NCBI GenBank assembly: GCA_903825445.1 | Contig: CAIKAS010000200.1 | Location: 45,968 to 109,967, forward strand | Source of the DNA: an uncultured Acidobacteriia bacterium | GTDB taxonomy: Bacteria; Acidobacteriota; Terriglobia; Bryobacterales; Bryobacteraceae | Length of the DNA stretch: 64,000 nucleotides | Reading direction: 5' to 3' | In this document: piece after piece, positions 1 to 64,000 of the stretch | How positions within the stretch are numbered: position 1 is the stretch's first letter | Layout of the letters: each line of letters starts with the position of its first letter | Program-made: the position numbers and the translations under genes | The notes under the pieces: generated by a model | Seen by the model: only the letters and a program-made list of their open reading frames with translations | Told to the model about the DNA's origin: nothing | Databases searched by the model: none

Positions 1-129
1 GTCGAGGCCAAAGTTCTGGTAAGCCAGGCGCCGGATCTGTTCGAATTCAGACGAGGTCAGCGTCGGCGAGGCGGAGTCGTACGTCGCCGCTGGCTGCCCG
101 GTGGGTGGCGGCGCGAAAGTTGTGGTCAT
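1..129 (-). CDS. cheR: CheR-type chemotaxis methyltransferase, N-terminal fragment (runs off window edge)
   Basis: Reverse-strand translation MTTTFAPPPTGQPAATYDSASPTLTSSEFEQIRRLAYQNFGLD; the LTxxEFxxIRRLxYxxxGLD pattern resembles the CheR N-terminus; directly downstream of cheA. Confidence 0.6.
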   Translation of the reverse strand, partial: MTTTFAPPPTGQPAATYDSASPTLTSSEFEQIRRLAYQNFGLD

Positions 130-140
130 GACAGGCATTG

Positions 141-2222
141 TTATCCCACGCGAGACGGGTTGAACAAAGCATTCATGTCCAGAATCAGCGCCACACGTCC
201 ATCACCCAGAATCGCGCCGCCGGCCACGCCCGATACGTTCTTCAGGGTTTCGCCCAGGCTCTTGATGACGACTTCCTGCTTTCCGATCAGCGTATCTACC
301 ATCAGGCAATACTCCATCCCGTGGCTTTCCGTTAAAATCAGGAGGCTTTCAAGCGGATCCTCACTGGACGCTTTTATGCCAAAGCGATGGTAAAGGCGAA
401 CGACCGGCAGCACACGCTCACGAATGAGAGCAAACTCGCGCTTCCCTTCGATCGTCGACACCATTCCTTCGACGGGGCGCAACATTTCTTTGACAGCAAA
501 GATCGGAACAATATAGCGCTGCGTTCCGACCCCGATGACGAGGCCGTCAATGATGGCAAGCGTGAGAGGAAGCTTGAGTTGAAAAGTGGTTCCCTTGCCC
601 AGTGCGGTTTGAATCTCAGTGCGTCCGCGTAATTTCTGGATCTGGCGCTGCACGACATCCATGCCAACGCCGCGTCCTGAGATATCCGTGACTTTCTCCG
701 CCGTTGAGAAACCGGGCTCAAAAATCAAATTGTAGATTTCACTGTCCGAGAGATTCGCCCCGGGCTGGACAATTCCTTTGTCGATGGCCTTCTTTAATAT
801 CTTGTCCCGGCTCATCCCGCGGCCGTCATCAGTAATCTCGATCTGGATATGGCCGCCCTGATGGGAGGCGCGTAATTCGATACGGGCCACCGCAGGCTTA
901 CCAGTTTTCAGACGCTCTTCAGGGGTCTCGATGCCATGATCGGCTGCGTTACGAATCATGTGCATGAGCGGATCCGCCAACTCTTCCACAATGTTTCGAT
1001 CAAGTTCGGTGTCTTCGCCAAATGTAACCAGCTCAGCCTGCTTTCCGGACTTGCGACACAGATCGCGGACCAGGCGCGCCATCTTCTGGAACAGAAGGCC
1101 GACCGGGACCATTCGCATCGACATGGCGGTTTTCTGAACCTCGGCCGTAATGCGTGACAACTGCGCGACATTTCGCATGAGGGCCGCACTTTGGAGTTTT
1201 GCGAGCTCCGGGTTATGGCTGACCAGCGACTGCGCGATCACCATCTCGCCGACGGCGTCGACCAGAAAATCAAGCTTGGCTGTATCCACCTTGATGGAAC
1301 TGGCGACAACACCGGAGCGATTGGTTCCGCGAGCCGACCGGGAGTCCTCCACCGCTGCTTCCGGCCCCGCCTGCATTGGCTCCTGAGAGAGGTCAGCCGC
1401 ATCGACGGCTCTGCTATTATCACTGGCTGGTGTCAATACACTGGCCAGAGCTTCCAGGTTATTGTCAATCTGAGTGCCGCCGTTATCGCTCATCACACTG
1501 CGGATACCTGCAATGAGCTGCTCCGTGGGCGCCGCTGCAGAGGTGCTCCCGTTCTCTATCCGTGTCACTTCGCGGCTCAGGTAGTCCGCCGCCTCGAGGA
1601 TGACATCAACTACCGCTGGATCGAGCTTCAACATGCCGTTACGAGCCAGATCCAGCAAAGTCTCGGTCTCGTGCGAGACCTGTCGAATATCCTGGAACTC
1701 CAGAAAGCCCGCAATGCCTTTGATCGTGTGAAAGGCCCGAAACATCGAGTGGATGGGATCGACACTTGTCGGGTCCTGCTCGAGCGCCAGTACACTTTGT
1801 TCGATGCCCTGCAAGTGCTCGCGGGCCTCTACAACGAAGTCAGCGACGAGTTCGGGATCGTCTGCGATACCGGCCGCGGCTGGTGCCGGCGGCTTGGGCT
1901 CGTTCACTAATCCCACGGCCTCCAGGGTTTCCTGCAGGCTCTGAACTCCTGCCTGAGCGACTCGTGAAAACTCCCCGGGCTTCGCCTGGCAGGACAAGAG
2001 ATCACGTCTCAGTTTGGCACCTTCCGTGGCAATGTCTTTGAACCCGACACTGGACATTTCGATGATCTGGTTAAGCAGACTGAACCATCGAGGCTGACTA
2101 CCCGCCATTTCAGCATCGTCACCCATCACAACGTGAATAGCCAGGTCGTTCACGAGTCGGTGGATGTGTTGTAAAGGCTCGACTTCGATTTCCGTTGTTT
2201 GCATATCAGGAATTCCGATCAA
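141..2222 (-). CDS. cheA: Chemotaxis histidine kinase CheA (Hpt, dimerisation, HATPase, CheW-like domains)
   Basis: Hpt motif AFHTIKGIAGFLEF, N-box DPLMHMIRNAADHGIE, G-box DDGRGM and SGRGVGMDVV, C-terminal CheW-like domain. Confidence 0.97.
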   Translation of the reverse strand: MIGIPDMQTTEIEVEPLQHIHRLVNDLAIHVVMGDDAEMAGSQPRWFSLLNQIIEMSSVGFKDIATEGAKLRRDLLSCQAKPGEFSRVAQAGVQSLQETLEAVGLVNEPKPPAPAAAGIADDPELVADFVVEAREHLQGIEQSVLALEQDPTSVDPIHSMFRAFHTIKGIAGFLEFQDIRQVSHETETLLDLARNGMLKLDPAVVDVILEAADYLSREVTRIENGSTSAAAPTEQLIAGIRSVMSDNGGTQIDNNLEALASVLTPASDNSRAVDAADLSQEPMQAGPEAAVEDSRSARGTNRSGVVASSIKVDTAKLDFLVDAVGEMVIAQSLVSHNPELAKLQSAALMRNVAQLSRITAEVQKTAMSMRMVPVGLLFQKMARLVRDLCRKSGKQAELVTFGEDTELDRNIVEELADPLMHMIRNAADHGIETPEERLKTGKPAVARIELRASHQGGHIQIEITDDGRGMSRDKILKKAIDKGIVQPGANLSDSEIYNLIFEPGFSTAEKVTDISGRGVGMDVVQRQIQKLRGRTEIQTALGKGTTFQLKLPLTLAIIDGLVIGVGTQRYIVPIFAVKEMLRPVEGMVSTIEGKREFALIRERVLPVVRLYHRFGIKASSEDPLESLLILTESHGMEYCLMVDTLIGKQEVVIKSLGETLKNVSGVAGGAILGDGRVALILDMNALFNPSRVG

Positions 2223-2323
2223 TCAGGACTGCGAGAGAAGCCGAACCTGGCGACTAAATAAGGCCGCCCTGGTTTCGACAGGCCACAGCATTTGCTGCTC
2301 AACTGGACAAATTAACGAATCGC

Positions 2324-2839
2324 CTAGTTCACAAGGGCGTCGAGGCCTGTGATCTCGCCGGCATTGAGAACTTTTTCAATGTCGAGGAGAATCTTGACTT
2401 TGCCCTTGCTCTTGGCAATGCCGAGGAGATAGGGTATGGTGACACCTTCGCCGAAGTCCGGAGTGTCCTCGATTTCCGATACCGCTACGTTCAATACTTC
2501 CGAGACGGAATCGACGATGACGCCCATTAACATGCGGGAGCCTTCGCGGGCAACATCGACGACAATAATGCAGGTGCGCTGTGTACGCTCAGTGGAGGGC
2601 ATACCAAACTTCAACCGCAGATCCACGACGGGGACTACCTTGCCGCGCAGATTGATGATTCCCTGGACAAACGATGGCGTGTGAGGGACGCTCGTAATAT
2701 CCTGCATCCCCATAATCTCCCGAACGCTTAGAACGCCTATGGCGAATTCTTCCGCGCCCACGTAGAAGCTAAGGTATTTTTCAGAACGGCGTTCCAGTAT
2801 GGCCGTATCGTTGTTGGTCTGTTGAATTGCGGCTTGCAT
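2324..2839 (-). CDS. cheW: Chemotaxis coupling protein CheW
   Basis: YLSFYVGAEEFAIGVLSVREIMG...SVPHTPSFVQGIINLRGKVVPVVDLRLKFG is a typical CheW sequence. Confidence 0.96.
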   Translation of the reverse strand: MQAAIQQTNNDTAILERRSEKYLSFYVGAEEFAIGVLSVREIMGMQDITSVPHTPSFVQGIINLRGKVVPVVDLRLKFGMPSTERTQRTCIIVVDVAREGSRMLMGVIVDSVSEVLNVAVSEIEDTPDFGEGVTIPYLLGIAKSKGKVKILLDIEKVLNAGEITGLDALVN

Positions 2840-2885
2840 TGGTCTCCTGCGCTCTCTCAGTTAAATGCTGCTTATCGGTCACTTC

Positions 2886-3410
2886 TCAGGCCACAAGTGC
2901 AGAGGCATGTGAATAGCCCCCGCGCTGCGTGGTTTGCTCTTTGCTGGGTGTCAGGCAAACGCGAATTTCGATCGTCTCTTCTCCACAACGAAATGGCAAA
3001 ACGATCCAGCTGCTGCCGCCTAAGCTGCGCGAGGTGAAATTGCGGCCATAAATAACGGTGGGAATACTCAGTCCCATCGGTCCCAGGTATTCCTCGGCGG
3101 CAGTTTTGAAATTCCCGACCACCATATTGGCAACTTCGCCAACCGCGTCCAGAACCTCCTCGTTCACCGAACCAATCTCAGTCATCAGCAACCCGTTGCA
3201 GACCTGGCAGGCTAAGCCGGCCGAACAGGAGATGACGCCCGCGCCGGACCAGGGTCCGGCCAGGCCGACGAAAGCCATGACGCCATCGGATATAGCCGGC
3301 GCCGTCAGTTCCGTTCGTTCGTCGCCCGCACTCAACTCGATACCGAGCATGGTTGTGAATACTTCGGTCGTAGCCAACCGCATATGTTTTACAATTTGAT
3401 TCGGTTCCAT
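2886..3410 (-). CDS. CheX/CheC-like chemotaxis phosphatase
   Basis: MEPNQIVKHMRLATTEVFTTMLGIEL...EEVLDAVGEVANMVVGNFKTAAEE resembles CheX; start trimmed to the internal Met at 3410 so as not to overlap cheY. Confidence 0.82.
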   Translation of the reverse strand: MEPNQIVKHMRLATTEVFTTMLGIELSAGDERTELTAPAISDGVMAFVGLAGPWSGAGVISCSAGLACQVCNGLLMTEIGSVNEEVLDAVGEVANMVVGNFKTAAEEYLGPMGLSIPTVIYGRNFTSRSLGGSSWIVLPFRCGEETIEIRVCLTPSKEQTTQRGGYSHASALVA

Positions 3411-3442
3411 TGCGTTGTGTTTATCCTGTTCAGGTATGCGTT

Positions 3443-3808
3443 TTAGATAATGCCCGTGAGCTTTTCTTTGATCTGCTCGGCGGTGAATGGCTTTCGGACG
3501 TAGCCGACGGCGCCGAGCTGAACGGCCTCGAGCACTTTGGCCTGGCCACCTTCCGTGGTGATCATGACAACGGGTACGTCCTTCCACTCGGGGTTGGCCT
3601 TGAGCACTCCGAGAAGCTGGAGCCCGTCCATGTTGGGCATATTGATATCGGAAAGGATCAACTGAACCTTGTGAGATCCAAGTTGCTCGACAGCTTCAGC
3701 GCCGTCTCCCGCTTCATAGACCTCTCCCAGAGGTATCTCGGCCTGTTGCAGGACGCGTCTCAATATCTTGCGGATGGCCGCCGAATCATCAACTATCAGA
3801 ACGTTCAT
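3443..3808 (-). CDS. cheY: Single-domain response regulator, CheY-like
   Basis: MNVLIVDDSAAIRKILRRVL...LILSDINMPNMDGLQLL...PVVMITTEG...GYVRKPF receiver signature. Confidence 0.93.
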   Translation of the reverse strand: MNVLIVDDSAAIRKILRRVLQQAEIPLGEVYEAGDGAEAVEQLGSHKVQLILSDINMPNMDGLQLLGVLKANPEWKDVPVVMITTEGGQAKVLEAVQLGAVGYVRKPFTAEQIKEKLTGII

Positions 3809-3868
3809 TTTGTCTCTCAGCCGACTTATCGGACGACGGGGATGTTTTATCCGCCGGAGAGCGATCCG

Positions 3869-4798
3869 CTATGCAGCTGGGGCGGGGAGGACGTCGAACA
3901 ATGTGGTCTGGGGAAATCTGGCCTGTGCCGCAAGAGCAGCCTGCATCTGCGTCTGCGCTTGTGTCAACTCTGTTATGGCGCTGGTCATATTGACATCCTG
4001 CAGACTACTCAGTTGCGTCTGAAGCTGCACACTATCGTTCTGAAGGTTGTTCAGTGAGCTGGTGACCTGATCCTGTGCGTTCCCGTAGAACGCCAGCTGA
4101 TTATTCATGAAGGTAGACGCGGTCTGAAGCGCGGAAATGGAATTGGTGATGCCGGTGCTGTCGTTGTTGAGCAGCGCAGTGCGCAAACCGTTCAATGCCG
4201 CGAAGACATTATTAGCGGTTGGATTTCCGCTTGCGTCGGTGTCGTCGAATATTTGATTTGCCGTCAGCGATGCCGAAAACTGAGTGGTCCCATCGCCCTG
4301 TACCAGGTTGGTATTTGTGGCCGTCGCGAGCAGGTCCACACCTTCCGGCGCATTTAGGTCGAGTTGGTACAGCGGTGTTTGCGTCTGGTCGCCGCTGAAG
4401 ACGAAGTTTCCGTTCACCGTCGTAGTGCTGTTGTTGACCATCTGCTCCTGGATTGCTTCGACGCTCTGAGCCAGAGTGGCCCGCGTAGTTGCTGTCTGAT
4501 CGGCACCGGTCGCCTCGGTCGCTATGACGGAAGCGTTCTGGAGCAAACTTACGGAGCTGGAAAGAGCTTGTTGGGCCGCAGTTACGGTAGTCTGAACTGA
4601 ATTCAGATTGTTCTGAACGTTTTGGTTTTGCTGTATATCAGTATGCAACTGCAGGATGGGACTGAGTTCGTCAGGTGCGTCCGACGCTGAATTGACCTTC
4701 AATCCCGTCGAAACCTGTTGCTCCGCGGTATTCAGCTGCGTTTGTATGGTATTGAGCGAAGTCAGAAACTGCTGGGCTTCGGAATTGATTGGAAACAT
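3869..4798 (-). CDS. flgL: Flagellar hook-associated protein FlgL (copy 1)
   Basis: FLTSLNTIQTQLNTAEQQVSTGLKVNSASDAPDELSPILQL flagellin-like N-terminus and NGNFVFSGDQTQTPLY; next to flgK. Confidence 0.88.
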   Translation of the reverse strand: MFPINSEAQQFLTSLNTIQTQLNTAEQQVSTGLKVNSASDAPDELSPILQLHTDIQQNQNVQNNLNSVQTTVTAAQQALSSSVSLLQNASVIATEATGADQTATTRATLAQSVEAIQEQMVNNSTTTVNGNFVFSGDQTQTPLYQLDLNAPEGVDLLATATNTNLVQGDGTTQFSASLTANQIFDDTDASGNPTANNVFAALNGLRTALLNNDSTGITNSISALQTASTFMNNQLAFYGNAQDQVTSSLNNLQNDSVQLQTQLSSLQDVNMTSAITELTQAQTQMQAALAAQARFPQTTLFDVLPAPAA

Positions 4799-4812
4799 GG
4801 TTGGCGCTCCGG

Positions 4813-6264
4813 TTAACTGATCATGTTGACGACGGTCTCGGTCAGACTATCGAGAATACTGACCATCTTCGCTGCCGCTCCATACGATTGCTGGAACTGC
4901 AGAATTTTGATTGCTTCCGTATTAAGATCCACACCCGAGCTCTGTTGCCGCAGATTTTGAGCCTGTGTTACTAATTGCTGGTCGGTTGCCTGATTGTTGG
5001 TGGCCGTTGAAATAGCCGAGCCCACATCTCCCGCGATGTTGCCATAGAACTGGGTGAAACTCATATTGTTGATCTCGTCAGCCGGATTCTGAGGAGAAGA
5101 CAGATTGGCCAGCTGAAGCGCTATTCCGTTGTCGATTTCAGGCGGCCCGGGCTCAATAGCAGCTAATTGGCTCGAAGTGATGGCCGGGTTGACGGAAAGG
5201 GTGCTCGCCACGGACGTGGGACTCCCTGGGGTATAACTGAACAGCGGAATGCCGGAAACTGCGGGAGCACCTGTAGCAGGGTTCGCGTCGCTGATATTTC
5301 CCGATGTTAAGAGATTATTGACTACATCGGCCACTCCCTGCGCAAGTTGGTTGAGCGATCCCTGTTGCGAGGAATCACCCTGCAACTGGGCAAGCACCGC
5401 GCTGGCTTGCAGGATGCCCCCTACCTGTCCCTGCGTAATTTCAGAAGTGATGTCATTCCCGTTACTGTCAAGTACCTGAGGGCTGGGAGGGCCGGTCGGG
5501 ATAGCTGGAGGCGGGTTGGTGGGCACCGCAACACCAGAGCTGAGTGCGTACTGAGTTTGTCCCATGACCAGCGGAGTCTGGCCTGCCAGAAGAACAGTCA
5601 TGCTACCGTCCGGGGCGGTCAGCGTAGTGATGGGAACCAGTTGCGAGAGCTGTTCGAGCGTACTGAAAGTGTTGGCATCGACAGACGGATCTTTGCCGCT
5701 CCCGCCAATTTGCGCTCCGTTGTCCCGGGCCAATTGGGCCGTCAGCGTGTTTACCTGGCTTACCAGCCCATTCAATTGCGATTGGGCGCTGGTGGCGGCT
5801 TGCGAGACAGTGGTGCTCTCCTGCTGAAATGCCTGGGAAACAGACTGCGCCGCGTTCAACACTCCCTGCTGGGCGGTGCCGTTCGTAGGATCGCCACTCC
5901 ACGCGGAAAAAGACTGGAAGAGCTGATTCAGCGCGCCGGGTATTCCCGTTGTGCCTGTGATATCGAAGCTGCTCTGAAGGGGCTGAAGAGTGTTGACCTG
6001 CTGGGTCCATGTACCCAGAGAGGTTTGCGCACTTTGCACAGCTTGTTCGGCATAGACATTTCGCGCGCTCACAATCGGACCGGTGGCTACCCCGCCCACG
6101 GACCCCTGAGATATGTCGAGCGGCATCGCCTCGACGGTTTGTGTCTGCTCGACGTAGCCGGGCGTCGAAACATTGGCGATGTTGTTCTCCGAAACGGCGA
6201 GCGAATTCTGCAGAACCTGCAGAGAATTGGCTGAAATGCTCAGAGCGGAAAACAGGCTGGCCAT
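4813..6264 (-). CDS. flgK: Flagellar hook-associated protein FlgK (copy 1)
   Basis: ALSISANSLQVLQNSLAVSENNIANVSTPGYVEQ N-terminus and C-terminal LNTEAIKILQFQQSYGAAAKMVSILDSL. Confidence 0.94.
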   Translation of the reverse strand: MASLFSALSISANSLQVLQNSLAVSENNIANVSTPGYVEQTQTVEAMPLDISQGSVGGVATGPIVSARNVYAEQAVQSAQTSLGTWTQQVNTLQPLQSSFDITGTTGIPGALNQLFQSFSAWSGDPTNGTAQQGVLNAAQSVSQAFQQESTTVSQAATSAQSQLNGLVSQVNTLTAQLARDNGAQIGGSGKDPSVDANTFSTLEQLSQLVPITTLTAPDGSMTVLLAGQTPLVMGQTQYALSSGVAVPTNPPPAIPTGPPSPQVLDSNGNDITSEITQGQVGGILQASAVLAQLQGDSSQQGSLNQLAQGVADVVNNLLTSGNISDANPATGAPAVSGIPLFSYTPGSPTSVASTLSVNPAITSSQLAAIEPGPPEIDNGIALQLANLSSPQNPADEINNMSFTQFYGNIAGDVGSAISTATNNQATDQQLVTQAQNLRQQSSGVDLNTEAIKILQFQQSYGAAAKMVSILDSLTETVVNMIS

Positions 6265-6267
6265 GGT

Positions 6268-6663
6268 TCAGATGGTGAGGGTGAGAGGCGCGCGACCGGG
6301 GTTCTGCGCGAGAGCGACTGAGTTCGCATCGCTGGATCGCGACGCCTCCAGAGCACGCGATGCTTCCAGCATGCGGTGCAAGAGATTGCTGTGAAACGAC
6401 GCCGCGCTTTCGAGGAGCCGTGAAATGACATTGACGTCGTTGCGCACTATCGCTGCGGACTCCGCGGAACAGCGTACCTTTCCGCCGGATTCGGCGATTA
6501 CGCTTTGCACGTTTGTAAGCGATTCAAATGCGGACAAAAGATCGGAACAAGAGGAATCAATATTCTGCGGGTCTGGGTCCTGCAGTAATTCACGCGCGTG
6601 GCCCAGCAGCTCGCGTACCTGCGCCATGAGTTCTTCCGCCCGTTCTGGCGCGGCTCCGCTCAT
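6268..6663 (-). CDS. FlgN-like flagellar export chaperone candidate (copy 1)
   Basis: Small helical protein between flgK and the flgM-like ORF; position and size match FlgN. Confidence 0.55.
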   Translation of the reverse strand: MSGAAPERAEELMAQVRELLGHARELLQDPDPQNIDSSCSDLLSAFESLTNVQSVIAESGGKVRCSAESAAIVRNDVNVISRLLESAASFHSNLLHRMLEASRALEASRSSDANSVALAQNPGRAPLTLTI

Positions 6664-6974
6664 TGCTCAGTACTGCCGGCCGAGATAGCCCGATCAACCA
6701 GAGTACGACTCAACGCCGCGGAATCGACGGAATAGGAGCCTGACTGGACAGCGGAGGCGATTTGGCTGACTCGCTGAGCCCGGCTGGCTGTGTCGGTTTG
6801 CAGGTTTTGAGACAACCGGGTCAGGAACCCGGAAAACTGAGCCTGATCGCTCCCGGAAGAAACCTGGCTGCCCGACCCGATTTGGCTGGACGAGCCAGTG
6901 GCCTGAGATCCACCAACACGCTGGGGCTGCGTGCCGGTCATGTTCACCTGGGAATTCTGATCTGTAATTCGCAT
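6660..6974 (-). CDS. flgM: FlgM-like anti-sigma-28 factor (copy 1)
   Basis: C-terminal RAQRVSQIASAVQSGSYSVDSAALSRTLVDRAI matches the FlgM pattern; upstream of flgN/flgK. Confidence 0.78.
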   Translation of the reverse strand: MRITDQNSQVNMTGTQPQRVGGSQATGSSSQIGSGSQVSSGSDQAQFSGFLTRLSQNLQTDTASRAQRVSQIASAVQSGSYSVDSAALSRTLVDRAISAGSTEQ

Positions 6975-7201
6975 ATTCTTCCTGATTGGCGGACTGGCCG
7001 CCACGTCTCCTGTCTTCTAAGCAAATTTCGGGCCATCCCGCCAGCATGGTGCAAGATGACCTTCTAATGCTCCATGATAGACACTTCGGCCACTTTAGAT
7101 CGGGTTTCCGGAAGAAAATACAGCGAAATTCCGGCACCGTAGCGAGATTTCGTCACCTGCCATCACGGAGGCATGATGTCCGATAAGGGAATCGAAGCCC
7201 C

Positions 7202-7996
7202 ATGCCATCTCCCACGCCCTCAATTGACCAAAAGCCCCGTCCTATCATCATCAAGAAAAAGATTGTAAAAGGCGGAGGCCACCATGGCGGAGCCTGGAAG
7301 ATCGCCTATGCCGATTTCGTCACAGCGATGATGTCGCTCTTTATCGTCCTTTGGCTGATGAATTCGAACGCCAAGGTGAAAGAGGCCGTTGCAGGATACT
7401 TCCGCGATCCTGCCGGAACCGGCAAGCTGGCCGGAACTGACAAGGAGGGGAAAGGCAAAGCAACCGAGGCCCCCGATGACAATATGGCAAAGCTTAAGGA
7501 ACAGCTTGAAAAATCCATTCGGACGCTTCCGGGGTTTCAGAACATCAAAGACCAGATCGCGATCAACGTCACTAGCGAGGGCCTGCGGATTGAGCTCATG
7601 GAGACGGATAGAGGGCTGTTCTTCAGGAGCGGCAGCCCGAGCCCAACGCAGGAAGGGATTGACTTGTTACAGCGACTGGCTGAGCAGCTGGGTACGTTGC
7701 CGAATCGGATCGTGATCGAAGGCCACACCGACTCAATTCCCTACGCTGGAAACGGCACCTATAGCAACTGGGACCTCTCATCGGAGCGGGCGAATGAAGC
7801 GCGGCGCCTGATGCAGGCTGGCGGATTGCATGACAATCAGGTCATCGCAGTGCGTGGTTTCGCCGACCAGCAGCTTCGCAACCAGGCCAACCCGCAAGAT
7901 CCCTCCAATCGACGGATCACACTCATTGTGCAGAAGCCCGCCGGCATCAAAGCGGCCAGCGCATCCAGTGGTGCAACGGCCCAAAAGCAGCAATAG
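7202..7996 (+). CDS. motB: Flagellar motor stator protein MotB
   Basis: GGHHGGAWKIAYADFVTAMMSLFIVLWLMNS plus OmpA-like IEGHTDSIPY...LSSERANEARR...NRRITLIV. Confidence 0.96.
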   Translation: MPSPTPSIDQKPRPIIIKKKIVKGGGHHGGAWKIAYADFVTAMMSLFIVLWLMNSNAKVKEAVAGYFRDPAGTGKLAGTDKEGKGKATEAPDDNMAKLKEQLEKSIRTLPGFQNIKDQIAINVTSEGLRIELMETDRGLFFRSGSPSPTQEGIDLLQRLAEQLGTLPNRIVIEGHTDSIPYAGNGTYSNWDLSSERANEARRLMQAGGLHDNQVIAVRGFADQQLRNQANPQDPSNRRITLIVQKPAGIKAASASSGATAQKQQ

Positions 7997-8026
7997 AAGA
8001 GTTGTGTTCAGTTTCGATAAGTGGCG

Positions 8027-8908
8027 TCACGCCGCAGCAGAAACAGAGCCAACAGAGCCGCCGCTCTTACACTTGCTCTCCATTTCCGCAAAGGTTGGGC
8101 GAACTGCGGACGGCACTGCGCGGCGCGCGAACTCCACCGCGAGCATAGGCGCCGATCCTTTGATGAAAGCCAGCATTCCCACCCGCATCACGTGATAGTA
8201 ACGAGCCTCCGCATCAATGTTCCGGGCCATTCGGGAGGCCATCGGCCCGAAGAAGCCATAGCACATTAGAATGCCCACAAACGTACCCACCAGAGCAGCG
8301 GCGACCTTTCGACCGATCTCTTCGGGGGGACCGCCAAGCGCGCCCATGGTGATGACGACGCCAAGTACTGCGGCTACAATTCCAAGTCCGGGCAGCGCGT
8401 CCGCCGTTGTGTGCAGCGCCGCGACTGGATCGTGTTCTTCCTGATGGTGGATGTCCATATCCAGTTCCATCATCTGGTCCAGTTCATACGGATCGATCCC
8501 GCCGGTGATATGCATCCGCAGCGTGTCGCAGACGAAGTGCACCGTGTGGTGATTGCTCAGGAAATTAGGGTATTTGCCAAATACCGGGCTCTTCTCAGGT
8601 TCGTCGACATCCGGCTCAAGCGCGTTCAGGCCGCTCTTTCGCGCATAGACGAAGAGTTGGTAGAGCATCTGAAGGTTTTCCAGATAGAACTCTCCATTCT
8701 GCGTGTTTCCGCGGAAGACTCCCGCCAGACCTTTGAGCAACCGCTGAAGGGTGGGGAAGGGCGTCCCGATCAGCATGGTGCCGATTGAAGCGCCAAGAAT
8801 AATCAGCAACTCGGCAGGCTGCACCAGCACGAGCAGGGGGCCGTGCTCCATGAGGTAGCCACCCAGAATGGCTGCTATGACGACGACGATCCCAATGATT
8901 GCGAACAC
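8027..8908 (-). CDS. motA: Flagellar motor stator protein MotA
   Basis: Membrane protein with PGLGIVAAVLGVVITMGALGGPPEEIGRKVAAALVGTFVGILMCYGFFGPMA. Confidence 0.96.
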   Translation of the reverse strand: MFAIIGIVVVIAAILGGYLMEHGPLLVLVQPAELLIILGASIGTMLIGTPFPTLQRLLKGLAGVFRGNTQNGEFYLENLQMLYQLFVYARKSGLNALEPDVDEPEKSPVFGKYPNFLSNHHTVHFVCDTLRMHITGGIDPYELDQMMELDMDIHHQEEHDPVAALHTTADALPGLGIVAAVLGVVITMGALGGPPEEIGRKVAAALVGTFVGILMCYGFFGPMASRMARNIDAEARYYHVMRVGMLAFIKGSAPMLAVEFARRAVPSAVRPTFAEMESKCKSGGSVGSVSAAA

Positions 8909-9068
8909 GGTTAGTGGTAAATTCCCTCAATTCGCATATCGGTCCTTATAGTTCGACATTACGGACCAAAACAGAGAGATCGTACGCTCACGACGGGTGC
9001 CTGACTCACATATCGGTCGTATGGTGACGGGAACTCCCGTCCAGATAGTGCCGGGCCTGTGCGGGCAT

Positions 9069-9521
9069 CTACTGCGAGGCCGGCCGGAGAATGCCGTTCA
9101 GATGATTCCCAGACCGATGGGGCGTTCCCGGTAGTGGCGTGCTGAGGACTCGCTGAACTTTTCGCAGAAGCATAGCATCGGCTCGCGGTAGTCCAAGCGC
9201 GGCCCGGACGGAGTCCGTGTCACCGCCGCGGTTGTACATTCTAAGGGCCTCACTTCGTTTATTAACGTTGATTGACGATGGCGGGGAAAATGTTCCCAGT
9301 GAGGCGGCCCGCCCCTCTTCAGCGACGGTCAGTTCGTCCACTCTGAGTTGCAGGGTAATCACGAGGTCACGCAGGGTGGCGATTTCGGCGGAATAATCCG
9401 GCCTGAGGCCGTTGCGTTCACGTTTCGATGACAATCTTCGATAGAGGATAGCCAGTCCCCCTGCCGTTGCGACGACTCCAATCACAGAGGCGACTTCAAT
9501 CCAGTTCAAAGTCAGATTCAT
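9069..9521 (-). CDS. Membrane-anchored protein with C-terminal helix-turn-helix-like segment (DUF2802/DUF6115-like)
   Basis: N-terminal TM helix; C-terminal NKRSEALRMYNRGGDTDSVRAALGLPRADAMLLRKVQRVL; next to flhA. Confidence 0.55.
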   Translation of the reverse strand: MNLTLNWIEVASVIGVVATAGGLAILYRRLSSKRERNGLRPDYSAEIATLRDLVITLQLRVDELTVAEEGRAASLGTFSPPSSINVNKRSEALRMYNRGGDTDSVRAALGLPRADAMLLRKVQRVLSTPLPGTPHRSGNHLNGILRPASQ

Positions 9522-9545
9522 TTTCTTCTTCCTTTATTCCTTCGG

Positions 9546-11636
9546 TTAACGCACCATACCGAGTGAGGCAACCTTCAACTCGGGGGCGATTTCGTTGTGC
9601 GAGAGTACAAATAAGTTAGGCAGTTTGTTTTCCAGGATCTGCCGCATGAAATAGCGCGAAGCTGAACTGGTAATCAGAACCACCGGCGCTTCAGGCTTGG
9701 GAATCGATTTTTCCACGCGCGACAAAATATCGCGCAAAGTTTCCGGCGAAGCGTTCAGGTGACTGGTTTGGTCACCGTGCTCCACCGCTGTTTCTATGCT
9801 TCGCTCCAGGCTTGCATCCAGAAAATATGCGGGCAGTTCGCCGGCTTTGTTCAGGTATGGTCTCACAATCGTTCGGCGAATCGATTGCCGGACAAACTCA
9901 GTGAGAAGCACGGGATTACGAGTGGATCCAGCGGCCTCTCCTGCCGCTTCGAGGATCGACGATGCGTCTCGAATGGAGACACGTTCCCGCAGAAGATTCT
10001 GAAATACCCTTTGCAACGCAGGGAGTGAGAGCAATTTGGGCACCAACTCCTCCACCATTTTTGGATTGTCAACGGCGGCTCGGTCGAGTATTTTCCTTAT
10101 GTCCAGGCGGGAGAAGACTTCGTGCGCGTAGCGCTTCACAAACTCAGAGATATGTGTGCCAATGACCGTCACAGGATCAACCAGCGTGTAGCCTGCGCTG
10201 CGCGCATCCTCAGCCTGATCGGAGCGTACCCAAAGCGCGGGAATGCCAAAGGCCGGTTCGCGTGTCGCAATACCTTCAATCTGACGGCTCGGCTTACCCA
10301 CCGCGATCGCAAGTTCGTGCCCGGGCGGGACCTCCATGCGAGCAATCTCCACGCCCTTAAGGCAGATGGCGTATTCGTGTGCTTTAAGTGAAAAGTTATC
10401 CTTAAGCCGCAACGGTGGCATGATGTAGCCAAGGTCGGTAGTCAGCTGACGCCGGATGGCGGCCACACGGCGTAACAGAGGAGACTCGGCCCCCCCTTCG
10501 AGCAGCCTCACCAGGCCCAGACCGACATCGATCGCGAGCGGTTCTACCTTAAGCAGATCTTCGATGCTTTCCTTTGCGGGTGCCGCGGGTGCGTCCGTAG
10601 TCGGTGAGTCAGGTTCAGTGAGCGCAGTTGCCCGCATCCGCCATGAGGCGGCACCCAGGGATGAACCGAGCACCAGAAATGGGATTTTCGGTAAACCAGG
10701 AAGCGCGGCGAGCGCTACCAGTACTCCCGCCGTGAACATCAAAGGCTGCCACTTGCCGAACACCTGAGTACTGAAATCGGCGCCCAGTCGGTTATCCGAA
10801 CTGGCGCGCGTAACAATCATGGCGCCGGACACCGAGATCATAAGAGCGGGAATTACAGTTACAAGTCCGTCCCCAATAGTGAGAACGGTATAAGTCTGGA
10901 TGGCGCGCTTCAAATCCATATCGTGCTGGAATACACCAATCAAAAAGCCCGCTATGATGTTGATGCTGGTGATCAGGATGCTCGCCATTGCGTCCCTCTG
11001 GGTAAAGCGGGACGCGCCGTCCATGGCGCCATAGAATTCCGCTTCAGCCGCCAGGCCTTTGCGGCGCGCCCGCGCCTGACCCTCGTCAATGAGGCCGGCG
11101 TTCAGATCCGAATCGATCGACATCTGTTTACCCGGCATCGCGTCCAGTGTGAAGCGAGCCGTCACTTCTGAAATGCGCACCGCTCCATGGTTAATGACTA
11201 CATATTGGATGGCAATCAGGATCAGAAATATTACGGTGCCGATAACGTAGTTGCCGCCTACCACGAAATTCCCGAACGATTCGATAACGTCGCCGGCGGC
11301 GGATGTACCTGAGTTGCCGTTCAGCAGGATCAGCCTGGAGGACGAAACATTCAGCGCCAGCCGAAACAGAGTCAGGAGCAGAAGAGTTGTGGGGAACACG
11401 CTGAATTCCACGGGCTTCGTCAGGTATACCGATACCATCAGTACGATCACGGACAACATGATGTCGATAACGAGCAGGAAGTCCAGCAGGAATCCCGGCA
11501 TAGGTGTGATCAATGCGAGAATGATCGCGAGCACTGCCAGCGGCACGGCAATCTCCGCTGCGGCAATTTTGGAAAACTTAGGGAATATCTTGCCGCCAGG
11601 GGCGGCTACTGCGTTCGGTTGTGCTAATGACGTCAT
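9546..11636 (-). CDS. flhA: Flagellar biosynthesis protein FlhA
   Basis: MPGKQMSIDSDLNAGLIDEGQARARRKGLAAEAEFYGAMDGASRFTQRDAMA signature and FlhA cytosolic domain. Confidence 0.97.
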   Translation of the reverse strand: MTSLAQPNAVAAPGGKIFPKFSKIAAAEIAVPLAVLAIILALITPMPGFLLDFLLVIDIMLSVIVLMVSVYLTKPVEFSVFPTTLLLLTLFRLALNVSSSRLILLNGNSGTSAAGDVIESFGNFVVGGNYVIGTVIFLILIAIQYVVINHGAVRISEVTARFTLDAMPGKQMSIDSDLNAGLIDEGQARARRKGLAAEAEFYGAMDGASRFTQRDAMASILITSINIIAGFLIGVFQHDMDLKRAIQTYTVLTIGDGLVTVIPALMISVSGAMIVTRASSDNRLGADFSTQVFGKWQPLMFTAGVLVALAALPGLPKIPFLVLGSSLGAASWRMRATALTEPDSPTTDAPAAPAKESIEDLLKVEPLAIDVGLGLVRLLEGGAESPLLRRVAAIRRQLTTDLGYIMPPLRLKDNFSLKAHEYAICLKGVEIARMEVPPGHELAIAVGKPSRQIEGIATREPAFGIPALWVRSDQAEDARSAGYTLVDPVTVIGTHISEFVKRYAHEVFSRLDIRKILDRAAVDNPKMVEELVPKLLSLPALQRVFQNLLRERVSIRDASSILEAAGEAAGSTRNPVLLTEFVRQSIRRTIVRPYLNKAGELPAYFLDASLERSIETAVEHGDQTSHLNASPETLRDILSRVEKSIPKPEAPVVLITSSASRYFMRQILENKLPNLFVLSHNEIAPELKVASLGMVR

Positions 11637-11639
11637 TAT

Positions 11640-12692
11640 TTATTTCCTGTTGGTCACCCGGAAGATGTATGCAAGGATTTCCGCAACTGCTCGATAAAGA
11701 TGTGCCGGGATCTCCTGACCCACATCCACGGACTTGTAAAGCGCGCGTGCCAAAGGCGGATTCTCAATCAACGGCACCTGATTGGACAGGGCTTTTTCAC
11801 GAATGCGCAGCGCAAGATAGTTCTTGCCTTTGGCGACCACCAGCGGGGCCGCCATGCTATCCGGGTCATACTTCAGGGCCACGGCGAAATGAGTGGGGTT
11901 CACGATTACCGCGGTCGCCGTCGGAACTTCCTTCATCATGCGGCGACGAGACAGGTCGCGTCGCAGGGCGCGAATCTTAGCCTTGATCTGGGGATTACCT
12001 TCGGACTCCTTCGATTCATCCTTAACTTCCTGTTTTGTCATTCGCATGCCGCTCATGTGCTTGCGTTTCTCACGGAATAACTCAACAAAGCCGAAGACGA
12101 GGAACAGGCCCGCGGCCTTCCACAGCAAACCCTGAAGGATTCCGCATATCTCGTCCATTCCGGTGCGAACATTGGAGAGGGGCAGGATGATGAAACGATC
12201 CAGCTGCGCCGATACCACTCCGTAGATCGCCATGCCGAACAGAGGCAGCATGATCAAGGCCTGCATCAGGCCGGCGAAGTTCTGTGCAGGCATTTGGCGA
12301 AGTTTCGAAAGAGGATTCAGGCGCGTGAAATCCGGTGTTAGCTTCTTTACCGAGAACCCCATTTTTGTGACGCCGAGTTGCAGGGCGAGACCCAGAACGA
12401 CGAGCCCGGCACCGCCGACTATCAAGGGCACGAGGCAGCTGAAAAGAACGTCGCTGCCCAACCTCATCAATTCCGCTGAGTTCACATCCGTGGAAAATGC
12501 GCGACCGAGAAAAGTACGGAAGATGCCCGCTATGTGGTTCATGCAGTCGATGCCCTTGTACTGCAGCAGGGCGACGAAGAGACAAAACTGCATACCCGCG
12601 ATGAAGTGGCGCGCAGAGGGTACCTGACCTTCCTCGCGCGCCTTCTCGACACGTTTCTTTGTCGGTTGTTCTGACTTTTGCGGGTCTGCCAT
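11640..12692 (-). CDS. flhB: Flagellar biosynthesis protein FlhB
   Basis: EQPTKKRVEKAREEGQVP...VPTATAVIVNPTHFAVALKYD with NPTH autocleavage motif. Confidence 0.97.
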   Translation of the reverse strand: MADPQKSEQPTKKRVEKAREEGQVPSARHFIAGMQFCLFVALLQYKGIDCMNHIAGIFRTFLGRAFSTDVNSAELMRLGSDVLFSCLVPLIVGGAGLVVLGLALQLGVTKMGFSVKKLTPDFTRLNPLSKLRQMPAQNFAGLMQALIMLPLFGMAIYGVVSAQLDRFIILPLSNVRTGMDEICGILQGLLWKAAGLFLVFGFVELFREKRKHMSGMRMTKQEVKDESKESEGNPQIKAKIRALRRDLSRRRMMKEVPTATAVIVNPTHFAVALKYDPDSMAAPLVVAKGKNYLALRIREKALSNQVPLIENPPLARALYKSVDVGQEIPAHLYRAVAEILAYIFRVTNRK

Positions 12693-12698
12693 GGCTGT

Positions 12699-13466
12699 CT
12701 AACGAATGAGATCCGGAAGCGCCCTGAAAAGTCGGACAGCATAGTCCTGATAAACGCGGGGGAAGACGGCAGCCGTCGTGGCGAGAATCAGCAGGGCAGA
12801 AACAATTTTTGCGGGAAACGCCATGGAATTCAGTTGCAGATGAGAGTTGATGCGGCCAAGCAGCGCAAGCGACACGTCAATCATGACGAGTAGCCCGATC
12901 ACCGGGAAGGCCAGGCGCAGGCCGGTCGAAAATATGGTCGAGGAGAGTCGGATGATGCCGTCGACTGTTACTCCCGAGATGGCGAAGGATCCGGGTGGCT
13001 GTGTTTCCAGACTGCGAGCGAAGATACGCACGATTTGCCGGTGCATTCCTGTTGCGAAAAACAGCAGGCCCGCCATCGATTGCGCCATGACGACGAACAT
13101 GCCTGCATCCGCCTGGGTCGTCGGGTCGACCGTGGACGCGAAAGAGTGCCCCGTATGCAGGGCTATCATCTGACCAAAAAGCCCAAAGGCTTCAGCCAGA
13201 AAAGCTACGACGAGGCCGATTGTGATTCCCATAGCCGCTTCCGATATCAGCCAGCCCGCCAACATTCCTGCGCCGGGAGTTGCGTGCAGAGCCGGCCACA
13301 CGGGATATAGGGCAAGGGTCAGTGTTAGAACCAGCGCGATGCGAACAGGCTCGGGGCTTCCGCTGAGGCTGGGTATGGGGACAAATACCAATGCGCCTGA
13401 GATTCGCGCCAGCACTACCATGAATGCATACAGCGTAGTCAGCTGCAGGGTTACCTCATTGCCCAT
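12699..13466 (-). CDS. fliR: Flagellar biosynthetic protein FliR
   Basis: FliR/SpaR membrane family; LFGQMIALHTGHSFASTVDPTTQADAG. Confidence 0.93.
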   Translation of the reverse strand: MGNEVTLQLTTLYAFMVVLARISGALVFVPIPSLSGSPEPVRIALVLTLTLALYPVWPALHATPGAGMLAGWLISEAAMGITIGLVVAFLAEAFGLFGQMIALHTGHSFASTVDPTTQADAGMFVVMAQSMAGLLFFATGMHRQIVRIFARSLETQPPGSFAISGVTVDGIIRLSSTIFSTGLRLAFPVIGLLVMIDVSLALLGRINSHLQLNSMAFPAKIVSALLILATTAAVFPRVYQDYAVRLFRALPDLIR

Positions 13467-13725
13467 AACGGCCGAGGTTCCCGAGGATCAGAGTAGCGTA
13501 GGCGATGGCCTTATGGAGAATCCAGGGCATCGAGAATACGAGCGCCGCCAGCACGGCGACAAGCCGGGGAACAGTGCTGAAGGTAGAGTCCTGTATCGAG
13601 GTCACAATTTGCAGAAGACTGATCACCACGCTGGCAGCGAGACCTACCGCCAGAATGGGCGCGCTGAGCATTAAAGTCACCATGAGCATGTCGCGGACGA
13701 TCTGGACCACGGAATCGGGTGTCAT
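13456..13725 (-). CDS. fliQ: Flagellar biosynthetic protein FliQ
   Basis: 89 aa two-TM protein, LAASVVISLLQIVTSIQDSTFSTVPRLVAV; overlaps fliR. Confidence 0.93.
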   Translation of the reverse strand: MTPDSVVQIVRDMLMVTLMLSAPILAVGLAASVVISLLQIVTSIQDSTFSTVPRLVAVLAALVFSMPWILHKAIAYATLILGNLGRYGQ

Positions 13726-14480
13726 CAGGTATGGAAGCCTTTCATCAGCGATCCGATCACCAGGTTCCAGCCATCCACAAGAACAAACAGCAGTATTTTG
13801 AATGGGGCTGAAATCATGACCGGCGGCAGCTGCATCATGCCGATCGAAACCGTGACCGAAGCAACCACCAGATCGACAACCAGAAAGGGAAGATACAAGA
13901 TAGCCCCGATTTGAAACCCGGCTTTCAGTTCGGAGAGAATATACGCCGGCACAAGCACGCTCATCGACAGGTCGTCGTGATTTCGTGGCGTCGGCGAATG
14001 TGTAATCTCCAGCATTAACTGGATATCTTTTTCACGGGCAAACTTTACCAGAAAACCGCGCATCGGCTTGGATCCGGCGTCGAAAGCTTCGCTGACTGTG
14101 GCCTTCCCCTGCTCCATCGGTTCCCAGCCCTGGTGGTAAACATCCAGTGCGACAGGCTGCATCACGGCGATAGTCAGGAAGAGCGCTAGGCCAAGCAATA
14201 CCTGATTGGAAGGAGTTGTTTGCGTGCCTAGCGCCTGACGGAGAAAGTGCAGCACCACAGTAATTCGCAGAAACGGCGTGATACACATCACGACTGCTGG
14301 TAACAGCGTCAGCAGCGTCATCAGGATGATGATCTGCATTGGTGCGCTGATGGATTGGCCACCTGCATTCAGACTGGCGCCTAGCAGAGGACCGGCGGGT
14401 GGCGCCGCCGCACTCGCCGGCATCAGCGCAATCGCAAGCACCGAGGATGCTTTTAGTAATGTCTTTAGATTCGTGTTCAT
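13725..14480 (-). CDS. fliP: Flagellar biosynthetic protein FliP
   Basis: ITPFLRITVVLHFLRQALGTQTTPSNQVLLGLALFLT...LPPVMISAPFKILLFVLVDGWNLVIGSL; start trimmed to MNTNLKTLLK. Confidence 0.96.
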   Translation of the reverse strand: MNTNLKTLLKASSVLAIALMPASAAAPPAGPLLGASLNAGGQSISAPMQIIILMTLLTLLPAVVMCITPFLRITVVLHFLRQALGTQTTPSNQVLLGLALFLTIAVMQPVALDVYHQGWEPMEQGKATVSEAFDAGSKPMRGFLVKFAREKDIQLMLEITHSPTPRNHDDLSMSVLVPAYILSELKAGFQIGAILYLPFLVVDLVVASVTVSIGMMQLPPVMISAPFKILLFVLVDGWNLVIGSLMKGFHT

Positions 14481-14773
14481 GGTCTGTGATCCGCCGAAAT
14501 TCCGGAGTCGACGTGGGCCCATGGTGAGCTTTCCACTACCTGGCAACCTGTGGGAGACGAAGCGATCAGGATCGCCCGGTCTCCCATCCGGATCAGATGC
14601 AGCGCGGTGTTAGGCGAAAGCGGCAGACGTTCCACTCGTTCCAGGAATTTGGTTCCCGTGCGTCCGGAAATGCCTTTCACGTGTGCCATACCTCGCCCCT
14701 TGAGCCACCAGAGCGAGCCCCCGAGCAGACCGAAAACCGCCAATACCGCGAGAATCTGTTGAAGCCCCTCCAT
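14477..14773 (-). CDS. fliO: FliO-like flagellar biosynthesis protein
   Basis: Single TM, LERVERLPLSPNTALHLIRMGDRAILIASSPTG; located between fliN and fliP. Confidence 0.75.
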   Translation of the reverse strand: MEGLQQILAVLAVFGLLGGSLWWLKGRGMAHVKGISGRTGTKFLERVERLPLSPNTALHLIRMGDRAILIASSPTGCQVVESSPWAHVDSGISADHRP

Positions 14774-14775
14774 AT

Positions 14776-15024
14776 TTACTCGTATTGCTGGAAGTCCGCC
14801 AGCCGTATTCCCGTCGTAGTTTCATTGACAACGATCTCGCCGAAACCGACAAGCTGCCCGCCGATTCGCACGTCGAGATTCTCGCCGGCGGACCGGTTCA
14901 TACGAATCACTGAGTCCTTATCGAGTTCAAGAATCTGGCGCACCGTCAGGAGACGCCGATCAAGTTCCACTTCCACGTCCAGTGGTACGTCCAGATAAAG
15001 TGATACTTCTTCAATCGCTGTCAA
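14776..15024 (-). CDS. fliN: Flagellar motor switch protein FliN (short SpoA form)
   Basis: LDVPLDVEVELDRRLLTVRQILELDKDSVIRMNRSAGENLDVRIGGQLVGFGEIVVNE. Confidence 0.92.
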   Translation of the reverse strand: MTAIEEVSLYLDVPLDVEVELDRRLLTVRQILELDKDSVIRMNRSAGENLDVRIGGQLVGFGEIVVNETTTGIRLADFQQYE

Positions 15025-15066
15025 GTCATTGCTCCATTACCAGGTGTCCAGTCATGCCCGACGCGA

Positions 15067-16344
15067 TTACTGCTGCGCCAGGTTGATGGTGTCCTGACTA
15101 AGCTGGTTCATCGTAGTGACAACTTTGCCGTTCGCTTCATAAGCTCGCTGCAGGACGATGAGGTTTGTAAATTCGCTGGCAATATCTACCGTGGATGCCT
15201 CGAGTGATCCGCCGAGAATTTGTCCGCGGCCACCCGTATTTGCGGTCCCGATCGCCGGCAGGGCAGTCGCGGCGGTTGACTGGAAATCGTTATCGCCTAC
15301 TGCAGTCAGCGAATCGGGATTTCGGATCGATGCGAGCGCCAGCTGCGCCACTACCGACTGGGTGCCGTCCGAGTACTGGGCCATCACCTGGCCGCCGGAA
15401 GCCATGCTGACATTCAACAGCTCGGCCGAAGTCTGACCGTTCGAGGCATTCGCCGAAACTCCGGACGGCTGGGAGACCTGAGTGATCGTGGGATTTCCAC
15501 TGGCATCGTACAGATTCCAGTTGGTACTCAAGTCAGCCGCGTTGTCGGAGAGTCCGGTAATGCTGAGAGGAATTACGCCATTGGCTGCGGACGGCGTTAC
15601 CAACTGGCCACTTGCATTGAAAGTGAGAGTTCCCGGAGATGCCAGCAGGTTCGTCGGTGTGCCCGGCGTGCCGGCCGTGGTGGTGTTGCCTGGAACAGTG
15701 ATCTGGTAATCCCACTGCAGGGGATTGGTTGCGTCCTTAGTCATGGTCAGTGTCATGGTCACTTGATTCCCAAGGGAATCGACCGCCTGAATTGGCGTGG
15801 AGAAGGTCCCGTCCGCCGCACCAGGAGTCGCGGAGGCGTCGAGGTTCATGTTTACCGAAACATCCGTGGTAGCGACTGGCTGCCGGATCTCACCCACTGG
15901 AATCTGAATATTGCCAATGGCCCCGTTGGTGTTTATCTGGCCACCCGATTGGTTCCAGCCCTGCACCGCCTGCCCGGTCGCGGTCAGCAGATTGCCGGAG
16001 GCGTCTACCTGAAAGGTGCCGTCGCGGGTATACAGCGTATTGTTCGTCGATGGATCCTGAACAATGAAGAAGCCGTCACCCTGAATGGCGGAATCGAGCG
16101 GCCCCGTACTGGACGCGATGGCCCCCTGCGTGAATTGGGTGATGGTGATCGGCGGAGCGACGCCCATACCGACCTGGGTAGTGCCAAGCCCGCCCTCCTG
16201 TGACTGACTTAACAGATCCTGAAACGACACCGTGGTGTCCTTGTAACCCGTGGTGTTAAGGTTGGCGAGATTATTGCCCACCACATCAATTGCAGTGGAT
16301 GTGGCGTCGAGCGCGGATAATGCTGTTGAAAGTGCTGTAAACAT
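15067..16344 (-). CDS. flgE: Flagellar hook protein FlgE
   Basis: ALSALDATSTAIDVVGNNLANLNTTGYKD...C-terminal IASEFTNLIVLQRAYEANGKVVTTMNQLSQDTINLAQ. Confidence 0.95.
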   Translation of the reverse strand: MFTALSTALSALDATSTAIDVVGNNLANLNTTGYKDTTVSFQDLLSQSQEGGLGTTQVGMGVAPPITITQFTQGAIASSTGPLDSAIQGDGFFIVQDPSTNNTLYTRDGTFQVDASGNLLTATGQAVQGWNQSGGQINTNGAIGNIQIPVGEIRQPVATTDVSVNMNLDASATPGAADGTFSTPIQAVDSLGNQVTMTLTMTKDATNPLQWDYQITVPGNTTTAGTPGTPTNLLASPGTLTFNASGQLVTPSAANGVIPLSITGLSDNAADLSTNWNLYDASGNPTITQVSQPSGVSANASNGQTSAELLNVSMASGGQVMAQYSDGTQSVVAQLALASIRNPDSLTAVGDNDFQSTAATALPAIGTANTGGRGQILGGSLEASTVDIASEFTNLIVLQRAYEANGKVVTTMNQLSQDTINLAQQ

Positions 16345-16362
16345 AGGTCTGCAGTGTTCCTT

Positions 16363-16764
16363 TTAGTTGCCGTTCTGTGTGGTTGTGCCGCTGGTGCTGG
16401 TGGTGCTGGGCGCATCGCTGCCGCTGGTTGGGTTGGCCGCGCCGGAGGTGCCAGTTGTGCTGCCGGTGGCGGGCGTTGAGCTTGCTGCCGCTGTGACTGA
16501 CTGCGCGAGAGTGTCCGTATCCGTACGGATCTGCATGGTCTGTTCAAGCTGACTGAACTGTGCGAGTTCGCTGACGAACTGTGTGGGGTCTGCTGGCGTC
16601 GTAGGATCCTGGTACTTCAGCTGAGCGACCAGCAGTTGCAGGAACGTGTCTTCGGAAGGCGCTATGCCCCCCAGTGACGATGTCGAAGAAGAAGATGAGG
16701 TGCTGGGCGCCGTAGGGGCCGTGCTTGCTGCGAATGATGCGAATGGGCTTAAGGATGTTGCCAT
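16363..16764 (-). CDS. flgD: Flagellar hook assembly protein FlgD (short)
   Basis: [42 protein letters not shown]. Confidence 0.93.
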
Positions 16765-18710
16765 TATTTGCTCCTGTTAAGTTGGCGTGAGGCCATTGAA
16801 AGATTGAGTTGCTCCAGCCACGCAGGGCGCTTGCCCCGTCCGTTCTGACCGGATTGTTGTTCATCCCCCGACGATTGCTGGCCGGTGTTCTGCTTCTGAC
16901 CACCGTCGGATTCGCGTTCGTCGGATGTTCCACGCCGGTCCGCGCCGCGATCTGAAAGATTGGAGCCTGCTGATCCGGTGGGCGCAAACGCTTCGGTGCT
17001 ATAGCCACTCTGATTAAGCTTGCCGGTCAGACTTCCCAGATCGTCACGGAGGGAGTGTGCCAGCGTTTGGTCGGGTGTCCGCACACTCACCAGAATTTCG
17101 CCGGCGCGTTCCGTCAGCCGGATCTCCACTTTCTGATCGTTTCCAGACGGAACACTCAGCGAAATTTGATGGGCAGGCCCGACAGCTGGGTTGTCGTCCG
17201 CCACTACCGGCGCAGCAGACGCGGGGGAATCGGATGCTGCTGTGGTGGGTGCTTTCGGCGTCGTTGCGATGGAATTACCCGGGCTACCTTGAGCGCTTCC
17301 TGTCCCGACCAGACCCTGACCGTGGATCAATGTTGAATCGATGGGTGCAGTCATAGGCTGCGGGTCCACGTGCTTCGGGTCGGTAGCAGAATTGGCGTCG
17401 TGATTGCCTCCCTCATGACCATCTCTCTCGCTGTTTTGCTGCGCACCGGAGTCGGCACCGGGGGCTCGAGTAACGCCGTTCGTTGCTGAAACTCCGCTGC
17501 CTGCCGGTGTCCCAGCCGCCGATGAAGTGAGTTGGTCCCCGGAACGGTTCGGTGATTCTGTACTGCGCGGCTCGACCACTGACATCCGGGAATTCGGAGC
17601 CAAGTTGTCGGGGATACCAGTTGTTACTCCTGCCGCCTCTGGTGTTTCTTTGGCAACGGAGTTGCCTGCAGACATGTCCGCAGATTGGATGTCGCCGGCC
17701 GCTGGTTCCTTGGGCAGCTCAGCTGGAGGCTGAGGAGAACGTACGCTGGACGGCACTGGAGAGTGCATCTCAGGCCTGACCGCAAATTCTGTAGCTCGCG
17801 ATGAGACTACGGGCGACTCGGGCTGCGATGGCATTGCGCTTGAAACAGCTGGCGGCCCTTCGGTGATTGACTCCGCCTGACGGAGTCGCAAAGCGAATGC
17901 CAACTCGCCGTGAGAATCGCCTGCAGTTCGCGTGCCTGTTTCCACCCGAGGTTCGTCGAGGCTTGTTGTGATCTCGGGCTGGCTCGATGACAGCGATTGC
18001 GAAGCGGTAGTTGAATCCGCCGCGAGTGGCAGTCGAATGGATGTCGCCTGGGGCGGTTCCGGCTGAACGGGCACTGTCTGGCTTGTTGTTGCCAGATCCG
18101 ATGCGGTCTGAGCTACCTCACCAGGCGCGGACTGCGCGGCTACATTCGCCTGTGGCGTAGATCGTGCGTCGCGGGCAACGGCCTTCTCTTTTACTGCCGG
18201 CGCCGCTTGCAATTGAATCCGAACGGCCATCTGAGGAACTGCCACCGAATAGAGCGAGGTTTGCGAGATGAGGGCATTCAGTGACGCGCGCTTTGCATCA
18301 GCATTGGTATCGCCCTCGGCGTTATTCGGAGTCGTACCGCCGTCGGCGCTGTTGCTTGCGTCGGTCTCGGTGTCGGTTCCGCGCTGGTCTGTTGCGGAAC
18401 TGAATGAGAGGGGCAGGCGGAGCGGCGACTTGCTGTTAGGTTGTGGTGGCAGATTTGCAAAGGGCAGCGCTGTCGCATCGAACAGATCGCCCGGACTCTT
18501 CTGGACGACATCTTTCTTAGCTGAGCCCGGCGCCTTGGCGCCCGAACCAGGCATAGTTATCGGTTCATCAGCTGCCTGCCCCACGGAACTATTCAGGAAA
18601 GCGAGAAAACCACCCGCAGATGGAATCTGCGTTGCGGAGCGTCCGGAGAGTCCCCCGGTCAGTGCCGGTGAAATCGACGCGAAAGGCGCGCTGGAGTGAA
18701 TCGATGTCAA
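16764..18710 (-). CDS. fliK: FliK-like hook-length control protein
   Basis: Long low-complexity N-terminus with C-terminal [48 protein letters not shown]; next to flgD. Confidence 0.82.
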
Positions 18711-18981
18711 GCCACCGTTAGGGCATTTAGTTTGCCAGAATATTCCACCCGGACGCTAGCGCGCCTAATGTGCCTGGCTTCAGAAAGTTAGCCCCGCGTG
18801 GCATACCCGGAGTGAATAACGTAAAGAACGGTACGGCACTAGCGGAATATCGACGCCACGGGCCCGATTGTCGAAATCTAAACGAAGCCGAGGCGCTCCT
18901 GATTCGCTTATCGTCCATTTTCTTCAATGTTTTGGCCCGACATGGTTTGGCGCGTTGCGTGCATTACTTCGGACCGAAAGT

Positions 18982-19719
18982 ATGGATTCTCTTTCCACCA
19001 TTGCGGCCAGCGGGATGACATCGCGTATGCAGTCGCTTGATATGTTGGCGAACAACATTTCAAATACTGAAACGGGAGGCTACAAGACAGACCGCGAATT
19101 CTATAGTCTGTACACGTCACCTGAGGCGATGTCCGGCGACGCGCAGGATCCCGCCACGCTCCCGATGATTGAGAAGAGTTATACCGACTTTTCTCAGGGA
19201 AGCATGCATGTAACTTCCAACCCGCTTGATATGGCAATTCAGGGTCAGGGGTTCTTCGCAGTGAACACCCCCGCCGGCGTATCATACACGCGCAATGGCG
19301 CCTTTCAGCTTTCTTCGAATGGAACCTTAGTCACGTCCGATGGTTTCTCCGTGCTGGATCCGTCGGGGAAGCCGATCCAACTCAATCCGTCGCTTCCAGT
19401 AGAGGTCACAGGAGACGGAGCCATAACACAGGGCGGGCAAAGCGCAGGTCAGATCGCGCTTTGGAATTTCGCGAACCCCGGGAATCTCGTAAAGCAGGGC
19501 AACACTCTGTTCCAAAACGCTGATCCGAGTGTCAAGCCGACGGCCTCCACCGCTCAGATACAGCAGGGCAAACTCGAAAGCTCCAACGTCGGCAGTTCCG
19601 AATCCGCCGTACGTCTGGTAAGCGTCATGCGCTCGTTCGAGATGTTGCAAAAAGCGGTCAACATCGGAGCCGAGATGAATCGCCAGGCAATTACTGAAGT
19701 AGCTAAGGTCGGATCTTAG
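18982..19719 (+). CDS. flgF: Flagellar basal-body rod protein FlgF
   Basis: MDSLSTIAASGMTSRMQSLDMLANNISNTETGGYKTDREFYSLY; ORF starts at 18868 but the family-type start is at 18982. Confidence 0.9.
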   Translation: MDSLSTIAASGMTSRMQSLDMLANNISNTETGGYKTDREFYSLYTSPEAMSGDAQDPATLPMIEKSYTDFSQGSMHVTSNPLDMAIQGQGFFAVNTPAGVSYTRNGAFQLSSNGTLVTSDGFSVLDPSGKPIQLNPSLPVEVTGDGAITQGGQSAGQIALWNFANPGNLVKQGNTLFQNADPSVKPTASTAQIQQGKLESSNVGSSESAVRLVSVMRSFEMLQKAVNIGAEMNRQAITEVAKVGS

Positions 19720-19790
19720 TCAATCGCGGGGTTGGTGGAGATGGAGACACAGGGCATGGAATCGGAAGAATCTAAGAGAACAACCAGGAA

Positions 19791-20579
19791 ATGATCAGAG
19801 CACTTTACAGCGCTGCCAGCGGCATGTCCGCTCAGCAGATGAACGTTGACAACATTGCAAACAATTTGGCCAACGCCAACACTACGGCTTACAAAGCGCG
19901 GCGGACTCAGTTCCAGGACCTGGTGTATCAGAACCTTGTGCAGCCGGGAGCTGCAGCGGGACAGCAGAGCACTGTTCCGACGGGCCTGCAGATTGGTCTG
20001 GGCGCCCGACCCTCCGCCAACGAGATTCTCTTTTCGCAGGGAAGTTTCTCAGAGACGGACAATCCTCTGGATTTGGTCGTTCAGGGGTCGGGATTTTTTC
20101 AGATTAAGCAACCATCCGGTGAGCTTGCCTACACCCGCGACGGCTCCTTCCAGATCAACAGCACCGGTAACCTGGTAACGTCCAGTGGAAATCTGGTTGA
20201 GCCGCAGATAACCATACCCGCGCAGGCTCAGGCAATCAACATCGCGGCCGACGGGACCGTCAGTTATACGCTGAGTGGCCAAAGCACCACCCAACTCGCG
20301 GGGCAAATACAGTTAGCAAACTTTCAGAACCCCGCCGGCTTGAATGGCATTGGCGGCAATATGTATCTCCCAACCGATGCCTCCGGCCAGCCTGTGGTTT
20401 CGAATCCAGGCACAGAAGGAGCGGGCACCCTGATGCAGGGCTACCTCGAACAGTCCAATGTGAACATCGTCGAGGAGTTCGTCAATCTGATCGCTGCGCA
20501 GCGCGGCTACGAAGCGAATTCAAAAGTCGTCAAGGCGGCCGACGAAATGTATCAGCAGGTCAACAACATTACGCAATGA
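19791..20579 (+). CDS. flgG: Flagellar distal rod protein FlgG
   Basis: MIRALYSAASGMSAQQMNVDNIANNLANANTTAYKARRTQFQDLVYQ...VEEFVNLIAAQRGYEANSKVV. Confidence 0.97.
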   Translation: MIRALYSAASGMSAQQMNVDNIANNLANANTTAYKARRTQFQDLVYQNLVQPGAAAGQQSTVPTGLQIGLGARPSANEILFSQGSFSETDNPLDLVVQGSGFFQIKQPSGELAYTRDGSFQINSTGNLVTSSGNLVEPQITIPAQAQAINIAADGTVSYTLSGQSTTQLAGQIQLANFQNPAGLNGIGGNMYLPTDASGQPVVSNPGTEGAGTLMQGYLEQSNVNIVEEFVNLIAAQRGYEANSKVVKAADEMYQQVNNITQ

Positions 20580-21466
20580 TTCCGATAATACCTATCCTTG
20601 TGCTGGCGAGCGCCTCTCCGTGCCACGCCATCGCAGGCCAGCAGATTATGGGAAGCGATCTGGCCGCCGCATCTCCGACGTTCGCCGCTTTACCGGCGGA
20701 CCTGTTGGCCGGATACGCACCGCAACCTGGCTCGCAACGCGTTTTTAGTGCCGCGGAACTTATGCGGATTGCCGAGGCCAATGGAATTGGTGCGGCATCC
20801 CCGGCGCCTATATGTTTTGAACGGCCGACCGCTCCGCTTGAACAGGCGAAGGTTGGGCAGGCCATGCGCGATGCCCTGGGGCCCGGCGACTTCCAGCTCC
20901 AGATCGTTGAACTCAGCAAATACCCGGCACCGGTCGGGCGGCTCGTTTTTCCACGCGAAATGCTGGGGCCCCAGTCCCCACAAAGCATTGCTGTCTGGAA
21001 CGGCTATGTCGAATACGATGGCGGCAGATTTCCGGTTTGGGCACGCGTTCATCTGACCTCGCATCAACGCACCGTGACTGCGGTCAGAGATCTCCGGCCT
21101 GGCCATCGTATCGCGGAAAGTGACGTGCGGATCGAAGAGACAGACGGAAATCTGCCACGAACTCCACCCTTGACTTCTCTGGACGCCGTGGTGGGGCGTA
21201 ATCCGCGGCATTTCATAACTGCCGGCACAGTCGTTGGCGCGCCGGATCTTGCGGAATCCGCTGAGGTGGAAGCCGGAGACGTCGTAATCGTTGAGGTTCA
21301 AAGCGGGCCGACTGTCCTGTCCTTTGAGGCAAAAGCGGAGTCGGCTGGGCGACGTGGCGACACAATTTCATTGCGCAATTCGTCCAGCGGGAAATTATTC
21401 CGCGCCTGCGTTACGGCCAGGGATCGCGCACTGGTCGAATGTCACTCACTGGAACAATCCGAATGA
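20576..21466 (+). CDS. flgA: Flagellar P-ring assembly chaperone FlgA
   Basis: SAF-like region RTVTAVRDLRPGHRIAESDVRIEE...LDAVVGRNPRHFITAGTVV; 4-nt overlap with flgG. Confidence 0.85.
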   Translation: MIPIIPILVLASASPCHAIAGQQIMGSDLAAASPTFAALPADLLAGYAPQPGSQRVFSAAELMRIAEANGIGAASPAPICFERPTAPLEQAKVGQAMRDALGPGDFQLQIVELSKYPAPVGRLVFPREMLGPQSPQSIAVWNGYVEYDGGRFPVWARVHLTSHQRTVTAVRDLRPGHRIAESDVRIEETDGNLPRTPPLTSLDAVVGRNPRHFITAGTVVGAPDLAESAEVEAGDVVIVEVQSGPTVLSFEAKAESAGRRGDTISLRNSSSGKLFRACVTARDRALVECHSLEQSE

Positions 21467-22164
21467 AGAGCAACATACCGGCAATATCGATTCTGGCTTT
21501 GTTCCTTGCGGTTCAGGGTTCAGCCGGCATTCTTCCCAAAAAGAAGCCCCCGCAGCCCGCGGCACTGGACAGGTATGCTTCCGAGGCGGCGCAACAGGCG
21601 CAAAGCCAGTCCCCAACCGAGGGATCGCTGTGGACTCCGCTCGCTCAGTTCGCCGACCTTGGCCGCGATTTGAAGGCCAGCCAGGTCAACGATCTGGTGA
21701 CGATTGTCGTTAGTGAACAGGCATCGGCAGTGTCCAGCGGCGCGACGCAGACTTCACGCAAGTCCAGCGTGGCCGCATCCATAACCGGCCTGGTCGGGGT
21801 CAAGAGCGCGGCCAGTGCTTTGGCAAACCTGGCCAATACGTCGAACGATACCGAGTTGAATGGCAGCGGGACCACCAGTCGGCAAACCGCTATTACAACA
21901 ACGATGAGCGCCCGAGTCACAAAGGTACTTCCGAATGGCTACATGCTGCTCGAGGGCACGAAAAATGTGCAGGTGAATTCCGATTACCAGACCATTACTG
22001 TGCGGGGCATTGTCCGGCCGGCCGATCTTGCGTCAGACAATTCCGTCCCATCGAATCGCCTGGCACAAATGGAAGTCACGCTGGATGGCAAGGGCGTGAT
22101 TGTCGATGCAATCCACCGTCCCAATATTCTCTATCGGATTCTTCTGGGGTTACTGCCCTTTTAG
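21463..22164 (+). CDS. flgH: Flagellar L-ring protein FlgH
   Basis: LKASQVNDLVTIVVSEQASAVSSGATQTSRKSS...ATKVLPNGYMLLEGTKNVQVNSDYQTITVRGIVRPADL. Confidence 0.94.
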   Translation: MKSNIPAISILALFLAVQGSAGILPKKKPPQPAALDRYASEAAQQAQSQSPTEGSLWTPLAQFADLGRDLKASQVNDLVTIVVSEQASAVSSGATQTSRKSSVAASITGLVGVKSAASALANLANTSNDTELNGSGTTSRQTAITTTMSARVTKVLPNGYMLLEGTKNVQVNSDYQTITVRGIVRPADLASDNSVPSNRLAQMEVTLDGKGVIVDAIHRPNILYRILLGLLPF

Positions 22165-22175
22165 GCTTCCAGCTC

Positions 22176-23276
22176 ATGACGCGAATTACACCACTTCTGC
22201 TGGCTTGCGCTCTGTGTGCACCCTGTATCGGATCGGCAGCTCGTCTCAAGGAACTTGTATCCATTGAAGGCGTGCGAGACAACCAACTTGTTGGGTACGG
22301 ACTCGTAGTGGGCCTGAACGGCACGGGGGACAGAAAGCAGACACTTTTCTCCACACAGAGTCTCGCCAATATGCTGGCTCGAATGGGCGTCACTGTTGAC
22401 CCGACTCAAATCACAGTAAAGAATGTAGCCGCCGTTATGGTTACTGCCACTCTGCCTGCCTTTATTCAGCCTGGCGCAAGAATCGACGTGACAGCTTCGT
22501 CGATCGGAGACGCCGCGAACCTGCAGGGTGGATTGCTTGTCCTCACTAGTCTGAAGGGTACAGATGGACAGGTTTATGCAATTGCTCAGGGTTCGGTGGT
22601 CACGGGCGGCTTTGTGGCAAGCGGCCGCGCAGGGACAAGCCAGACGGTGAATCATCCGACCGCCGGCCGCATTCCCGAAGGCGCCATCGTGGAACACGCT
22701 TCCCCTCTGCCGGATCTGTCAAAGAATCTGCACCTGCAGCTTCGCGACATGGATTTCACCACTGCGTCGCGAATTGCGGAGGTCCTGAATAAGAAATTTA
22801 GCGATGGCAAGCCCCTGGCCCGCGCCGACAATGGAAGGGTTGTCACGGTCCCGGTGCCGGCGGAATGGGGTAGTCACCCTGCTGATTTCATCGCGGAACT
22901 CGAGAACATAACCGTGGATACGGATGCGCCATCCCGCGTGATTGTAAATGAACGCACAGGCACGATTGTTATGGGTAAGCAGGTTCACGTTGCGCCGGTC
23001 GCCATCATGCATGGCAACCTGAGCGTCCAAATCCAAACCACTTACTCCGTTTCCCAGCCACTGCCAAATTCACAGGGAACCACCCAGGTGGTACCTCAGG
23101 AGAAGGTCGGCGCAACCGAAGAGCGTGCCCGCGATGTTGTTCTGCAGAATGGCGCCACGGTTGAAGACCTTGTTCGCGCGTTGAGTGCTATCGGCTCCAC
23201 TCCCCGCGACATCATCGCGATACTGCAGGCGCTTCGCGCTGCAGGCGCGCTCGAAGCCGAAGTAGAGGTGATTTAA
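22176..23276 (+). CDS. flgI: Flagellar P-ring protein FlgI
   Basis: RLKELVSIEGVRDNQLVGYGLVVGLNGTGD...VIVNERTGTIVMG...VEDLVRALSAIGSTPRDIIAILQALRAAGAL. Confidence 0.97.
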   Translation: MTRITPLLLACALCAPCIGSAARLKELVSIEGVRDNQLVGYGLVVGLNGTGDRKQTLFSTQSLANMLARMGVTVDPTQITVKNVAAVMVTATLPAFIQPGARIDVTASSIGDAANLQGGLLVLTSLKGTDGQVYAIAQGSVVTGGFVASGRAGTSQTVNHPTAGRIPEGAIVEHASPLPDLSKNLHLQLRDMDFTTASRIAEVLNKKFSDGKPLARADNGRVVTVPVPAEWGSHPADFIAELENITVDTDAPSRVIVNERTGTIVMGKQVHVAPVAIMHGNLSVQIQTTYSVSQPLPNSQGTTQVVPQEKVGATEERARDVVLQNGATVEDLVRALSAIGSTPRDIIAILQALRAAGALEAEVEVI

Positions 23277-23279
23277 GAA

Positions 23280-23594
23280 ATGACCGACAGTATTGCCAGT
23301 TCTGCACTGGCCAGCATTTCCGACCCGGTTCCATCAAAGAGCAGTAACAGCCCCGCAAAGATACACGAGGCCGCTGTACAGTTTGAGTCTATGCTCATCG
23401 ATCAGGTTCTCAAATTGGCGCGCGAGGCGGGCGGCTCCTCATTTACTGGAACCGAAGATGACGAGGCGGGACAGACCGGATACGAATTGGGCGAACAGGA
23501 GTTTTCTAAAATGCTGGCGTCCGCCGGAGGTCTTGGACTAGCTCCGATGATCGAGGCTGGCCTGCGAAAGAACTCGGCAGCTGCAGGGCAATGA
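23280..23594 (+). CDS. flgJ: FlgJ-like rod-binding protein (no muramidase domain)
   Basis: KIHEAAVQFESMLIDQVLKLAREAGG...EQEFSKMLASAGGLGLAPMIEAGL. Confidence 0.8.
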   Translation: MTDSIASSALASISDPVPSKSSNSPAKIHEAAVQFESMLIDQVLKLAREAGGSSFTGTEDDEAGQTGYELGEQEFSKMLASAGGLGLAPMIEAGLRKNSAAAGQ

Positions 23595-24328
23595 GGCACA
23601 GCGCAAAGGCTTCGACCTGTCTGTCGCTGGCCGTCTTAATTGGCACGACGCTTTCCGGAATGACATGGGCTCAGCCCATCGCCCGTGCCACGGCCACTCC
23701 CGCCAGCCCGAAGCCGGCTACAACTACTCTTCCATCCGCGCCTTCTGCGGCAGATCAGCAAATGAGTGCCCGGCAAAGTATGGAAGAATCTATCGCCAGG
23801 CAAAAAGCGGCCATACAGACGCAGCTCGGCAACGCACCGGCCGATGGGTTCTTTGTCACAGGATGGCTCAGTGCCCCGCCTACTCTATCCGTGGCTGCGG
23901 ATTGCACACCAGCCAACCCTGGTGAAACCGACGCCGCCATCAAGGATGCCGCTGATGCGGAACATCTGAATCCTGCCCTGATCAGCGCAGTAGTCCGGCA
24001 GGAGTCGGATTACGACCCTTGTGCCGTTTCCGCAAAGGGCGCGATGGGGCTCATGCAACTCATGCCAGAGACCGCAGCGCAATTCAGTGTTGACGACCCC
24101 TTTGATGTCCGGGAGAATATTGCGGCGGGTGCCCGCTATCTTAAGCAGTTGCTGGGACGTTACAAGGGCGATTTGAGACTGGCACTCGCCGCTTACAACG
24201 CCGGGCCGAAGAAGGTGGATGGCGACCCTCCCGCTGAACCGGACATTACCGAAACGCAGGACTACGTCGACCGCATCGTAAAGGCCCTGGACGGCGCCTC
24301 CGCCGAAACGGACGCCGCCATCAGGTAA
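23591..24328 (+). CDS. SLT-family lytic transglycosylase
   Basis: NPALISAVVRQESDYDPCAVSAKGAMGLMQLMPETAAQFSVDDPFDVRENIAAGARYLKQLLGRYKGDLRLALAAYNAGPKKV. Confidence 0.93.
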   Translation: MRHSAKASTCLSLAVLIGTTLSGMTWAQPIARATATPASPKPATTTLPSAPSAADQQMSARQSMEESIARQKAAIQTQLGNAPADGFFVTGWLSAPPTLSVAADCTPANPGETDAAIKDAADAEHLNPALISAVVRQESDYDPCAVSAKGAMGLMQLMPETAAQFSVDDPFDVRENIAAGARYLKQLLGRYKGDLRLALAAYNAGPKKVDGDPPAEPDITETQDYVDRIVKALDGASAETDAAIR

Positions 24329-24344
24329 TCGCCGTAAGCTTACG

Positions 24345-25910
24345 TTGGTTAACGCCGGAGATATGTCCGATGAGGCCAGTATGGCAAGAGGAGCCTCTTT
24401 TTTCGGTATCTGTACGCTGTGTTTGCTCGCGGCTTCTGCTGCGCATGGCGACGACACGTTCTATTCCCACGGAACATCGCAGGTTATCCTCATGTCGCCC
24501 GACACTATCGTCGCTGCTGCGGACAGTCGCAACACTTCTTATGCGGCTCTGCGGGATGGCACGGCGGTTCGTGACAATAGCGAGCGCTGCAACCTGCGCC
24601 GCCTGGATGGCATCATTGCCATGGCCGCTGGTCTCTCACGGGTCGGTGATTTCGACACACTCGACACGATTGACACCCTGTATAGGCCCGGTGATTCAGT
24701 GCGTACCGTCGCAGCACGAGTTCGTGACGCGATTCCCCCTCCCCTGTTGACCGCTATACAGGAGTTACGACGGTCGCTCAACGGCCGCATGGACGGTATG
24801 CGGCCGGCAAATCAGGTCACGCTCGAAGTCGCTATCATGGGACCCCAGGACGGCGCTGTCGCCATTGACGTGGTGACATTTCGCTTCGGGGGCACCGATA
24901 TGGATCCCCAAATTACTAGTTCTGAGTTTACGTGCCCGGGCGACTGCCCGGCGGGACACGCGGCCATCTATCTCGGAGTACATGACTCCATCGACCGCAT
25001 TATCGGCGCGAATCCCGATCTTGGTGCGCAGCCAACGCCCGAGAATGTCCGATTGCTCGCGGGTCTGGAGTACCTGAATCATCCGGACACTGTTGGCGGC
25101 GAACTCTCAGTCTTGAAAATTGAACGATCGGGCATAATGTTCCTGCAGCCCGGGGCTTGCGGGTTCAGCGATACCGTCACTTTGCAAAGAGTCGCGCCGA
25201 AGGCCGGAAGCAGCATGAAGGCGCAGACGCGGGACGCAGAGTTATTTGGCGCCGAACTGAGTGATCGGCTTGAAGCCATCCCGGATCTCATCGTCCACGA
25301 AGTTGCGACGCGCCATGCAAGACAAGGGCATCGCATCCAGACTGACGTTGTCGAAGCGGAAGTTCAGATTGTGGGGGATGAACAAGCGTACTCCGCCATC
25401 AGCAGGAACGGCAGGCCGTGTGCCACTATGTCAGACATACCCGGTGCCTGGGCGGATGGTGGATTGGCCACCATACTCCAGGTGACCCGCTCCGCCATTC
25501 AATCCCGGGTGCTGTCTTCTGTTAGCCGGATTACCGCATCCGGGGCACACCAGCTTGGCATTGCCTTCGACGTTCCATCTGCTGATCACATCTGGTCTAT
25601 TACGATCGGGGACAAACGCTACAGCCTTGATCTTCAGGGAACCGTTTGGATTGACCAGACAACCGGGAAGCTTGCTGAGATCCACTGGCAGAGCAGCGGC
25701 GGACTCGTCCAGGCCGCCGAGCACATCACCGGCATTACGTGGGGCGTTACCTTCGCTCCTGTGTCCGTGGCAGGCAAGCAATACGATATACCGGAAACAT
25801 CCACCTACCGGATAAACTTCGACAACGCATCCGGTCGCACTGACTGGATTGATACTCGTTTTTCGGGATTTCGTCGCTTCGGAGCCTCAAGTAATATTTC
25901 GTTCGAATAA
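24345..25910 (+). CDS. Secreted proteasome-like Ntn-hydrolase candidate (tandem copy 1)
   Basis: N-terminal signal-like segment followed by SHG-TSQVILMSPDTIVAAADSR, which aligns without gaps to the proteasome beta Thr1-to-Arg19 region. Start possibly at internal MARGASFFG. Confidence 0.55.
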   Translation: MVNAGDMSDEASMARGASFFGICTLCLLAASAAHGDDTFYSHGTSQVILMSPDTIVAAADSRNTSYAALRDGTAVRDNSERCNLRRLDGIIAMAAGLSRVGDFDTLDTIDTLYRPGDSVRTVAARVRDAIPPPLLTAIQELRRSLNGRMDGMRPANQVTLEVAIMGPQDGAVAIDVVTFRFGGTDMDPQITSSEFTCPGDCPAGHAAIYLGVHDSIDRIIGANPDLGAQPTPENVRLLAGLEYLNHPDTVGGELSVLKIERSGIMFLQPGACGFSDTVTLQRVAPKAGSSMKAQTRDAELFGAELSDRLEAIPDLIVHEVATRHARQGHRIQTDVVEAEVQIVGDEQAYSAISRNGRPCATMSDIPGAWADGGLATILQVTRSAIQSRVLSSVSRITASGAHQLGIAFDVPSADHIWSITIGDKRYSLDLQGTVWIDQTTGKLAEIHWQSSGGLVQAAEHITGITWGVTFAPVSVAGKQYDIPETSTYRINFDNASGRTDWIDTRFSGFRRFGASSNISFE

Positions 25911-25996
25911 AAAAGCAGCCATCGCCGCACGACCTCTGTAAGCATATCGGCACTAACCATTGTTGTAACCGGAACTCATCAGCCACGACCGATGAG

Positions 25997-27523
25997 TTGG
26001 TTATGAACAAAGGCGAGTCCAACCGGCTCTTCGTCCCGCTATTCCTCTTCGCCGCCTCCATCGTGAACGCGGCTATTCCTTCGTATTCCCACGGTACCTC
26101 GGAGGTCATACTCATGTCGCCCGGAACAATCGTGGCCGCGGCAGACAGCAAGGAAGTCTCGTATCTCTTTCTTAGCGATGGTAGTTCCGTGAGTGACAAC
26201 AAAGAGGTTTGCAAAGCACGTCGGGTTGGCTCAGTGCTGGCCCTGGCTGCGGGCTATGTGCAGATTGGCGATTTCAATATCTTCGATGAAATCGAAACTC
26301 TGTACCATGAGGGTGATTCGGTTGAGACGCTTGCAGCGCGACTTCGTGATATCCTACCCGGCCGATTGGGGACAGTGGTGAATCTGGTCAACGACGCGAG
26401 CGGGAAAAAATTGGAAAAAGAAGTTTCTGGAAATGATCTGCTGCAGATAGCATTGATCGGTAATGAAGGCGGCGCACCCGCACTCCACATCATTTCGTTC
26501 GCGCTGGTTCAGGGCAAAGAACCTCACCTTGGCGTCGCTTTAAACGAGCGGCGCTGCCCCGGCGACTGCAGCAATGGCTCCGCCGCGTTCTATCTGGGGG
26601 TTCATGATGCCGTCGATGAGTATGTTCGCAAAGTGCCATCACTTGCCGCGAACGCCACCATTGATAACGCCATGCTGCTTTCCGGGCTCGAATACGCCAG
26701 CCGTCCCGATATTGTGGGCGGCAGGGCTTCACTGTTTCGCGTGGACTCCCCCGGAATTTCTGTTGTAGAGTCTGGAGCGTGTTCTCCTGAACAGGTTGAG
26801 CCGCGTTCTCTCCCTGGTGTGACCACGATATCCAGCACCACCCCATCCGGCCTGCCTATAATCGGAGAACTCGACCGGCGAATTGCCGCCGTGCCTAACA
26901 TTGTGTGTCATGAAACCACTGCCCGCTTTTCGAAGCACGGCAGCCAGACTCAGTCGGACAGTTTCGACGCCGAAGTGAGCATCGCCGAAGACCGGGAGAT
27001 GTATTCTTCCATCCACCGAAACGGCAAGGCCTATAACCGGATATCCGACATGCCGGGGGCATGGGCTGAGGGGGAACTGACAACCATGCTTAAGATTACA
27101 CGCGACGCCATTCAGAATCATAGTTTTCAGATGGTCTCCCGCGTGGCGGCAGGGGGTCAGCGGGAGGTTGGGGTTGAATTCCGTGTCACCGCAGCGGAGA
27201 ACGCATGGACACTGACTGTGGGTAAAGAACGTTTCGCGATGGCTTTTGACGGAACGGCCTGGTTCTCGGCCGACTCCGGCGACCTCACCGAGATTACCTG
27301 GCATAGTGTCGACCTGCAGTTGCCATCTCGCATCGGGATCTCGCAAATTGCCTGGACTACCGTCTTCCAGGACACCAAAGTCGCAGATGACTCCTTCGTA
27401 GTCCCGGTGGTGGCGACCTATAGCGTGCAATATGCAGATCGTTGCCGTCGCTCAGACTGGACTGAAGCGCGTTTCACGGACTTCCGTCGGTTTGCTGCTT
27501 TGAGCAGTATCAATTACAACTAA
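25997..27523 (+). CDS. Secreted proteasome-like Ntn-hydrolase candidate (tandem copy 2)
   Basis: Paralogue of the preceding ORF along its length (SHGTSEVILMSPGTIVAAADSK, RCPGDC, ISDMPGAWAEG, DFRRFAALSSINYN); likely start MNKGESNRLF at 26003. Confidence 0.55.
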   Translation: MVMNKGESNRLFVPLFLFAASIVNAAIPSYSHGTSEVILMSPGTIVAAADSKEVSYLFLSDGSSVSDNKEVCKARRVGSVLALAAGYVQIGDFNIFDEIETLYHEGDSVETLAARLRDILPGRLGTVVNLVNDASGKKLEKEVSGNDLLQIALIGNEGGAPALHIISFALVQGKEPHLGVALNERRCPGDCSNGSAAFYLGVHDAVDEYVRKVPSLAANATIDNAMLLSGLEYASRPDIVGGRASLFRVDSPGISVVESGACSPEQVEPRSLPGVTTISSTTPSGLPIIGELDRRIAAVPNIVCHETTARFSKHGSQTQSDSFDAEVSIAEDREMYSSIHRNGKAYNRISDMPGAWAEGELTTMLKITRDAIQNHSFQMVSRVAAGGQREVGVEFRVTAAENAWTLTVGKERFAMAFDGTAWFSADSGDLTEITWHSVDLQLPSRIGISQIAWTTVFQDTKVADDSFVVPVVATYSVQYADRCRRSDWTEARFTDFRRFAALSSINYN

Positions 27524-27577
27524 CCAGAACACCGGTAGGTTCCTCCCGCATCCCGGAAATCACAAGGGTAATGGACG

Positions 27578-29326
27578 ATGAGTGTGCATGTGAGACGTTC
27601 CCGGATCCTCCTGACAGCCTTGATGTTTTTCGGTGCCTGCCTTCTTACTGCCCAGGGTGCCGCACCGACCGTATCGGCGCTGCCCACCAGCTTGACTTTC
27701 AACTGGCAGATGGGCGCGGCGATTCCGGCCTCGCAGGTTGTTTCGCTGAAAATTACTGCAGGAACGCCAGCGTATACCGCTACAGCGTCGGTCGCCACAC
27801 CCTGGCTGATTGCGACATCGAGCGCTGCTACGTTGCCAGCCGCACTGACCGTTTGGGTCAATCCATCCACGTTGACGCCGGGGACGTATGTCTCCACCGT
27901 CACGGTGACTGCCGCCGGTGCCGCAGGTCCGATCACTATTCCGATCACGCTTAATGTGACGCTCCCGCCGGGGAGTGCGGTCGTCGCACCCACCACACTG
28001 GCACTCGCGTCCCCGGGATCGCTCACAGGAACCTTCGCAATTACCGCCGGTCTTGCGCCCACCACCTTCACTGTCGTTTCCGGTGCCACATGGCTGACCG
28101 TCTCAGCCAACGCCGGAGCCGTATTGCCCAATGAAACTCAGACGCTCACAGTCACTGCCAATCCCGCGGCGCTCAACCCACAAGTTGCCGCCTATCCCGG
28201 AAAGCTGACTGTTACCACAACCGCCAATGGGGTTGCCACGACGCAGACCGTGACTGTCAATCTGACTGTGAATGCACAGACGCCAACAGTTGCGAGCGTC
28301 TGGCCATCACAGATTCCGGTGGGTTCGCCTAATACAACGCTCACTATTCAAGGCGTCAATTTCTACAGCGGAACGACGGTGACTGCCACTGGCTCGGCAA
28401 CTCCGTTGAAGCTGACGCTGGTGAGTTCCACTGTTCTGCTGGCGGTGCTTCCGGCTGCTCAGGTCGCAGCGGTCGGAGCCGTCAATTTGACCGTTACCAA
28501 CCCCGCGCCGGGTGGTGCAGCCGCGCCCTACGGTATTTCCGTCGGTAATGCTCCCTCTATTGCCGCGATCACTAACGCCGCGAGTTACTCGTTGGGTGCC
28601 GTCAGCCCGGGCGAAATGATTGCTATCTTCGGCCAGAATTTGGGGCCAACGCCGGCCGTGGATTTCACTGTGGCGGGCGGCTTTGTTCCCACCAGCGCGG
28701 GGGGCGTCTCAGTCACGATTGACGGGCAACCTGCTCCGATACTCTATGCGAGCGCTTCGCAGGTTACGGTTCAGGTGCCGTACACAGCGCAACTGGGAAC
28801 GGCGGCACTCGGCACCGCCAGAACAGTTGTATTAACTTATGGATTAGCAGCCCCCGTCTCCACGACTACGGATATTGTGGCTGCGGCCCCAGGCGTGTTC
28901 ACCATGAATGCCTCCGGCGTTGGTCAGGCGATCGTACTGAACATCGATCCGGTGACGTTCGCATACAGCGTCAACTCCGCCGCCAATCCCGCAAAGATAG
29001 GCAACGCCGTCACATTCTTTCTGACCGGTGAAGGCGATTACGCCAGTGCGACCTATGCGACTGAAACTGGCTTTATCGTGCCTGCCACTCCGCCCGTTGC
29101 CACAGGCGTCTATCCGGAGTTAGCGCCCCTTCCCACGGTGACTATAGGTGGCACGGCCGCGACCAGCGTAACTTACGCAGGTCCGATTCCCACGTGCATG
29201 CTGGGGCTCCTGCAGGTAAATGCCGTAGTGCCTGTTGGCGCAACGACGGGGAACGCAGTGCCACTTTTGGTCAACATTGGAGCGGGGCAGACACAGATCG
29301 GTCTGACCATGGCTGTTGCCCCGTAG
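27578..29326 (+). CDS. Secreted protein with BACON-like repeats, IPT/TIG domain and Solibacter-type C-terminal domain
   Basis: Signal peptide; IPVGSPNTTLTIQGVNFYSGTTV (IPT/TIG); IAAITNAASYSLGAVSPGEMIAIFGQNLGP (Soli_cterm-like). Confidence 0.78.
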   Translation: MSVHVRRSRILLTALMFFGACLLTAQGAAPTVSALPTSLTFNWQMGAAIPASQVVSLKITAGTPAYTATASVATPWLIATSSAATLPAALTVWVNPSTLTPGTYVSTVTVTAAGAAGPITIPITLNVTLPPGSAVVAPTTLALASPGSLTGTFAITAGLAPTTFTVVSGATWLTVSANAGAVLPNETQTLTVTANPAALNPQVAAYPGKLTVTTTANGVATTQTVTVNLTVNAQTPTVASVWPSQIPVGSPNTTLTIQGVNFYSGTTVTATGSATPLKLTLVSSTVLLAVLPAAQVAAVGAVNLTVTNPAPGGAAAPYGISVGNAPSIAAITNAASYSLGAVSPGEMIAIFGQNLGPTPAVDFTVAGGFVPTSAGGVSVTIDGQPAPILYASASQVTVQVPYTAQLGTAALGTARTVVLTYGLAAPVSTTTDIVAAAPGVFTMNASGVGQAIVLNIDPVTFAYSVNSAANPAKIGNAVTFFLTGEGDYASATYATETGFIVPATPPVATGVYPELAPLPTVTIGGTAATSVTYAGPIPTCMLGLLQVNAVVPVGATTGNAVPLLVNIGAGQTQIGLTMAVAP

Positions 29327-29367
29327 CCCTTCGAGAGTACGAACCAACCAGCCCGCGAGAGATATTT

Positions 29368-30135
29368 ATGAGCATCAGAAAATACAACCGAATTCCCCCA
29401 CTGACTTCACTGACGATTATCCTCGCGTTAGCTGCCACTTCAACTGTGGCCTCCGCCCAAACTGTCGCCGCAGTGTCGAACTTTGGACGAGCCACCCTGA
29501 GCATGCGCGATATCCAAACTTCATTCCTCCCGAGCGACGCCAGGACATCACAGGAAGTTCTGAAAGACCAGGCTATTACTGGTGCCGGCACTCAGGTTGC
29601 TGACAATCTGGCCGGCATGGCAGGCAGTAAACTCCTGACGGCGCCAGCCGGACTCGGGGGGCTGCCCGTACAGATCGGCCTGCAGGCACTGATAGGCATG
29701 AGAAAGCGAACGGTAAAGGGTTTCACTGTTTCCTATTTGCGGGGCCTGTCATCCGATACCGTGATTCCTGCCGGTGCGATCTCACTGAACGTCGACACCG
29801 ACCCGGGTACCTTGCAAAGTGCCGGCTTGCAATCTGGCATGCCGCTGCTGTTCCGCCTTCAGACGTCAGGCAAAGACTTTGCCCGCATCCTGCGCACCAG
29901 TCATATCTCCTACAAAGATCCCGGCGGCAGCATTCTTGCCGCAGATGTCCTGGGAACGGATCAGAATGTTGTGCCTTGTCAGACTGCAAGGGACGGCGAC
30001 AAAGTGACGCTCGTACCTGATCAGCCTCTGGAGGCGGGTGAGTACGCGGTGGTGCTGCCAACCACGCAAGTCGGTCCGGGAATCATCTCCCGCGAAGCTC
30101 TGGTCATGGCGTGGGATTTCAGGATTTCACAATAG
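29368..30135 (+). CDS. Hypothetical secreted protein
   Basis: Signal peptide MSIRKYNRIPPLTSLTIILALAATSTVASAQ; intact ORF downstream of the Soli_cterm protein. Confidence 0.6.
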   Translation: MSIRKYNRIPPLTSLTIILALAATSTVASAQTVAAVSNFGRATLSMRDIQTSFLPSDARTSQEVLKDQAITGAGTQVADNLAGMAGSKLLTAPAGLGGLPVQIGLQALIGMRKRTVKGFTVSYLRGLSSDTVIPAGAISLNVDTDPGTLQSAGLQSGMPLLFRLQTSGKDFARILRTSHISYKDPGGSILAADVLGTDQNVVPCQTARDGDKVTLVPDQPLEAGEYAVVLPTTQVGPGIISREALVMAWDFRISQ

Positions 30136-30268
30136 TGGACTCTTCCCGTGAATCGGCGAAATCTCGCCGATTGTCTTTAATTCGTCGGGCAACTGTCGTT
30201 TCGCCGACTGTAGTTTCAACGGCTTCGGGGTGCGTGCAGAACGGAACGGCAATTGCTTGTAAAGAGGC

Positions 30269-30892
30269 ATGAGTACTATTAACAATCTTTCCAGTAACTT
30301 CCTGCAATCGGCCCTGAATAATGTCTTCCAGAGCGCGGGCCTGACGGCTAATTCTGCAGGAAGCCAGGGCAGCGCCAGCGTGAACCCGACAGCGCAACAG
30401 TCGGACAACGGGCAGCTTTCGCAGTTCGCCCAGATAGCCAGCACCCTCCAGCAACTGCAGCAATCGAACCCCACCCAATATCAGCAAGTCACACAACAGA
30501 TTTCTGCGAATCTGCAAACCGCCGCACAAACTGCCCAGTCAGACGGCAATACGACCGCAGCGAACCAGCTGAACCAATTGTCTACGGATTTCTCAAATGC
30601 TTCTCAAAGCGGCCAACTCCCGAATCTGCAGGACCTGGCGCAAGCGATTGGCGGACATCACGGTCATCATCATCACTCCCACTTTGGTTCTTCCGCGTCC
30701 GGGGATAACGGCACCAATGCAACGAGCAGCGGTTCTTCGGCCGGCAATGCGTCGGCCAGCACCACGAGTTCAGCTCTGAGTCAGTTTCTGGCGTCGCTGC
30801 AGGGAAGTGGGACCGAGAGCAATTCGCTCAATCCGGCAACGATCATTTTCGACACGCTCTCAAATGCCGGCGTCAACGTCGCCAACAGCTGA
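30269..30892 (+). CDS. Hypothetical Gln/Ser-rich protein with a His cluster
   Basis: Long biased ORF with GGHHGHHHHSHFG; no family recognised. Confidence 0.55.
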   Translation: MSTINNLSSNFLQSALNNVFQSAGLTANSAGSQGSASVNPTAQQSDNGQLSQFAQIASTLQQLQQSNPTQYQQVTQQISANLQTAAQTAQSDGNTTAANQLNQLSTDFSNASQSGQLPNLQDLAQAIGGHHGHHHHSHFGSSASGDNGTNATSSGSSAGNASASTTSSALSQFLASLQGSGTESNSLNPATIIFDTLSNAGVNVANS

Positions 30893-30936
30893 GTCGACAT
30901 CCGTAACCGGTAGCCCCGCAGCGCTACGCTGTATTC

Positions 30937-31311
30937 ATGCCGTGCGAGTATGAGATCGACTTGCCACGTCGTTTGATCCGTTGCCGGGGCTGGGGCTCAG
31001 TTACCCACGCAGAGATTACGGGGATGCGGCTCGAATTCACCCACGATCCGGCGTTCCGTCCGGAATTTTGTCAGCTCTATGACTTCCAGGATGTGACGGA
31101 TACTAACATGTCCGCCAGCGAAGTTCGGGATCTCGCGAGCTATTCGCCGTTCAGCCATCAGGCGCGCCGGGCCATCGTAGCGCCGCAAAATGCGGTCTAT
31201 GGAAAGGCACGCATGTTTGCAATTCAACGCGAGGCTGGTGGCGGTCAGGAAGAAGTAGGCGTTTTCAGGTCACTTGAGGAAGCAAACGTTTGGCTGGGGC
31301 TCGCACATTAA
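30937..31311 (+). CDS. Small STAS/SpoIIAA-like protein
   Basis: YEIDLPRRLIRCRGWGSVTHAEITGMRLEFTHDPAF...VFRSLEEANVWLGL resembles bacterial STAS/SpoIIAA-like domains. Confidence 0.5.
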   Translation: MPCEYEIDLPRRLIRCRGWGSVTHAEITGMRLEFTHDPAFRPEFCQLYDFQDVTDTNMSASEVRDLASYSPFSHQARRAIVAPQNAVYGKARMFAIQREAGGGQEEVGVFRSLEEANVWLGLAH

Positions 31312-34300
31312 ACCGGCTGGCCAAGAAGGGACTCGACAGTTGCCAGCAGTTGGTCTGGATCTATTGGTTTTACCAGCGTGGCGTTCGCACCCAAAAGTTC
31401 TATCGTCTTCATGAATTGTCCGCCAAACGCGCCGGACATGGCAATGATCTTGGTTCGCGGACACAGCTTGCGGACAGCACGCAGAGTCTCGGTCCCATCA
31501 TGATTCGGCATCACCATGTCCGTGATGACCAGATCGGGAACCTCTCCGCTGCGCAAAATCTCCAGCGCCTCCGCCCCATCCGAAGCGAGTAATACCCGGT
31601 TGTCCTCTCCAAGGATTGCCATAAACAGATTGCGAATCCCGCTCTCATCATCCACGACCAGAATCGTGTGTCCGACCGGGCGCGAGGGTCCGAGCACCTC
31701 GCGCACCTTGCGTCCCAGTTCATCCGGGCCAAATGGCTTGGGGAGATAGTGCAGGGCGGACACTGCCGCAGGAGGGCCGAGTGCGTCATCCGGATAGCCA
31801 GACATGAAGATTACTTTCATCTCTGGCCGAGAGGACAGCAGGCGTTCAGCCAGCCTGTTCCCGTTCATGCCTGGCATAACAACGTCTGTGAGCAGCAAAT
31901 CGATCCGGCCTGCCCTCCGTTCTGAGATCTTGAGAGCTTCTTCGCTGCCGCGGGCCGCCAGAACCACATAACCACAGGATCGCAACGTTTCAACGGCAAG
32001 TCTGCGCACGTTGTCTTTGTCTTCCACCACGAGGACCGTTTCCGATCCCGTGACATCAGCTGAGCGCGGTCCGGCCTCCTCATCGCCAGTAACTTCACCA
32101 GCGGCCAGCGGCAAGTACACTTTGAACGCCGCACCCTGCCCTGGCTCACTCTCGACACGCACGAAGCCGCCGCACTGCCTGACAATGCCGTATACCATCG
32201 AAAGCCCCAGGCCTGTTCCTTTTCCTGTTTCCTTAGTGGTAAAAAACGGCTCAAAGATATGCTGCAGCGTAGCCCGATCCATGCCGACTCCCGTGTCGGT
32301 CACCGACAACAGAATGTATGGACCGTGCGCTCCTTCCGCGCCATCCGTCGTTCCTTGTATATCGACCTGGGCGTCGCTTGTCTCAATTATGAGTTTCCCG
32401 CCATCTGGCATCGCGTCTCCCGCATTCACCACCAGGTTCAGTAGCACCTGATAGATCTGGTTCCGGTCAGCCATCACAATATCCCCGGACGTTCTGAAGG
32501 TGGTGACCATTTCGATGTCTTCACGCATCAGGCGGCGCAGCATTCCTTCCGAGCTGGCCACTACCGAGTTAAGATGCAGCAATTTTGCCTGATTGGGCTG
32601 ATTTCTGCTGAACGTGAGTAGTTGCTGGGTCAGGCTCGCGGCCTGCGCGCCCGCCTCTTTGATTTCATCCAGTTGCCGTCGCGTAGGGTCCCCTTCGGGA
32701 AAACGCCGGATGAGCAGATCCGTATAACCGCTGATGACCGTCAGCAGATTATTGAAATCGTGCGCGACACCACCGGCGAGGCGACCTACACTCTCCAGCT
32801 TCTGGGCTTGCCTGAACTGTTCCTCCAGCCCTTTCCGCTCGGTGATATCAGTTTGGGTCCCTACCATCCGAAGCGGCTGTCCGTCGGCGCCCCTCGCCAC
32901 GATTTTGCCTCGGTTAAGAACCCAGATGTATTGGCCGGACTTGCAGCGCACGCGAAATTCCGCCGAGTATACATCTTGTCCACTTGCCAGGAATCCTTGT
33001 ACGTAGGCTTCGACAGCCTTAATATCTTCCGGGTGGACCCCTTCACGCCATTCCGCATAACCCCCACCCAACTCGCCTGACTGATAACCGAGCATATATG
33101 CGTAACGCGGGCTGTGTCGCGTTTGTCCGGTTACCAAATCCCAGTCCCAATACCCCTCATTTGTTGCGTCCAGGACCAATTCCAGAAGTTCGCGGCTGCT
33201 GTTTAGTTCGGCCTCCGCCTGGCGCCGCTGGCGATCCTTTTCCAGTTTGTCCACGGCATAAGAAACGCTTCCACCAATTTCGGCGGCCAACTTAATTTCC
33301 TCATCGTTGAAGAAATTTGCCTCCGTCGAGAAGAACTGCAGCATTCCTGCTACCTTCCCGTCCCTCCAAAGGGGTAGTCCAATCGCCGAACGAATCTGGA
33401 ATTTCGCTGCGACGTCACGCATGTGAATGATGCGGGGATCAGAGGGGATATCATTGCAGACCACTGAACCGCCGTCCCTCATTGAGAATTCTACGGCAGC
33501 TTGGCCCAGTGGCTTGCCGATGGCCTGGATGCACGCATCTTCCAGGTACCGGGCGCTTTCGCCGGCTCGCGCCCGCGGAACAATCAGATGCGTGACGGGA
33601 TCGATCATGCCGATGTAAGCCGCCCGAAAACCGCCATCTTCAACTGCGATCCGACAAACCTGGTCCAATAACTCAGCTTCCGTCCGGGCCTCGATAAGAG
33701 CCTGACCGCACCGGCTCAGGACGGCATACAGTCGGTTCAATCGTCGAATCTGCGCCTCTGTTCGGTTACGCTCGGTAATATCGCGGACAATACTCTGAAG
33801 ACGCGTTCCGCCATCCACGTCAATGAGTCGGATGCTGACTTCAACCGGAAAGACAGCGCCGCTCTTGCGCTGGTGCGTGGTTTCATAGACCAGGCTTTTT
33901 TCGGCCCTCAATATTTCCAGAGTCTGTTCATATGTAGTCAGCGTCTCCGGAGCGCGCAATTCCCGAAAGTTCATTTTCAGGAACTCCGTCCGCGAATAAC
34001 CATAAATCTCGGTTGCGCGTTCGTTGGCCTCGAGGATAGCTCCATCACCATCCCCCAGGAAAATAGCGTCGTTGGCAAACCGTGTCAGGTAATCGTAGTG
34101 ACCTAAGAGCGCCACATGCTCTGCCTCCGCCTCGTAGCGCTGGCGGTAGTAGGTTGCTATTTGCTGCCTCCAGATCAGCGCCATGCCTGCCCCGCACATG
34201 ACGATGAGAAATCCGCCGACGAGCACGGTCAAGGTCATCGTATGACGCAGAGGTGCGTAGGCCACATCCGCGCGCATCCGGGCGACTACGAGCCACGAGT

Positions 34301-35231
34301 CCCGAATTCGTCTTGCCGACGCCACCAGCGGTGTACCGTGATCATCTACACCGTCTGCAAACCCGTCCTTACTCATAACGGCCCGGACTGCGGAAGACGC
34401 CTGGTTCGGCTGGAGGTTGACTACGAATTCCTTTGCTCCGCCTGATGCTCTGAGGACACGAACCACACCCTGTTCCTGGCGCGCGATTATCACCTCACCT
34501 GTCTGCTGTGGTGACGGCCACCTCAGAACGTCTGGCAGCGGCAAAGTCCACGGATCTACTCCCAAAAGTACCGTGCCCAGCAGCGAACCGTCCTGAGATT
34601 TCAGCGGCGCTCCGAACAAAAACTGCGAACGAGCGGCCAGAGCACCCTGAGAATAGTAGTTGACAATAATGCCCTTGGACGCGGCAGTCAAGGCCGCATC
34701 GCGGTAGAGGGCGGCCGTGCCAAGCAGAGGACCGCTGTTCAGTCGAACCTTCCCCTCCGCGTCCGTCAAAACAACACTTGCGTAGTGGTAATCGGCGCGA
34801 ATAGTATCCATCCATTGCAACGCCTGACGCCGGATGTCCGGGGTGTCGTTCGACGCCAACACGCGCTGAACCGCCGGTATCATTGGGGCGACGGCTATTG
34901 CTACCTGAACATCGCCTGTTCGTTCCGCGTACCACGCCAATAGCTGGCTTGCTTTCAGGTCGGTAATGTCGTTTAGTTGGCGTCTCAGCGCGAGCTCAAA
35001 GACCAGCTTTTGACCAGCATAAGAACGGTAGCCTGCGATTCCGATCGCGACTGTCAGTGTGAGGAACACCGCGACGTAGAGAGAACCTTGGGGGCGTGAC
35101 GCGACGACGGTTCTGGATGGCATGGCGATCTTCAGCTTTCCCGGAATCGCCGGGATCCACGTGCAACGATTGCAATCGGAGCTTTCCCCGGATTCTAGCA
35201 AATTGCGCCCGGTGCGGACTTCAAGGAACAC
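31308..35231 (-). CDS. Hybrid sensor histidine kinase: extracytoplasmic sensor, PAS, GAF, PAS, HisKA, HATPase, two receiver domains
   Basis: H-box GGVAHDFNNLLTVISGYTD, G-box DTGVGM and GTGLGLSMVYGIV, two receivers (LLLTDVVMPGMNG; LVITDMVMPNHDG). Start possibly at internal Met at 35123. Confidence 0.93.
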   Translation of the reverse strand: MFLEVRTGRNLLESGESSDCNRCTWIPAIPGKLKIAMPSRTVVASRPQGSLYVAVFLTLTVAIGIAGYRSYAGQKLVFELALRRQLNDITDLKASQLLAWYAERTGDVQVAIAVAPMIPAVQRVLASNDTPDIRRQALQWMDTIRADYHYASVVLTDAEGKVRLNSGPLLGTAALYRDAALTAASKGIIVNYYSQGALAARSQFLFGAPLKSQDGSLLGTVLLGVDPWTLPLPDVLRWPSPQQTGEVIIARQEQGVVRVLRASGGAKEFVVNLQPNQASSAVRAVMSKDGFADGVDDHGTPLVASARRIRDSWLVVARMRADVAYAPLRHTMTLTVLVGGFLIVMCGAGMALIWRQQIATYYRQRYEAEAEHVALLGHYDYLTRFANDAIFLGDGDGAILEANERATEIYGYSRTEFLKMNFRELRAPETLTTYEQTLEILRAEKSLVYETTHQRKSGAVFPVEVSIRLIDVDGGTRLQSIVRDITERNRTEAQIRRLNRLYAVLSRCGQALIEARTEAELLDQVCRIAVEDGGFRAAYIGMIDPVTHLIVPRARAGESARYLEDACIQAIGKPLGQAAVEFSMRDGGSVVCNDIPSDPRIIHMRDVAAKFQIRSAIGLPLWRDGKVAGMLQFFSTEANFFNDEEIKLAAEIGGSVSYAVDKLEKDRQRRQAEAELNSSRELLELVLDATNEGYWDWDLVTGQTRHSPRYAYMLGYQSGELGGGYAEWREGVHPEDIKAVEAYVQGFLASGQDVYSAEFRVRCKSGQYIWVLNRGKIVARGADGQPLRMVGTQTDITERKGLEEQFRQAQKLESVGRLAGGVAHDFNNLLTVISGYTDLLIRRFPEGDPTRRQLDEIKEAGAQAASLTQQLLTFSRNQPNQAKLLHLNSVVASSEGMLRRLMREDIEMVTTFRTSGDIVMADRNQIYQVLLNLVVNAGDAMPDGGKLIIETSDAQVDIQGTTDGAEGAHGPYILLSVTDTGVGMDRATLQHIFEPFFTTKETGKGTGLGLSMVYGIVRQCGGFVRVESEPGQGAAFKVYLPLAAGEVTGDEEAGPRSADVTGSETVLVVEDKDNVRRLAVETLRSCGYVVLAARGSEEALKISERRAGRIDLLLTDVVMPGMNGNRLAERLLSSRPEMKVIFMSGYPDDALGPPAAVSALHYLPKPFGPDELGRKVREVLGPSRPVGHTILVVDDESGIRNLFMAILGEDNRVLLASDGAEALEILRSGEVPDLVITDMVMPNHDGTETLRAVRKLCPRTKIIAMSGAFGGQFMKTIELLGANATLVKPIDPDQLLATVESLLGQPV

Positions 35232-35322
35232 GCCGACGAACGGAATTGACGTGTCCGATGTCCGATAAGCGAGATAAGGGCGTCAAGTCGACTGGCCCAC
35301 GACTCCCAGGAGACAGCATGAA

Positions 35323-36504
35323 ATGCGGCATGTAAACCGGACACTGGATACGTCACGAACAGGAGATGAGGCCGAGAGACTACGAAATGGTCTCTCGGAA
35401 CTCGTAGTTGGGCAAGGCGAGGCGATCAACCAAATAGTGGGTGTTTACCAAACCTGGCTCACCGGCATGACGAGCGTCGGACGGCCGATCGGCAACCTCC
35501 TGTTTCTTGGCCCCACGGGCACCGGCAAGACACGCCTGGTGGAAGCAACCGCGGAAGTATTGTTGGGGAGTGAACGCGCGGTTCTGAAGATTGACTGCGC
35601 CGAATTTCAGCACAGCCATGAGATCGCGAAGCTGATTGGCTCTCCGCCCGGATATCTCGGGCATCGGGAAACGCACGCGTTGCTCAGCCAGGACATGCTT
35701 GATCAACATCATTCGGACGACATGAAGATCAGCTTCGTGCTGTTCGACGAAATTGAAAAGGCCAGCGATGCGCTATGGAACCTGTTACTCGGCATTCTGG
35801 ACAAGGCGACACTGACCCTTGGCGACAACCGGAGGGTGGATTTCTCCAACGCTCTGATCTTTATGACCAGCAACCTGGGCGCCGCCGATATGGGCGCTAT
35901 GTTGAGACCAAGGCTAGGATTCACCACCTCTGGACACCTGAACATCAGCGCGGATCCGGCAGCGTTGTCTGCACTGCATGAGAAATCCACCCGCGTGGGA
36001 GTAGAGGCCGCAAAACGTAAGTTTACTCCAGAGTTCATGAACCGCATCGACCGGGTGGTTGTTTTCAGACGCCCGGGTGATGAAGAGCTGGACAGGATAC
36101 TGAGCCTGGAACTGAAGCGTGTGCAGGAGCGAATCTTCGCGGCGGGGAATCTGGCTCCTTTCATTTTCGAGCTGACCCGAGACGCTCGTTCCTTCGTTCT
36201 CAGCGAAGGAACCGATATGGAGTACGGCGCGCGTCATCTGAAGCGCGTAGTGGAGAAGAGAATCGTGCACCCATTGTCGAATCTGGTGGCATCAAACCAG
36301 ATCAAGGGGGGCGAGCTTATTCGGATTGGATTCGATTCGGATTTGAAAAGGCTTTCGTTCGTGACAGAAACCGAAGGCCTGCCGATCGACACAATATTTC
36401 AGATGACCCGCCCCGCGGCAGCTACGTGCGCAGCGATCGCGAACGGAGTTAATCGCAGCGAGGCCCGCAAACCGCGGGAATCGCTGCTTGGCGTCCGCCG
36501 CTGA
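35323..36504 (+). CDS. AAA ATPase related to the ClpB/ClpX D2 family
   Basis: Walker A GPTGTGKT, Walker B VLFDEIEKA, sensor IFMTSNLG, Clp C-terminal DMEYGARHLKRVVEKRIVHPLS. Confidence 0.9.
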   Translation: MRHVNRTLDTSRTGDEAERLRNGLSELVVGQGEAINQIVGVYQTWLTGMTSVGRPIGNLLFLGPTGTGKTRLVEATAEVLLGSERAVLKIDCAEFQHSHEIAKLIGSPPGYLGHRETHALLSQDMLDQHHSDDMKISFVLFDEIEKASDALWNLLLGILDKATLTLGDNRRVDFSNALIFMTSNLGAADMGAMLRPRLGFTTSGHLNISADPAALSALHEKSTRVGVEAAKRKFTPEFMNRIDRVVVFRRPGDEELDRILSLELKRVQERIFAAGNLAPFIFELTRDARSFVLSEGTDMEYGARHLKRVVEKRIVHPLSNLVASNQIKGGELIRIGFDSDLKRLSFVTETEGLPIDTIFQMTRPAAATCAAIANGVNRSEARKPRESLLGVRR

Positions 36505-36505
36505 C

Positions 36506-38308
36506 CTACAGCCTGCAAATCAGCAATTCGCGTTCATAGACGATTTCGGGTGGCAGGTGGTCGTGCAGATCGATGAACAGTTCTTCGTGGCCGATCACCT
36601 CGGTCTTCCACGCGGCGCGATCGAAAGACTGTAATTCATCGAACTGCTCACGCGGGAAATCCAGACCACGCCAGTCGAGATCCTCGTAGCGGGGCATCCA
36701 GCCGATGGGCGTTTCCTTCGCTACTGCGCCGCCATTAGCTCGTTCCACAATCCAGCGCAGCACGCGCATGTTGTCGCGAAAGCCCGGCCAGATGAAATTC
36801 CCTTCTGCATCCTTGCGGAACCAGTTGACGTGGAAGATGCGCGGCGTCTCGCTGAGAGACCGCTGGACTTTCAGCCAGTGACGGAAATAGTCACCCATGT
36901 GATAGCCGCAGAATGGCAGCATCGCCATCGGATCGCGGCGCACTTTACCCACCGCACCGGCAGCAGCGGCGGTTGTTTCTGAGCCCATGGTTGCGCCGGT
37001 GTAGACGCCCGCGCTCCAGTTGAAGGCCTGATAGACCAGTGGCATTGTTGTCGCGCGACGGCCGCCGAAGACGATGGCGCTGATCGGCACTCCATGGGGC
37101 GATTCCCAAGCCGGATCAATCGTGGGGCATTGCGATGCCGGAGCGGTGAAGCGGGAATTCGGATGTGCGGCTTTCGCGCCGGTTGCTTTGGCGATAGCCG
37201 GAGTCCATGGTTTGCCTTGCCAGTCGAGACATTCGGCGGGAGGTTCCTTCGTCATGCCTTCCCACCAGACGCCTCCTTCTGGTGTTAGCGCGACGTTGGT
37301 GAAGATGGTGTTGCGCGAGAGCGCGGCCATTGCGTTCGGATTGGTCTGTTCCGAAGTACCGGGCGCCACGCCGAAGAAGCCCGCTTCCGGATTGATGGCA
37401 TGCAGTCGGCCATTCGCGTCGGGCTTAATCCAGGCGATGTCGTCGCCGACTGTCCAAACCTTCCAGCCCTTGAAGCTGTCTGGAGGAACGAGCATGGCGA
37501 AGTTTGTCTTACCGCAGGCGCTGGGAAATGCCGCAGCTACGTAAGTCTTCTGGCCCTCGGGATTCTCCACGCCGAGGATCAGCATGTGTTCGGCGAGCCA
37601 GCCTTCGTCGCGCGCGATATTCGAAGCGATGCGCAGCGCGAAGCATTTCTTACCGAGCAGCGCGTTGCCGCCGTAGCCGGAACCGTACGACCAGATCTCG
37701 CGGGTTTCCGGGAAATGCACGATGTACTTTTCTTTGTTGCAGGGCCAGGGAACGTCCTTTTCACCAGGTGCCAGCGGTGCGCCGACCGAATGCATGCAGG
37801 GCACAACGCGCTTGACGTCTTTATCAATCTCAGCAAAGACAGGCAAGCCGATGCGGGCCATGATTCGCATGTTGACGACGACATAGGGCGAGTCGGTCAA
37901 CTGCACGCCGATCTGCGACATGGGCGAGCCAACGGGACCCATGCTGTAGGGCAGAACATACATGGTGCGGCCGCGCATGCAGCCATCGAACAGACCCTTC
38001 AGCTTCTTTCTCATCTCGAAGGGCGGGAACCAGTTATTGGTGGGTCCTGCGCCGTCTTTCGAGAGTGAACAGATGAAAGTGCGATCTTCGACGCGCGCGA
38101 CATCGTTCGCGTCCGAACGGGAGTAATAGCAGCCCGGCCAGAGATCCTGATTGAGTTTGATCAGGGTGCCGCCGGCGATCATCTCCGAACAGAGCTGGTC
38201 ATATTCGGCCTGAGAACCGTCCACCCAATGGATGGAATCCGGCTTGGTAAGCGCAGCCATCTTCTCTACCCATTTGCGGAGGTTGTTGTTCTTGCTTAGT
38301 GGATTCAT
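36506..38308 (-). CDS. pckG: Phosphoenolpyruvate carboxykinase (GTP)
   Basis: [69 protein letters not shown]. Confidence 0.97.
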
Positions 38309-38331
38309 TTTTTAGTTTACGGGCAGGAGCA

Positions 38332-40113
38332 TTAACGCTCCATGGGAATACCAAAAGTGTACAGAGTGCTGTCGTAAGTCGAAGTGTACACCTGAGAGTT
38401 GCCGCTGGAGAGACCGGAACCGTGGACGAACGAAGTGATGGTATTGCCGCTGTTCCAAACTTCCTTCCCGGTCGCCGCATCCAGCGCATAGAGGACTGCG
38501 GGTTTCGAGCGCTGGATTCGCTGTGCTACGGTCACGTTCGAATCGTTTGAGTGAAACTCACCGGTGGACAAAGCGAAGACGATTCCGTTGACGATGAGCG
38601 GGGCACCGGGCGAAACGAGGTCGCGCGACACCCAGGCGGGCTGTAGCGTCGGTTTCCCATTTTGCGCCACAACCTTGAAGGCCGCGATAGCTCCATTCGT
38701 TACCTTGTCGTTCGTTGTGAAGAACTTGGCGTCATCCGAGATCGCGCCCGCGACCGGCGCTAACACCCAACGCACGCCTCTGGAATCCTGCCATGTCGCG
38801 AGAGCACCTGCCGTGAAGTCAGTATTATCATTTGAAATCTTAGGCGTTACGTATGCGGGAGTGTGATGGTCGGCTCCGCCAAGGGAACTGCTGTCGAGCA
38901 CATAGAGACGACCGTCTGTTCCGGCGGCGACAATCCAGTCTTTGCCTGCATCCGGAAACACGACGGGAGAAGCGCCGAACGCCACTCTGCCTGGCGTGAA
39001 GTAATCTTTCAGGGCGAGCGTTTTGGGCGCGAGAGCTACGACTGCATCGGAATAGCTGGTCGGGGAATAATCACCATCACCGGTTGCCAGATAGAGAGTT
39101 CCGTCGCTGCCTGCCGCAGGGCCCATGGTGCCCGCTGCGCCTCCGCCATTCGTTTTCCATGTTGTAACTGCCTGATTCGGAGTTGAAAAATCAATCGCCC
39201 ACAGCCCGTTGGCGGCACCGCCGCAATTGTTAGTGGTGGCCGCGTAGAGTACACGGTCAAAAAGCATGAGTCCCGAGATGTTCGCGCCTGCCGGAAGGAA
39301 CTTCACGGGAGGAGCCATGTCGGAACCATCCTGGACATTCAGCATGTGCACGTTTCCATCGCCCGAAACTGAGTAGAAAGCATCGGTGCCGCCGAAGCTC
39401 ACGCCGCCACGACCGCCGCGACCTGCTGCAGGAACCGGCGCAGCGCCGCCTTCTTCAGTGGGAGGGGCGGGAGGACCGCCGCCACGTCCAGCGCGACCAA
39501 CTCCACCACCGGAAGCTCCGGGGGCTCCGCCACCGCGACCGGTGGCCTGGCCAATATTCGGGGCGCCCTGATCGGGTTGACCGACAGCTCCGCCGGAGCG
39601 TCCGCCACGGCCGCCACCTGCACCGCCACGACCATTCGCAGCTGCTGCAGGTGGCAACGAGACCTGACGCGTGAACGTGGAAGTTACGCCGCCGGGACAC
39701 GCTAATGTTCCGGCAGGTTGGGGCTGGGTCGTGAAGGGATGCTTCCATTCGAGGCGGCCCAGGTCAGCGTCGATCGAATATGCCGCCCCGGAACTTGCGC
39801 CGAGGACGAGTTGCGTTCGCATGCCGGTGTAGCTATGGAGTCCATCGAGCATGATGGGCTGAGTCAAGGCGTTCAGTTGCCGCGCGTCATTCGGGACTTT
39901 GAACTTCCAGAGAAACTTGAAATCTTTCTTTACTGTGTCTGGCGTGAGTCTGGAATCGGACCGTACCCACGACGAGCGCTGAGCGTCGAAGCCTCCCGTC
40001 TTCCAGTCGCCGCCGCCACCACGCCCCTGGGCGAACAATGCTCCGGTCCAGAGCGAGCCGACACACAGCAGGGCTGCGCCGCACTTGATTGCCTGTGCGC
40101 TCGTTGTTGTCAT
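38332..40113 (-). CDS. PQQ-binding-like beta-propeller repeat protein, exported, with long Gly/Arg-rich insert
   Basis: AAYSIDADLGRLEWKHPF, LYALDAATGKEVWNSG propeller repeats; RGG tract in the middle. Start taken at MTTTSAQAIKC (40113; 40137 also possible), since the longer ORF overlaps the upstream gene. Confidence 0.82.
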   Translation of the reverse strand: MTTTSAQAIKCGAALLCVGSLWTGALFAQGRGGGGDWKTGGFDAQRSSWVRSDSRLTPDTVKKDFKFLWKFKVPNDARQLNALTQPIMLDGLHSYTGMRTQLVLGASSGAAYSIDADLGRLEWKHPFTTQPQPAGTLACPGGVTSTFTRQVSLPPAAAANGRGGAGGGRGGRSGGAVGQPDQGAPNIGQATGRGGGAPGASGGGVGRAGRGGGPPAPPTEEGGAAPVPAAGRGGRGGVSFGGTDAFYSVSGDGNVHMLNVQDGSDMAPPVKFLPAGANISGLMLFDRVLYAATTNNCGGAANGLWAIDFSTPNQAVTTWKTNGGGAAGTMGPAAGSDGTLYLATGDGDYSPTSYSDAVVALAPKTLALKDYFTPGRVAFGASPVVFPDAGKDWIVAAGTDGRLYVLDSSSLGGADHHTPAYVTPKISNDNTDFTAGALATWQDSRGVRWVLAPVAGAISDDAKFFTTNDKVTNGAIAAFKVVAQNGKPTLQPAWVSRDLVSPGAPLIVNGIVFALSTGEFHSNDSNVTVAQRIQRSKPAVLYALDAATGKEVWNSGNTITSFVHGSGLSSGNSQVYTSTYDSTLYTFGIPMER

Positions 40114-40139
40114 AAGAAACTCCTTCCAGGTCCGCATTG

Positions 40140-41684
40140 CTATTTCGCTATCCCAAAGCAATATTCGTAGCCATCGTAGGTGCCGATGTAGACACGGCCA
40201 TTCGCCACAGAGATGCCGCTGAAGTGATTCCATGAAGCGATCTGATCGCCGCTGGACCACAACTCCTTGCCAGTTTGCGCATCGAGCGCATAGAGCACCG
40301 CGTGGGTGGACTCGGCAATTCGTCCCGCCGTTCCGGAAATGTGCGCGGGATCGGGCCAGTGAAGCGTGGCGCTTTCTCCGCTTCCATACCCGAACACTAC
40401 GCCGTTGGCGATCACGGGCGGATCGGCCTGATTCATGTCGCGCGAGATCCACGCGGGGTCCAGCGACAGTTGCCCGTTGGTGTCTTTCAATTTGAACGCG
40501 GCCACAGCGCCGTGAGTGACGGGTCCATATTCCACGGGGGCATGAAAGCCTGTGTAGAGCGGGCCCCAGAACGGCGTCACAATCCAGCGAGTGCCTTTTG
40601 AATCTTCCCAGGTGGACATCGCGCCCCAAACGCCGAGGTTCATGTTCACCTGTTCATTGCACATGATGGGAGTCCGGTAGACGGGTGTGCGATGATCGTC
40701 ACCGCCGAGAGATTTGGTATCGAGGAGCCAGAGGCGGCACTCTTTGCTGGAACTGACGAGAAGTTCCCTGCCCTTGTAGTTGAAGATTACTGGCGTGACT
40801 TCGAGATCGAGATCCTTTTTCAGCAGCCACTCGGCGTTGGATGGACCGTAATAGTCGGAAAGCGCGAGAGCTTTGGTGGCGGGGTCCTGTTTGACGCCGA
40901 TGATCGCCATGCCCAACGCGCCATTTTCCGGATGGAACTGACCGTCTCCAGTGCCGGTGTAGACTGCGCCATCCGCCCCGACTGCAATGCCTTTGCGGCC
41001 CCACATAGAACCGGATCCTGGCGAAAAAGTGCCGACTTTATGGGTGGCGAGATCATACGCGTAGATGAGGTTCGGATTGCCGCCGCAGCCCTGAGCAGTG
41101 GAAGTGTAGATTACGCCATTGGCAAGATTCAGCGAGTATGGTTTGCCGTTGGCGGGCATGAACTTTGCGGGAGGAGCGAGATCCTCTCCATCGGCGACGT
41201 TTAGCTGATGCAGCGAGCCATCCCAGGACGCCACGTAAAGGGTGTATTTGCCCGGCGCGGACCCCGGAGCAATGACCGGCGTACCTGTAATGCCACCCGG
41301 GCAAAAGGTGCCGCCACCACGGCCTCCGGCTGTTTCGAGGGAGCCGCTGTCAAAGTGCTTATTCCAAATGATCGTTCCCTTGGCGACGTCGATGGCGTAG
41401 AGATTGTCCGAACTGCCGGCGACTACGGCGATCTCTTTTGGACCGGTGGAAGTTGCGGCGCTGCCCACGATTACTGGCGGGAACAACGAGTGCATTTCGC
41501 GCGGCTTGTTATCGAGCTTGACCTTCCACAGCAACTTCATGTTTTTGACCGTGGCGGGTGAGAGAATTTTCTCGTCTTTCTGCCAACTGGTGCGCTGTGG
41601 GTCGCCACCATCGGCGAGCCAGTCCGCGCTATAGCCGGCAAGGCATCCGAGGGTTCCGATGGCGATCAGTTGAAGTATACGCAT
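40140..41684 (-). CDS. PQQ-binding-like beta-propeller repeat protein, exported
   Basis: [80 protein letters not shown]. Confidence 0.85.
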
Positions 41685-41772
41685 TTTAGGGTGCACGGGT
41701 CCTTTTTTGGGGAGAATTCGAGCGCAGAAATCCTTCATAACGCTATCAGTTGGATGGGCCGGGAGCAAGATA

Positions 41773-41794
41773 TTAACGGTGGCGCTACCGTTAA
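41773..41794. promoter_or_regulatory. 22-bp inverted repeat, putative operator site A
   Basis: TTAACGGT GGCGCT ACCGTTAA, perfect 8-bp arms, about 90 bp upstream of the 41684 start. Confidence 0.7.
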
Positions 41795-42187
41795 CCGCCG
41801 GGAGTTGAGACACCTGTGACCCAAAACAGGGTTGGCTGGCCCCGATTTCGGTGGGTTTGACGGTCCCTGGGGTGGGTTCATTGGGCCATTCCGTGGCTTC
41901 ACCAGGGGTCTGGGTGGGTTCATTATTTTCGGATTGTTCTTTGTTTTCATCAACATTTTGGGTTCATTCCGCGCTTTTTCACTTTCCGGCGTATTTCGGG
42001 GCGGGTCGGCGGGGACATCGGGGCGGTTTTGACGCGACAATTCTCGTTTGATGCTGGCGGATTTGACGGCGTTGGCCTGATTGGCGGCGAGTATTGGCTG
42101 GAAGACTGGCATACGACTAAGAGTATGCATGAGGCAACAAGGGCGACGGAGCTAAGTTATTGAAAGAGTGGAAGAAAATTGGCGTGA

Positions 42188-42235
42188 CCGTCTCACGCAG
42201 ATGCCGCAGAGTTCTCGCAGAGGGACGCAGAGGAA
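42188..42235. repeat. GCAGAG-type short repeat cluster
   Basis: ctcacgcagatgccgcagagttctcgcagagggacgcagagg, iterated (A)CGCAGAG units in intergenic DNA. Confidence 0.5.
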
Positions 42236-42332
42236 ACCGACCCTGGGGAATTTTGCGAGTTTCCTTGGCTATGGATGGGCACGCATGAACGCAGATGGAG
42301 AATCGGTGTAATAATCGTATTCACAGGCTGGC

Positions 42333-42545
42333 ATGCTATCCATTCAGCTGGATCCTGAAACTGAGCGACGTCTGGCCGTACTTGCGCGGCGAACAGGACG
42401 CAGTGAGGACACCTGCGTCCGTGAACTGATCGAACAAAATATAGAGGATCTGGAAGATCGTTATCTGGCGGAGTCGCGGCTGGAAAACCGGCGCGAGCCA
42501 CTGACCAGTATGCAGGTGCGCAAAGATCTTGCCCTGGACGATTGA
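42333..42545 (+). CDS. RelB/CopG-like ribbon-helix-helix antitoxin
   Basis: MLSIQLDPETERRLAVLARRTGRSEDTCVRELIEQNIEDLEDRYLAESRLE; RHH pattern, followed by RelE-like sequence. Confidence 0.83.
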   Translation: MLSIQLDPETERRLAVLARRTGRSEDTCVRELIEQNIEDLEDRYLAESRLENRREPLTSMQVRKDLALDD

Positions 42546-42739
42546 GTACGACCCGATGACATTGAAGGATCTGAAGAAACTCGGACCCGCGCAACTTTGG
42601 TAAGCCGCTACGCTCGAGCAAGTTCGGACTATGGCGTTATCGCGTCCGCGACTACCGCGTCATTTGCGAAATACAGGATTCCCGGCTGGTGGTGTTTGTC
42701 GTTGCTGCGGGTCATCGAAGCACTATTTACGACGATTAA
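42529..42739 (+). pseudogene. RelE/ParE-family toxin, frameshifted
   Basis: Frame 1 from TTG 42529: (M)PWTIEYDPMTLKDLKKLGPAQLW*; continues in the +1 frame from 42602: KPLRSSKFGLWRYRVRDYRVICEIQDSRLVVFVVAAGHRSTIYDD*. Joined, these give a typical RelE. Confidence 0.85.
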
Positions 42740-42829
42740 GACCGAATGGCAATTTGTATCGCGCGTGAGAGCGACCATCAGACAGTTAGAAGAGCGTGCA
42801 CCCGACGATATGGCAGCATTCGGCTTCTG

Positions 42830-44458
42830 TCACTTCGCTTGTGGAGTGGCGTCCGCATCAATCAGACCGAGTGCGTAGCGGATGCCCTGCAGAATGTGAT
42901 TTTGAACCGCGAGCGCCACTGGCGCCTGGTTGAAGCGGACTTTGTATTCCTGATCGCCGATCGTTCCGTCGGGCAGCAGGACATCGTCGCGATGGCCGAG
43001 TGACGTATAGAACACGCGGCCGTTGCCGTATTTCTTAATCCAGGACACCGGATAAACACCGGCCTCCTTTGTATACGGCTGAACCGGCATGGCGAGCAGC
43101 AGATGTACCTGTTTTGGATCGTAATTCTTAAAGAGATAGAACTCTTCATTGATGGCAACGGACTTGCCCCAGCCCGCAGTAACGGGGCTCGCGGGATCCA
43201 TGTTATCCACCGGAGCCTTCGGGTGAAACTGTCCGTGGCCGGCAAACTCGGCGCCGATCATTTTGATATATTCCGGGGTCTGATGGAGCGTGTCAGTGGC
43301 CGAATGCAGACCGATGAAGCCGTGGCCGTCGGCGATCCACTTAAAGAACGCATCTTTGTCGGGAATTGGCAGTTCGCCGGTGGTGCTGAGAAACGCGATC
43401 GCGTCATAGTTCTTTAAAGCTTCGGGATTCAGGTACTGCTGCAACACTTTCGCGATAGCGGCTGTCGTCGGATCTGGCGCACCCGGGCCACCCGGACCTC
43501 CGCGTCCGCCTCTTCCTCCACGCCCGCCGTCACCCTGTGAAGCCAACTGGAATTGTGCGGGCTCCAGTTTGTCAGGCGACGCCTGAATTTTCGTAAATGC
43601 CGCCGCTTTCGCATTGGCGAGGGCAAGTTCGGCGGCGTCGAATGCGATTCCTTTCTCCTTGACGTCCCCCAGAGTCGCCCCACTGGCCCAGGCCGCACTG
43701 CCAACAGCCGCGCGCGCGGCGGTTACCGCTTGATTGAGAGGCATCAATGAACTGTTCATCGCGTTCACGGCAGCCTGCTGTGAATCTGTCAATGGCTTTG
43801 GCGCCTCGGATGCCGCCGCGCCTCTGCCCGGGCCACCGCGGCCACCTCCGCCGCCGGCAGCCGCGAGGGCCTGTAGCTGATCGGCATCCAGTTTTGCCGC
43901 GGACGCCTGAATCTTATTGAGAGCCTGGAGACGCGCGTAGGCGACGGCCAACTCGGCATTTGTCTCGGCGTTGACTTTGGATTTGATGTCCGAAGCATCG
44001 GGTTTGTCCGAGAAAATGGCGCTATTCAGTGCCGCTGTTGCGGATGTTACGGCAGCGGTGAGTGGGGCGAGGGAAGCATTCATGCTCGCCACAAAAGCCA
44101 GTTGCTCCGGAGTTCCACGGGGGCCGTCAAAGCCTCCGGCTATCGCAGGCACATCGTTAGGGTAGGCCTTGCCCACCTGTATGCGGGCATTACGCTGGTC
44201 CACTCCTGCCTGGTATGAGGCAGTTGGGAAATCCGGGCTGTCGGTCGTCGAAACAATTGTGAACTCACCGGTCGATTTCGCCAGTTGCCGGACTATTTGT
44301 TCCTGGAGCGGAACCGCGGCGTGGCGAAAGCCAAGGGTAGTGGTGACGAGGAGCAAGCGCTTCGGTGCGGCCGCTTTTGCGGTGAGTGGTGCTAAAAAGT
44401 GCAGGCTCACGACTGCGCTGACCGCACACAAACCCAGAATCAGGCTGATCTTCTTCAT
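42830..44458 (-). CDS. Exported ThuA-domain protein with large helical/Gly-rich insertion
   Basis: RLLLVTTTLGFRHAAVPLQEQIVRQLA...YDAIAFLSTTGELPIPDKDAFFKWIADGHGFIGLHSATDT...AINEEFYLFKNYDP. Confidence 0.85.
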   Translation of the reverse strand: MKKISLILGLCAVSAVVSLHFLAPLTAKAAAPKRLLLVTTTLGFRHAAVPLQEQIVRQLAKSTGEFTIVSTTDSPDFPTASYQAGVDQRNARIQVGKAYPNDVPAIAGGFDGPRGTPEQLAFVASMNASLAPLTAAVTSATAALNSAIFSDKPDASDIKSKVNAETNAELAVAYARLQALNKIQASAAKLDADQLQALAAAGGGGGRGGPGRGAAASEAPKPLTDSQQAAVNAMNSSLMPLNQAVTAARAAVGSAAWASGATLGDVKEKGIAFDAAELALANAKAAAFTKIQASPDKLEPAQFQLASQGDGGRGGRGGRGGPGGPGAPDPTTAAIAKVLQQYLNPEALKNYDAIAFLSTTGELPIPDKDAFFKWIADGHGFIGLHSATDTLHQTPEYIKMIGAEFAGHGQFHPKAPVDNMDPASPVTAGWGKSVAINEEFYLFKNYDPKQVHLLLAMPVQPYTKEAGVYPVSWIKKYGNGRVFYTSLGHRDDVLLPDGTIGDQEYKVRFNQAPVALAVQNHILQGIRYALGLIDADATPQAK

Positions 44459-44515
44459 AGTGTTTCGACTCCGTTCTATTACGCTAACAGGCTTTTCGCT
44501 TAAGTCCGCGGCACG

Positions 44516-46216
44516 CTACTGCAGGTAAAAGCAGTACAACCCGTCCCGCGCCGCGACCACCACGTACTGTTTGCCATCCATAAGGAAGGTCTCGGGTGAA
44601 TTGGACACGGTGGCGCCAACAGGCGCGTGCCATAGAATCCTGCCGCTGCGGTCATCATAGGCAATAAAGTTCCCGGAAGGATCTCCCGTGAAGAGAACGC
44701 CGCCAGCCGTGGTGAGAATTCCAGGATAGGTGCTTGACCAAAACCCCGTTTGGGGGTAGTGGTGTGACCATTTCACGGCGCCGGTTCGATAGTCGAGCGC
44801 CAGCAATGAGGAATCGAAGAGTCCAAGATGATACTCAGAGCCGCGCGCAAATCCGGTTGGATCGGTGTCATCTTTGACAGCTGAGAAAATACTGGCAGCG
44901 TTGGTCGCATTCACATAGAACAGTGCTGTGTCAGGACTGAACGAAGGCGCCGGATAGTTGGCCGCACCGTCAGAATCGGGAAAAACCAGAGATCCGCCGG
45001 GCGATGGTTCTTTGTCAGGATCGGGAATGAGCGTCCCGGTCGCATCGAGTCCCTTGTAAGTATTGCTGAGCGCAAAAGGCTTCGCGACCAGCTCTTTGCC
45101 GTTCGTACGATCCAGAAGAAAATAGTAGCCATTGCGGTTGGCCTGCGCCAGCAGTTTTCGTGGCTGGCCGTTGATCGTGCCATCTATCAGGACCGGAACC
45201 TGGGTGGCATCCCAATCGTGCGTATCGTGCGGGGAGAACTGGTAATACCAGGTCATCTTCCCAGTATCGGGATTCAGCGCAACAACGCAGGAGGTGTACA
45301 GATTTGCTCCGGGCCGGCCTCGCCCGTTGTAAGTGGGGGTGGGTTGCCCCGTCGTCATATACATCAGGTTGAGCGCCGGATCATACGTTGGAGGCTGCCA
45401 CGGGCCACCGGCGCCTTTGGCTGCGGCTTCAGGACTCGGCCAGGTTTCGACACCCGGCTCTCCCGCCGCTGGAGTAACGACCCACTTCCATTGCATGTCA
45501 CCTGTTTCGGGGTCAAGCGATTCGACCCAGCCGATGCCGGAACCCGAGTCACCGCCGATTCCGACGATAACGTGGTTGCGGATGATCACCGGGGCTGAAG
45601 TGGAAAAGTTGGACGAGCCTGTTACCTTCAAATCCTTATGCCAGCGCTCGTGGCCGGTCTGCGCGTCGAGCGACACGATTCTGTTGTCGCCGGTTTCAAG
45701 AAAGAGCCAACTACCGTACATCCCCACTCCGCGGTTGCCGATTGCCGCACCGCCTACGGTCGCGTAGTGCCAGCGCTCTACACCGGTTCGGGCATCCACG
45801 GCGTAGACATGTCCGGGGACGGAAAGATACATCATGCCGCCAACCACCAGCGGTATGGACTTAATGGTGGGGCCCGCAGCGGCGCCTCCGCCAAATCCGC
45901 CGCCACCGCCGCCCCCACCGCCACGGCCCTGCTGCGCCGCCGCGGCCGCCGCCGTCACGTCGGACTCTACGATAGCGTTTTGGGTGGAGGAGGTGGTCCG
46001 ATAAATCCATGCGAGCGAAAGGGAGCGCGCATTGGATGCATCGATTTGTTTGAGAGGACTGTAGTGCCGTCCGGAATAATCACCGTGATAGCCAGGCCAG
46101 AGTCCGGTTGAAAGATCGTTCATGACAGCTGGATTCAGAGATGCGTCCTGAGCCAGCAGAATAAAAGGGACTGTGCCGACAGCGATGAGGCCACACAAGG
46201 CTGGAAGACGTTTCAT
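44516..46216 (-). CDS. PQQ-dependent-dehydrogenase-like quinoprotein
   Basis: WPGYHGDYSGRHYSPLKQIDASNARSLSLAWIYRT; HVYAVDARTGVERWHYAT; TWYYQFSPHDTHDWDATQVPVLID. Confidence 0.88.
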   Translation of the reverse strand: MKRLPALCGLIAVGTVPFILLAQDASLNPAVMNDLSTGLWPGYHGDYSGRHYSPLKQIDASNARSLSLAWIYRTTSSTQNAIVESDVTAAAAAAQQGRGGGGGGGGGFGGGAAAGPTIKSIPLVVGGMMYLSVPGHVYAVDARTGVERWHYATVGGAAIGNRGVGMYGSWLFLETGDNRIVSLDAQTGHERWHKDLKVTGSSNFSTSAPVIIRNHVIVGIGGDSGSGIGWVESLDPETGDMQWKWVVTPAAGEPGVETWPSPEAAAKGAGGPWQPPTYDPALNLMYMTTGQPTPTYNGRGRPGANLYTSCVVALNPDTGKMTWYYQFSPHDTHDWDATQVPVLIDGTINGQPRKLLAQANRNGYYFLLDRTNGKELVAKPFALSNTYKGLDATGTLIPDPDKEPSPGGSLVFPDSDGAANYPAPSFSPDTALFYVNATNAASIFSAVKDDTDPTGFARGSEYHLGLFDSSLLALDYRTGAVKWSHHYPQTGFWSSTYPGILTTAGGVLFTGDPSGNFIAYDDRSGRILWHAPVGATVSNSPETFLMDGKQYVVVAARDGLYCFYLQ

Positions 46217-46809
46217 TTGAGTGTCACCAGATACGCTGTGAGGTCGTGCATGATTTTGTCGGTCAGTTTGGGGAGCAGATCGAGATGAGCCTGGGCGGGG
46301 TCCGTAATTGTCACCGACGGAACATCGCCGTTGCGCGTGATGGTCTGCAGAGCGCCGGTGGAGTCTTTAAAGGTTACGTGAAAATCATCCAGGGAAACAA
46401 CCGAGCCGGAAAGGGCGGGTCCAGAAGGCATTTTTACGACGACTTTCAACGGCAAATCGGGCTTGGCGGGCGCCGCGCCCAGAGAAGGATAGCCACCTGA
46501 TCCGCGCGGAAGAACCATACGGCCTTCCAGCGCGACTCCAGTCAGCCGGGTTGCGATGCCCTTCAGATCACCGGTCGGTGAATGGCACGTTGAACATTTT
46601 CCCGCTCCGTTAAAGTAGGCTTCGCCGGCCTTCGCGTCGCCAACGATTTCAATAGGGCTGGCGCCGCGGCCGCCTCTGCCACGTCCCGGCCCCGGTCCGC
46701 CCGACGCGCCAGCGGGGCCAGCGGGTAAATTACCGTTCTGCGGCGGTTGCGCCAGCAGAACTCCCGCTCCAGACGCAATAAACAGTAATAAAGCTGCCGA
46801 GAGTTTCAC
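46213..46809 (-). CDS. c-type cytochrome domain protein, exported
   Basis: Single CSTCH haem motif, signal peptide, GPGRGRGGRGASP linker; 4-nt overlap with the downstream quinoprotein gene. Confidence 0.83.
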   Translation of the reverse strand: MKLSAALLLFIASGAGVLLAQPPQNGNLPAGPAGASGGPGPGRGRGGRGASPIEIVGDAKAGEAYFNGAGKCSTCHSPTGDLKGIATRLTGVALEGRMVLPRGSGGYPSLGAAPAKPDLPLKVVVKMPSGPALSGSVVSLDDFHVTFKDSTGALQTITRNGDVPSVTITDPAQAHLDLLPKLTDKIMHDLTAYLVTLK

Positions 46810-46854
46810 GCTACCAGTCCCTGGGTTCGATCCGGTTTCCGTGGCTAGTATATT

Positions 46855-48186
46855 TCACGAACTCTGCTGGCAACTTGTTTCGCGCGTCATGGCGATCATT
46901 ACACAGGACAAGAGGGACCACCCGACGATCAGGACAAAAGCGGACTGGTAGGCCTCTACGCCATAGACGTGCGCTCCCTTGAGCATGGTGCCCGTCCAGT
47001 TCTTGTCGAGCAACATGCCAATGCCCGGTTGCAGGAAGACGTTGCCCAGCATATTGCCTATGTTTGCTGCGGCGGTCGCAGTCCCCATGTGGCGGGCCGG
47101 TACGGATTCGCGTCCGTAGGCAAAGGCAATCACGACGCAGCCGGTGGCGAAGCTGGTGAGGGCTGCCACCAGCGTAAATGCGGCCAGCGGAAGGCTCTTG
47201 GCGTAGATCATGACGGCCCAGCCGAACGCGCAGGCAATCGAACCGAGTAAATAGGCAGGTTTGCGAAGTCGCAGCTTATCGGAGATGCCGCCAAAGACGG
47301 GACTGGCCACGGCCCAGCAGACGATCATGACCGAACAGATCGTCGCAGAGGCTTTCGGTTCCAGGCCGAAGCGGGCCTTGAGAAAGGGCGCGCCCCAGAG
47401 ACCGGTGAAGGTCATGATCGGCCCCACCATGCCTCCCTGTGCGAGCAGGATGAGCCAGGTATTGCGGACCGAGAAAACGCTGCGTACTCCGACCACGATA
47501 CTGCTCAAAGTGACTTTATCGTGCTCCTGGAGTGCGGCCGAGGCATAGCTTTCGAGACCCTTTTCGCTGGGATCGTCACGAACGAAGAGCCAGGCGAGAA
47601 TGCCGATCGCGAGAATGAGGGCGGAAGAAACGAGCGCAGTGCCGCGCCAGCCGAAATACTCGACACCGAGGCGCAACGGAACCTGAGCGAACAGAGCGCC
47701 AAGATTGCCGAAGAACAGACTGAGGCCGGTGAGCATGGCGAATCTGCGGTTCGGGAACCAGTGGGCGGCGAGGCGCAGGACGACGAGCCAGCCGACAGCG
47801 GTTGAGCCACCGATGATGGCGCGGCCGAGACAGGCTAGCGCGAAGTTACTGGTGGCACCGAAGAGAAATTGCCCGAGGGCGGCGGAGACTGCACCGATGA
47901 CCAGGAGTTTGCGGGGACCCAGCGAACTGGTGAGGGCGCCAATCGGAATCTGCATGGCTACGTAGAAATAAAAGTAGAATGCGGAAAGATTGCCGAGGCT
48001 GCCCGCGCCGATTCCAAAATCGCGCATCAGCTCGGTCGTCATGACGGCGGGGGCTGCGCGCAGGAAGAAGACGCACAGGTAGAAGACTGCCCCGATGCCC
48101 CATACGGCCCATGACAACCAGGCTTTGGGGTACGGCCTTGCGCCAGCTTTATTCGCGTTCGTTACGGTATCGATGGATGCTGGCAT
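46855..48186 (-). CDS. MFS transporter
   Basis: Multi-TM protein, FYFYVAMQIPIGALTSSLGPRKLLVIGAVSAALGQFLFG. Confidence 0.9.
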   Translation of the reverse strand: MPASIDTVTNANKAGARPYPKAWLSWAVWGIGAVFYLCVFFLRAAPAVMTTELMRDFGIGAGSLGNLSAFYFYFYVAMQIPIGALTSSLGPRKLLVIGAVSAALGQFLFGATSNFALACLGRAIIGGSTAVGWLVVLRLAAHWFPNRRFAMLTGLSLFFGNLGALFAQVPLRLGVEYFGWRGTALVSSALILAIGILAWLFVRDDPSEKGLESYASAALQEHDKVTLSSIVVGVRSVFSVRNTWLILLAQGGMVGPIMTFTGLWGAPFLKARFGLEPKASATICSVMIVCWAVASPVFGGISDKLRLRKPAYLLGSIACAFGWAVMIYAKSLPLAAFTLVAALTSFATGCVVIAFAYGRESVPARHMGTATAAANIGNMLGNVFLQPGIGMLLDKNWTGTMLKGAHVYGVEAYQSAFVLIVGWSLLSCVMIAMTRETSCQQSS

Positions 48187-48216
48187 CTCGGCTTTAGTAG
48201 ATGATGGACTGACCGG

Positions 48217-48230
48217 GTCGGTGCACCGAC
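48217..48230. promoter_or_regulatory. Perfect 14-bp palindrome GTCGGTGCACCGAC between TPP-enzyme gene and MFS gene
   Basis: Self-complementary 14-mer in a 75-bp intergenic gap. Confidence 0.4.
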
Positions 48231-48261
48231 TCCCTCGCGGTCGCGGCTCAGAAACAATAGG

Positions 48262-50040
48262 CTAGTCGCCTTTGCGGAAGATGTCGTGAATCTGCCAGTG
48301 GCCAGGGGTCGGGGTGGGGGCATCTTCCATCGCGGCCTGGATTACGGTCGGCTGACCAGAAGCAAGTGCTTCTTTAAGCGCGGGACCCAGTTCATCGGCG
48401 GACTTGATCATGACGCCGCGCGCGCCGGCAGATCGTGCCATTGCAGCGTAGTCAGCCCAGTATGGTTTGCCTTCCGCCTCGAAAGTCGTCCCAAAGTTCC
48501 AGCCGTAGTGGATTCTTTCCAGACGTCCAATGGTGCCAAAACCGGCATTGTCCATGACCAGCCAGACGACAGGCAGCTTCGCTTCGACTGCCGTGTAGAC
48601 CACAGACGGATTGCTGCTGAAGCCACCGTCGCCAACGAGACAGACGGCAGCGCGATGGGGTTGCCCGGTCTTGACGCCGAGTACGGCTGCGGGACCAAAG
48701 CCCATGGTGGCCAGTCCGCTCGGTGTGATGAAGGTACCGGGGACATTGATGGGGAATTGCTGTGCGACACCGTTCTTGTTCCAGCCGACGTCAGTGACGA
48801 TGAAGCCGTCATCGGGAAGCGCTTTTCGCAATTCACTCAGGATTCGCTCCGGGCGCATGGGGAAACTGTCAGACGCCCACTCGCCGGCCCAATTATCGGC
48901 AAAGCCTTTGCGGCCGTGCGCAATCTCTTCGCGAAGTTGTCCGCGGTCGTTATGCTTCACGCCCTTCGCGGCTTTCGCCAGAGCGCCAAGGGCGAGTTTG
49001 GCATCGGCGACTACACCCAGTTCGGTCTGGAAATTACGCCCAATCTCCGCCAGATCGGCATCAATATGAATCAGGCGCGTGGGTGGCATCGCGAACGTGT
49101 ATTCAGGGAACCAGGAACTTGAACTTGCTTCGGCGAGGCGCGTACCTACCGCAAGAATGAGGTCGGCGGTACGGCATTTTTCATTCGAGACCGGAGTTCC
49201 CCAGAAGCCCGTCATTCCGAGTAACAGCGGGTGATCCTCACGCATGGAGCCCTTACCCATCAACGAGTGGGCCACCGGAACTTCCAGCGCTTCAGCCAAT
49301 GCTTCCAGTTCGGCAGTTGCACGTGCGGACTGAACGCCTCCGCCGGCATAGATGACAGGGTTCTTCGCCGTCGCGAGCGCCTTCACGATGCGGTCAGCAG
49401 TGGCTTCGTCGATGGTCGGCCGGGAGATTTCCGGCGGCACCTTGTCAAACGCGTCCACGGCGAGATCGGCGGAGAGAATATCCATCGGGATATCCACGAG
49501 TACGGGGCCGGGCCGGCCAGTTTGTGCGATGTGGAATGCGCGCTCTACGATGCGAGGCAAGTCTTCGACGCGCTCGACGCGAAAGACGCGTTTGCAGAAG
49601 GGGCGATACATCTGGCTCTGATCGGCGTCGGCGTGAAGATTGATTTCCTGATGAGGATGACGGCCGTAATAGCAGGTGGGGACGTCACCGGCGAACACTA
49701 CCATGGGGACGGAATCGAGGGCAGCAGTCGCAACGCCGGTGGTCGCATTGGTGAGCCCGGGGCCGAGGTGGCTGAGGACCACACCTACTTTGCCTGTGGC
49801 ACGGGCGTAGCCGTCGGCCGCATGGGCCGCCACCTGTTCATGACGGGAGGTGATGAAGCGGATTTTGCTCTTTCCCAGCGCATCCAGCAAAGCAATGATG
49901 GTGTGGCCGCAGAGACCGAAGATGACCTCTACGCCCAGCTTTTCGAGATAATCCGTCAGCAGGTATGACGCGATGCGCGTTTCCGCTTTTTTCTCAGTCT
50001 CCAGATGCTCTACACTTGCGGGCGTACTCATAGATTCCAT
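48262..50040 (-). CDS. Thiamine-pyrophosphate enzyme, acetolactate synthase-like
   Basis: GVEVIFGLCGHTIIALLDAL...RHEQVAAHAADGYARATGKVGVVLSHLGPGLTNATTGVATA...GDGGFSSNPSVVYTAVEAKLPVVWLVMDN TPP motif. Confidence 0.92.
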   Translation of the reverse strand: MESMSTPASVEHLETEKKAETRIASYLLTDYLEKLGVEVIFGLCGHTIIALLDALGKSKIRFITSRHEQVAAHAADGYARATGKVGVVLSHLGPGLTNATTGVATAALDSVPMVVFAGDVPTCYYGRHPHQEINLHADADQSQMYRPFCKRVFRVERVEDLPRIVERAFHIAQTGRPGPVLVDIPMDILSADLAVDAFDKVPPEISRPTIDEATADRIVKALATAKNPVIYAGGGVQSARATAELEALAEALEVPVAHSLMGKGSMREDHPLLLGMTGFWGTPVSNEKCRTADLILAVGTRLAEASSSSWFPEYTFAMPPTRLIHIDADLAEIGRNFQTELGVVADAKLALGALAKAAKGVKHNDRGQLREEIAHGRKGFADNWAGEWASDSFPMRPERILSELRKALPDDGFIVTDVGWNKNGVAQQFPINVPGTFITPSGLATMGFGPAAVLGVKTGQPHRAAVCLVGDGGFSSNPSVVYTAVEAKLPVVWLVMDNAGFGTIGRLERIHYGWNFGTTFEAEGKPYWADYAAMARSAGARGVMIKSADELGPALKEALASGQPTVIQAAMEDAPTPTPGHWQIHDIFRKGD

Positions 50041-50099
50041 TTGCCTTTCTGCACTTCAAACTCTGATTGTCTCCCGGTTTGCCACCGGACGCCAACAAA

Positions 50100-50121
50100 G
50101 TAACCGTGGCGGAACAGTTAC
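50100..50121. promoter_or_regulatory. 22-bp operator-like site C
   Basis: GTAACCGTGGCGGAACAGTTAC, 16/22 identical to site A; about 60 bp upstream of the TPP-enzyme gene. Confidence 0.5.
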
Positions 50122-50174
50122 GTAATTCCGGAACCCCCCGCGAGGGGCCACCCAATCATCGCAAACGACTGATT

Positions 50175-50213
50175 ATAAAAGCAATCGGGCGAGCCGCCGG
50201 CCCGCCCGATTGC
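50175..50213 (-). terminator. Rho-independent terminator of the TonB-dependent receptor gene
   Basis: Minus strand: GCAATCGGGCG GGCCGGCGGCT CGCCCGATTGC followed by TTTTAT; 11-bp perfect stem downstream of the stop at 50238. Confidence 0.9.
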
Positions 50214-50237
50214 CGAGTGTAAACAACTGGCGATCGG

Positions 50238-53200
50238 TCAAAAGGCGAACTTCAGGGCAAACTGCATAATGCGTCCCTGCGTTCCGCCGCTGGCGGTGCT
50301 CTGCACGATTCCCGGAGCCAGCTTACCGAAGGTGGAGCTATTCACTGTGGCGTTGACGCTGCCCCACATAACGCTGTTGGTAAGGTTGAACGCTTCCGCA
50401 CGGAATGTTAATGTCTTGCGTTCGCGAATCGTGAAGTTTCGCGACAGCGAGGCGTCGATATTCCAGACGTCCGGATTTGAAACCGTGAATGGTCTGGTAG
50501 AGGCAAATGCCCCGGTGACTTCGGTTGTATCCGTGAGGAACGCGGCTGGATTCAGGTAGCCGTAGCCGTTGACTCCTCCAGTGCCATAGACATCCGGGAG
50601 AATCTGCTGTGCCCTCTGGCCGCTGGTATTAATCAGGGCCGCGTCATTGCCGTAGGCAATGGTAGCAAGGTTACCGGTGCTCCAGTGATAAATGGGCGAC
50701 AACTGCCAGCCATTGACAAGCATATTGAGCCACTTGTCACTCATCTTCGGCGACTGCAGGACACCGGAAATGTTGACCTGCTGACGGTGATCGTTGGCAC
50801 AGTTGGAGTAGTCGGCGTTACGGTTACCCGGCTGTTCATAGGTGGGGCCCGTGACTTCCGTGGTGACCGGATCGCAGAGAGCGTGGGACCAGGTCCAGTT
50901 GGCGAGGACACTGAAATGATTTCCGAGGCGATGTTGGGCAGTCATTTCCGCGCCGTTATAGCTGGAAGTGGCTCCGCCGTCCACATAAGCGATGGTGCTG
51001 TAGTACGACGCCCAGGTGGGATTCAGCAACTGAAGCGTTCTGCGGTTCGCATAATTGGCCGTAGATGAACAGTTTCCAGCCGCTTTCAGTCCGTACTGAC
51101 CCGCGGCACAAGTGCCGGGAATGTAGACAACCGGATTATCTTCCGTGCTGGTCCACAGGTGGGCGCCGTGGTTGCCAATATAGGCAACCGTGAGCAGCCA
51201 GTTATGCATCGTCCGCTGAATCGCCAGGTTCCACGTACCTACCTGGTTGGCCTTCAGGTTCGGATCGGATACGGCGTAGGTTCCGGCCAGCGGGAAGAAG
51301 CCAAAGTTCTTGCCCGAGCCGCTGCTGGTTGTGTTCGCGGATACTGCGAACGGGTCGCCGCCAGCGTAACCAGCCCACGGATTGGAGAGAGGCGTATCTA
51401 CACCGGCGTTATAGGTAACGGTCGCGCCCCAGGGAGGATTATTCGAAACGCGGGTGTAGAAGAACATGTGGGGATTGTCATAGAGCAAGCCGCCAGACAG
51501 ACGGATGGAGGTCTTGCCATCGCCAAACGGATCCCATGCGATACCCGCGCGCGGCTCAAAGTGCAGCGAGGAGTGTTCGTAGGTCTGATTGGGAGGAGCA
51601 CCGGGATCGCCCGAGAAAATGAGCCCCGCAGGAGGGTTCAGAACCGGGTTTGCCTTGGGGGGCGTGTCGACAATACCGGCGGCGTAGTTGGCGTAGCTGA
51701 AGAACTCGGTATAGTCGTCGGTATTGTGCTGTGGCCGGAAGGGCTCAAAGCGGAGGCCGAGGTTCACGGTGAGGTGTGAAGTGGCGCGCCACGCGTCCTG
51801 AGCGTAAAAACCGTAGTAGTTCGACTGATCGTCATCATAGAACGGTCTGCCCTGGCTAAATCCATTCATCTGGCCGGTCAGGAAGTCGGCATAGCCTTCA
51901 CCGAGAATTCCGGTGGTGGCGGTCGCATTGGAGAACTGGCCCGTGAAGCTAAGGTTGCCATTCACGCCGCGGGTGTTCTGCGCGTGCATGTAAGCGCGAA
52001 TGAACTGGGCACCAAACTGAAGCTGGTGTTTCCCTTTGACCCAGGTAAAATCCTGTGCACCCGAGTATGTCAGGGTGTTGAAGTACCCGGGATTCGCGGC
52101 GCCGGAGCCACCAGTGGTGAAGCCATTACTGATGCTCATTGTGGTTTCACCGGGGATCTGGGCGGTGATGGGAATTCCAAATTCCGAGGGGACCGCGAAA
52201 TCGTAGATGAAGCGCGTATTCAGACTGCGGTTCGCCTCGATATGAGTGCTGCTGAAGAGCGTGGGTTTGATAGTGTAGGTTTCACCGACCACCGTGCTCT
52301 GGATGTTGTTGAGCTGACCGGTGGTGGCGCCTGTGAAGAGCACATCAGTCGGGTCGACGTACGTGGGCGTCAAATTGTTGGACAGCTGATAACGCACAAA
52401 CGCGGCATTCTTCTGATTGATGTTGTAGTCAACCTTCACCGGGATCTGATACTGACGATCATTGGCGCCGCTGGCGTAGTAGAAGAGGCCGCATGCGTTG
52501 ACCAGATCGCTGGAGGGCGGAAGATACTTGGCAATCTTCAGGGCGATGGGATTCATTACCGACTGAGGGAGTGTGTTGTTTACCCAATTTCCGGCCGCAT
52601 TCTGAATGGTGACGGCCGTAGTCGTCTGGCAGCCGTAAGTGGTCGAGGCAACGGCCGTAAAGTCGCCGCTTAACATCGCCGGAGTCATCGAATAGCCAGT
52701 ATTGGTGGCGGGGTTCGAACGTTTGATGGTGGATTGTTCGCCGACAAAAAAGAACAGCTTGTTCTTCTTGATCGGCCCACCGATGGTGCCACCGAACTGG
52801 TTTTGCTTGAGACTGTCGCGTACGAGAGCCGTGGCGTTGCGGGCATTGAATTCGTAGTTGCGGACGTAGTCGAATACGTTGCCGTGATAGGCATTGGTGC
52901 CCGAGCGCGTGACCACGCTGACGGACGCCGCCGCATGCTGACCGACCTGGGCGCCTACCGCGCTGGTTTCGACTTTAAATTCCTGGAGCGCATCGGGAAA
53001 CGGCAAAGGCTGATTCAGGCCGTTGAAAGGTTCGTTGGCCGTAGCGCCGTCGAGTGAGAACGCGATGGTATCGGCGTTGGGCTGGCCGGACACAGAGATT
53101 GTAATCGTCGGGAAATTCTTGTTGCTGTTGAGATCGCTGGCGGAAACACCTTGAATGGTGGCGTTGCCCGCAAGAAGAATTAACTGAGTTGGATCGCGGG

Positions 53201-53636
53201 CATTCAGGGGCAGTTCGGCAACTTCCTCATGGTCGATGACCTGACCGACGCCGGTATCGTGGGTTTCAACCTGGAGTGCTTCGGCCTCAACGGTGACCGT
53301 CTCGCTGACCGCGCCGACCTTGAGAGTGGGGCTGATGGTGGGGTTGACGTTCACCTCAATAACCAGGTCAGCCTGCACGTATTTACTGAAACCGTCTTTG
53401 GTGACCTCCAGCCGGTAGGGACCGACGGGAAGATTGGGCAGAACGTAATCGCCCTGCGAGTTAGTGACCATGTTGCTGGTAAAACCAGTGTCGGTCTGTG
53501 TGACTTTGACGGTTGCGCCGGGAACTGCGCCACCGCTGGAATCGTGGACAGTACCGGTTATCTGTGAAGTAGATTGTGCCCACACCATGGTGGTCCACAG
53601 GAATGCAACGAAGGCTGATCGAACGAGGAACTTCAT
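50238..53636 (-). CDS. Oar-like TonB-dependent receptor with N-terminal carboxypeptidase-regulatory-like domain
   Basis: QITGTVHDSSGGAVPGATVKVTQTDTGF...YVLPNLPVGPYRLEVTKDGF; long outer-membrane barrel ending in aromatic LKFAF. Confidence 0.9.
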   Translation of the reverse strand: MKFLVRSAFVAFLWTTMVWAQSTSQITGTVHDSSGGAVPGATVKVTQTDTGFTSNMVTNSQGDYVLPNLPVGPYRLEVTKDGFSKYVQADLVIEVNVNPTISPTLKVGAVSETVTVEAEALQVETHDTGVGQVIDHEEVAELPLNARDPTQLILLAGNATIQGVSASDLNSNKNFPTITISVSGQPNADTIAFSLDGATANEPFNGLNQPLPFPDALQEFKVETSAVGAQVGQHAAASVSVVTRSGTNAYHGNVFDYVRNYEFNARNATALVRDSLKQNQFGGTIGGPIKKNKLFFFVGEQSTIKRSNPATNTGYSMTPAMLSGDFTAVASTTYGCQTTTAVTIQNAAGNWVNNTLPQSVMNPIALKIAKYLPPSSDLVNACGLFYYASGANDRQYQIPVKVDYNINQKNAAFVRYQLSNNLTPTYVDPTDVLFTGATTGQLNNIQSTVVGETYTIKPTLFSSTHIEANRSLNTRFIYDFAVPSEFGIPITAQIPGETTMSISNGFTTGGSGAANPGYFNTLTYSGAQDFTWVKGKHQLQFGAQFIRAYMHAQNTRGVNGNLSFTGQFSNATATTGILGEGYADFLTGQMNGFSQGRPFYDDDQSNYYGFYAQDAWRATSHLTVNLGLRFEPFRPQHNTDDYTEFFSYANYAAGIVDTPPKANPVLNPPAGLIFSGDPGAPPNQTYEHSSLHFEPRAGIAWDPFGDGKTSIRLSGGLLYDNPHMFFYTRVSNNPPWGATVTYNAGVDTPLSNPWAGYAGGDPFAVSANTTSSGSGKNFGFFPLAGTYAVSDPNLKANQVGTWNLAIQRTMHNWLLTVAYIGNHGAHLWTSTEDNPVVYIPGTCAAGQYGLKAAGNCSSTANYANRRTLQLLNPTWASYYSTIAYVDGGATSSYNGAEMTAQHRLGNHFSVLANWTWSHALCDPVTTEVTGPTYEQPGNRNADYSNCANDHRQQVNISGVLQSPKMSDKWLNMLVNGWQLSPIYHWSTGNLATIAYGNDAALINTSGQRAQQILPDVYGTGGVNGYGYLNPAAFLTDTTEVTGAFASTRPFTVSNPDVWNIDASLSRNFTIRERKTLTFRAEAFNLTNSVMWGSVNATVNSSTFGKLAPGIVQSTASGGTQGRIMQFALKFAF

Positions 53637-53740
53637 GGATACGACTCCTTGGCTGTAGCGAACTCTCTTGTTCTAAACTGAAGCGAAACCTAACCGGGAC
53701 TGATCGTATCACCGAAAATCCTGAGGTAACAATCAAGTAA

Positions 53741-53768
53741 CAGTAGTCGCACGGTAAAACGACTACTG
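53741..53768. promoter_or_regulatory. Inverted repeat CAGTAGTCG-N10-CGACTACTG
   Basis: Perfect 9-bp arms in the divergent TonB-receptor/ThuA intergenic region. Confidence 0.6.
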
Positions 53769-53803
53769 AAAATAAAGGACTAATGGGGTATGGTTTAACA
53801 TGC

Positions 53804-53825
53804 GTAACGGTGTTACAACCGTTAC
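53804..53825. promoter_or_regulatory. 22-bp inverted repeat, putative operator site D
   Basis: GTAACGGT GTTACA ACCGTTAC, perfect 8-bp arms, between divergent genes. Confidence 0.65.
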
Positions 53826-53949
53826 ATTGTGCCGGTGGCGCCGATCGGGTGATAGGTTAGTCGAGGGTTAGTTATGGTGGCGGACCGCGTCTCCCTCCGG
53901 GAGCGACGCGTTGCGTGTGTGCCGACCGCGTATTCCAAGGAGATACATC

Positions 53950-54954
53950 ATGATCGCGAATAGCAAGAGAACTCGAATTGGCTTCGTTTTGCTGGCCTTG
54001 TCCATTTGTGCAGTTTGGGCTGTGGCGCAACAGAATCCAGGCGGACCACCTGCTGGTTTTGGACCGGGCGGCCCGGGTGGCGGATCGGGTGGTCGCGGTC
54101 GTGGCGGTGGGCGAGGCGGATCGGGTGGCCGTGGCGGTGGTGGCAGGGCTGCGCGAACCAAGAAGGTAGTGCTGGCGTGGGCCGATACACGCAACGGGAT
54201 TGCGCAGCACGATTTCACCTCGCATGCGCTGGCGATCATCGAGCGGCTTGGTTATGAGTCAAACCTTTGGGACACCTATATCAGGACCGACTCGAACATT
54301 GTTTCCTACAGCCCGAAAATGACGACAGGGCAACCGGCCAGCGGCGGACCCAGCCTGAACACGGCGGACGCGATCTTCTTCCTGGGACACAGGGAAATTC
54401 AGCTTGACGACCAGCAGAAGGCCGATTTACTGAAGTTCGTGCATGACGATGGCAAGGGCTTCGTAGCTGCACACACGGCCCTGACGGCTCTGAATTCGTG
54501 GCCGGATTTCGTCGACATGCTGGGCGGTAGTTTCGACGAGCATCCTTATGGATCAGTGCCTGGAACCGTCATCAACGAAGACCCGACTTTCCCCGCTACC
54601 AAGCAGTTTCCGGCGACCTTTGCCTTTACGGATGAGTTTTATCAGGTGAAAGATTTCTCGCGTGAAAAGAGCCGCGTGTTGCTGCGGCTGGATATTTCGA
54701 AGATGCCACCGAACCAGAACGTGCACAGCAAGGATGGCGACTTCCCGCTCGCCTGGGCGAAGATGTACGGCAAGGGTCGGGTGTTCTATGGATCGTTTGC
54801 GCACGACGCGAAGAACTGGGATAACCCGGACGTGTATCACATGTATTTCGAGGCGATCAAGTGGTCGCTGGGGCTGACGGATGCTGATGTGACACCGCGA
54901 CCGTATCCGGGGACCGCAGCAACGCCAGTGAATGCTGCCGGACCGGGACGTTAA
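53950..54954 (+). CDS. Exported ThuA-domain protein with Gly/Arg-rich N-terminal tract
   Basis: VVLAWADTRNGIAQHDFTSHALAIIERLGYESNLW...GKGFVAAHTALTALNSWPDFVDMLGGSF...FPLAWAKMYGKGRVFYGSFAH. Confidence 0.87.
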   Translation: MIANSKRTRIGFVLLALSICAVWAVAQQNPGGPPAGFGPGGPGGGSGGRGRGGGRGGSGGRGGGGRAARTKKVVLAWADTRNGIAQHDFTSHALAIIERLGYESNLWDTYIRTDSNIVSYSPKMTTGQPASGGPSLNTADAIFFLGHREIQLDDQQKADLLKFVHDDGKGFVAAHTALTALNSWPDFVDMLGGSFDEHPYGSVPGTVINEDPTFPATKQFPATFAFTDEFYQVKDFSREKSRVLLRLDISKMPPNQNVHSKDGDFPLAWAKMYGKGRVFYGSFAHDAKNWDNPDVYHMYFEAIKWSLGLTDADVTPRPYPGTAATPVNAAGPGR

Positions 54955-54993
54955 GAGAGAGTCAAGTAAGAACCGGGACGCCTTGCGGCGACA

Positions 54994-55033
54994 GCACCGG
55001 CTGGAAAGCCGGTGCGCGGGCAGGATTGCCCGC
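54994..55033. repeat. Two adjacent hairpins, REP-like double-stem element
   Basis: GCACCGGCT GGAA AGCCGGTGC immediately followed by GCGGGCA GGAT TGCCCGC. Confidence 0.65.
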
Positions 55034-55058
55034 CCTCCAATCGAATCGGAGATATGCG

Positions 55059-57023
55059 ATGAATATACGAGTGATTGTCACCGGCGTAGCGTTGACGCTG
55101 ATTACCGGCGCCGCTGTTTCTGCTCAGAATAACTGGGCTTCGTTTGGACAGGATCAGGGGGCGACACGCTTTTCAAAGCTGAACCAGATCAATGCGACCA
55201 ATGTTCAGAAGCTGGAAAAGGCCTGGACTTTCCACACTGGTGCTCCCAACGCGCAGAACGAGATGACTCCGATCATCGTCGACAGCGTGATGTACATTTC
55301 GGCAAGCAACGGTTACTTTGCCGTAGACGCGGTGACCGGCAAGCAGATCTGGAAGTACGATGCGACGGGGACAACGGAGCGTGGTCCGGCTTATTGGCCG
55401 GGCGATGCGAAATCGCCGGCGCGCGTTATCGGCGGCGTGGGTGAAAGCATTGTCGCCCTGGATGCGAAGACGGGCAAGCCGGTTCCGGAGTTCGGGAAAG
55501 ACGGGCTGGTGGATATCGGCACCAGAATGCAGTCGCCGCCGGCGATTTACAAGGAACTACTGATCGCCCCGAGCATGGATCGCCTGGTACGCGCCTGGAA
55601 TATCCGGACGGGAGAGTTGGTCTGGACTTTCAATCTTGTGCCGCAGCCAGGTGAGCCTGGGCACGAAACCTGGGAAAGCGACGCGTGGAAGACGACCGGC
55701 GGTGTAAACGTGTGGGGCCATATCACGGTGGATACGACGCTGGGAATGGCTTACGTTCCGACGGCGCCGCCTTCGCCCGACTATGTGGGCGTGAGCCGAC
55801 CCGGCGACACGCTGTATGGGACATCGCTGGTGGCGCTGGACGCGAACACCGGGAAGCTGAAGTGGTATCACCAGCTTGTGCATCACGACCTTTGGGATTT
55901 CGATTCGGCGTCGGCTCCAACCCTGGTGGATGTTGTGCAGAAGGGGGTGAAGATCCCGGCAGTGGTCCACATGGGCAAGACGGGATTAATGTACATTTTC
56001 GACCGGCGCGACGGTAAGCCGATCTTCGGGATGGAAGAGAGGCCGGTGCCGCAAAGCACGGTGCCGGGCGAGAAGTCGTCGCCGACGCAGCCGTTTCCGG
56101 TGAAGCCGGAACCGATCGCCCGAATCAGCATGAAGATGTCTGAGATTCCGAAAGATATTACGCCGGAGCTGGCAGCTTATTGCCAGGGTCTGGTGGATAA
56201 GTACAAGCTGACTGATGCGGTGCCTTACAACGCGTGGAAAGTGGATCAGGACATTGTGGAGTATCCGGGCGCCATTGGCGGCGGAAACTGGAACGGAACT
56301 TCGTTTAACCCGACGCTGGGTTTGATTTTCACCAACGTCATGAACGCCGGACAGTGGGGCCATTTGCAAACAGGTGGCCGCGGCGGCGGTGGCGGACGGG
56401 GTGGTTCCGGCGCTGGCGGGCGAGGCGGTTCGGGTGCGGGCGGACGTGGCGGTGCGGGATTCGTCGCAGGCGGACCGGGCGGGCCCGGTGGACCGGGTGG
56501 ACCTGGTGGTGGACGCGGCGGGTCGGGTGGGCGCGGCGGTGGTGGTGGGCGGGGTGCGGCCGGGGGATCGGGACCGTCGTATTCGAAGGTTACGCCTGAG
56601 GGCGGACGATTCTGGCAGCCCGACACACGGTATTCGTGCGCACCTCCACCATGGGGTGAGTTAGTGGCGGTGAATGCTAACACGGGCGATATCGCATGGC
56701 GGGCTCCGCTCGGCTCATTCGATGAACTTACAGCGAAGGGCCTGAAGAGCGGCACGCCAAATACTGGCGGTGGGATTGCGACGGCGGGAAATCTGATCTT
56801 TATCGGCGCCACGGTGGATGGCAAGTTCCGTGCTTTCGATGCGCGTAATGGCAAGGAATTGTGGTCGGTGAAGGTGGATGCGCCGGCACATGCGATTCCC
56901 GCCACCTATCTGGGACGTGACGGGAAGCAGTACGTGGTGGTATCGGCGGCTGGCGGCGGATTCCTGCGGGATCCAACTTCCGATGCCGTGATCGCATTCT
57001 CATTGCCGGGCAAAGGCAAATAG
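55059..57023 (+). CDS. PQQ-dependent dehydrogenase (quinoprotein, glucose/alcohol-type) with long RGG insert
   Basis: NNWASFGQDQGATRFSKLNQINATNVQKLEKAWTFHTG...KWYHQLVHHDLWDFDSASAPTLVDV...FRAFDARNGKELWSVKVDAPAHAIPATYLGRDGKQYVVV. Confidence 0.92.
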   Translation: MNIRVIVTGVALTLITGAAVSAQNNWASFGQDQGATRFSKLNQINATNVQKLEKAWTFHTGAPNAQNEMTPIIVDSVMYISASNGYFAVDAVTGKQIWKYDATGTTERGPAYWPGDAKSPARVIGGVGESIVALDAKTGKPVPEFGKDGLVDIGTRMQSPPAIYKELLIAPSMDRLVRAWNIRTGELVWTFNLVPQPGEPGHETWESDAWKTTGGVNVWGHITVDTTLGMAYVPTAPPSPDYVGVSRPGDTLYGTSLVALDANTGKLKWYHQLVHHDLWDFDSASAPTLVDVVQKGVKIPAVVHMGKTGLMYIFDRRDGKPIFGMEERPVPQSTVPGEKSSPTQPFPVKPEPIARISMKMSEIPKDITPELAAYCQGLVDKYKLTDAVPYNAWKVDQDIVEYPGAIGGGNWNGTSFNPTLGLIFTNVMNAGQWGHLQTGGRGGGGGRGGSGAGGRGGSGAGGRGGAGFVAGGPGGPGGPGGPGGGRGGSGGRGGGGGRGAAGGSGPSYSKVTPEGGRFWQPDTRYSCAPPPWGELVAVNANTGDIAWRAPLGSFDELTAKGLKSGTPNTGGGIATAGNLIFIGATVDGKFRAFDARNGKELWSVKVDAPAHAIPATYLGRDGKQYVVVSAAGGGFLRDPTSDAVIAFSLPGKGK

Positions 57024-57037
57024 AAGGCGGGAATTCC

Positions 57038-58438
57038 TTAGAAGATTTCGGAGTTGTAGAACTCGCCGAACAATTCTTCGTCCGAGGGCCTGTCTTCCGG
57101 GATGGGCCTGCTGACCCACGTCACATTCATGTAGTGTTTCAGTGAGACGTTCTCATTAGTGCTGTTGCCGCCCCAGTAACCGCAGCCCATGCTGGAAGTC
57201 ATCGGCATGCCGTTGGTGAACGTACCGGCATTCGAACTGGACTGGATCTGGCGGACCATCATGCGGCTCACCGGCGCAGTCAGTGCCAGTTCGTTAATGT
57301 GGTCGTCGTTCCAGGAATAGATGCCGCAGGAGTGGCCTCTGCCGCCTGTCTGAAAGATCTGTCGCACCATGTCGAGGGCCATGGGCCAGCCTGTGTACCT
57401 GAGGATCGAGAGGACGACACCCAGCTTCTCCGTCGTAAAAAGATATTCCTTGCCGATGTGCTGTTCGGGAACGATAAAGAAGCACTTCTCAGCAGGGATT
57501 TCGAAACCTGCGAGCTTCGCGACTACGGCGGCGGAGCGGGCGATGGTGGCCGGAGTGCGGTGGCCTTCGGCGTCCCAGTAAGCGGCCTGGAGCAGCGCCT
57601 TTTCTTTTTCGTTGACGAGATAGCCGCCTTCGAGCTGTAGCTGCTTCAGGAAGGCATCGTAGATGCTGCTCTCCACAATCAGATTGCCATCGGCTGAACA
57701 GCCGGAGCCGTTGTCGTTCGTCTTGCTGATGCGGGTATTTCTGGCCGCGATATCGATATCGGCAGTTTCATCGAACACCATCGTGGCGTTGCCTGCGCCG
57801 ACACCGAGAGCGGGCTTGCCGGAACTGTAGGCAGCGCGCACCATAGCCTGGCCACCGGTTGCCATGGTGACGTCACAGATCGACATGATCTCCTGCGAAA
57901 GCGGAATGCTGGGGGCTTCCACGCACTGCAGAATGTCTTCGGGAGCACCGAGCTTTTTCAGCGCCGCGCGCATGACGCGAACCGTTTCGCGCGTAGTCTT
58001 TTTGCTGGCGGGATGCGGGCAGAATATTACGGCATCCTTGCACTTGAGTGCGTAGATGGCCATGCCGGCCGGCGTGACATAAGGACTGGTGACCGGGATG
58101 AGCGCGGCCACAACACCGGCGGGCTTCGCATACTTAACGAGACCTTTCGTCGGATCTTCCTCAATGATGCCCATGCTCTTTTGGCGCAGGGCGTCGCGTA
58201 GAATTCCGAGAACCTTTGCACGACGCGTGGGGGCGCGGCCGCCCATGCCACTCTCATCCACGCTCATATTGGCGAGGCGAGTGGCGGTTTCCATGTTGGC
58301 AGTGGCCCAGGCGACGGCGCGGCAGAGCCGGTCGACACGCGGCTGATCGTAATCTTCTATGGCCTGCATCGCAACGCGGGCTTTCGCCAGCGTTTCAGCA
58401 GCAACTTGCTTTTCCTGTTCGGTGATGGGTCTTGCCAT
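57038..58438 (-). CDS. CoA-acylating aldehyde dehydrogenase (EutE/sulfoacetaldehyde dehydrogenase-like)
   Basis: AKPAGVVAALIPVTSPYVTPAGMAIYALKCKDAVIFCPHPASKKTTRETVRVM...ALGVGAGNATMVFDETADIDIAARN. Confidence 0.88.
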   Translation of the reverse strand: MARPITEQEKQVAAETLAKARVAMQAIEDYDQPRVDRLCRAVAWATANMETATRLANMSVDESGMGGRAPTRRAKVLGILRDALRQKSMGIIEEDPTKGLVKYAKPAGVVAALIPVTSPYVTPAGMAIYALKCKDAVIFCPHPASKKTTRETVRVMRAALKKLGAPEDILQCVEAPSIPLSQEIMSICDVTMATGGQAMVRAAYSSGKPALGVGAGNATMVFDETADIDIAARNTRISKTNDNGSGCSADGNLIVESSIYDAFLKQLQLEGGYLVNEKEKALLQAAYWDAEGHRTPATIARSAAVVAKLAGFEIPAEKCFFIVPEQHIGKEYLFTTEKLGVVLSILRYTGWPMALDMVRQIFQTGGRGHSCGIYSWNDDHINELALTAPVSRMMVRQIQSSSNAGTFTNGMPMTSSMGCGYWGGNSTNENVSLKHYMNVTWVSRPIPEDRPSDEELFGEFYNSEIF

Positions 58439-58504
58439 GTGGTCTCCGGCTACTAAAACGAACGGTCACTTCCGTGCTGGTCGATTCCGACTAATCCCCT
58501 TGGA

Positions 58505-59275
58505 TTAATCCATAGATCGCGGTGGTACGCCATCGTACTTCACCGGAACGCGAATTCGCATCGGTTTTTCGCGGGTATATTCTTCGGCTACTTCCGCAGT
58601 GAGACCGGCAACGCGACCCACGATGAAGAGCAACTTGCCTGCGGCGGGAGGGAACCCCAGATCGTAGAGAATGGCCGCAAGCGCTCCATCGATGTTGATG
58701 GGCAGCGGCTTGATCTTCTCACGAACAGCGGCATCGAGTGCCTCCATGAAGAGGACGCCGTCTCCTGCGACACCTTCTTCGCGAGCCATAGCGAAGAGGA
58801 CAGCGGTTCTCGGATCGACGGAATGAACGCGGTGGCCCATGCCTGGCAGCCGACGTTTGGTGGTGCGCGAATTGTCGACGATTTGCCCGGCGGCTTCGGC
58901 AAACGTGATGGATTTCTCACGCGCGATGCCGACGCCCTCCGCGATCATGGACATGCAATCGGCGCCGGCGCCACCATGGTCATTCCCGATGGCGAGGATT
59001 CCAGCAGCGATGGCGGCAGAGAGTGATTCGCGATTCCCGGTAGCGGCAAGGCGAGCGGTAGCACAGGATGGAGCTCCGGAGCCGTGATCCGCAACCGATA
59101 TCAGGACCGCATCGAGGAGCCTTCGCTCATGTTTATTGGGAAGACGTTCGCGGTGCAGGAGGAAGACTGTGTCGGCAAAGGTCGCGCGTGCCATCAACTC
59201 GGTGATGTCGTAGCCGCGAAGCCTGATCGTGGAATCGTCTGCCTGGACGATTGCTGTGCGCCATGGTTCTAGCAA
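58505..59275 (-). CDS. Citrate synthase family protein, citryl-CoA-lyase-like
   Basis: IRLRGYDITELMARATFADTVFLLHRERLPNKHERRLLDAVLISVADHG...RRLPGMGHRVHSVDPR; short (256 aa). Confidence 0.83.
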   Translation of the reverse strand: MLEPWRTAIVQADDSTIRLRGYDITELMARATFADTVFLLHRERLPNKHERRLLDAVLISVADHGSGAPSCATARLAATGNRESLSAAIAAGILAIGNDHGGAGADCMSMIAEGVGIAREKSITFAEAAGQIVDNSRTTKRRLPGMGHRVHSVDPRTAVLFAMAREEGVAGDGVLFMEALDAAVREKIKPLPINIDGALAAILYDLGFPPAAGKLLFIVGRVAGLTAEVAEEYTREKPMRIRVPVKYDGVPPRSMD

Positions 59276-59324
59276 GTACCTATTATGCCTTCCAAAATGG
59301 ATTACGGCTAGAAATCAGGGCAGA

Positions 59325-59346
59325 TTTACGGTAGCGCCACCGTTAA
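59325..59346. promoter_or_regulatory. 22-bp inverted repeat, putative operator site B
   Basis: TTTACGGTAGCGCCACCGTTAA; 21/22 identical to the reverse complement of site A; about 50 bp upstream of the citryl-CoA-lyase-like gene. Confidence 0.7.
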
Positions 59347-59440
59347 CAAGTGTCCCCGTGCGGGCGAGCGACATTTCCCGATGTACTTAATTTGTAAGGA
59401 CTTTCGGCCAGGGAGAACATCTGCGCGACGTGCTGCTGCA

Positions 59441-61231
59441 TCAGCTTAATCCGAGCTGATTGATCAGCTGGATGAAAGTCTGATCGTCGCGAAACGCGTC
59501 GAAGCGTGGATCCAGTTTGATTGACAGGACTTCAAAGCACCGGTCCCGGAAAGCTTGTGCCAGCCATCGGAATCCGTTCTCGCGATCACCCAGTGCGAGA
59601 TACAGCGAAGCAAGATCGAATGGCGAATCGTAGCGCTTTCCAGCACGTTCATGAAGCTCTTTAAGAGTTCGCGTAGCCTCGTTCTTCTTCCCGGATAAGG
59701 CAAACGTGCGCCCCAGGGCCGCATGCATTCTGGGACTCCGCGGCGAAAGCTGAATGGCGCGCTGAAACCCGGCGGCAGACTCATCGAAATCGCCACGCTG
59801 TTCCTGCACCAGACCAAGTATCCAATAGGCCTGCGGAAAGTGAGGATTCAGTTCGACCGTGTGGTCGCACTGTTCCAGGGCGGCCGAAAGATCGCGCCGC
59901 AAATAATGAATGGCGGCGACATCCCGGGCGATGATCGATGAAATCGGGTCCAGCGCCTGTGCGATCAGAATCTGTTCCAGCGCCTCGTCCAGCCTGCCTT
60001 GGGGCGCAAGACACGATGTAGCGTACCAATGGTGAGCTGTGGGGTAGCGACTGTCCAAACTGATCGCGCGAAGGAATTCGGACTCCGCACCGGCCCAATC
60101 CCAATCCTGCGTCGATTTGACGTGCGCCAACGACGTGTGGGCCTCCGCAGACAGCTCATCCTGAAGCACTGCCCATGCCGCGTGCGAGGCCGTCTTCGTC
60201 CAGACCTCAGAAGGCGGCATCAGGCCGTAGTGGCCTAACAATCCGTAAGCATCCGAAAGACCCGAATACGCGAGCGCATATTGGGCGTCTTCGGTAACAG
60301 CTCTTTCGAAAAACTCCAGCGCTTTTCGAAGCCCCTCTTCCGTTCGCTGATTGAGGTGATAGCGACCCTGCGAGTAGAGACTGTGCGCCGCAAGATTTCC
60401 GGGCATTCGCCTGATACTCTTCGGGCTCCGGGTATTCTCAATTTCAGTCCGCAAGCGCTCCGCGACAGCATTCGAGACATCCTCCTGCGTAGCGAAGAGG
60501 TTCTCCCCGGCTCTATCGAAGGAGGCGGACCACAAATAGCAGCCGCTCACAGCATCCACCAGATTCGCAACGATGCGCATGTCAGCTCCGGCCTTGCGCA
60601 CACTTCCTGTGAGAATCAACGCGGCGTTGTCCCGGGCTGCCGCCACGCGAGGGTCAGAATCGCGATCAGCATCAGACTTGCTCCATGCGACCAATCTGAT
60701 CGTATCGAGTCCTGTCAGTTTGTGAATCATCTCCTGACTCAGCCCCGCGCAGAAATAGCCCTGATCCCCCGCCTCACTATGGTCCGCGAAAGGCGTCATC
60801 AGAATGGTGTTGCGGTTTACAAGAGGAGAGAGTGCCGTTCGCTTGGGGACAACGCCCCGAAACGGCTTGAAAATCGGGGTATAGCCGCCCTTAGGCAGCT
60901 CGATCAAAATCTCATCAGCCTGACCCTCTTCGCGATAATAACGGGCCAATTGCGCACGAAGTCGTCTGGCCTGAACCCGCACGATGGGGTCGCTGCGGGG
61001 ATCGAACGCAGGCCCCTTATCGAAAACTTCAGATCCAATTACGAACTCTTTGAGTTGCTCGCCACGACCGGCCATTGTTTCGTTGATGGTGTAGGTCAGA
61101 AAACGTTTAAGACGGTCAGCCTGCCTGAACACCTTGCTTGAAAGAAGGCGGTCCAGCTGGGCCACTATACGCTCATCTGAATCCTTGCGAGTCTCCGCGC
61201 GTGACTCCGCAGCATCCTCTTTGGGGGGCAT
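59441..61231 (-). CDS. TolB-like/TPR-repeat protein
   Basis: FLTYTINETMAGRGEQLKEFVIGSEVFDKGPAFDPRSDPIVRVQARRLRAQLARYY N-terminus, ALILTGSVRKAGADMRIVANLVDAVSGCYLWSASFDR middle, C-terminal TPRs. Confidence 0.83.
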   Translation of the reverse strand: MPPKEDAAESRAETRKDSDERIVAQLDRLLSSKVFRQADRLKRFLTYTINETMAGRGEQLKEFVIGSEVFDKGPAFDPRSDPIVRVQARRLRAQLARYYREEGQADEILIELPKGGYTPIFKPFRGVVPKRTALSPLVNRNTILMTPFADHSEAGDQGYFCAGLSQEMIHKLTGLDTIRLVAWSKSDADRDSDPRVAAARDNAALILTGSVRKAGADMRIVANLVDAVSGCYLWSASFDRAGENLFATQEDVSNAVAERLRTEIENTRSPKSIRRMPGNLAAHSLYSQGRYHLNQRTEEGLRKALEFFERAVTEDAQYALAYSGLSDAYGLLGHYGLMPPSEVWTKTASHAAWAVLQDELSAEAHTSLAHVKSTQDWDWAGAESEFLRAISLDSRYPTAHHWYATSCLAPQGRLDEALEQILIAQALDPISSIIARDVAAIHYLRRDLSAALEQCDHTVELNPHFPQAYWILGLVQEQRGDFDESAAGFQRAIQLSPRSPRMHAALGRTFALSGKKNEATRTLKELHERAGKRYDSPFDLASLYLALGDRENGFRWLAQAFRDRCFEVLSIKLDPRFDAFRDDQTFIQLINQLGLS

Positions 61232-61390
61232 GGCAGCTATTTTATGACAAAAAGGGCGGCTGGAATCACATAATTTAGAAAGTTCGACTGGTGTTCGATT
61301 GTTTTGATCGCTGAAAGACGAGCATTCTCAACCGCTTCAGCCTCACATTGGCATGCGACGTGCATGGTTGGTGGCGGGACTACCTACCTC

Positions 61391-61699
61391 ATGAGCATCA
61401 GAATTCAAAGCGATACGATTGGCTCCGCAAACGCGACCGGGATTGCGGATCAGGTACGCGGGACCGGCAGCAGCAACTCTGGACGGGCTGGAAGTATATC
61501 GTCTTCCGGATTGGACAGCGTCGATCTCTCCGACGGGACCAAATCTATCACCTCTGCTCTGGCAACTGCGAGCATGAGCCGCGCAGACCGCGTTGAAGCA
61601 CTGCGCTCGGCCTTCCAAAGCGGCCAGTATCAAGTCAACGCCGCCCAAGTGAGCCGGAGCCTGATATCAGCTTCTCTTCAGACTTCCTCTGCGAGTTAA
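61391..61699 (+). CDS. flgM: FlgM-like anti-sigma-28 factor (copy 2)
   Basis: C-terminal ADRVEALRSAFQSGQYQVNAAQVSRSLISASL; start at MSIRIQS. Confidence 0.78.
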   Translation: MSIRIQSDTIGSANATGIADQVRGTGSSNSGRAGSISSSGLDSVDLSDGTKSITSALATASMSRADRVEALRSAFQSGQYQVNAAQVSRSLISASLQTSSAS

Positions 61700-61705
61700 A
61701 AGCGC

Positions 61706-62068
61706 ATGCAGGCAGACCGCCAAATCACCCTGATTGAAGAAGCGCATGCGCGTGTAGAAGGCGCGTTGAATCAGTGGGATGCGACGAATTCGGAAAGAGT
61801 CCTTGCATGTCAGAAGACTCTTGAACAGGCGGCAGAGACCGTCGGACGCATGTTCCCGGTGGCACCCGACATGTCAAGTGAGTCGCGCTTGCGACTGCGC
61901 AATGGCGTACTTGTTTTAAAGGAAGAACTCAACCGCCTCGAACTTTTGGTCGATAGCGCGTCAGCGTTTCTCCGGGTCGTCCATGGCGCGCCGACGGCGC
62001 CCATGATGTATGCGGCAGACGGGCGCTTACGATCAGAAAGAACCGAATATACAGGAGTGGAGGCCTGA
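61706..62068 (+). CDS. FlgN-like flagellar chaperone candidate (copy 2)
   Basis: Small helical protein between flgM-like and flgK genes. Confidence 0.5.
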   Translation: MQADRQITLIEEAHARVEGALNQWDATNSERVLACQKTLEQAAETVGRMFPVAPDMSSESRLRLRNGVLVLKEELNRLELLVDSASAFLRVVHGAPTAPMMYAADGRLRSERTEYTGVEA

Positions 62069-62072
62069 TTTT

Positions 62073-63515
62073 ATGGGTACCCTGTTCTCCGCTCTTGCTT
62101 CTTCCGGGGGTGCGCTGAATGTGCTTACGCAAGCCCTCAACGTTGCCCAAAACAACATAGGAAACGCGTCGACTGCCGGGTATGCCGCTCAGCAATTGAA
62201 TCTTCAGGCGATGCCAATGGATGTGGCCGACGGGCTGACTGGTGGTGTCGAGGCAAGCGGCACGACCAGTTCGCGCGACCCCTATGCAGACACGGTGGTT
62301 CAGCAGGGGAACAGCCAGGTTGGCTATCACACGGCGGAGAGCAACGCTCTCAGTCAGATTCAGGGATTGTTCGATACTACCGGTACGGGTGGAATTGCAG
62401 GAGCGCTCAATGCCTTGTTCACTAGTTTTTCAGACTGGAGTTCAAGCCCTGCCGACCCGAGCGTGCAGCAAAGCGTGCTCTCAAGTGCTTCGAGCCTGGC
62501 CGCTTCTATTCAGGGTCTCAACTCATCGCTGAGCCAAACATCCGGAGATCTGGGCACACAGGTGGGAGCGACGGTCAGTCAAATCAACGGACTGGCTAGT
62601 CAGATCGCACAACTCAACGCCACTGCGCTGAGCGAAGGGGGGACACTTGACCCGGGTTCGGACGCGCAACTCCACTCAGACCTTGAGAGCCTCGCAAATT
62701 TGACGAGCGTCAATACTTTGACGCAGGCAAACGGCACTACGACGGTCCTGATGAGCAACGGCTCACCACTGGTACAGGGTGGCCAGGCCTTCGCGTTATC
62801 AGCCACTTCCGCGGTGGACGCCGGTGCCGCCAATCCACAATCGCCCCCCACGAGTCATGTTTTCGACAGCCAGGGGAATGACATCACCTCACAAGTCACG
62901 GGTGGTCAACTGGGTGGCCTGCTGGACATCAGGAACAATCTTTTGGGTGGAATCATCGGTGACGCCCAAAGCTCGGGATCTCTTAACGATCTGGCAAAGA
63001 GTATCGCGGACACCGTAAACGGCATTCTGACATCGGGAACGGTTTCCACCGCCCCCGGCGCCGCCGCAGGCACCGCTTTGTTCACCTACAGCAACTCAGA
63101 CCCAACTGCAGCGGCAGGAAGCATCGCGCTCAATGCCGCCATCACACCAGGGCAGTTGGCGCCCGTCGATGCCAGCGGCAATTCAAACGGGAATGCAAAT
63201 GCGCTCGCAGCTTTGGCGGATCCGTCCGTGGGCGCCGGGCCGCTGAACGGCATGTCGTGGACGCAGGGTATAGCTGGAATTGCGGCTAACGTGGGTCAGG
63301 CCGCACAGACTGCCCAGCAAAATCTCCAATCTTCCCAACAGGCGCTGACACAGGCAACGGGGCTGAGAGATCAGGTTTCCGGCGTTTCTCTGGACGGCGA
63401 GGCCACACAAGTCATGGAGCTTCAGAGGTCTTATCAAGCGGTCGCCCGGTCGTTATCAATTATCAACGGACTAGCTGACTCCATATTGGGTCTTGTTCCC
63501 ATCAGCAGCACATAA
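62073..63515 (+). CDS. flgK: Flagellar hook-associated protein FlgK (copy 2)
   Basis: MGTLFSALASSGGALNVLTQALNVAQNNIGNASTAGYAAQQ...LDGEATQVMELQRSYQAVARSLSIINGLADSILG. Confidence 0.92.
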   Translation: MGTLFSALASSGGALNVLTQALNVAQNNIGNASTAGYAAQQLNLQAMPMDVADGLTGGVEASGTTSSRDPYADTVVQQGNSQVGYHTAESNALSQIQGLFDTTGTGGIAGALNALFTSFSDWSSSPADPSVQQSVLSSASSLAASIQGLNSSLSQTSGDLGTQVGATVSQINGLASQIAQLNATALSEGGTLDPGSDAQLHSDLESLANLTSVNTLTQANGTTTVLMSNGSPLVQGGQAFALSATSAVDAGAANPQSPPTSHVFDSQGNDITSQVTGGQLGGLLDIRNNLLGGIIGDAQSSGSLNDLAKSIADTVNGILTSGTVSTAPGAAAGTALFTYSNSDPTAAAGSIALNAAITPGQLAPVDASGNSNGNANALAALADPSVGAGPLNGMSWTQGIAGIAANVGQAAQTAQQNLQSSQQALTQATGLRDQVSGVSLDGEATQVMELQRSYQAVARSLSIINGLADSILGLVPISST

Positions 63516-63523
63516 GGAGAGCA

Positions 63524-64000
63524 ATGAGTCTTAGAATCAGCGCCTCATCGCAGCAATATCTGGCCGACCTTGCTCTGACCCAGCAACAGCTGCAACAGGC
63601 ATCGTCGCAGGTCAGCTCGGGCATGCGCCTCAGCCAACCTTCGGATGATCCGGTCGCATTGAGCCAAATCTATCAGCTACAGTCGGAACTGTCAGCGAAT
63701 CAGCAGACGCAGAGTAACCTGCAAAACGCTCAAACAGTTCTGAATTCGGCTGACTCCGCAGTGCAGAATTCCGTTTCCGCAGTGGAATCGGCTCTCTCAA
63801 TTTCCAGCCAGGCAATCAATACACTAACCCCAACGAACATGGCGGGTCTGGCCGAGCAGGTTGCAGGAATACAACAAACCGTGGTTGGCCTGAGCCAGAC
63901 GTCAATCAACGGGGTGTACATCTTCAGCGGCGATCTGAGCACTCAGCCCCAGTATCAGTACGACGCTACCCAGCCCGAGGGGGTACAACAGCTGACCCAG
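63524..64000 (+). CDS. flgL: Flagellar hook-associated protein FlgL (copy 2), truncated by window edge
   Basis: MSLRISASSQQYLADLALTQQQLQQASSQVSSGMRLSQPSDDPVALSQIYQLQ...INGVYIFSGD; open at 64000. Confidence 0.88.
   Translation, partial: MSLRISASSQQYLADLALTQQQLQQASSQVSSGMRLSQPSDDPVALSQIYQLQSELSANQQTQSNLQNAQTVLNSADSAVQNSVSAVESALSISSQAINTLTPTNMAGLAEQVAGIQQTVVGLSQTSINGVYIFSGDLSTQPQYQYDATQPEGVQQLTQ

What the first reader, a model, noticed from the sequence alone, without database searches (positions are those of the whole stretch)
24345..27523. Tandem secreted proteins with a proteasome-like N-terminal nucleophile signature
After a signal-like N-terminus both proteins have SHG-T-S-(Q/E)-VILMSP-(D/G)-TIVAAADS-(R/K). 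This aligns without gaps to the proteasome beta pattern G-T1-T-x-V...DGVVLAAD17-S-R19, followed by a hydrophobic strand (IIAMAAGL / VLALAAGY) where proteasome subunits have I-x-V-A-x-A-G. The extra C-terminal region (about 300 aa) does not resemble a proteasome subunit. Exported proteasome-fold proteins in a bacterium would be noteworthy. This rests on motif reading only.
Basis: partly seen in the sequence, partly recalled or inferred. Interest (0 to 1): 0.75.

Follow-up and report, generated by a model that had tools for sequence, protein, structure and literature searches.

The report
Exported proteasome-like enzyme family
Two neighbouring genes of an uncultured acidobacterium encode exported proteins whose front half has the fold and catalytic residues of a proteasome protease subunit; relatives in sister bacteria show a whole family of such exported proteins that nobody appears to have described, in which the enzyme's key amino acid is probably freed by cutting off the export signal or a short extra piece.

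Summary
The genes at 24345-25910 (P1) and 25997-27523 (P2) encode proteins that are 38% identical, each with a signal peptide, an 8-residue spacer ending Ser-His-Gly, then an N-terminal-nucleophile domain of about 230 residues, then a separate domain of about 215 residues.

Neither protein matches Pfam or NCBIfam. However, the 37-member family found across Acidobacteriota keeps the proteasome residues as its most conserved columns: Thr1 and Asp17 in all, Lys33-equivalent in 36, Gly47-equivalent in 35. Its profile aligns to mature HslV, BPH and proteasome beta from residue 1. AlphaFold of P2's N-domain (pLDDT 92, pTM 0.90) hits only 20S proteasome subunits in the top 50 PDB matches.

P1 is the only one of the 37 that lacks the catalytic lysine, so it is probably an inactive partner of P2.

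Most members are exported. In twelve, Ala precedes Thr1 near the signal-peptidase position, so export itself may free the nucleophile. In others, like the window pair, a Gly|Thr spacer suggests self-cleavage.

The C-terminal domain is fused in six genes and encoded by the next gene in three, so the two domains probably work together. Substrate, oligomer and activity are untested.

The parts
24381..24449 (+). P1 signal peptide (MARGASFFGICTLCLLAASAAHG), likely start ATG 24381
   Evidence: hydrophobic segment and (-3,-1) sites; GAGG five bases before ATG
24450..24473 (+). P1 short propeptide-like spacer DDTFYSHG ending Gly(-1)
   Evidence: sequence; Gly or Ala at -1 in 33 of 37 members
24474..25160 (+). 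P1 proteasome-like Ntn domain, Thr1 at 24474-24476; Lys33-equivalent is Asn (AAC, 24591-24593)
   Evidence: alignment of 37 members, only member without Lys
25248..25907 (+). P1 C-terminal partner domain
   Evidence: profile A10 and hits in the same genome
26003..26071 (+). P2 signal peptide (MNKGESNRLFVPLFLFAASIVNA), likely start ATG 26003
26072..26095 (+). P2 short propeptide-like spacer AIPSYSHG ending Gly(-1)
26096..26782 (+). P2 proteasome-like Ntn domain: Thr1 26096-26098, Asp17, Lys33-equivalent AAA 26213-26215, Gly47-equivalent
   Evidence: AlphaFold pLDDT 92, pTM 0.90; Foldseek top 50 all 20S proteasome; profile searches
26876..27520 (+). P2 C-terminal partner domain
   Evidence: fused in 6 genes, separate adjacent gene in 3

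Best explanation
P1 and P2 are tandem-duplicated members of a family, found here across Acidobacteriota, of exported proteins with a proteasome-type N-terminal-nucleophile domain. The signal peptide sends the protein out of the cytoplasm. Removal of everything before Thr1 then frees the nucleophile: in P2 by self-cleavage of an 8-residue spacer at Gly|Thr, as in proteasome beta subunits; in relatives with Ala-x-Ala|Thr directly by signal peptidase. P2, with Thr1-Asp17-Lys33-Gly47 complete, is the working amide or peptide-bond hydrolase (or transferase), necessarily without an ATP-driven unfoldase. P1, with Asn in place of the catalytic lysine, is probably an inactive or regulatory partner. The C-terminal domain, a separate protein in some relatives, positions the enzyme or its substrate. 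Shown by sequence and model: domain, residues, export signals, fusion/split linkage. Inferred: self-cleavage, activity, pairing, role of the C-domain, substrate.
For: Homology and fold: PDB profile hits almost all proteasome/HslV/BPH with Thr1 on Thr1; PF00227 is the only Pfam family hit by more than one of 37 members; profile finds a true HslV; hhalign probability 83%; AlphaFold and Foldseek. Active site: Thr1 and Asp17 in all 37, Lys 36/37, Gly47-equivalent 35/37. Export: hydrophobic signal segment in 33 of 37, and a co-conserved cysteine pair (C39 35/37, C229 34/37), both absent from L042, which starts Met-Thr after a ribosome-binding site and has no signal peptide. Thr1 release: residue -1 is Gly in 21 and Ala in 12; with Ala, Thr1 lies 2-9 residues after the hydrophobic core; with Gly the gap is longer (Mann-Whitney p = 0.002). 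His(-2)-Gly(-1)-Thr1 is also the yeast beta5 junction, and Lys33 is needed for autolysis and catalysis (PMC4792962). Partner domain: fused in 6 genes, in the next gene in 3 genes of the same 100/100 clade.
Against: No biochemical data. TM-scores to proteasome chains are modest (0.40-0.61). No member reaches Pfam's cut-off for PF00227 (best 19.5 against 22.4 bits). Ser129/Asp166/Ser169 of the proteasome are not kept as such. Signal peptides and cleavage sites were judged by simple rules, not by a trained predictor, and the members are related, so the p-value is not from independent samples. Three or four members seem not to be exported. Ring assembly is untested.
Confidence: 0.75

Rival explanations
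1. The proteins keep the proteasome fold and Thr1 but act as a transferase/ligase (like connectase) or a small-molecule amidase rather than a peptidase; the C-terminal domain supplies the acceptor or target.
For: Family members are highly divergent and lack an ATPase partner. Connectase shows that a proteasome homolog can be a monomeric ligase (PMC8665760). [quoted passage not shown]
Against: No two-helix S3/S4 insertion like connectase's is seen in the model. No known substrate.
Confidence: 0.3
2. The exported domain is a catalytically dead scaffold, as proteasome alpha subunits are; Thr1 is kept for structure only.
For: P1 has lost Lys33.
Against: Thr1, Asp17, Lys33 and Gly47 are among the most conserved columns in an otherwise very divergent family, and Gly/Ala at -1 is kept in 33 of 37 although the preceding sequence is unconserved.
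Confidence: 0.12
3. The similarity is a short motif coincidence in an unrelated secreted beta-rich protein.
For: No Pfam or NCBIfam hit for P1 and P2 themselves; phmmer of P1 alone finds nothing meaningful in the PDB.
Against: Profiles of the family, independent structure prediction and Foldseek all return proteasome subunits.
Confidence: 0.03
4. P1 and P2 belong to flagellar assembly (they follow flgFGAHI and a transglycosylase gene on the same strand with gaps of about 50-90 bases).
For: Gene order and short gaps in the window.
Against: In the other loci inspected no flagellar gene was recognised next to the family member (only some neighbours were scanned); the third paralog lies elsewhere.
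Confidence: 0.07

Closest known systems
20S proteasome beta subunits (MEROPS T1, PF00227)
   Same: Fold, Thr1-Asp17-Lys33-Gly47 in P2, short propeptide with Gly(-1); His(-2)-Gly(-1)-Thr1 junction as in yeast beta5
   Different: Exported with a signal peptide, extra C-terminal domain, no alpha partner or ATPase beside it, conserved cysteine pair, no match above Pfam cut-off
HslV (ATP-dependent protease subunit)
   Same: Best PDB profile match with the 37-member profile, Thr1 register identical
   Different: HslV is cytosolic, about 175 residues, paired with HslU; the genome has its own HslV (L001)
BPH, Anbu, connectase and the 22 proteasome homologs of Fuchs, Alva and Lupas 2021 (PMC8665760)
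   Same: Same kind: divergent proteasome-like homologs of prokaryotes with Thr1/Ser1, Asp17, Lys33, Gly47; several carry unknown C-terminal domains (RPC, DAH, DGH)
   Different: That paper's main text does not mention signal peptides, secretion, periplasm or Acidobacteria, and says propeptides occur only in proteasome beta and HslV. Whether one of its clusters includes single-domain members of this family could not be tested
Gram-negative penicillin V acylases / choloylglycine hydrolases (from memory)
   Same: Ntn hydrolases whose nucleophile (Cys) can be freed by signal peptide removal
   Different: Different Ntn family and nucleophile; not tested here

Membership tests
Proteasome-like family (Ntn, T1 type) | alpha-beta-beta-alpha Ntn sandwich | tested here: met
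   AlphaFold pLDDT 92, pTM 0.90; Foldseek top 50 all 20S subunits, probability 1.00, TM 0.40-0.61
Proteasome-like family (Ntn, T1 type) | Thr1 nucleophile and Asp17 with exact spacing | tested here: met
   37 of 37 members; exact spacing in 35
Proteasome-like family (Ntn, T1 type) | Lys33 | tested here: met
   P2 and 35 others; P1 has Asn and so does not meet it
Proteasome-like family (Ntn, T1 type) | Gly47 oxyanion hole | tested here: met
   Gly in 35 of 37, P1 and P2 included
Proteasome-like family (Ntn, T1 type) | Score above the PF00227 Pfam cut-off | tested here: not met
   P1 and P2 no hit; best relative 19.5 against 22.4 bits. This is a model threshold, not a biological feature, and the other known divergent homologs were also found below usual thresholds (PMC8665760)
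Proteasome-like family (Ntn, T1 type) | Free N-terminal Thr after processing | not testable with these tools
   Predicted from Gly/Ala at -1 and signal peptides only
20S proteasome core particle | alpha/beta pair and ring assembly | tested here: inconclusive
   No alpha-type gene beside P1/P2; ring assembly cannot be tested
HslV | Adjacent hslU | tested here: not met
   Neighbours are flagellar, transglycosylase and TIG-domain genes; true HslV is elsewhere (L001)
The 22 families of Fuchs et al. 2021 | Membership of one of their clusters | not tested
   Their alignments are not held here

The most novel reading that the evidence does not exclude
An undescribed family of exported proteasome-type hydrolases in which the route that frees the catalytic threonine has changed repeatedly: Met removal (cytosolic L042), self-cleavage at Gly|Thr, or direct cutting by signal peptidase I at Ala-x-Ala|Thr, so that export itself switches the enzyme on; in one lineage it has been fused with a partner domain and duplicated into an active/inactive pair.
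Probability: 0.5. Interest if true: 0.8.

Novelty: new variant of a known kind. Interest (0 to 1): 0.7.

Why it matters
Proteasome-type proteases are textbook cytosolic machines fed by ATP-driven unfoldases. A family of exported members would have to work without ATP and probably in an oxidising compartment, and would show whether the fold can act outside the self-compartmentalised barrel. It also makes a clean test possible: does signal peptidase activate a threonine hydrolase? The split and fused versions of the same gene pair give a direct handle on the partner domain.

Tried and rejected
Pfam and NCBIfam scans of P1 and P2: nothing. First scan of genome contigs with P1 found no relatives; alignment queries A3 and A4 were not conserved enough; A6 worked. 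Plasmid search with a relative: none. C-terminal domain against PDB and Pfam with a 15-member alignment: no family; my impression that it resembles a LolA-like domain is from memory and untested. Genome neighbourhoods gave no shared function apart from the C-domain partner gene; a PAS/response-regulator gene follows L008 and L033, but these are near-identical members. A link to flagella was considered and rejected. 'Secreted proteasome' in the Acidobacteria literature (Coluccia and Besaury 2023, cited in PMC11924767) is a title phrase in a paper I could not read; I take it to mean secreted proteases in general.

Full report
What is there. P1 (24345-25910, likely start 24381) and P2 (25997-27523, likely start 26003) are 38% identical over their length. 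Each has a signal peptide, an 8-residue spacer ending Ser-His-Gly, a domain of about 230 residues beginning at Thr, and a C-terminal domain of about 215 residues. They lie behind flgF/G, flgA, flgH, flgI and a transglycosylase gene and in front of a TIG/BACON protein, all on the + strand with short gaps. A third paralog sits on another contig of the same genome (L005).

Is it proteasome-like? Alone, P1 and P2 match nothing. Relatives do. A profile search of the phylum and of the window's order (24 of 200 genomes) gave 37 members, P1 and P2 included. Single relatives touch PF00227 weakly (best E 8.4e-4, below the curated cut-off), and PF00227 is the only Pfam family hit by more than one of the 37. 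Profiles of the family against all PDB sequences return almost only proteasome, HslV and BPH chains, in the register Thr1 on Thr1. One genome hit of the profile is a real HslV upstream of hslU. Profile-profile comparison with 30 HslV/proteasome sequences gives probability 83%, P 9e-6, again Thr1 on Thr1. AlphaFold of P2's N-domain from an alignment of window and locus sequences only has pLDDT 92 and pTM 0.90, with the element order of a proteasome subunit; the first 50 Foldseek matches in the PDB are all 20S subunits with probability 1.00, TM-score 0.40-0.61. The full-length model gives the same kind of hits.

Active site. In the 37-member alignment the most conserved columns are Thr1 (37, one of them placed by hand because of a shorter loop), Asp17 (37), Ser18 (34), the lysine at P2 mature position 40 (36) and the glycine at position 53 (35), which stand for Lys33 and Gly47 of the proteasome after a longer S3/S4 loop; plus Gly168 and Val207-Gly208. 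P1 alone has Asn for the lysine (AAC at 24591-24593). In yeast beta5 loss of Lys33 blocks autolysis and cuts activity by about 83% even with a free Thr1 (PMC4792962), so P1 is predicted to be inactive or nearly so, P2 active.

How Thr1 is freed. 33 of 37 members have a hydrophobic signal segment; L010, L017 and L042 do not, and L104 is too short to judge. Upstream of Thr1 nothing is conserved except the residue at -1: Gly in 21, Ala in 12 (10 by the exact-spacing rule plus L105 and L115 added), and Met, Cys, Leu, Gln once each. With Ala the Thr lies 2-9 residues behind the hydrophobic core, where signal peptidase cuts (for example AEA|TTI in L023, ATA|TTI in L024, ASA|TSV in L101, LSA|TTL in L100); with Gly it usually lies further away (Mann-Whitney p = 0.002; members are related, so this is indicative only). 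L042 starts Met-Thr behind a good ribosome-binding site, where Met aminopeptidase would expose Thr. The tree needs about seven changes between Ala and Gly, with at least three forced by well-supported branches. So the family seems to free the same Thr by three routes. This is inference from sequence; no cleavage was measured. Two cysteines, one next to the lysine and one at the domain's end, are kept in 35 and 34 of 37 and both are missing in the cytosolic L042, as expected for a disulfide in an exported protein.

The C-terminal domain. It matches no Pfam family or PDB chain, even with 15 members, but occurs in at least seven other proteins of the same genome, several of them with signal-like N-termini. 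In relatives of the same genus the two domains are fused in six genes (P1, P2, L005, L095, L096, L100), while in three others (L098, L101, L119) the Ntn gene is followed at once, with overlapping open frames, by a gene for the C-terminal domain. All lie in one clade of ten with support 100/100, in which P1 and P2 are sisters; the tenth member, L097, has no recognisable C-domain. Fusion and adjacency together argue that the two domains act together.

What is known. Fuchs, Alva and Lupas (PMC8665760) described 22 families of proteasome homologs in prokaryotes, function unknown. Their main text does not mention export, signal peptides or Acidobacteria and restricts propeptides to proteasome beta and HslV. 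Whether single-domain members of this family are inside one of their clusters could not be tested. Four papers of the held library contain that title, the paper itself included; of the others I opened only one, a 2026 review, which does not mention periplasm or secretion. My reading is a new, exported branch of a known kind.

Judgement. Fold and catalytic residues: very likely (about 0.95). Export: likely (about 0.9). Thr1-dependent activity of P2: about 0.75. P1 as inactive partner: about 0.6. Signal peptidase as activator in the Ala-x-Ala|Thr members: about 0.6. Substrate and physiology: open.

Noticed in passing
G000:C164 (L002:1246-2142, - strand): A 299-aa proteasome-like protein without an evident signal peptide in the same genome, over the PF00227 cut-off (37 bits); another divergent proteasome homolog.
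   Followed up: no
L117:1483-2280 (- strand, G414): A proteasome-like protein beginning Met-Ser-Leu-Ile-Ile-Ser...AADSR, probably with Ser1 as nucleophile; a different family.
   Followed up: no
L050-L056 (own genome): The C-terminal domain recurs in at least seven other proteins of this genome, several with signal-like N-termini, some with long low-complexity linkers; a domain without a Pfam entry.
   Followed up: partly
L017, 1390-1476: A signal-peptide-like stretch lies in frame upstream of L017 but is separated from it by a TAA stop.
   Followed up: no
L108 and L025: Two members do not have Gly or Ala directly before Thr1 (Leu and Gln), so their processing is unclear.
   Followed up: no
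G006:C11:18708-19978: One acidobacterial genome has two adjacent PF00227 genes, apparently a proteasome alpha/beta pair.
   Followed up: no
window 27578-29326: TIG/BACON-domain surface-type protein directly downstream of P2, same strand.
   Followed up: no
G000: The assembly is listed with 9.2% contamination; orthologs in other genomes of the genus argue that P1/P2 are not contaminants.
   Followed up: partly

Follow-up and report, generated by a model that had tools for sequence, protein, structure and literature searches.

Five copies of a 22-bp inverted repeat (sites A to E) are located at the promoters of a single catabolic gene cluster in a 64,000-nucleotide stretch of DNA (the window) from an uncultured Acidobacteriia bacterium, and they probably represent the operators of a dedicated cytoplasmic one-component activator with a local regulon, encoded by the gene at positions 59441-61231. 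Sites A, B, C and D are present with the exact sequences and at the exact positions reported in a preliminary description of this DNA, and sites A and B match at 21/22 positions after reverse complementation, as was claimed there. A fifth site, E (GTAACAGTAGTCGCACGGTAAA), absent from that description, lies between site D and the TonB receptor gene.

41773..41794, minus strand: site A operator (TTAACGGTAGCGCCACCGTTAA, read on the minus strand), PQQ-like/pckG operon
50100..50121, minus strand: site C operator, TPP enzyme/MFS/quinoprotein/ThuA operon
53737..53758, minus strand: site E operator (new), TonB/Oar-like receptor gene, with 21-bp counterparts in genomes G001, G007 and G009
53804..53825, plus strand: site D operator, ThuA/PQQ-dehydrogenase operon
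59325..59346, minus strand: site B operator, citryl-CoA-lyase-like/aldehyde dehydrogenase pair

A scan of the window with the pattern KTWACSGT-N6-ACMGTTAM, allowing up to two mismatches, returned nine strand-matches where 0.22 were expected, and at least nine were reached in 0/100 shuffles. All five window matches at zero or one mismatch are intergenic, although the intergenic part of the 25.9-kb cluster amounts to only 1.65 kb. This bears out the proposed promoter placement of the sites, and the motif is not equally frequent inside genes, a distribution that had been named as one that would speak against a regulon. Site A is placed upstream of the propeller gene because the start of this gene is likely the ATG at 41684, which yields a signal-peptide-like N-terminus, and not the GTG at 41813, which opens the longest possible ORF and would enclose the site.

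No operon between 36.5 and 59.3 kb lacks one of the five sites; together these delimit a predicted catabolic regulon of roughly 13 genes, for several of which the pathway is unassigned:

36506..38308, minus strand: pckG, GTP-dependent PEP carboxykinase
38332..41684, minus strand: two overlapping PQQ/BamB-like propeller ORFs, predicted to be controlled from site A
42830..50040, minus strand: putative operon for a TPP enzyme, an MFS transporter, a 198-aa protein, an acido-empty-quinoprotein and a ThuA protein, site C
50238..53636, minus strand: TonB/Oar-like outer membrane receptor (PF25183), site E
53950..57023, plus strand: ThuA protein and PQQ-type dehydrogenase, site D
57038..59275, minus strand: acylating aldehyde dehydrogenase (SauS-like) and citryl-CoA-lyase-like protein, site B

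Judging from their annotations, the encoded enzymes suggest that an imported or periplasmic compound is oxidised and then converted to a thioester by the acylating aldehyde dehydrogenase, after which a lyase step could release oxaloacetate for gluconeogenesis by PckG. The PckG gene also adjoins the cluster in genome G276. Plant-derived acids are hinted at as the substrate class, since the clusters of relatives additionally encode a family III CoA-transferase, a tannase/feruloyl esterase and an enolase-like enzyme. Within the regulon, the product of 44516-46216 is a member of the NCBIfam 'acido-empty-quinoprotein group A' (Bitscore: 651.2; cut-off: 650), a group of quinoprotein relatives thought to lack PQQ. 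The propeller ORFs (38332-41813) have about 490 bases in common, read in different frames, and a similar pair is found in locus L071; the downstream start is probably misplaced, or else a frameshift is present.

Pattern searches of the bacterium's own genome (6.27 Mb in 364 contigs, 96% complete) identified exactly five exact matches to KTWACNGT-N6-ACNGTWAM, 5/5 of them confined to this cluster, and none to the reversed control pattern. When one mismatch was allowed, two additional matches were found elsewhere in the genome (reversed control: nine), one of them inside an ORF, and both are devoid of the promoter signature that accompanies the cluster sites, an extended -10 element at a fixed spacing. 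The earlier proposal of one shared operator and one local regulon is supported by this genome-wide exclusivity together with the conservation of the sites in relatives.

Among 61 genomes, comprising the bacterium's own and those of 60 relatives, at least two exact 22-bp sites are present in five (G000, G001, G007, G009 and G057), the first four belonging to the same genus and G057 to another family of the class. Genes for a TonB/Oar-like receptor, a TPP enzyme, an MFS transporter, an acylating aldehyde dehydrogenase and a citryl-CoA-lyase-like protein are common to all five, and ThuA and PQQ-type dehydrogenase genes occur in most of them. The window's arrangement, with sites at the citryl-CoA-lyase promoter and next to the TonB gene, recurs in G001, G007 and G009, and each of these genomes carries a 21-bp site at the position of site E, directed at the TonB gene. 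The gene order differs in G057, where the TonB/ThuA intergenic sites are kept and four sites are found in total. In a second same-genus group (G003, G006, G010, G014, G015, G017 and G018), the TonB promoter harbors a conserved 21-bp site, GTAACGTATCGACAC[T/C]GTTAC or near it. The 22-bp type also extends to further Bryobacterales, Candidatus Sulfopaludibacter, other Terriglobia and a groundwater Acidobacteria MAG. Sites of 22 or 21 bp thus occupy corresponding promoters in about 20 other genomes, and the absence of conservation at orthologous promoters, which the preliminary description considered damaging to its proposal, is not observed. A 21-bp operator tracking the regulator clade of G006, G010, G014, G015 and G018 was considered and dropped; G001, G007 and G009 also have 21-bp sites at their TonB promoters, and both 21 and 22 bp are therefore tolerated. 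In the distant genomes G276 and G363, only a diverged form of the site is left, at the citryl-CoA-lyase promoter. These forms, TGAACCGTATCGGCACGGTAGA and TCTACCGTGACGATACCGTTCC, are found at L101 14745-14766 and L102 5840-5861, respectively, between the MFS and citryl-CoA-lyase genes, and the regulator in these two loci is only 52-54% identical.

The position of the sites relative to the promoter is likewise conserved. An extended -10 element (TGnTAnnnT) starts 24 nt (22 sites) or 25 nt (8 sites) from the site edge in 30/44 sites. The sites stem from related loci and cannot count as independent, but the sequences between the elements differ widely. By comparison, the count averaged over all distances is 0.65, and the element accompanies, on either side, 0.09% of positions drawn at random from these loci. 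Furthermore, TTG[T/G] peaks at offset 4 from the site, representing a -35 element with a spacer of about 17 bp. With the T of TAnnnT set as -12, the 22-bp site spans about -61 to -40 and is centred at -50.5. Three of the window promoters carry the extended -10 element:

41740..41748, minus strand: TGATAGCGT, site A promoter, 24 nt from the site
53703..53711, minus strand: TGATACGAT, site E promoter, 25 nt from the site
53850..53858, plus strand: TGATAGGTT, site D promoter, 24 nt from the site

By eye, the -10 position of site C is occupied by GACAAT at 50071-50066 (left out of the 30/44), and site B is followed by a -10-like CATAAT at 59287-59282, about one helical turn beyond the spacing of the other sites. 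Also by eye, CATAAT or GATAAT lies at offsets 37-39 in the citryl-CoA-lyase promoters of the window, G001 and G009, and at offset 26 in G007. This spacing also holds in three further sites of relatives, examined later: two of them carry the complete TGnTAnnnT, and the third lacks the TG. When ten genomes were searched with a composite of half operator, 24 nt and TGnTAnnnT, all six matches fell within the clusters of the five regulator-bearing genomes; the five control genomes yielded no match, nor did the reversed control pattern. That the palindromes are chance occurrences, a repeat family or terminators finds nothing in its favour beyond the shortness of the motif, and it is so poorly compatible with the 0.22 matches expected in the window, the confinement to one genomic cluster, the retention at corresponding promoters and the fixed promoter spacing that we regard it as negligible.

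Activators bind just upstream of a weak -35 element on one helical face, whereas repressors more often overlap the promoter. The fixed site-promoter distance upstream of the -35, a feature of the activator class, is present in the 30/44 sites given above, and the geometry is taken as that of an activator because the sites are centred near -50, at fixed spacing, directly upstream of a weak -35. The preliminary description proposed that one dimeric repressor or activator coordinates the cluster; the coordination is supported, while the sign, which it left undecided, is now tilted by the promoter geometry towards activation. Palindromic operators and a locally autonomous regulon are common traits of repressor systems, and a dimer could, in the manner of LacI- or GntR-type local regulons, block RNA polymerase as long as no inducer is bound. 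However, about 4 nt separate the sites from the -35 downstream of them, the region from -35 to +1 is left uncovered, the -35 elements are weak, the shift at the citryl-CoA-lyase promoters amounts to about one helical turn, and no LacI/GntR-type gene recurs in the clusters (25 commonest families listed), making repression improbable.

For an activator, we propose that a dimer of the N-terminal domain would bind the two GTAACnGT-type half-sites and sit directly upstream of weak -35, extended -10 promoters, with its centre at about -50 or, at the citryl-CoA-lyase promoter, about one helical turn further upstream, from where it would recruit sigma-70 RNA polymerase. The signal would presumably be sensed by the central and TPR domains. 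A single activator would in this way control the receptor, quinoproteins, ThuA proteins, TPP enzyme, transporter, aldehyde dehydrogenase, citryl-CoA-lyase-like enzyme and PEP carboxykinase. Leaderless transcripts are possible at the citryl-CoA-lyase-like and propeller genes, because the predicted -10 boxes nearly abut the start codons (59282-59275, TTG, and 41740-41738, in-frame ATG, respectively).

Among characterized systems, the CRP/CAP box is similar in being a 22-bp 8-6-8 palindrome upstream of the -35 element. Its half-site is TGTGA, whereas that of the sites described here is GTAACnGT. Class II CRP/CAP boxes are centred at -41.5. Class I boxes are centred at -61.5 (PMC10936776), while most of the sites here have their centre near -50. 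Genes of the CRP family do not recur at the loci (25 commonest families listed).

The preliminary description recognised no classical regulator gene in the cluster and placed the regulator elsewhere, which is probably incorrect. The best candidate, from the co-occurrence of its orthologs with the sites, is the adjoining gene 59441-61231, which lies just past the end of the region covered by that description. The protein does not resemble a classical regulator because its N-terminal domain is without a Pfam model.

59441..61231, minus strand: probable regulator (596 aa) with an N-terminal domain of about 125 aa, a HilA/CadC-like central part and TPRs
60848..61231, minus strand: N-terminal putative DNA-binding domain with an invariant FDPRxDPIVRVxARRLR helix

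Orthologs sharing at least 65% identity are found in exactly the 5/61 genomes with two or more 22-bp sites, a co-occurrence expected by chance in 1 in 5.9 million cases if the genomes were independent, four of the five sharing one genus. In addition, 12/12 genomes with the citryl-CoA-lyase-like gene (at least 63% identity) have a regulator ortholog of about 56% identity or more, that of G003 being partial, at a contig edge. The regulator gene is located in or beside the enzyme genes, in varied orders, in G000, G009, G057, G006, G010, G015 and G014, as well as in L084-L089, L092, L094-L096, L099, L101 and L102, loci which were retrieved via the regulator itself and hence illustrate its surroundings without giving an unbiased frequency. 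In G001 the gene shares a contig with the enzyme genes but lies about 25 kb from them, and in G007 it is on another contig. In the phylogenetic tree, the window regulator groups with those of G001, G007 and G009. No site was found at its own promoter.

A different protein might bind what are nonetheless true activator sites, either a paralog (G000:C230) or a classical factor encoded elsewhere, with the TPR protein as a co-regulator or passenger. Such a paralogous clade, sharing about 60% identity, is encoded elsewhere in 4/5 site-bearing genomes (L068-L071; G000:C230, G007:C97, G001:C77 and G009:C234), an IclR regulator gene is located inside one cluster, and a role of the N-terminal domain in DNA binding is deduced from context, Foldseek giving no significant match. 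However, G057 has four sites yet no member of the paralog clade, no canonical site was found in the paralog loci L068-L071, and no other DNA-binding family recurs among the 52 other cluster ORFs, for which the 25 commonest families were listed and singletons may escape. Classical regulator genes, those of the LacI, GntR and IclR types included, likewise show no recurrence beside the sites in relatives (25 commonest families listed). We thus consider a different binder unlikely, and the 59441-61231 protein the better candidate. In L069 and L070, a compact GTAACGGTAAC/GTAACGGTTAC is located upstream of the adjoining gene encoding a 394-396-aa protein, and is perhaps the paralog's own operator.

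The 59441-61231 protein contains TPRs identified by Pfam, and its central/TPR part matches the NCBIfam models of HilA (56 bits; cut-off: 589) and CadC (17 bits; cut-off: 400), in both cases below the cut-off. HilA/CadC-type proteins are one-component activators that combine an OmpR-like winged helix with a C-terminal sensor or TPR region. The window protein resembles them in its central domain and TPRs, which follow an N-terminal DNA-binding candidate, and in its proposed activator role; the context supports the analogy that it may work like a HilA-type activator. It differs in that its match to HilA lies far below the cut-off, its N-terminal domain is not matched by Trans_reg_C (PF00486), so that membership of this family is not evident from sequence, and its operator is an inverted repeat; CadC is membrane-bound, whereas no membrane helix was found in the window protein, which is predicted to be soluble. 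SARP/AfsR regulators have a SARP-NOD-TPR architecture and activate promoters with a poor -35, from an AfsR box that consists of two direct repeats of 11 bp, has its centre at -29.5 and lies about 8 bp from the -10 (PMC10936776). The likeness to the window protein lies in the N-terminal DNA-binding part (a candidate here), the TPR C-terminus and the poor -35 promoters, while the operator here is an inverted repeat near -50 that ends 24/25 nt before the extended -10, and no SARP or NOD match was found in the window regulator.

Across 23 homologs, the FDPRxDPIVRVxARRLR stretch of the N-terminal domain shows no or almost no variation, and in the model it forms a long basic helix (83-101) flanked by a short helix and a two-strand hairpin. 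The AF2 model (pLDDT: 85) shows an H-H-H-hairpin arrangement, with the order of elements as in a winged helix. Trans_reg_C matched none of 14 homologs even at an E-value of 10, and the domain has no Pfam match and no significant match among PDB sequences. Foldseek of the domain against the PDB gave a best E-value of 2.4, which is not significant, with no winged helix among the matches, and the full model matched TPR proteins only. In a profile alignment (hhalign) with eight OmpR-type domains of the same genome, the invariant helix falls on the recognition helix, a weak alignment whose score was reached by 1/100 column shuffles and which is suggestive only. We infer that the protein binds DNA through this domain, dimerises, activates transcription and senses a ligand.

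The domain is found in 90/151 sampled genomes of the class, with 1-20 copies each (four in the bacterium's own genome, or five in a looser search), joined to TPRs or PD40 propellers, a combination familiar from OmpR-type one-component regulators. The operator is not common to this whole family, because it was seen at up to one mismatch beside other members in L144 only. We lean towards the view, held with only slightly better than even confidence, that the domain (FDPRxDPIVRVxARRLR...LPKGGY) is an uncatalogued DNA-binding domain and that this locus, if so, is the first to reveal how operator and promoter are laid out for such a family of one-component activators in the Acidobacteriota. Acidobacteria are abundant soil bacteria, and a keyword literature search found no description of the motif, cluster or regulator type in them. 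A Pfam-less domain family is here tied to a precise operator and promoter layout, and a DNA-binding role is therefore directly testable with short probes. One of the regulator loci, L096, is on a contig titled Rhodanobacteraceae, and its regulator, TonB, ThuA and TPP genes are Acidobacteriota-like; the contig is probably wrongly binned, or else the locus was acquired by transfer.
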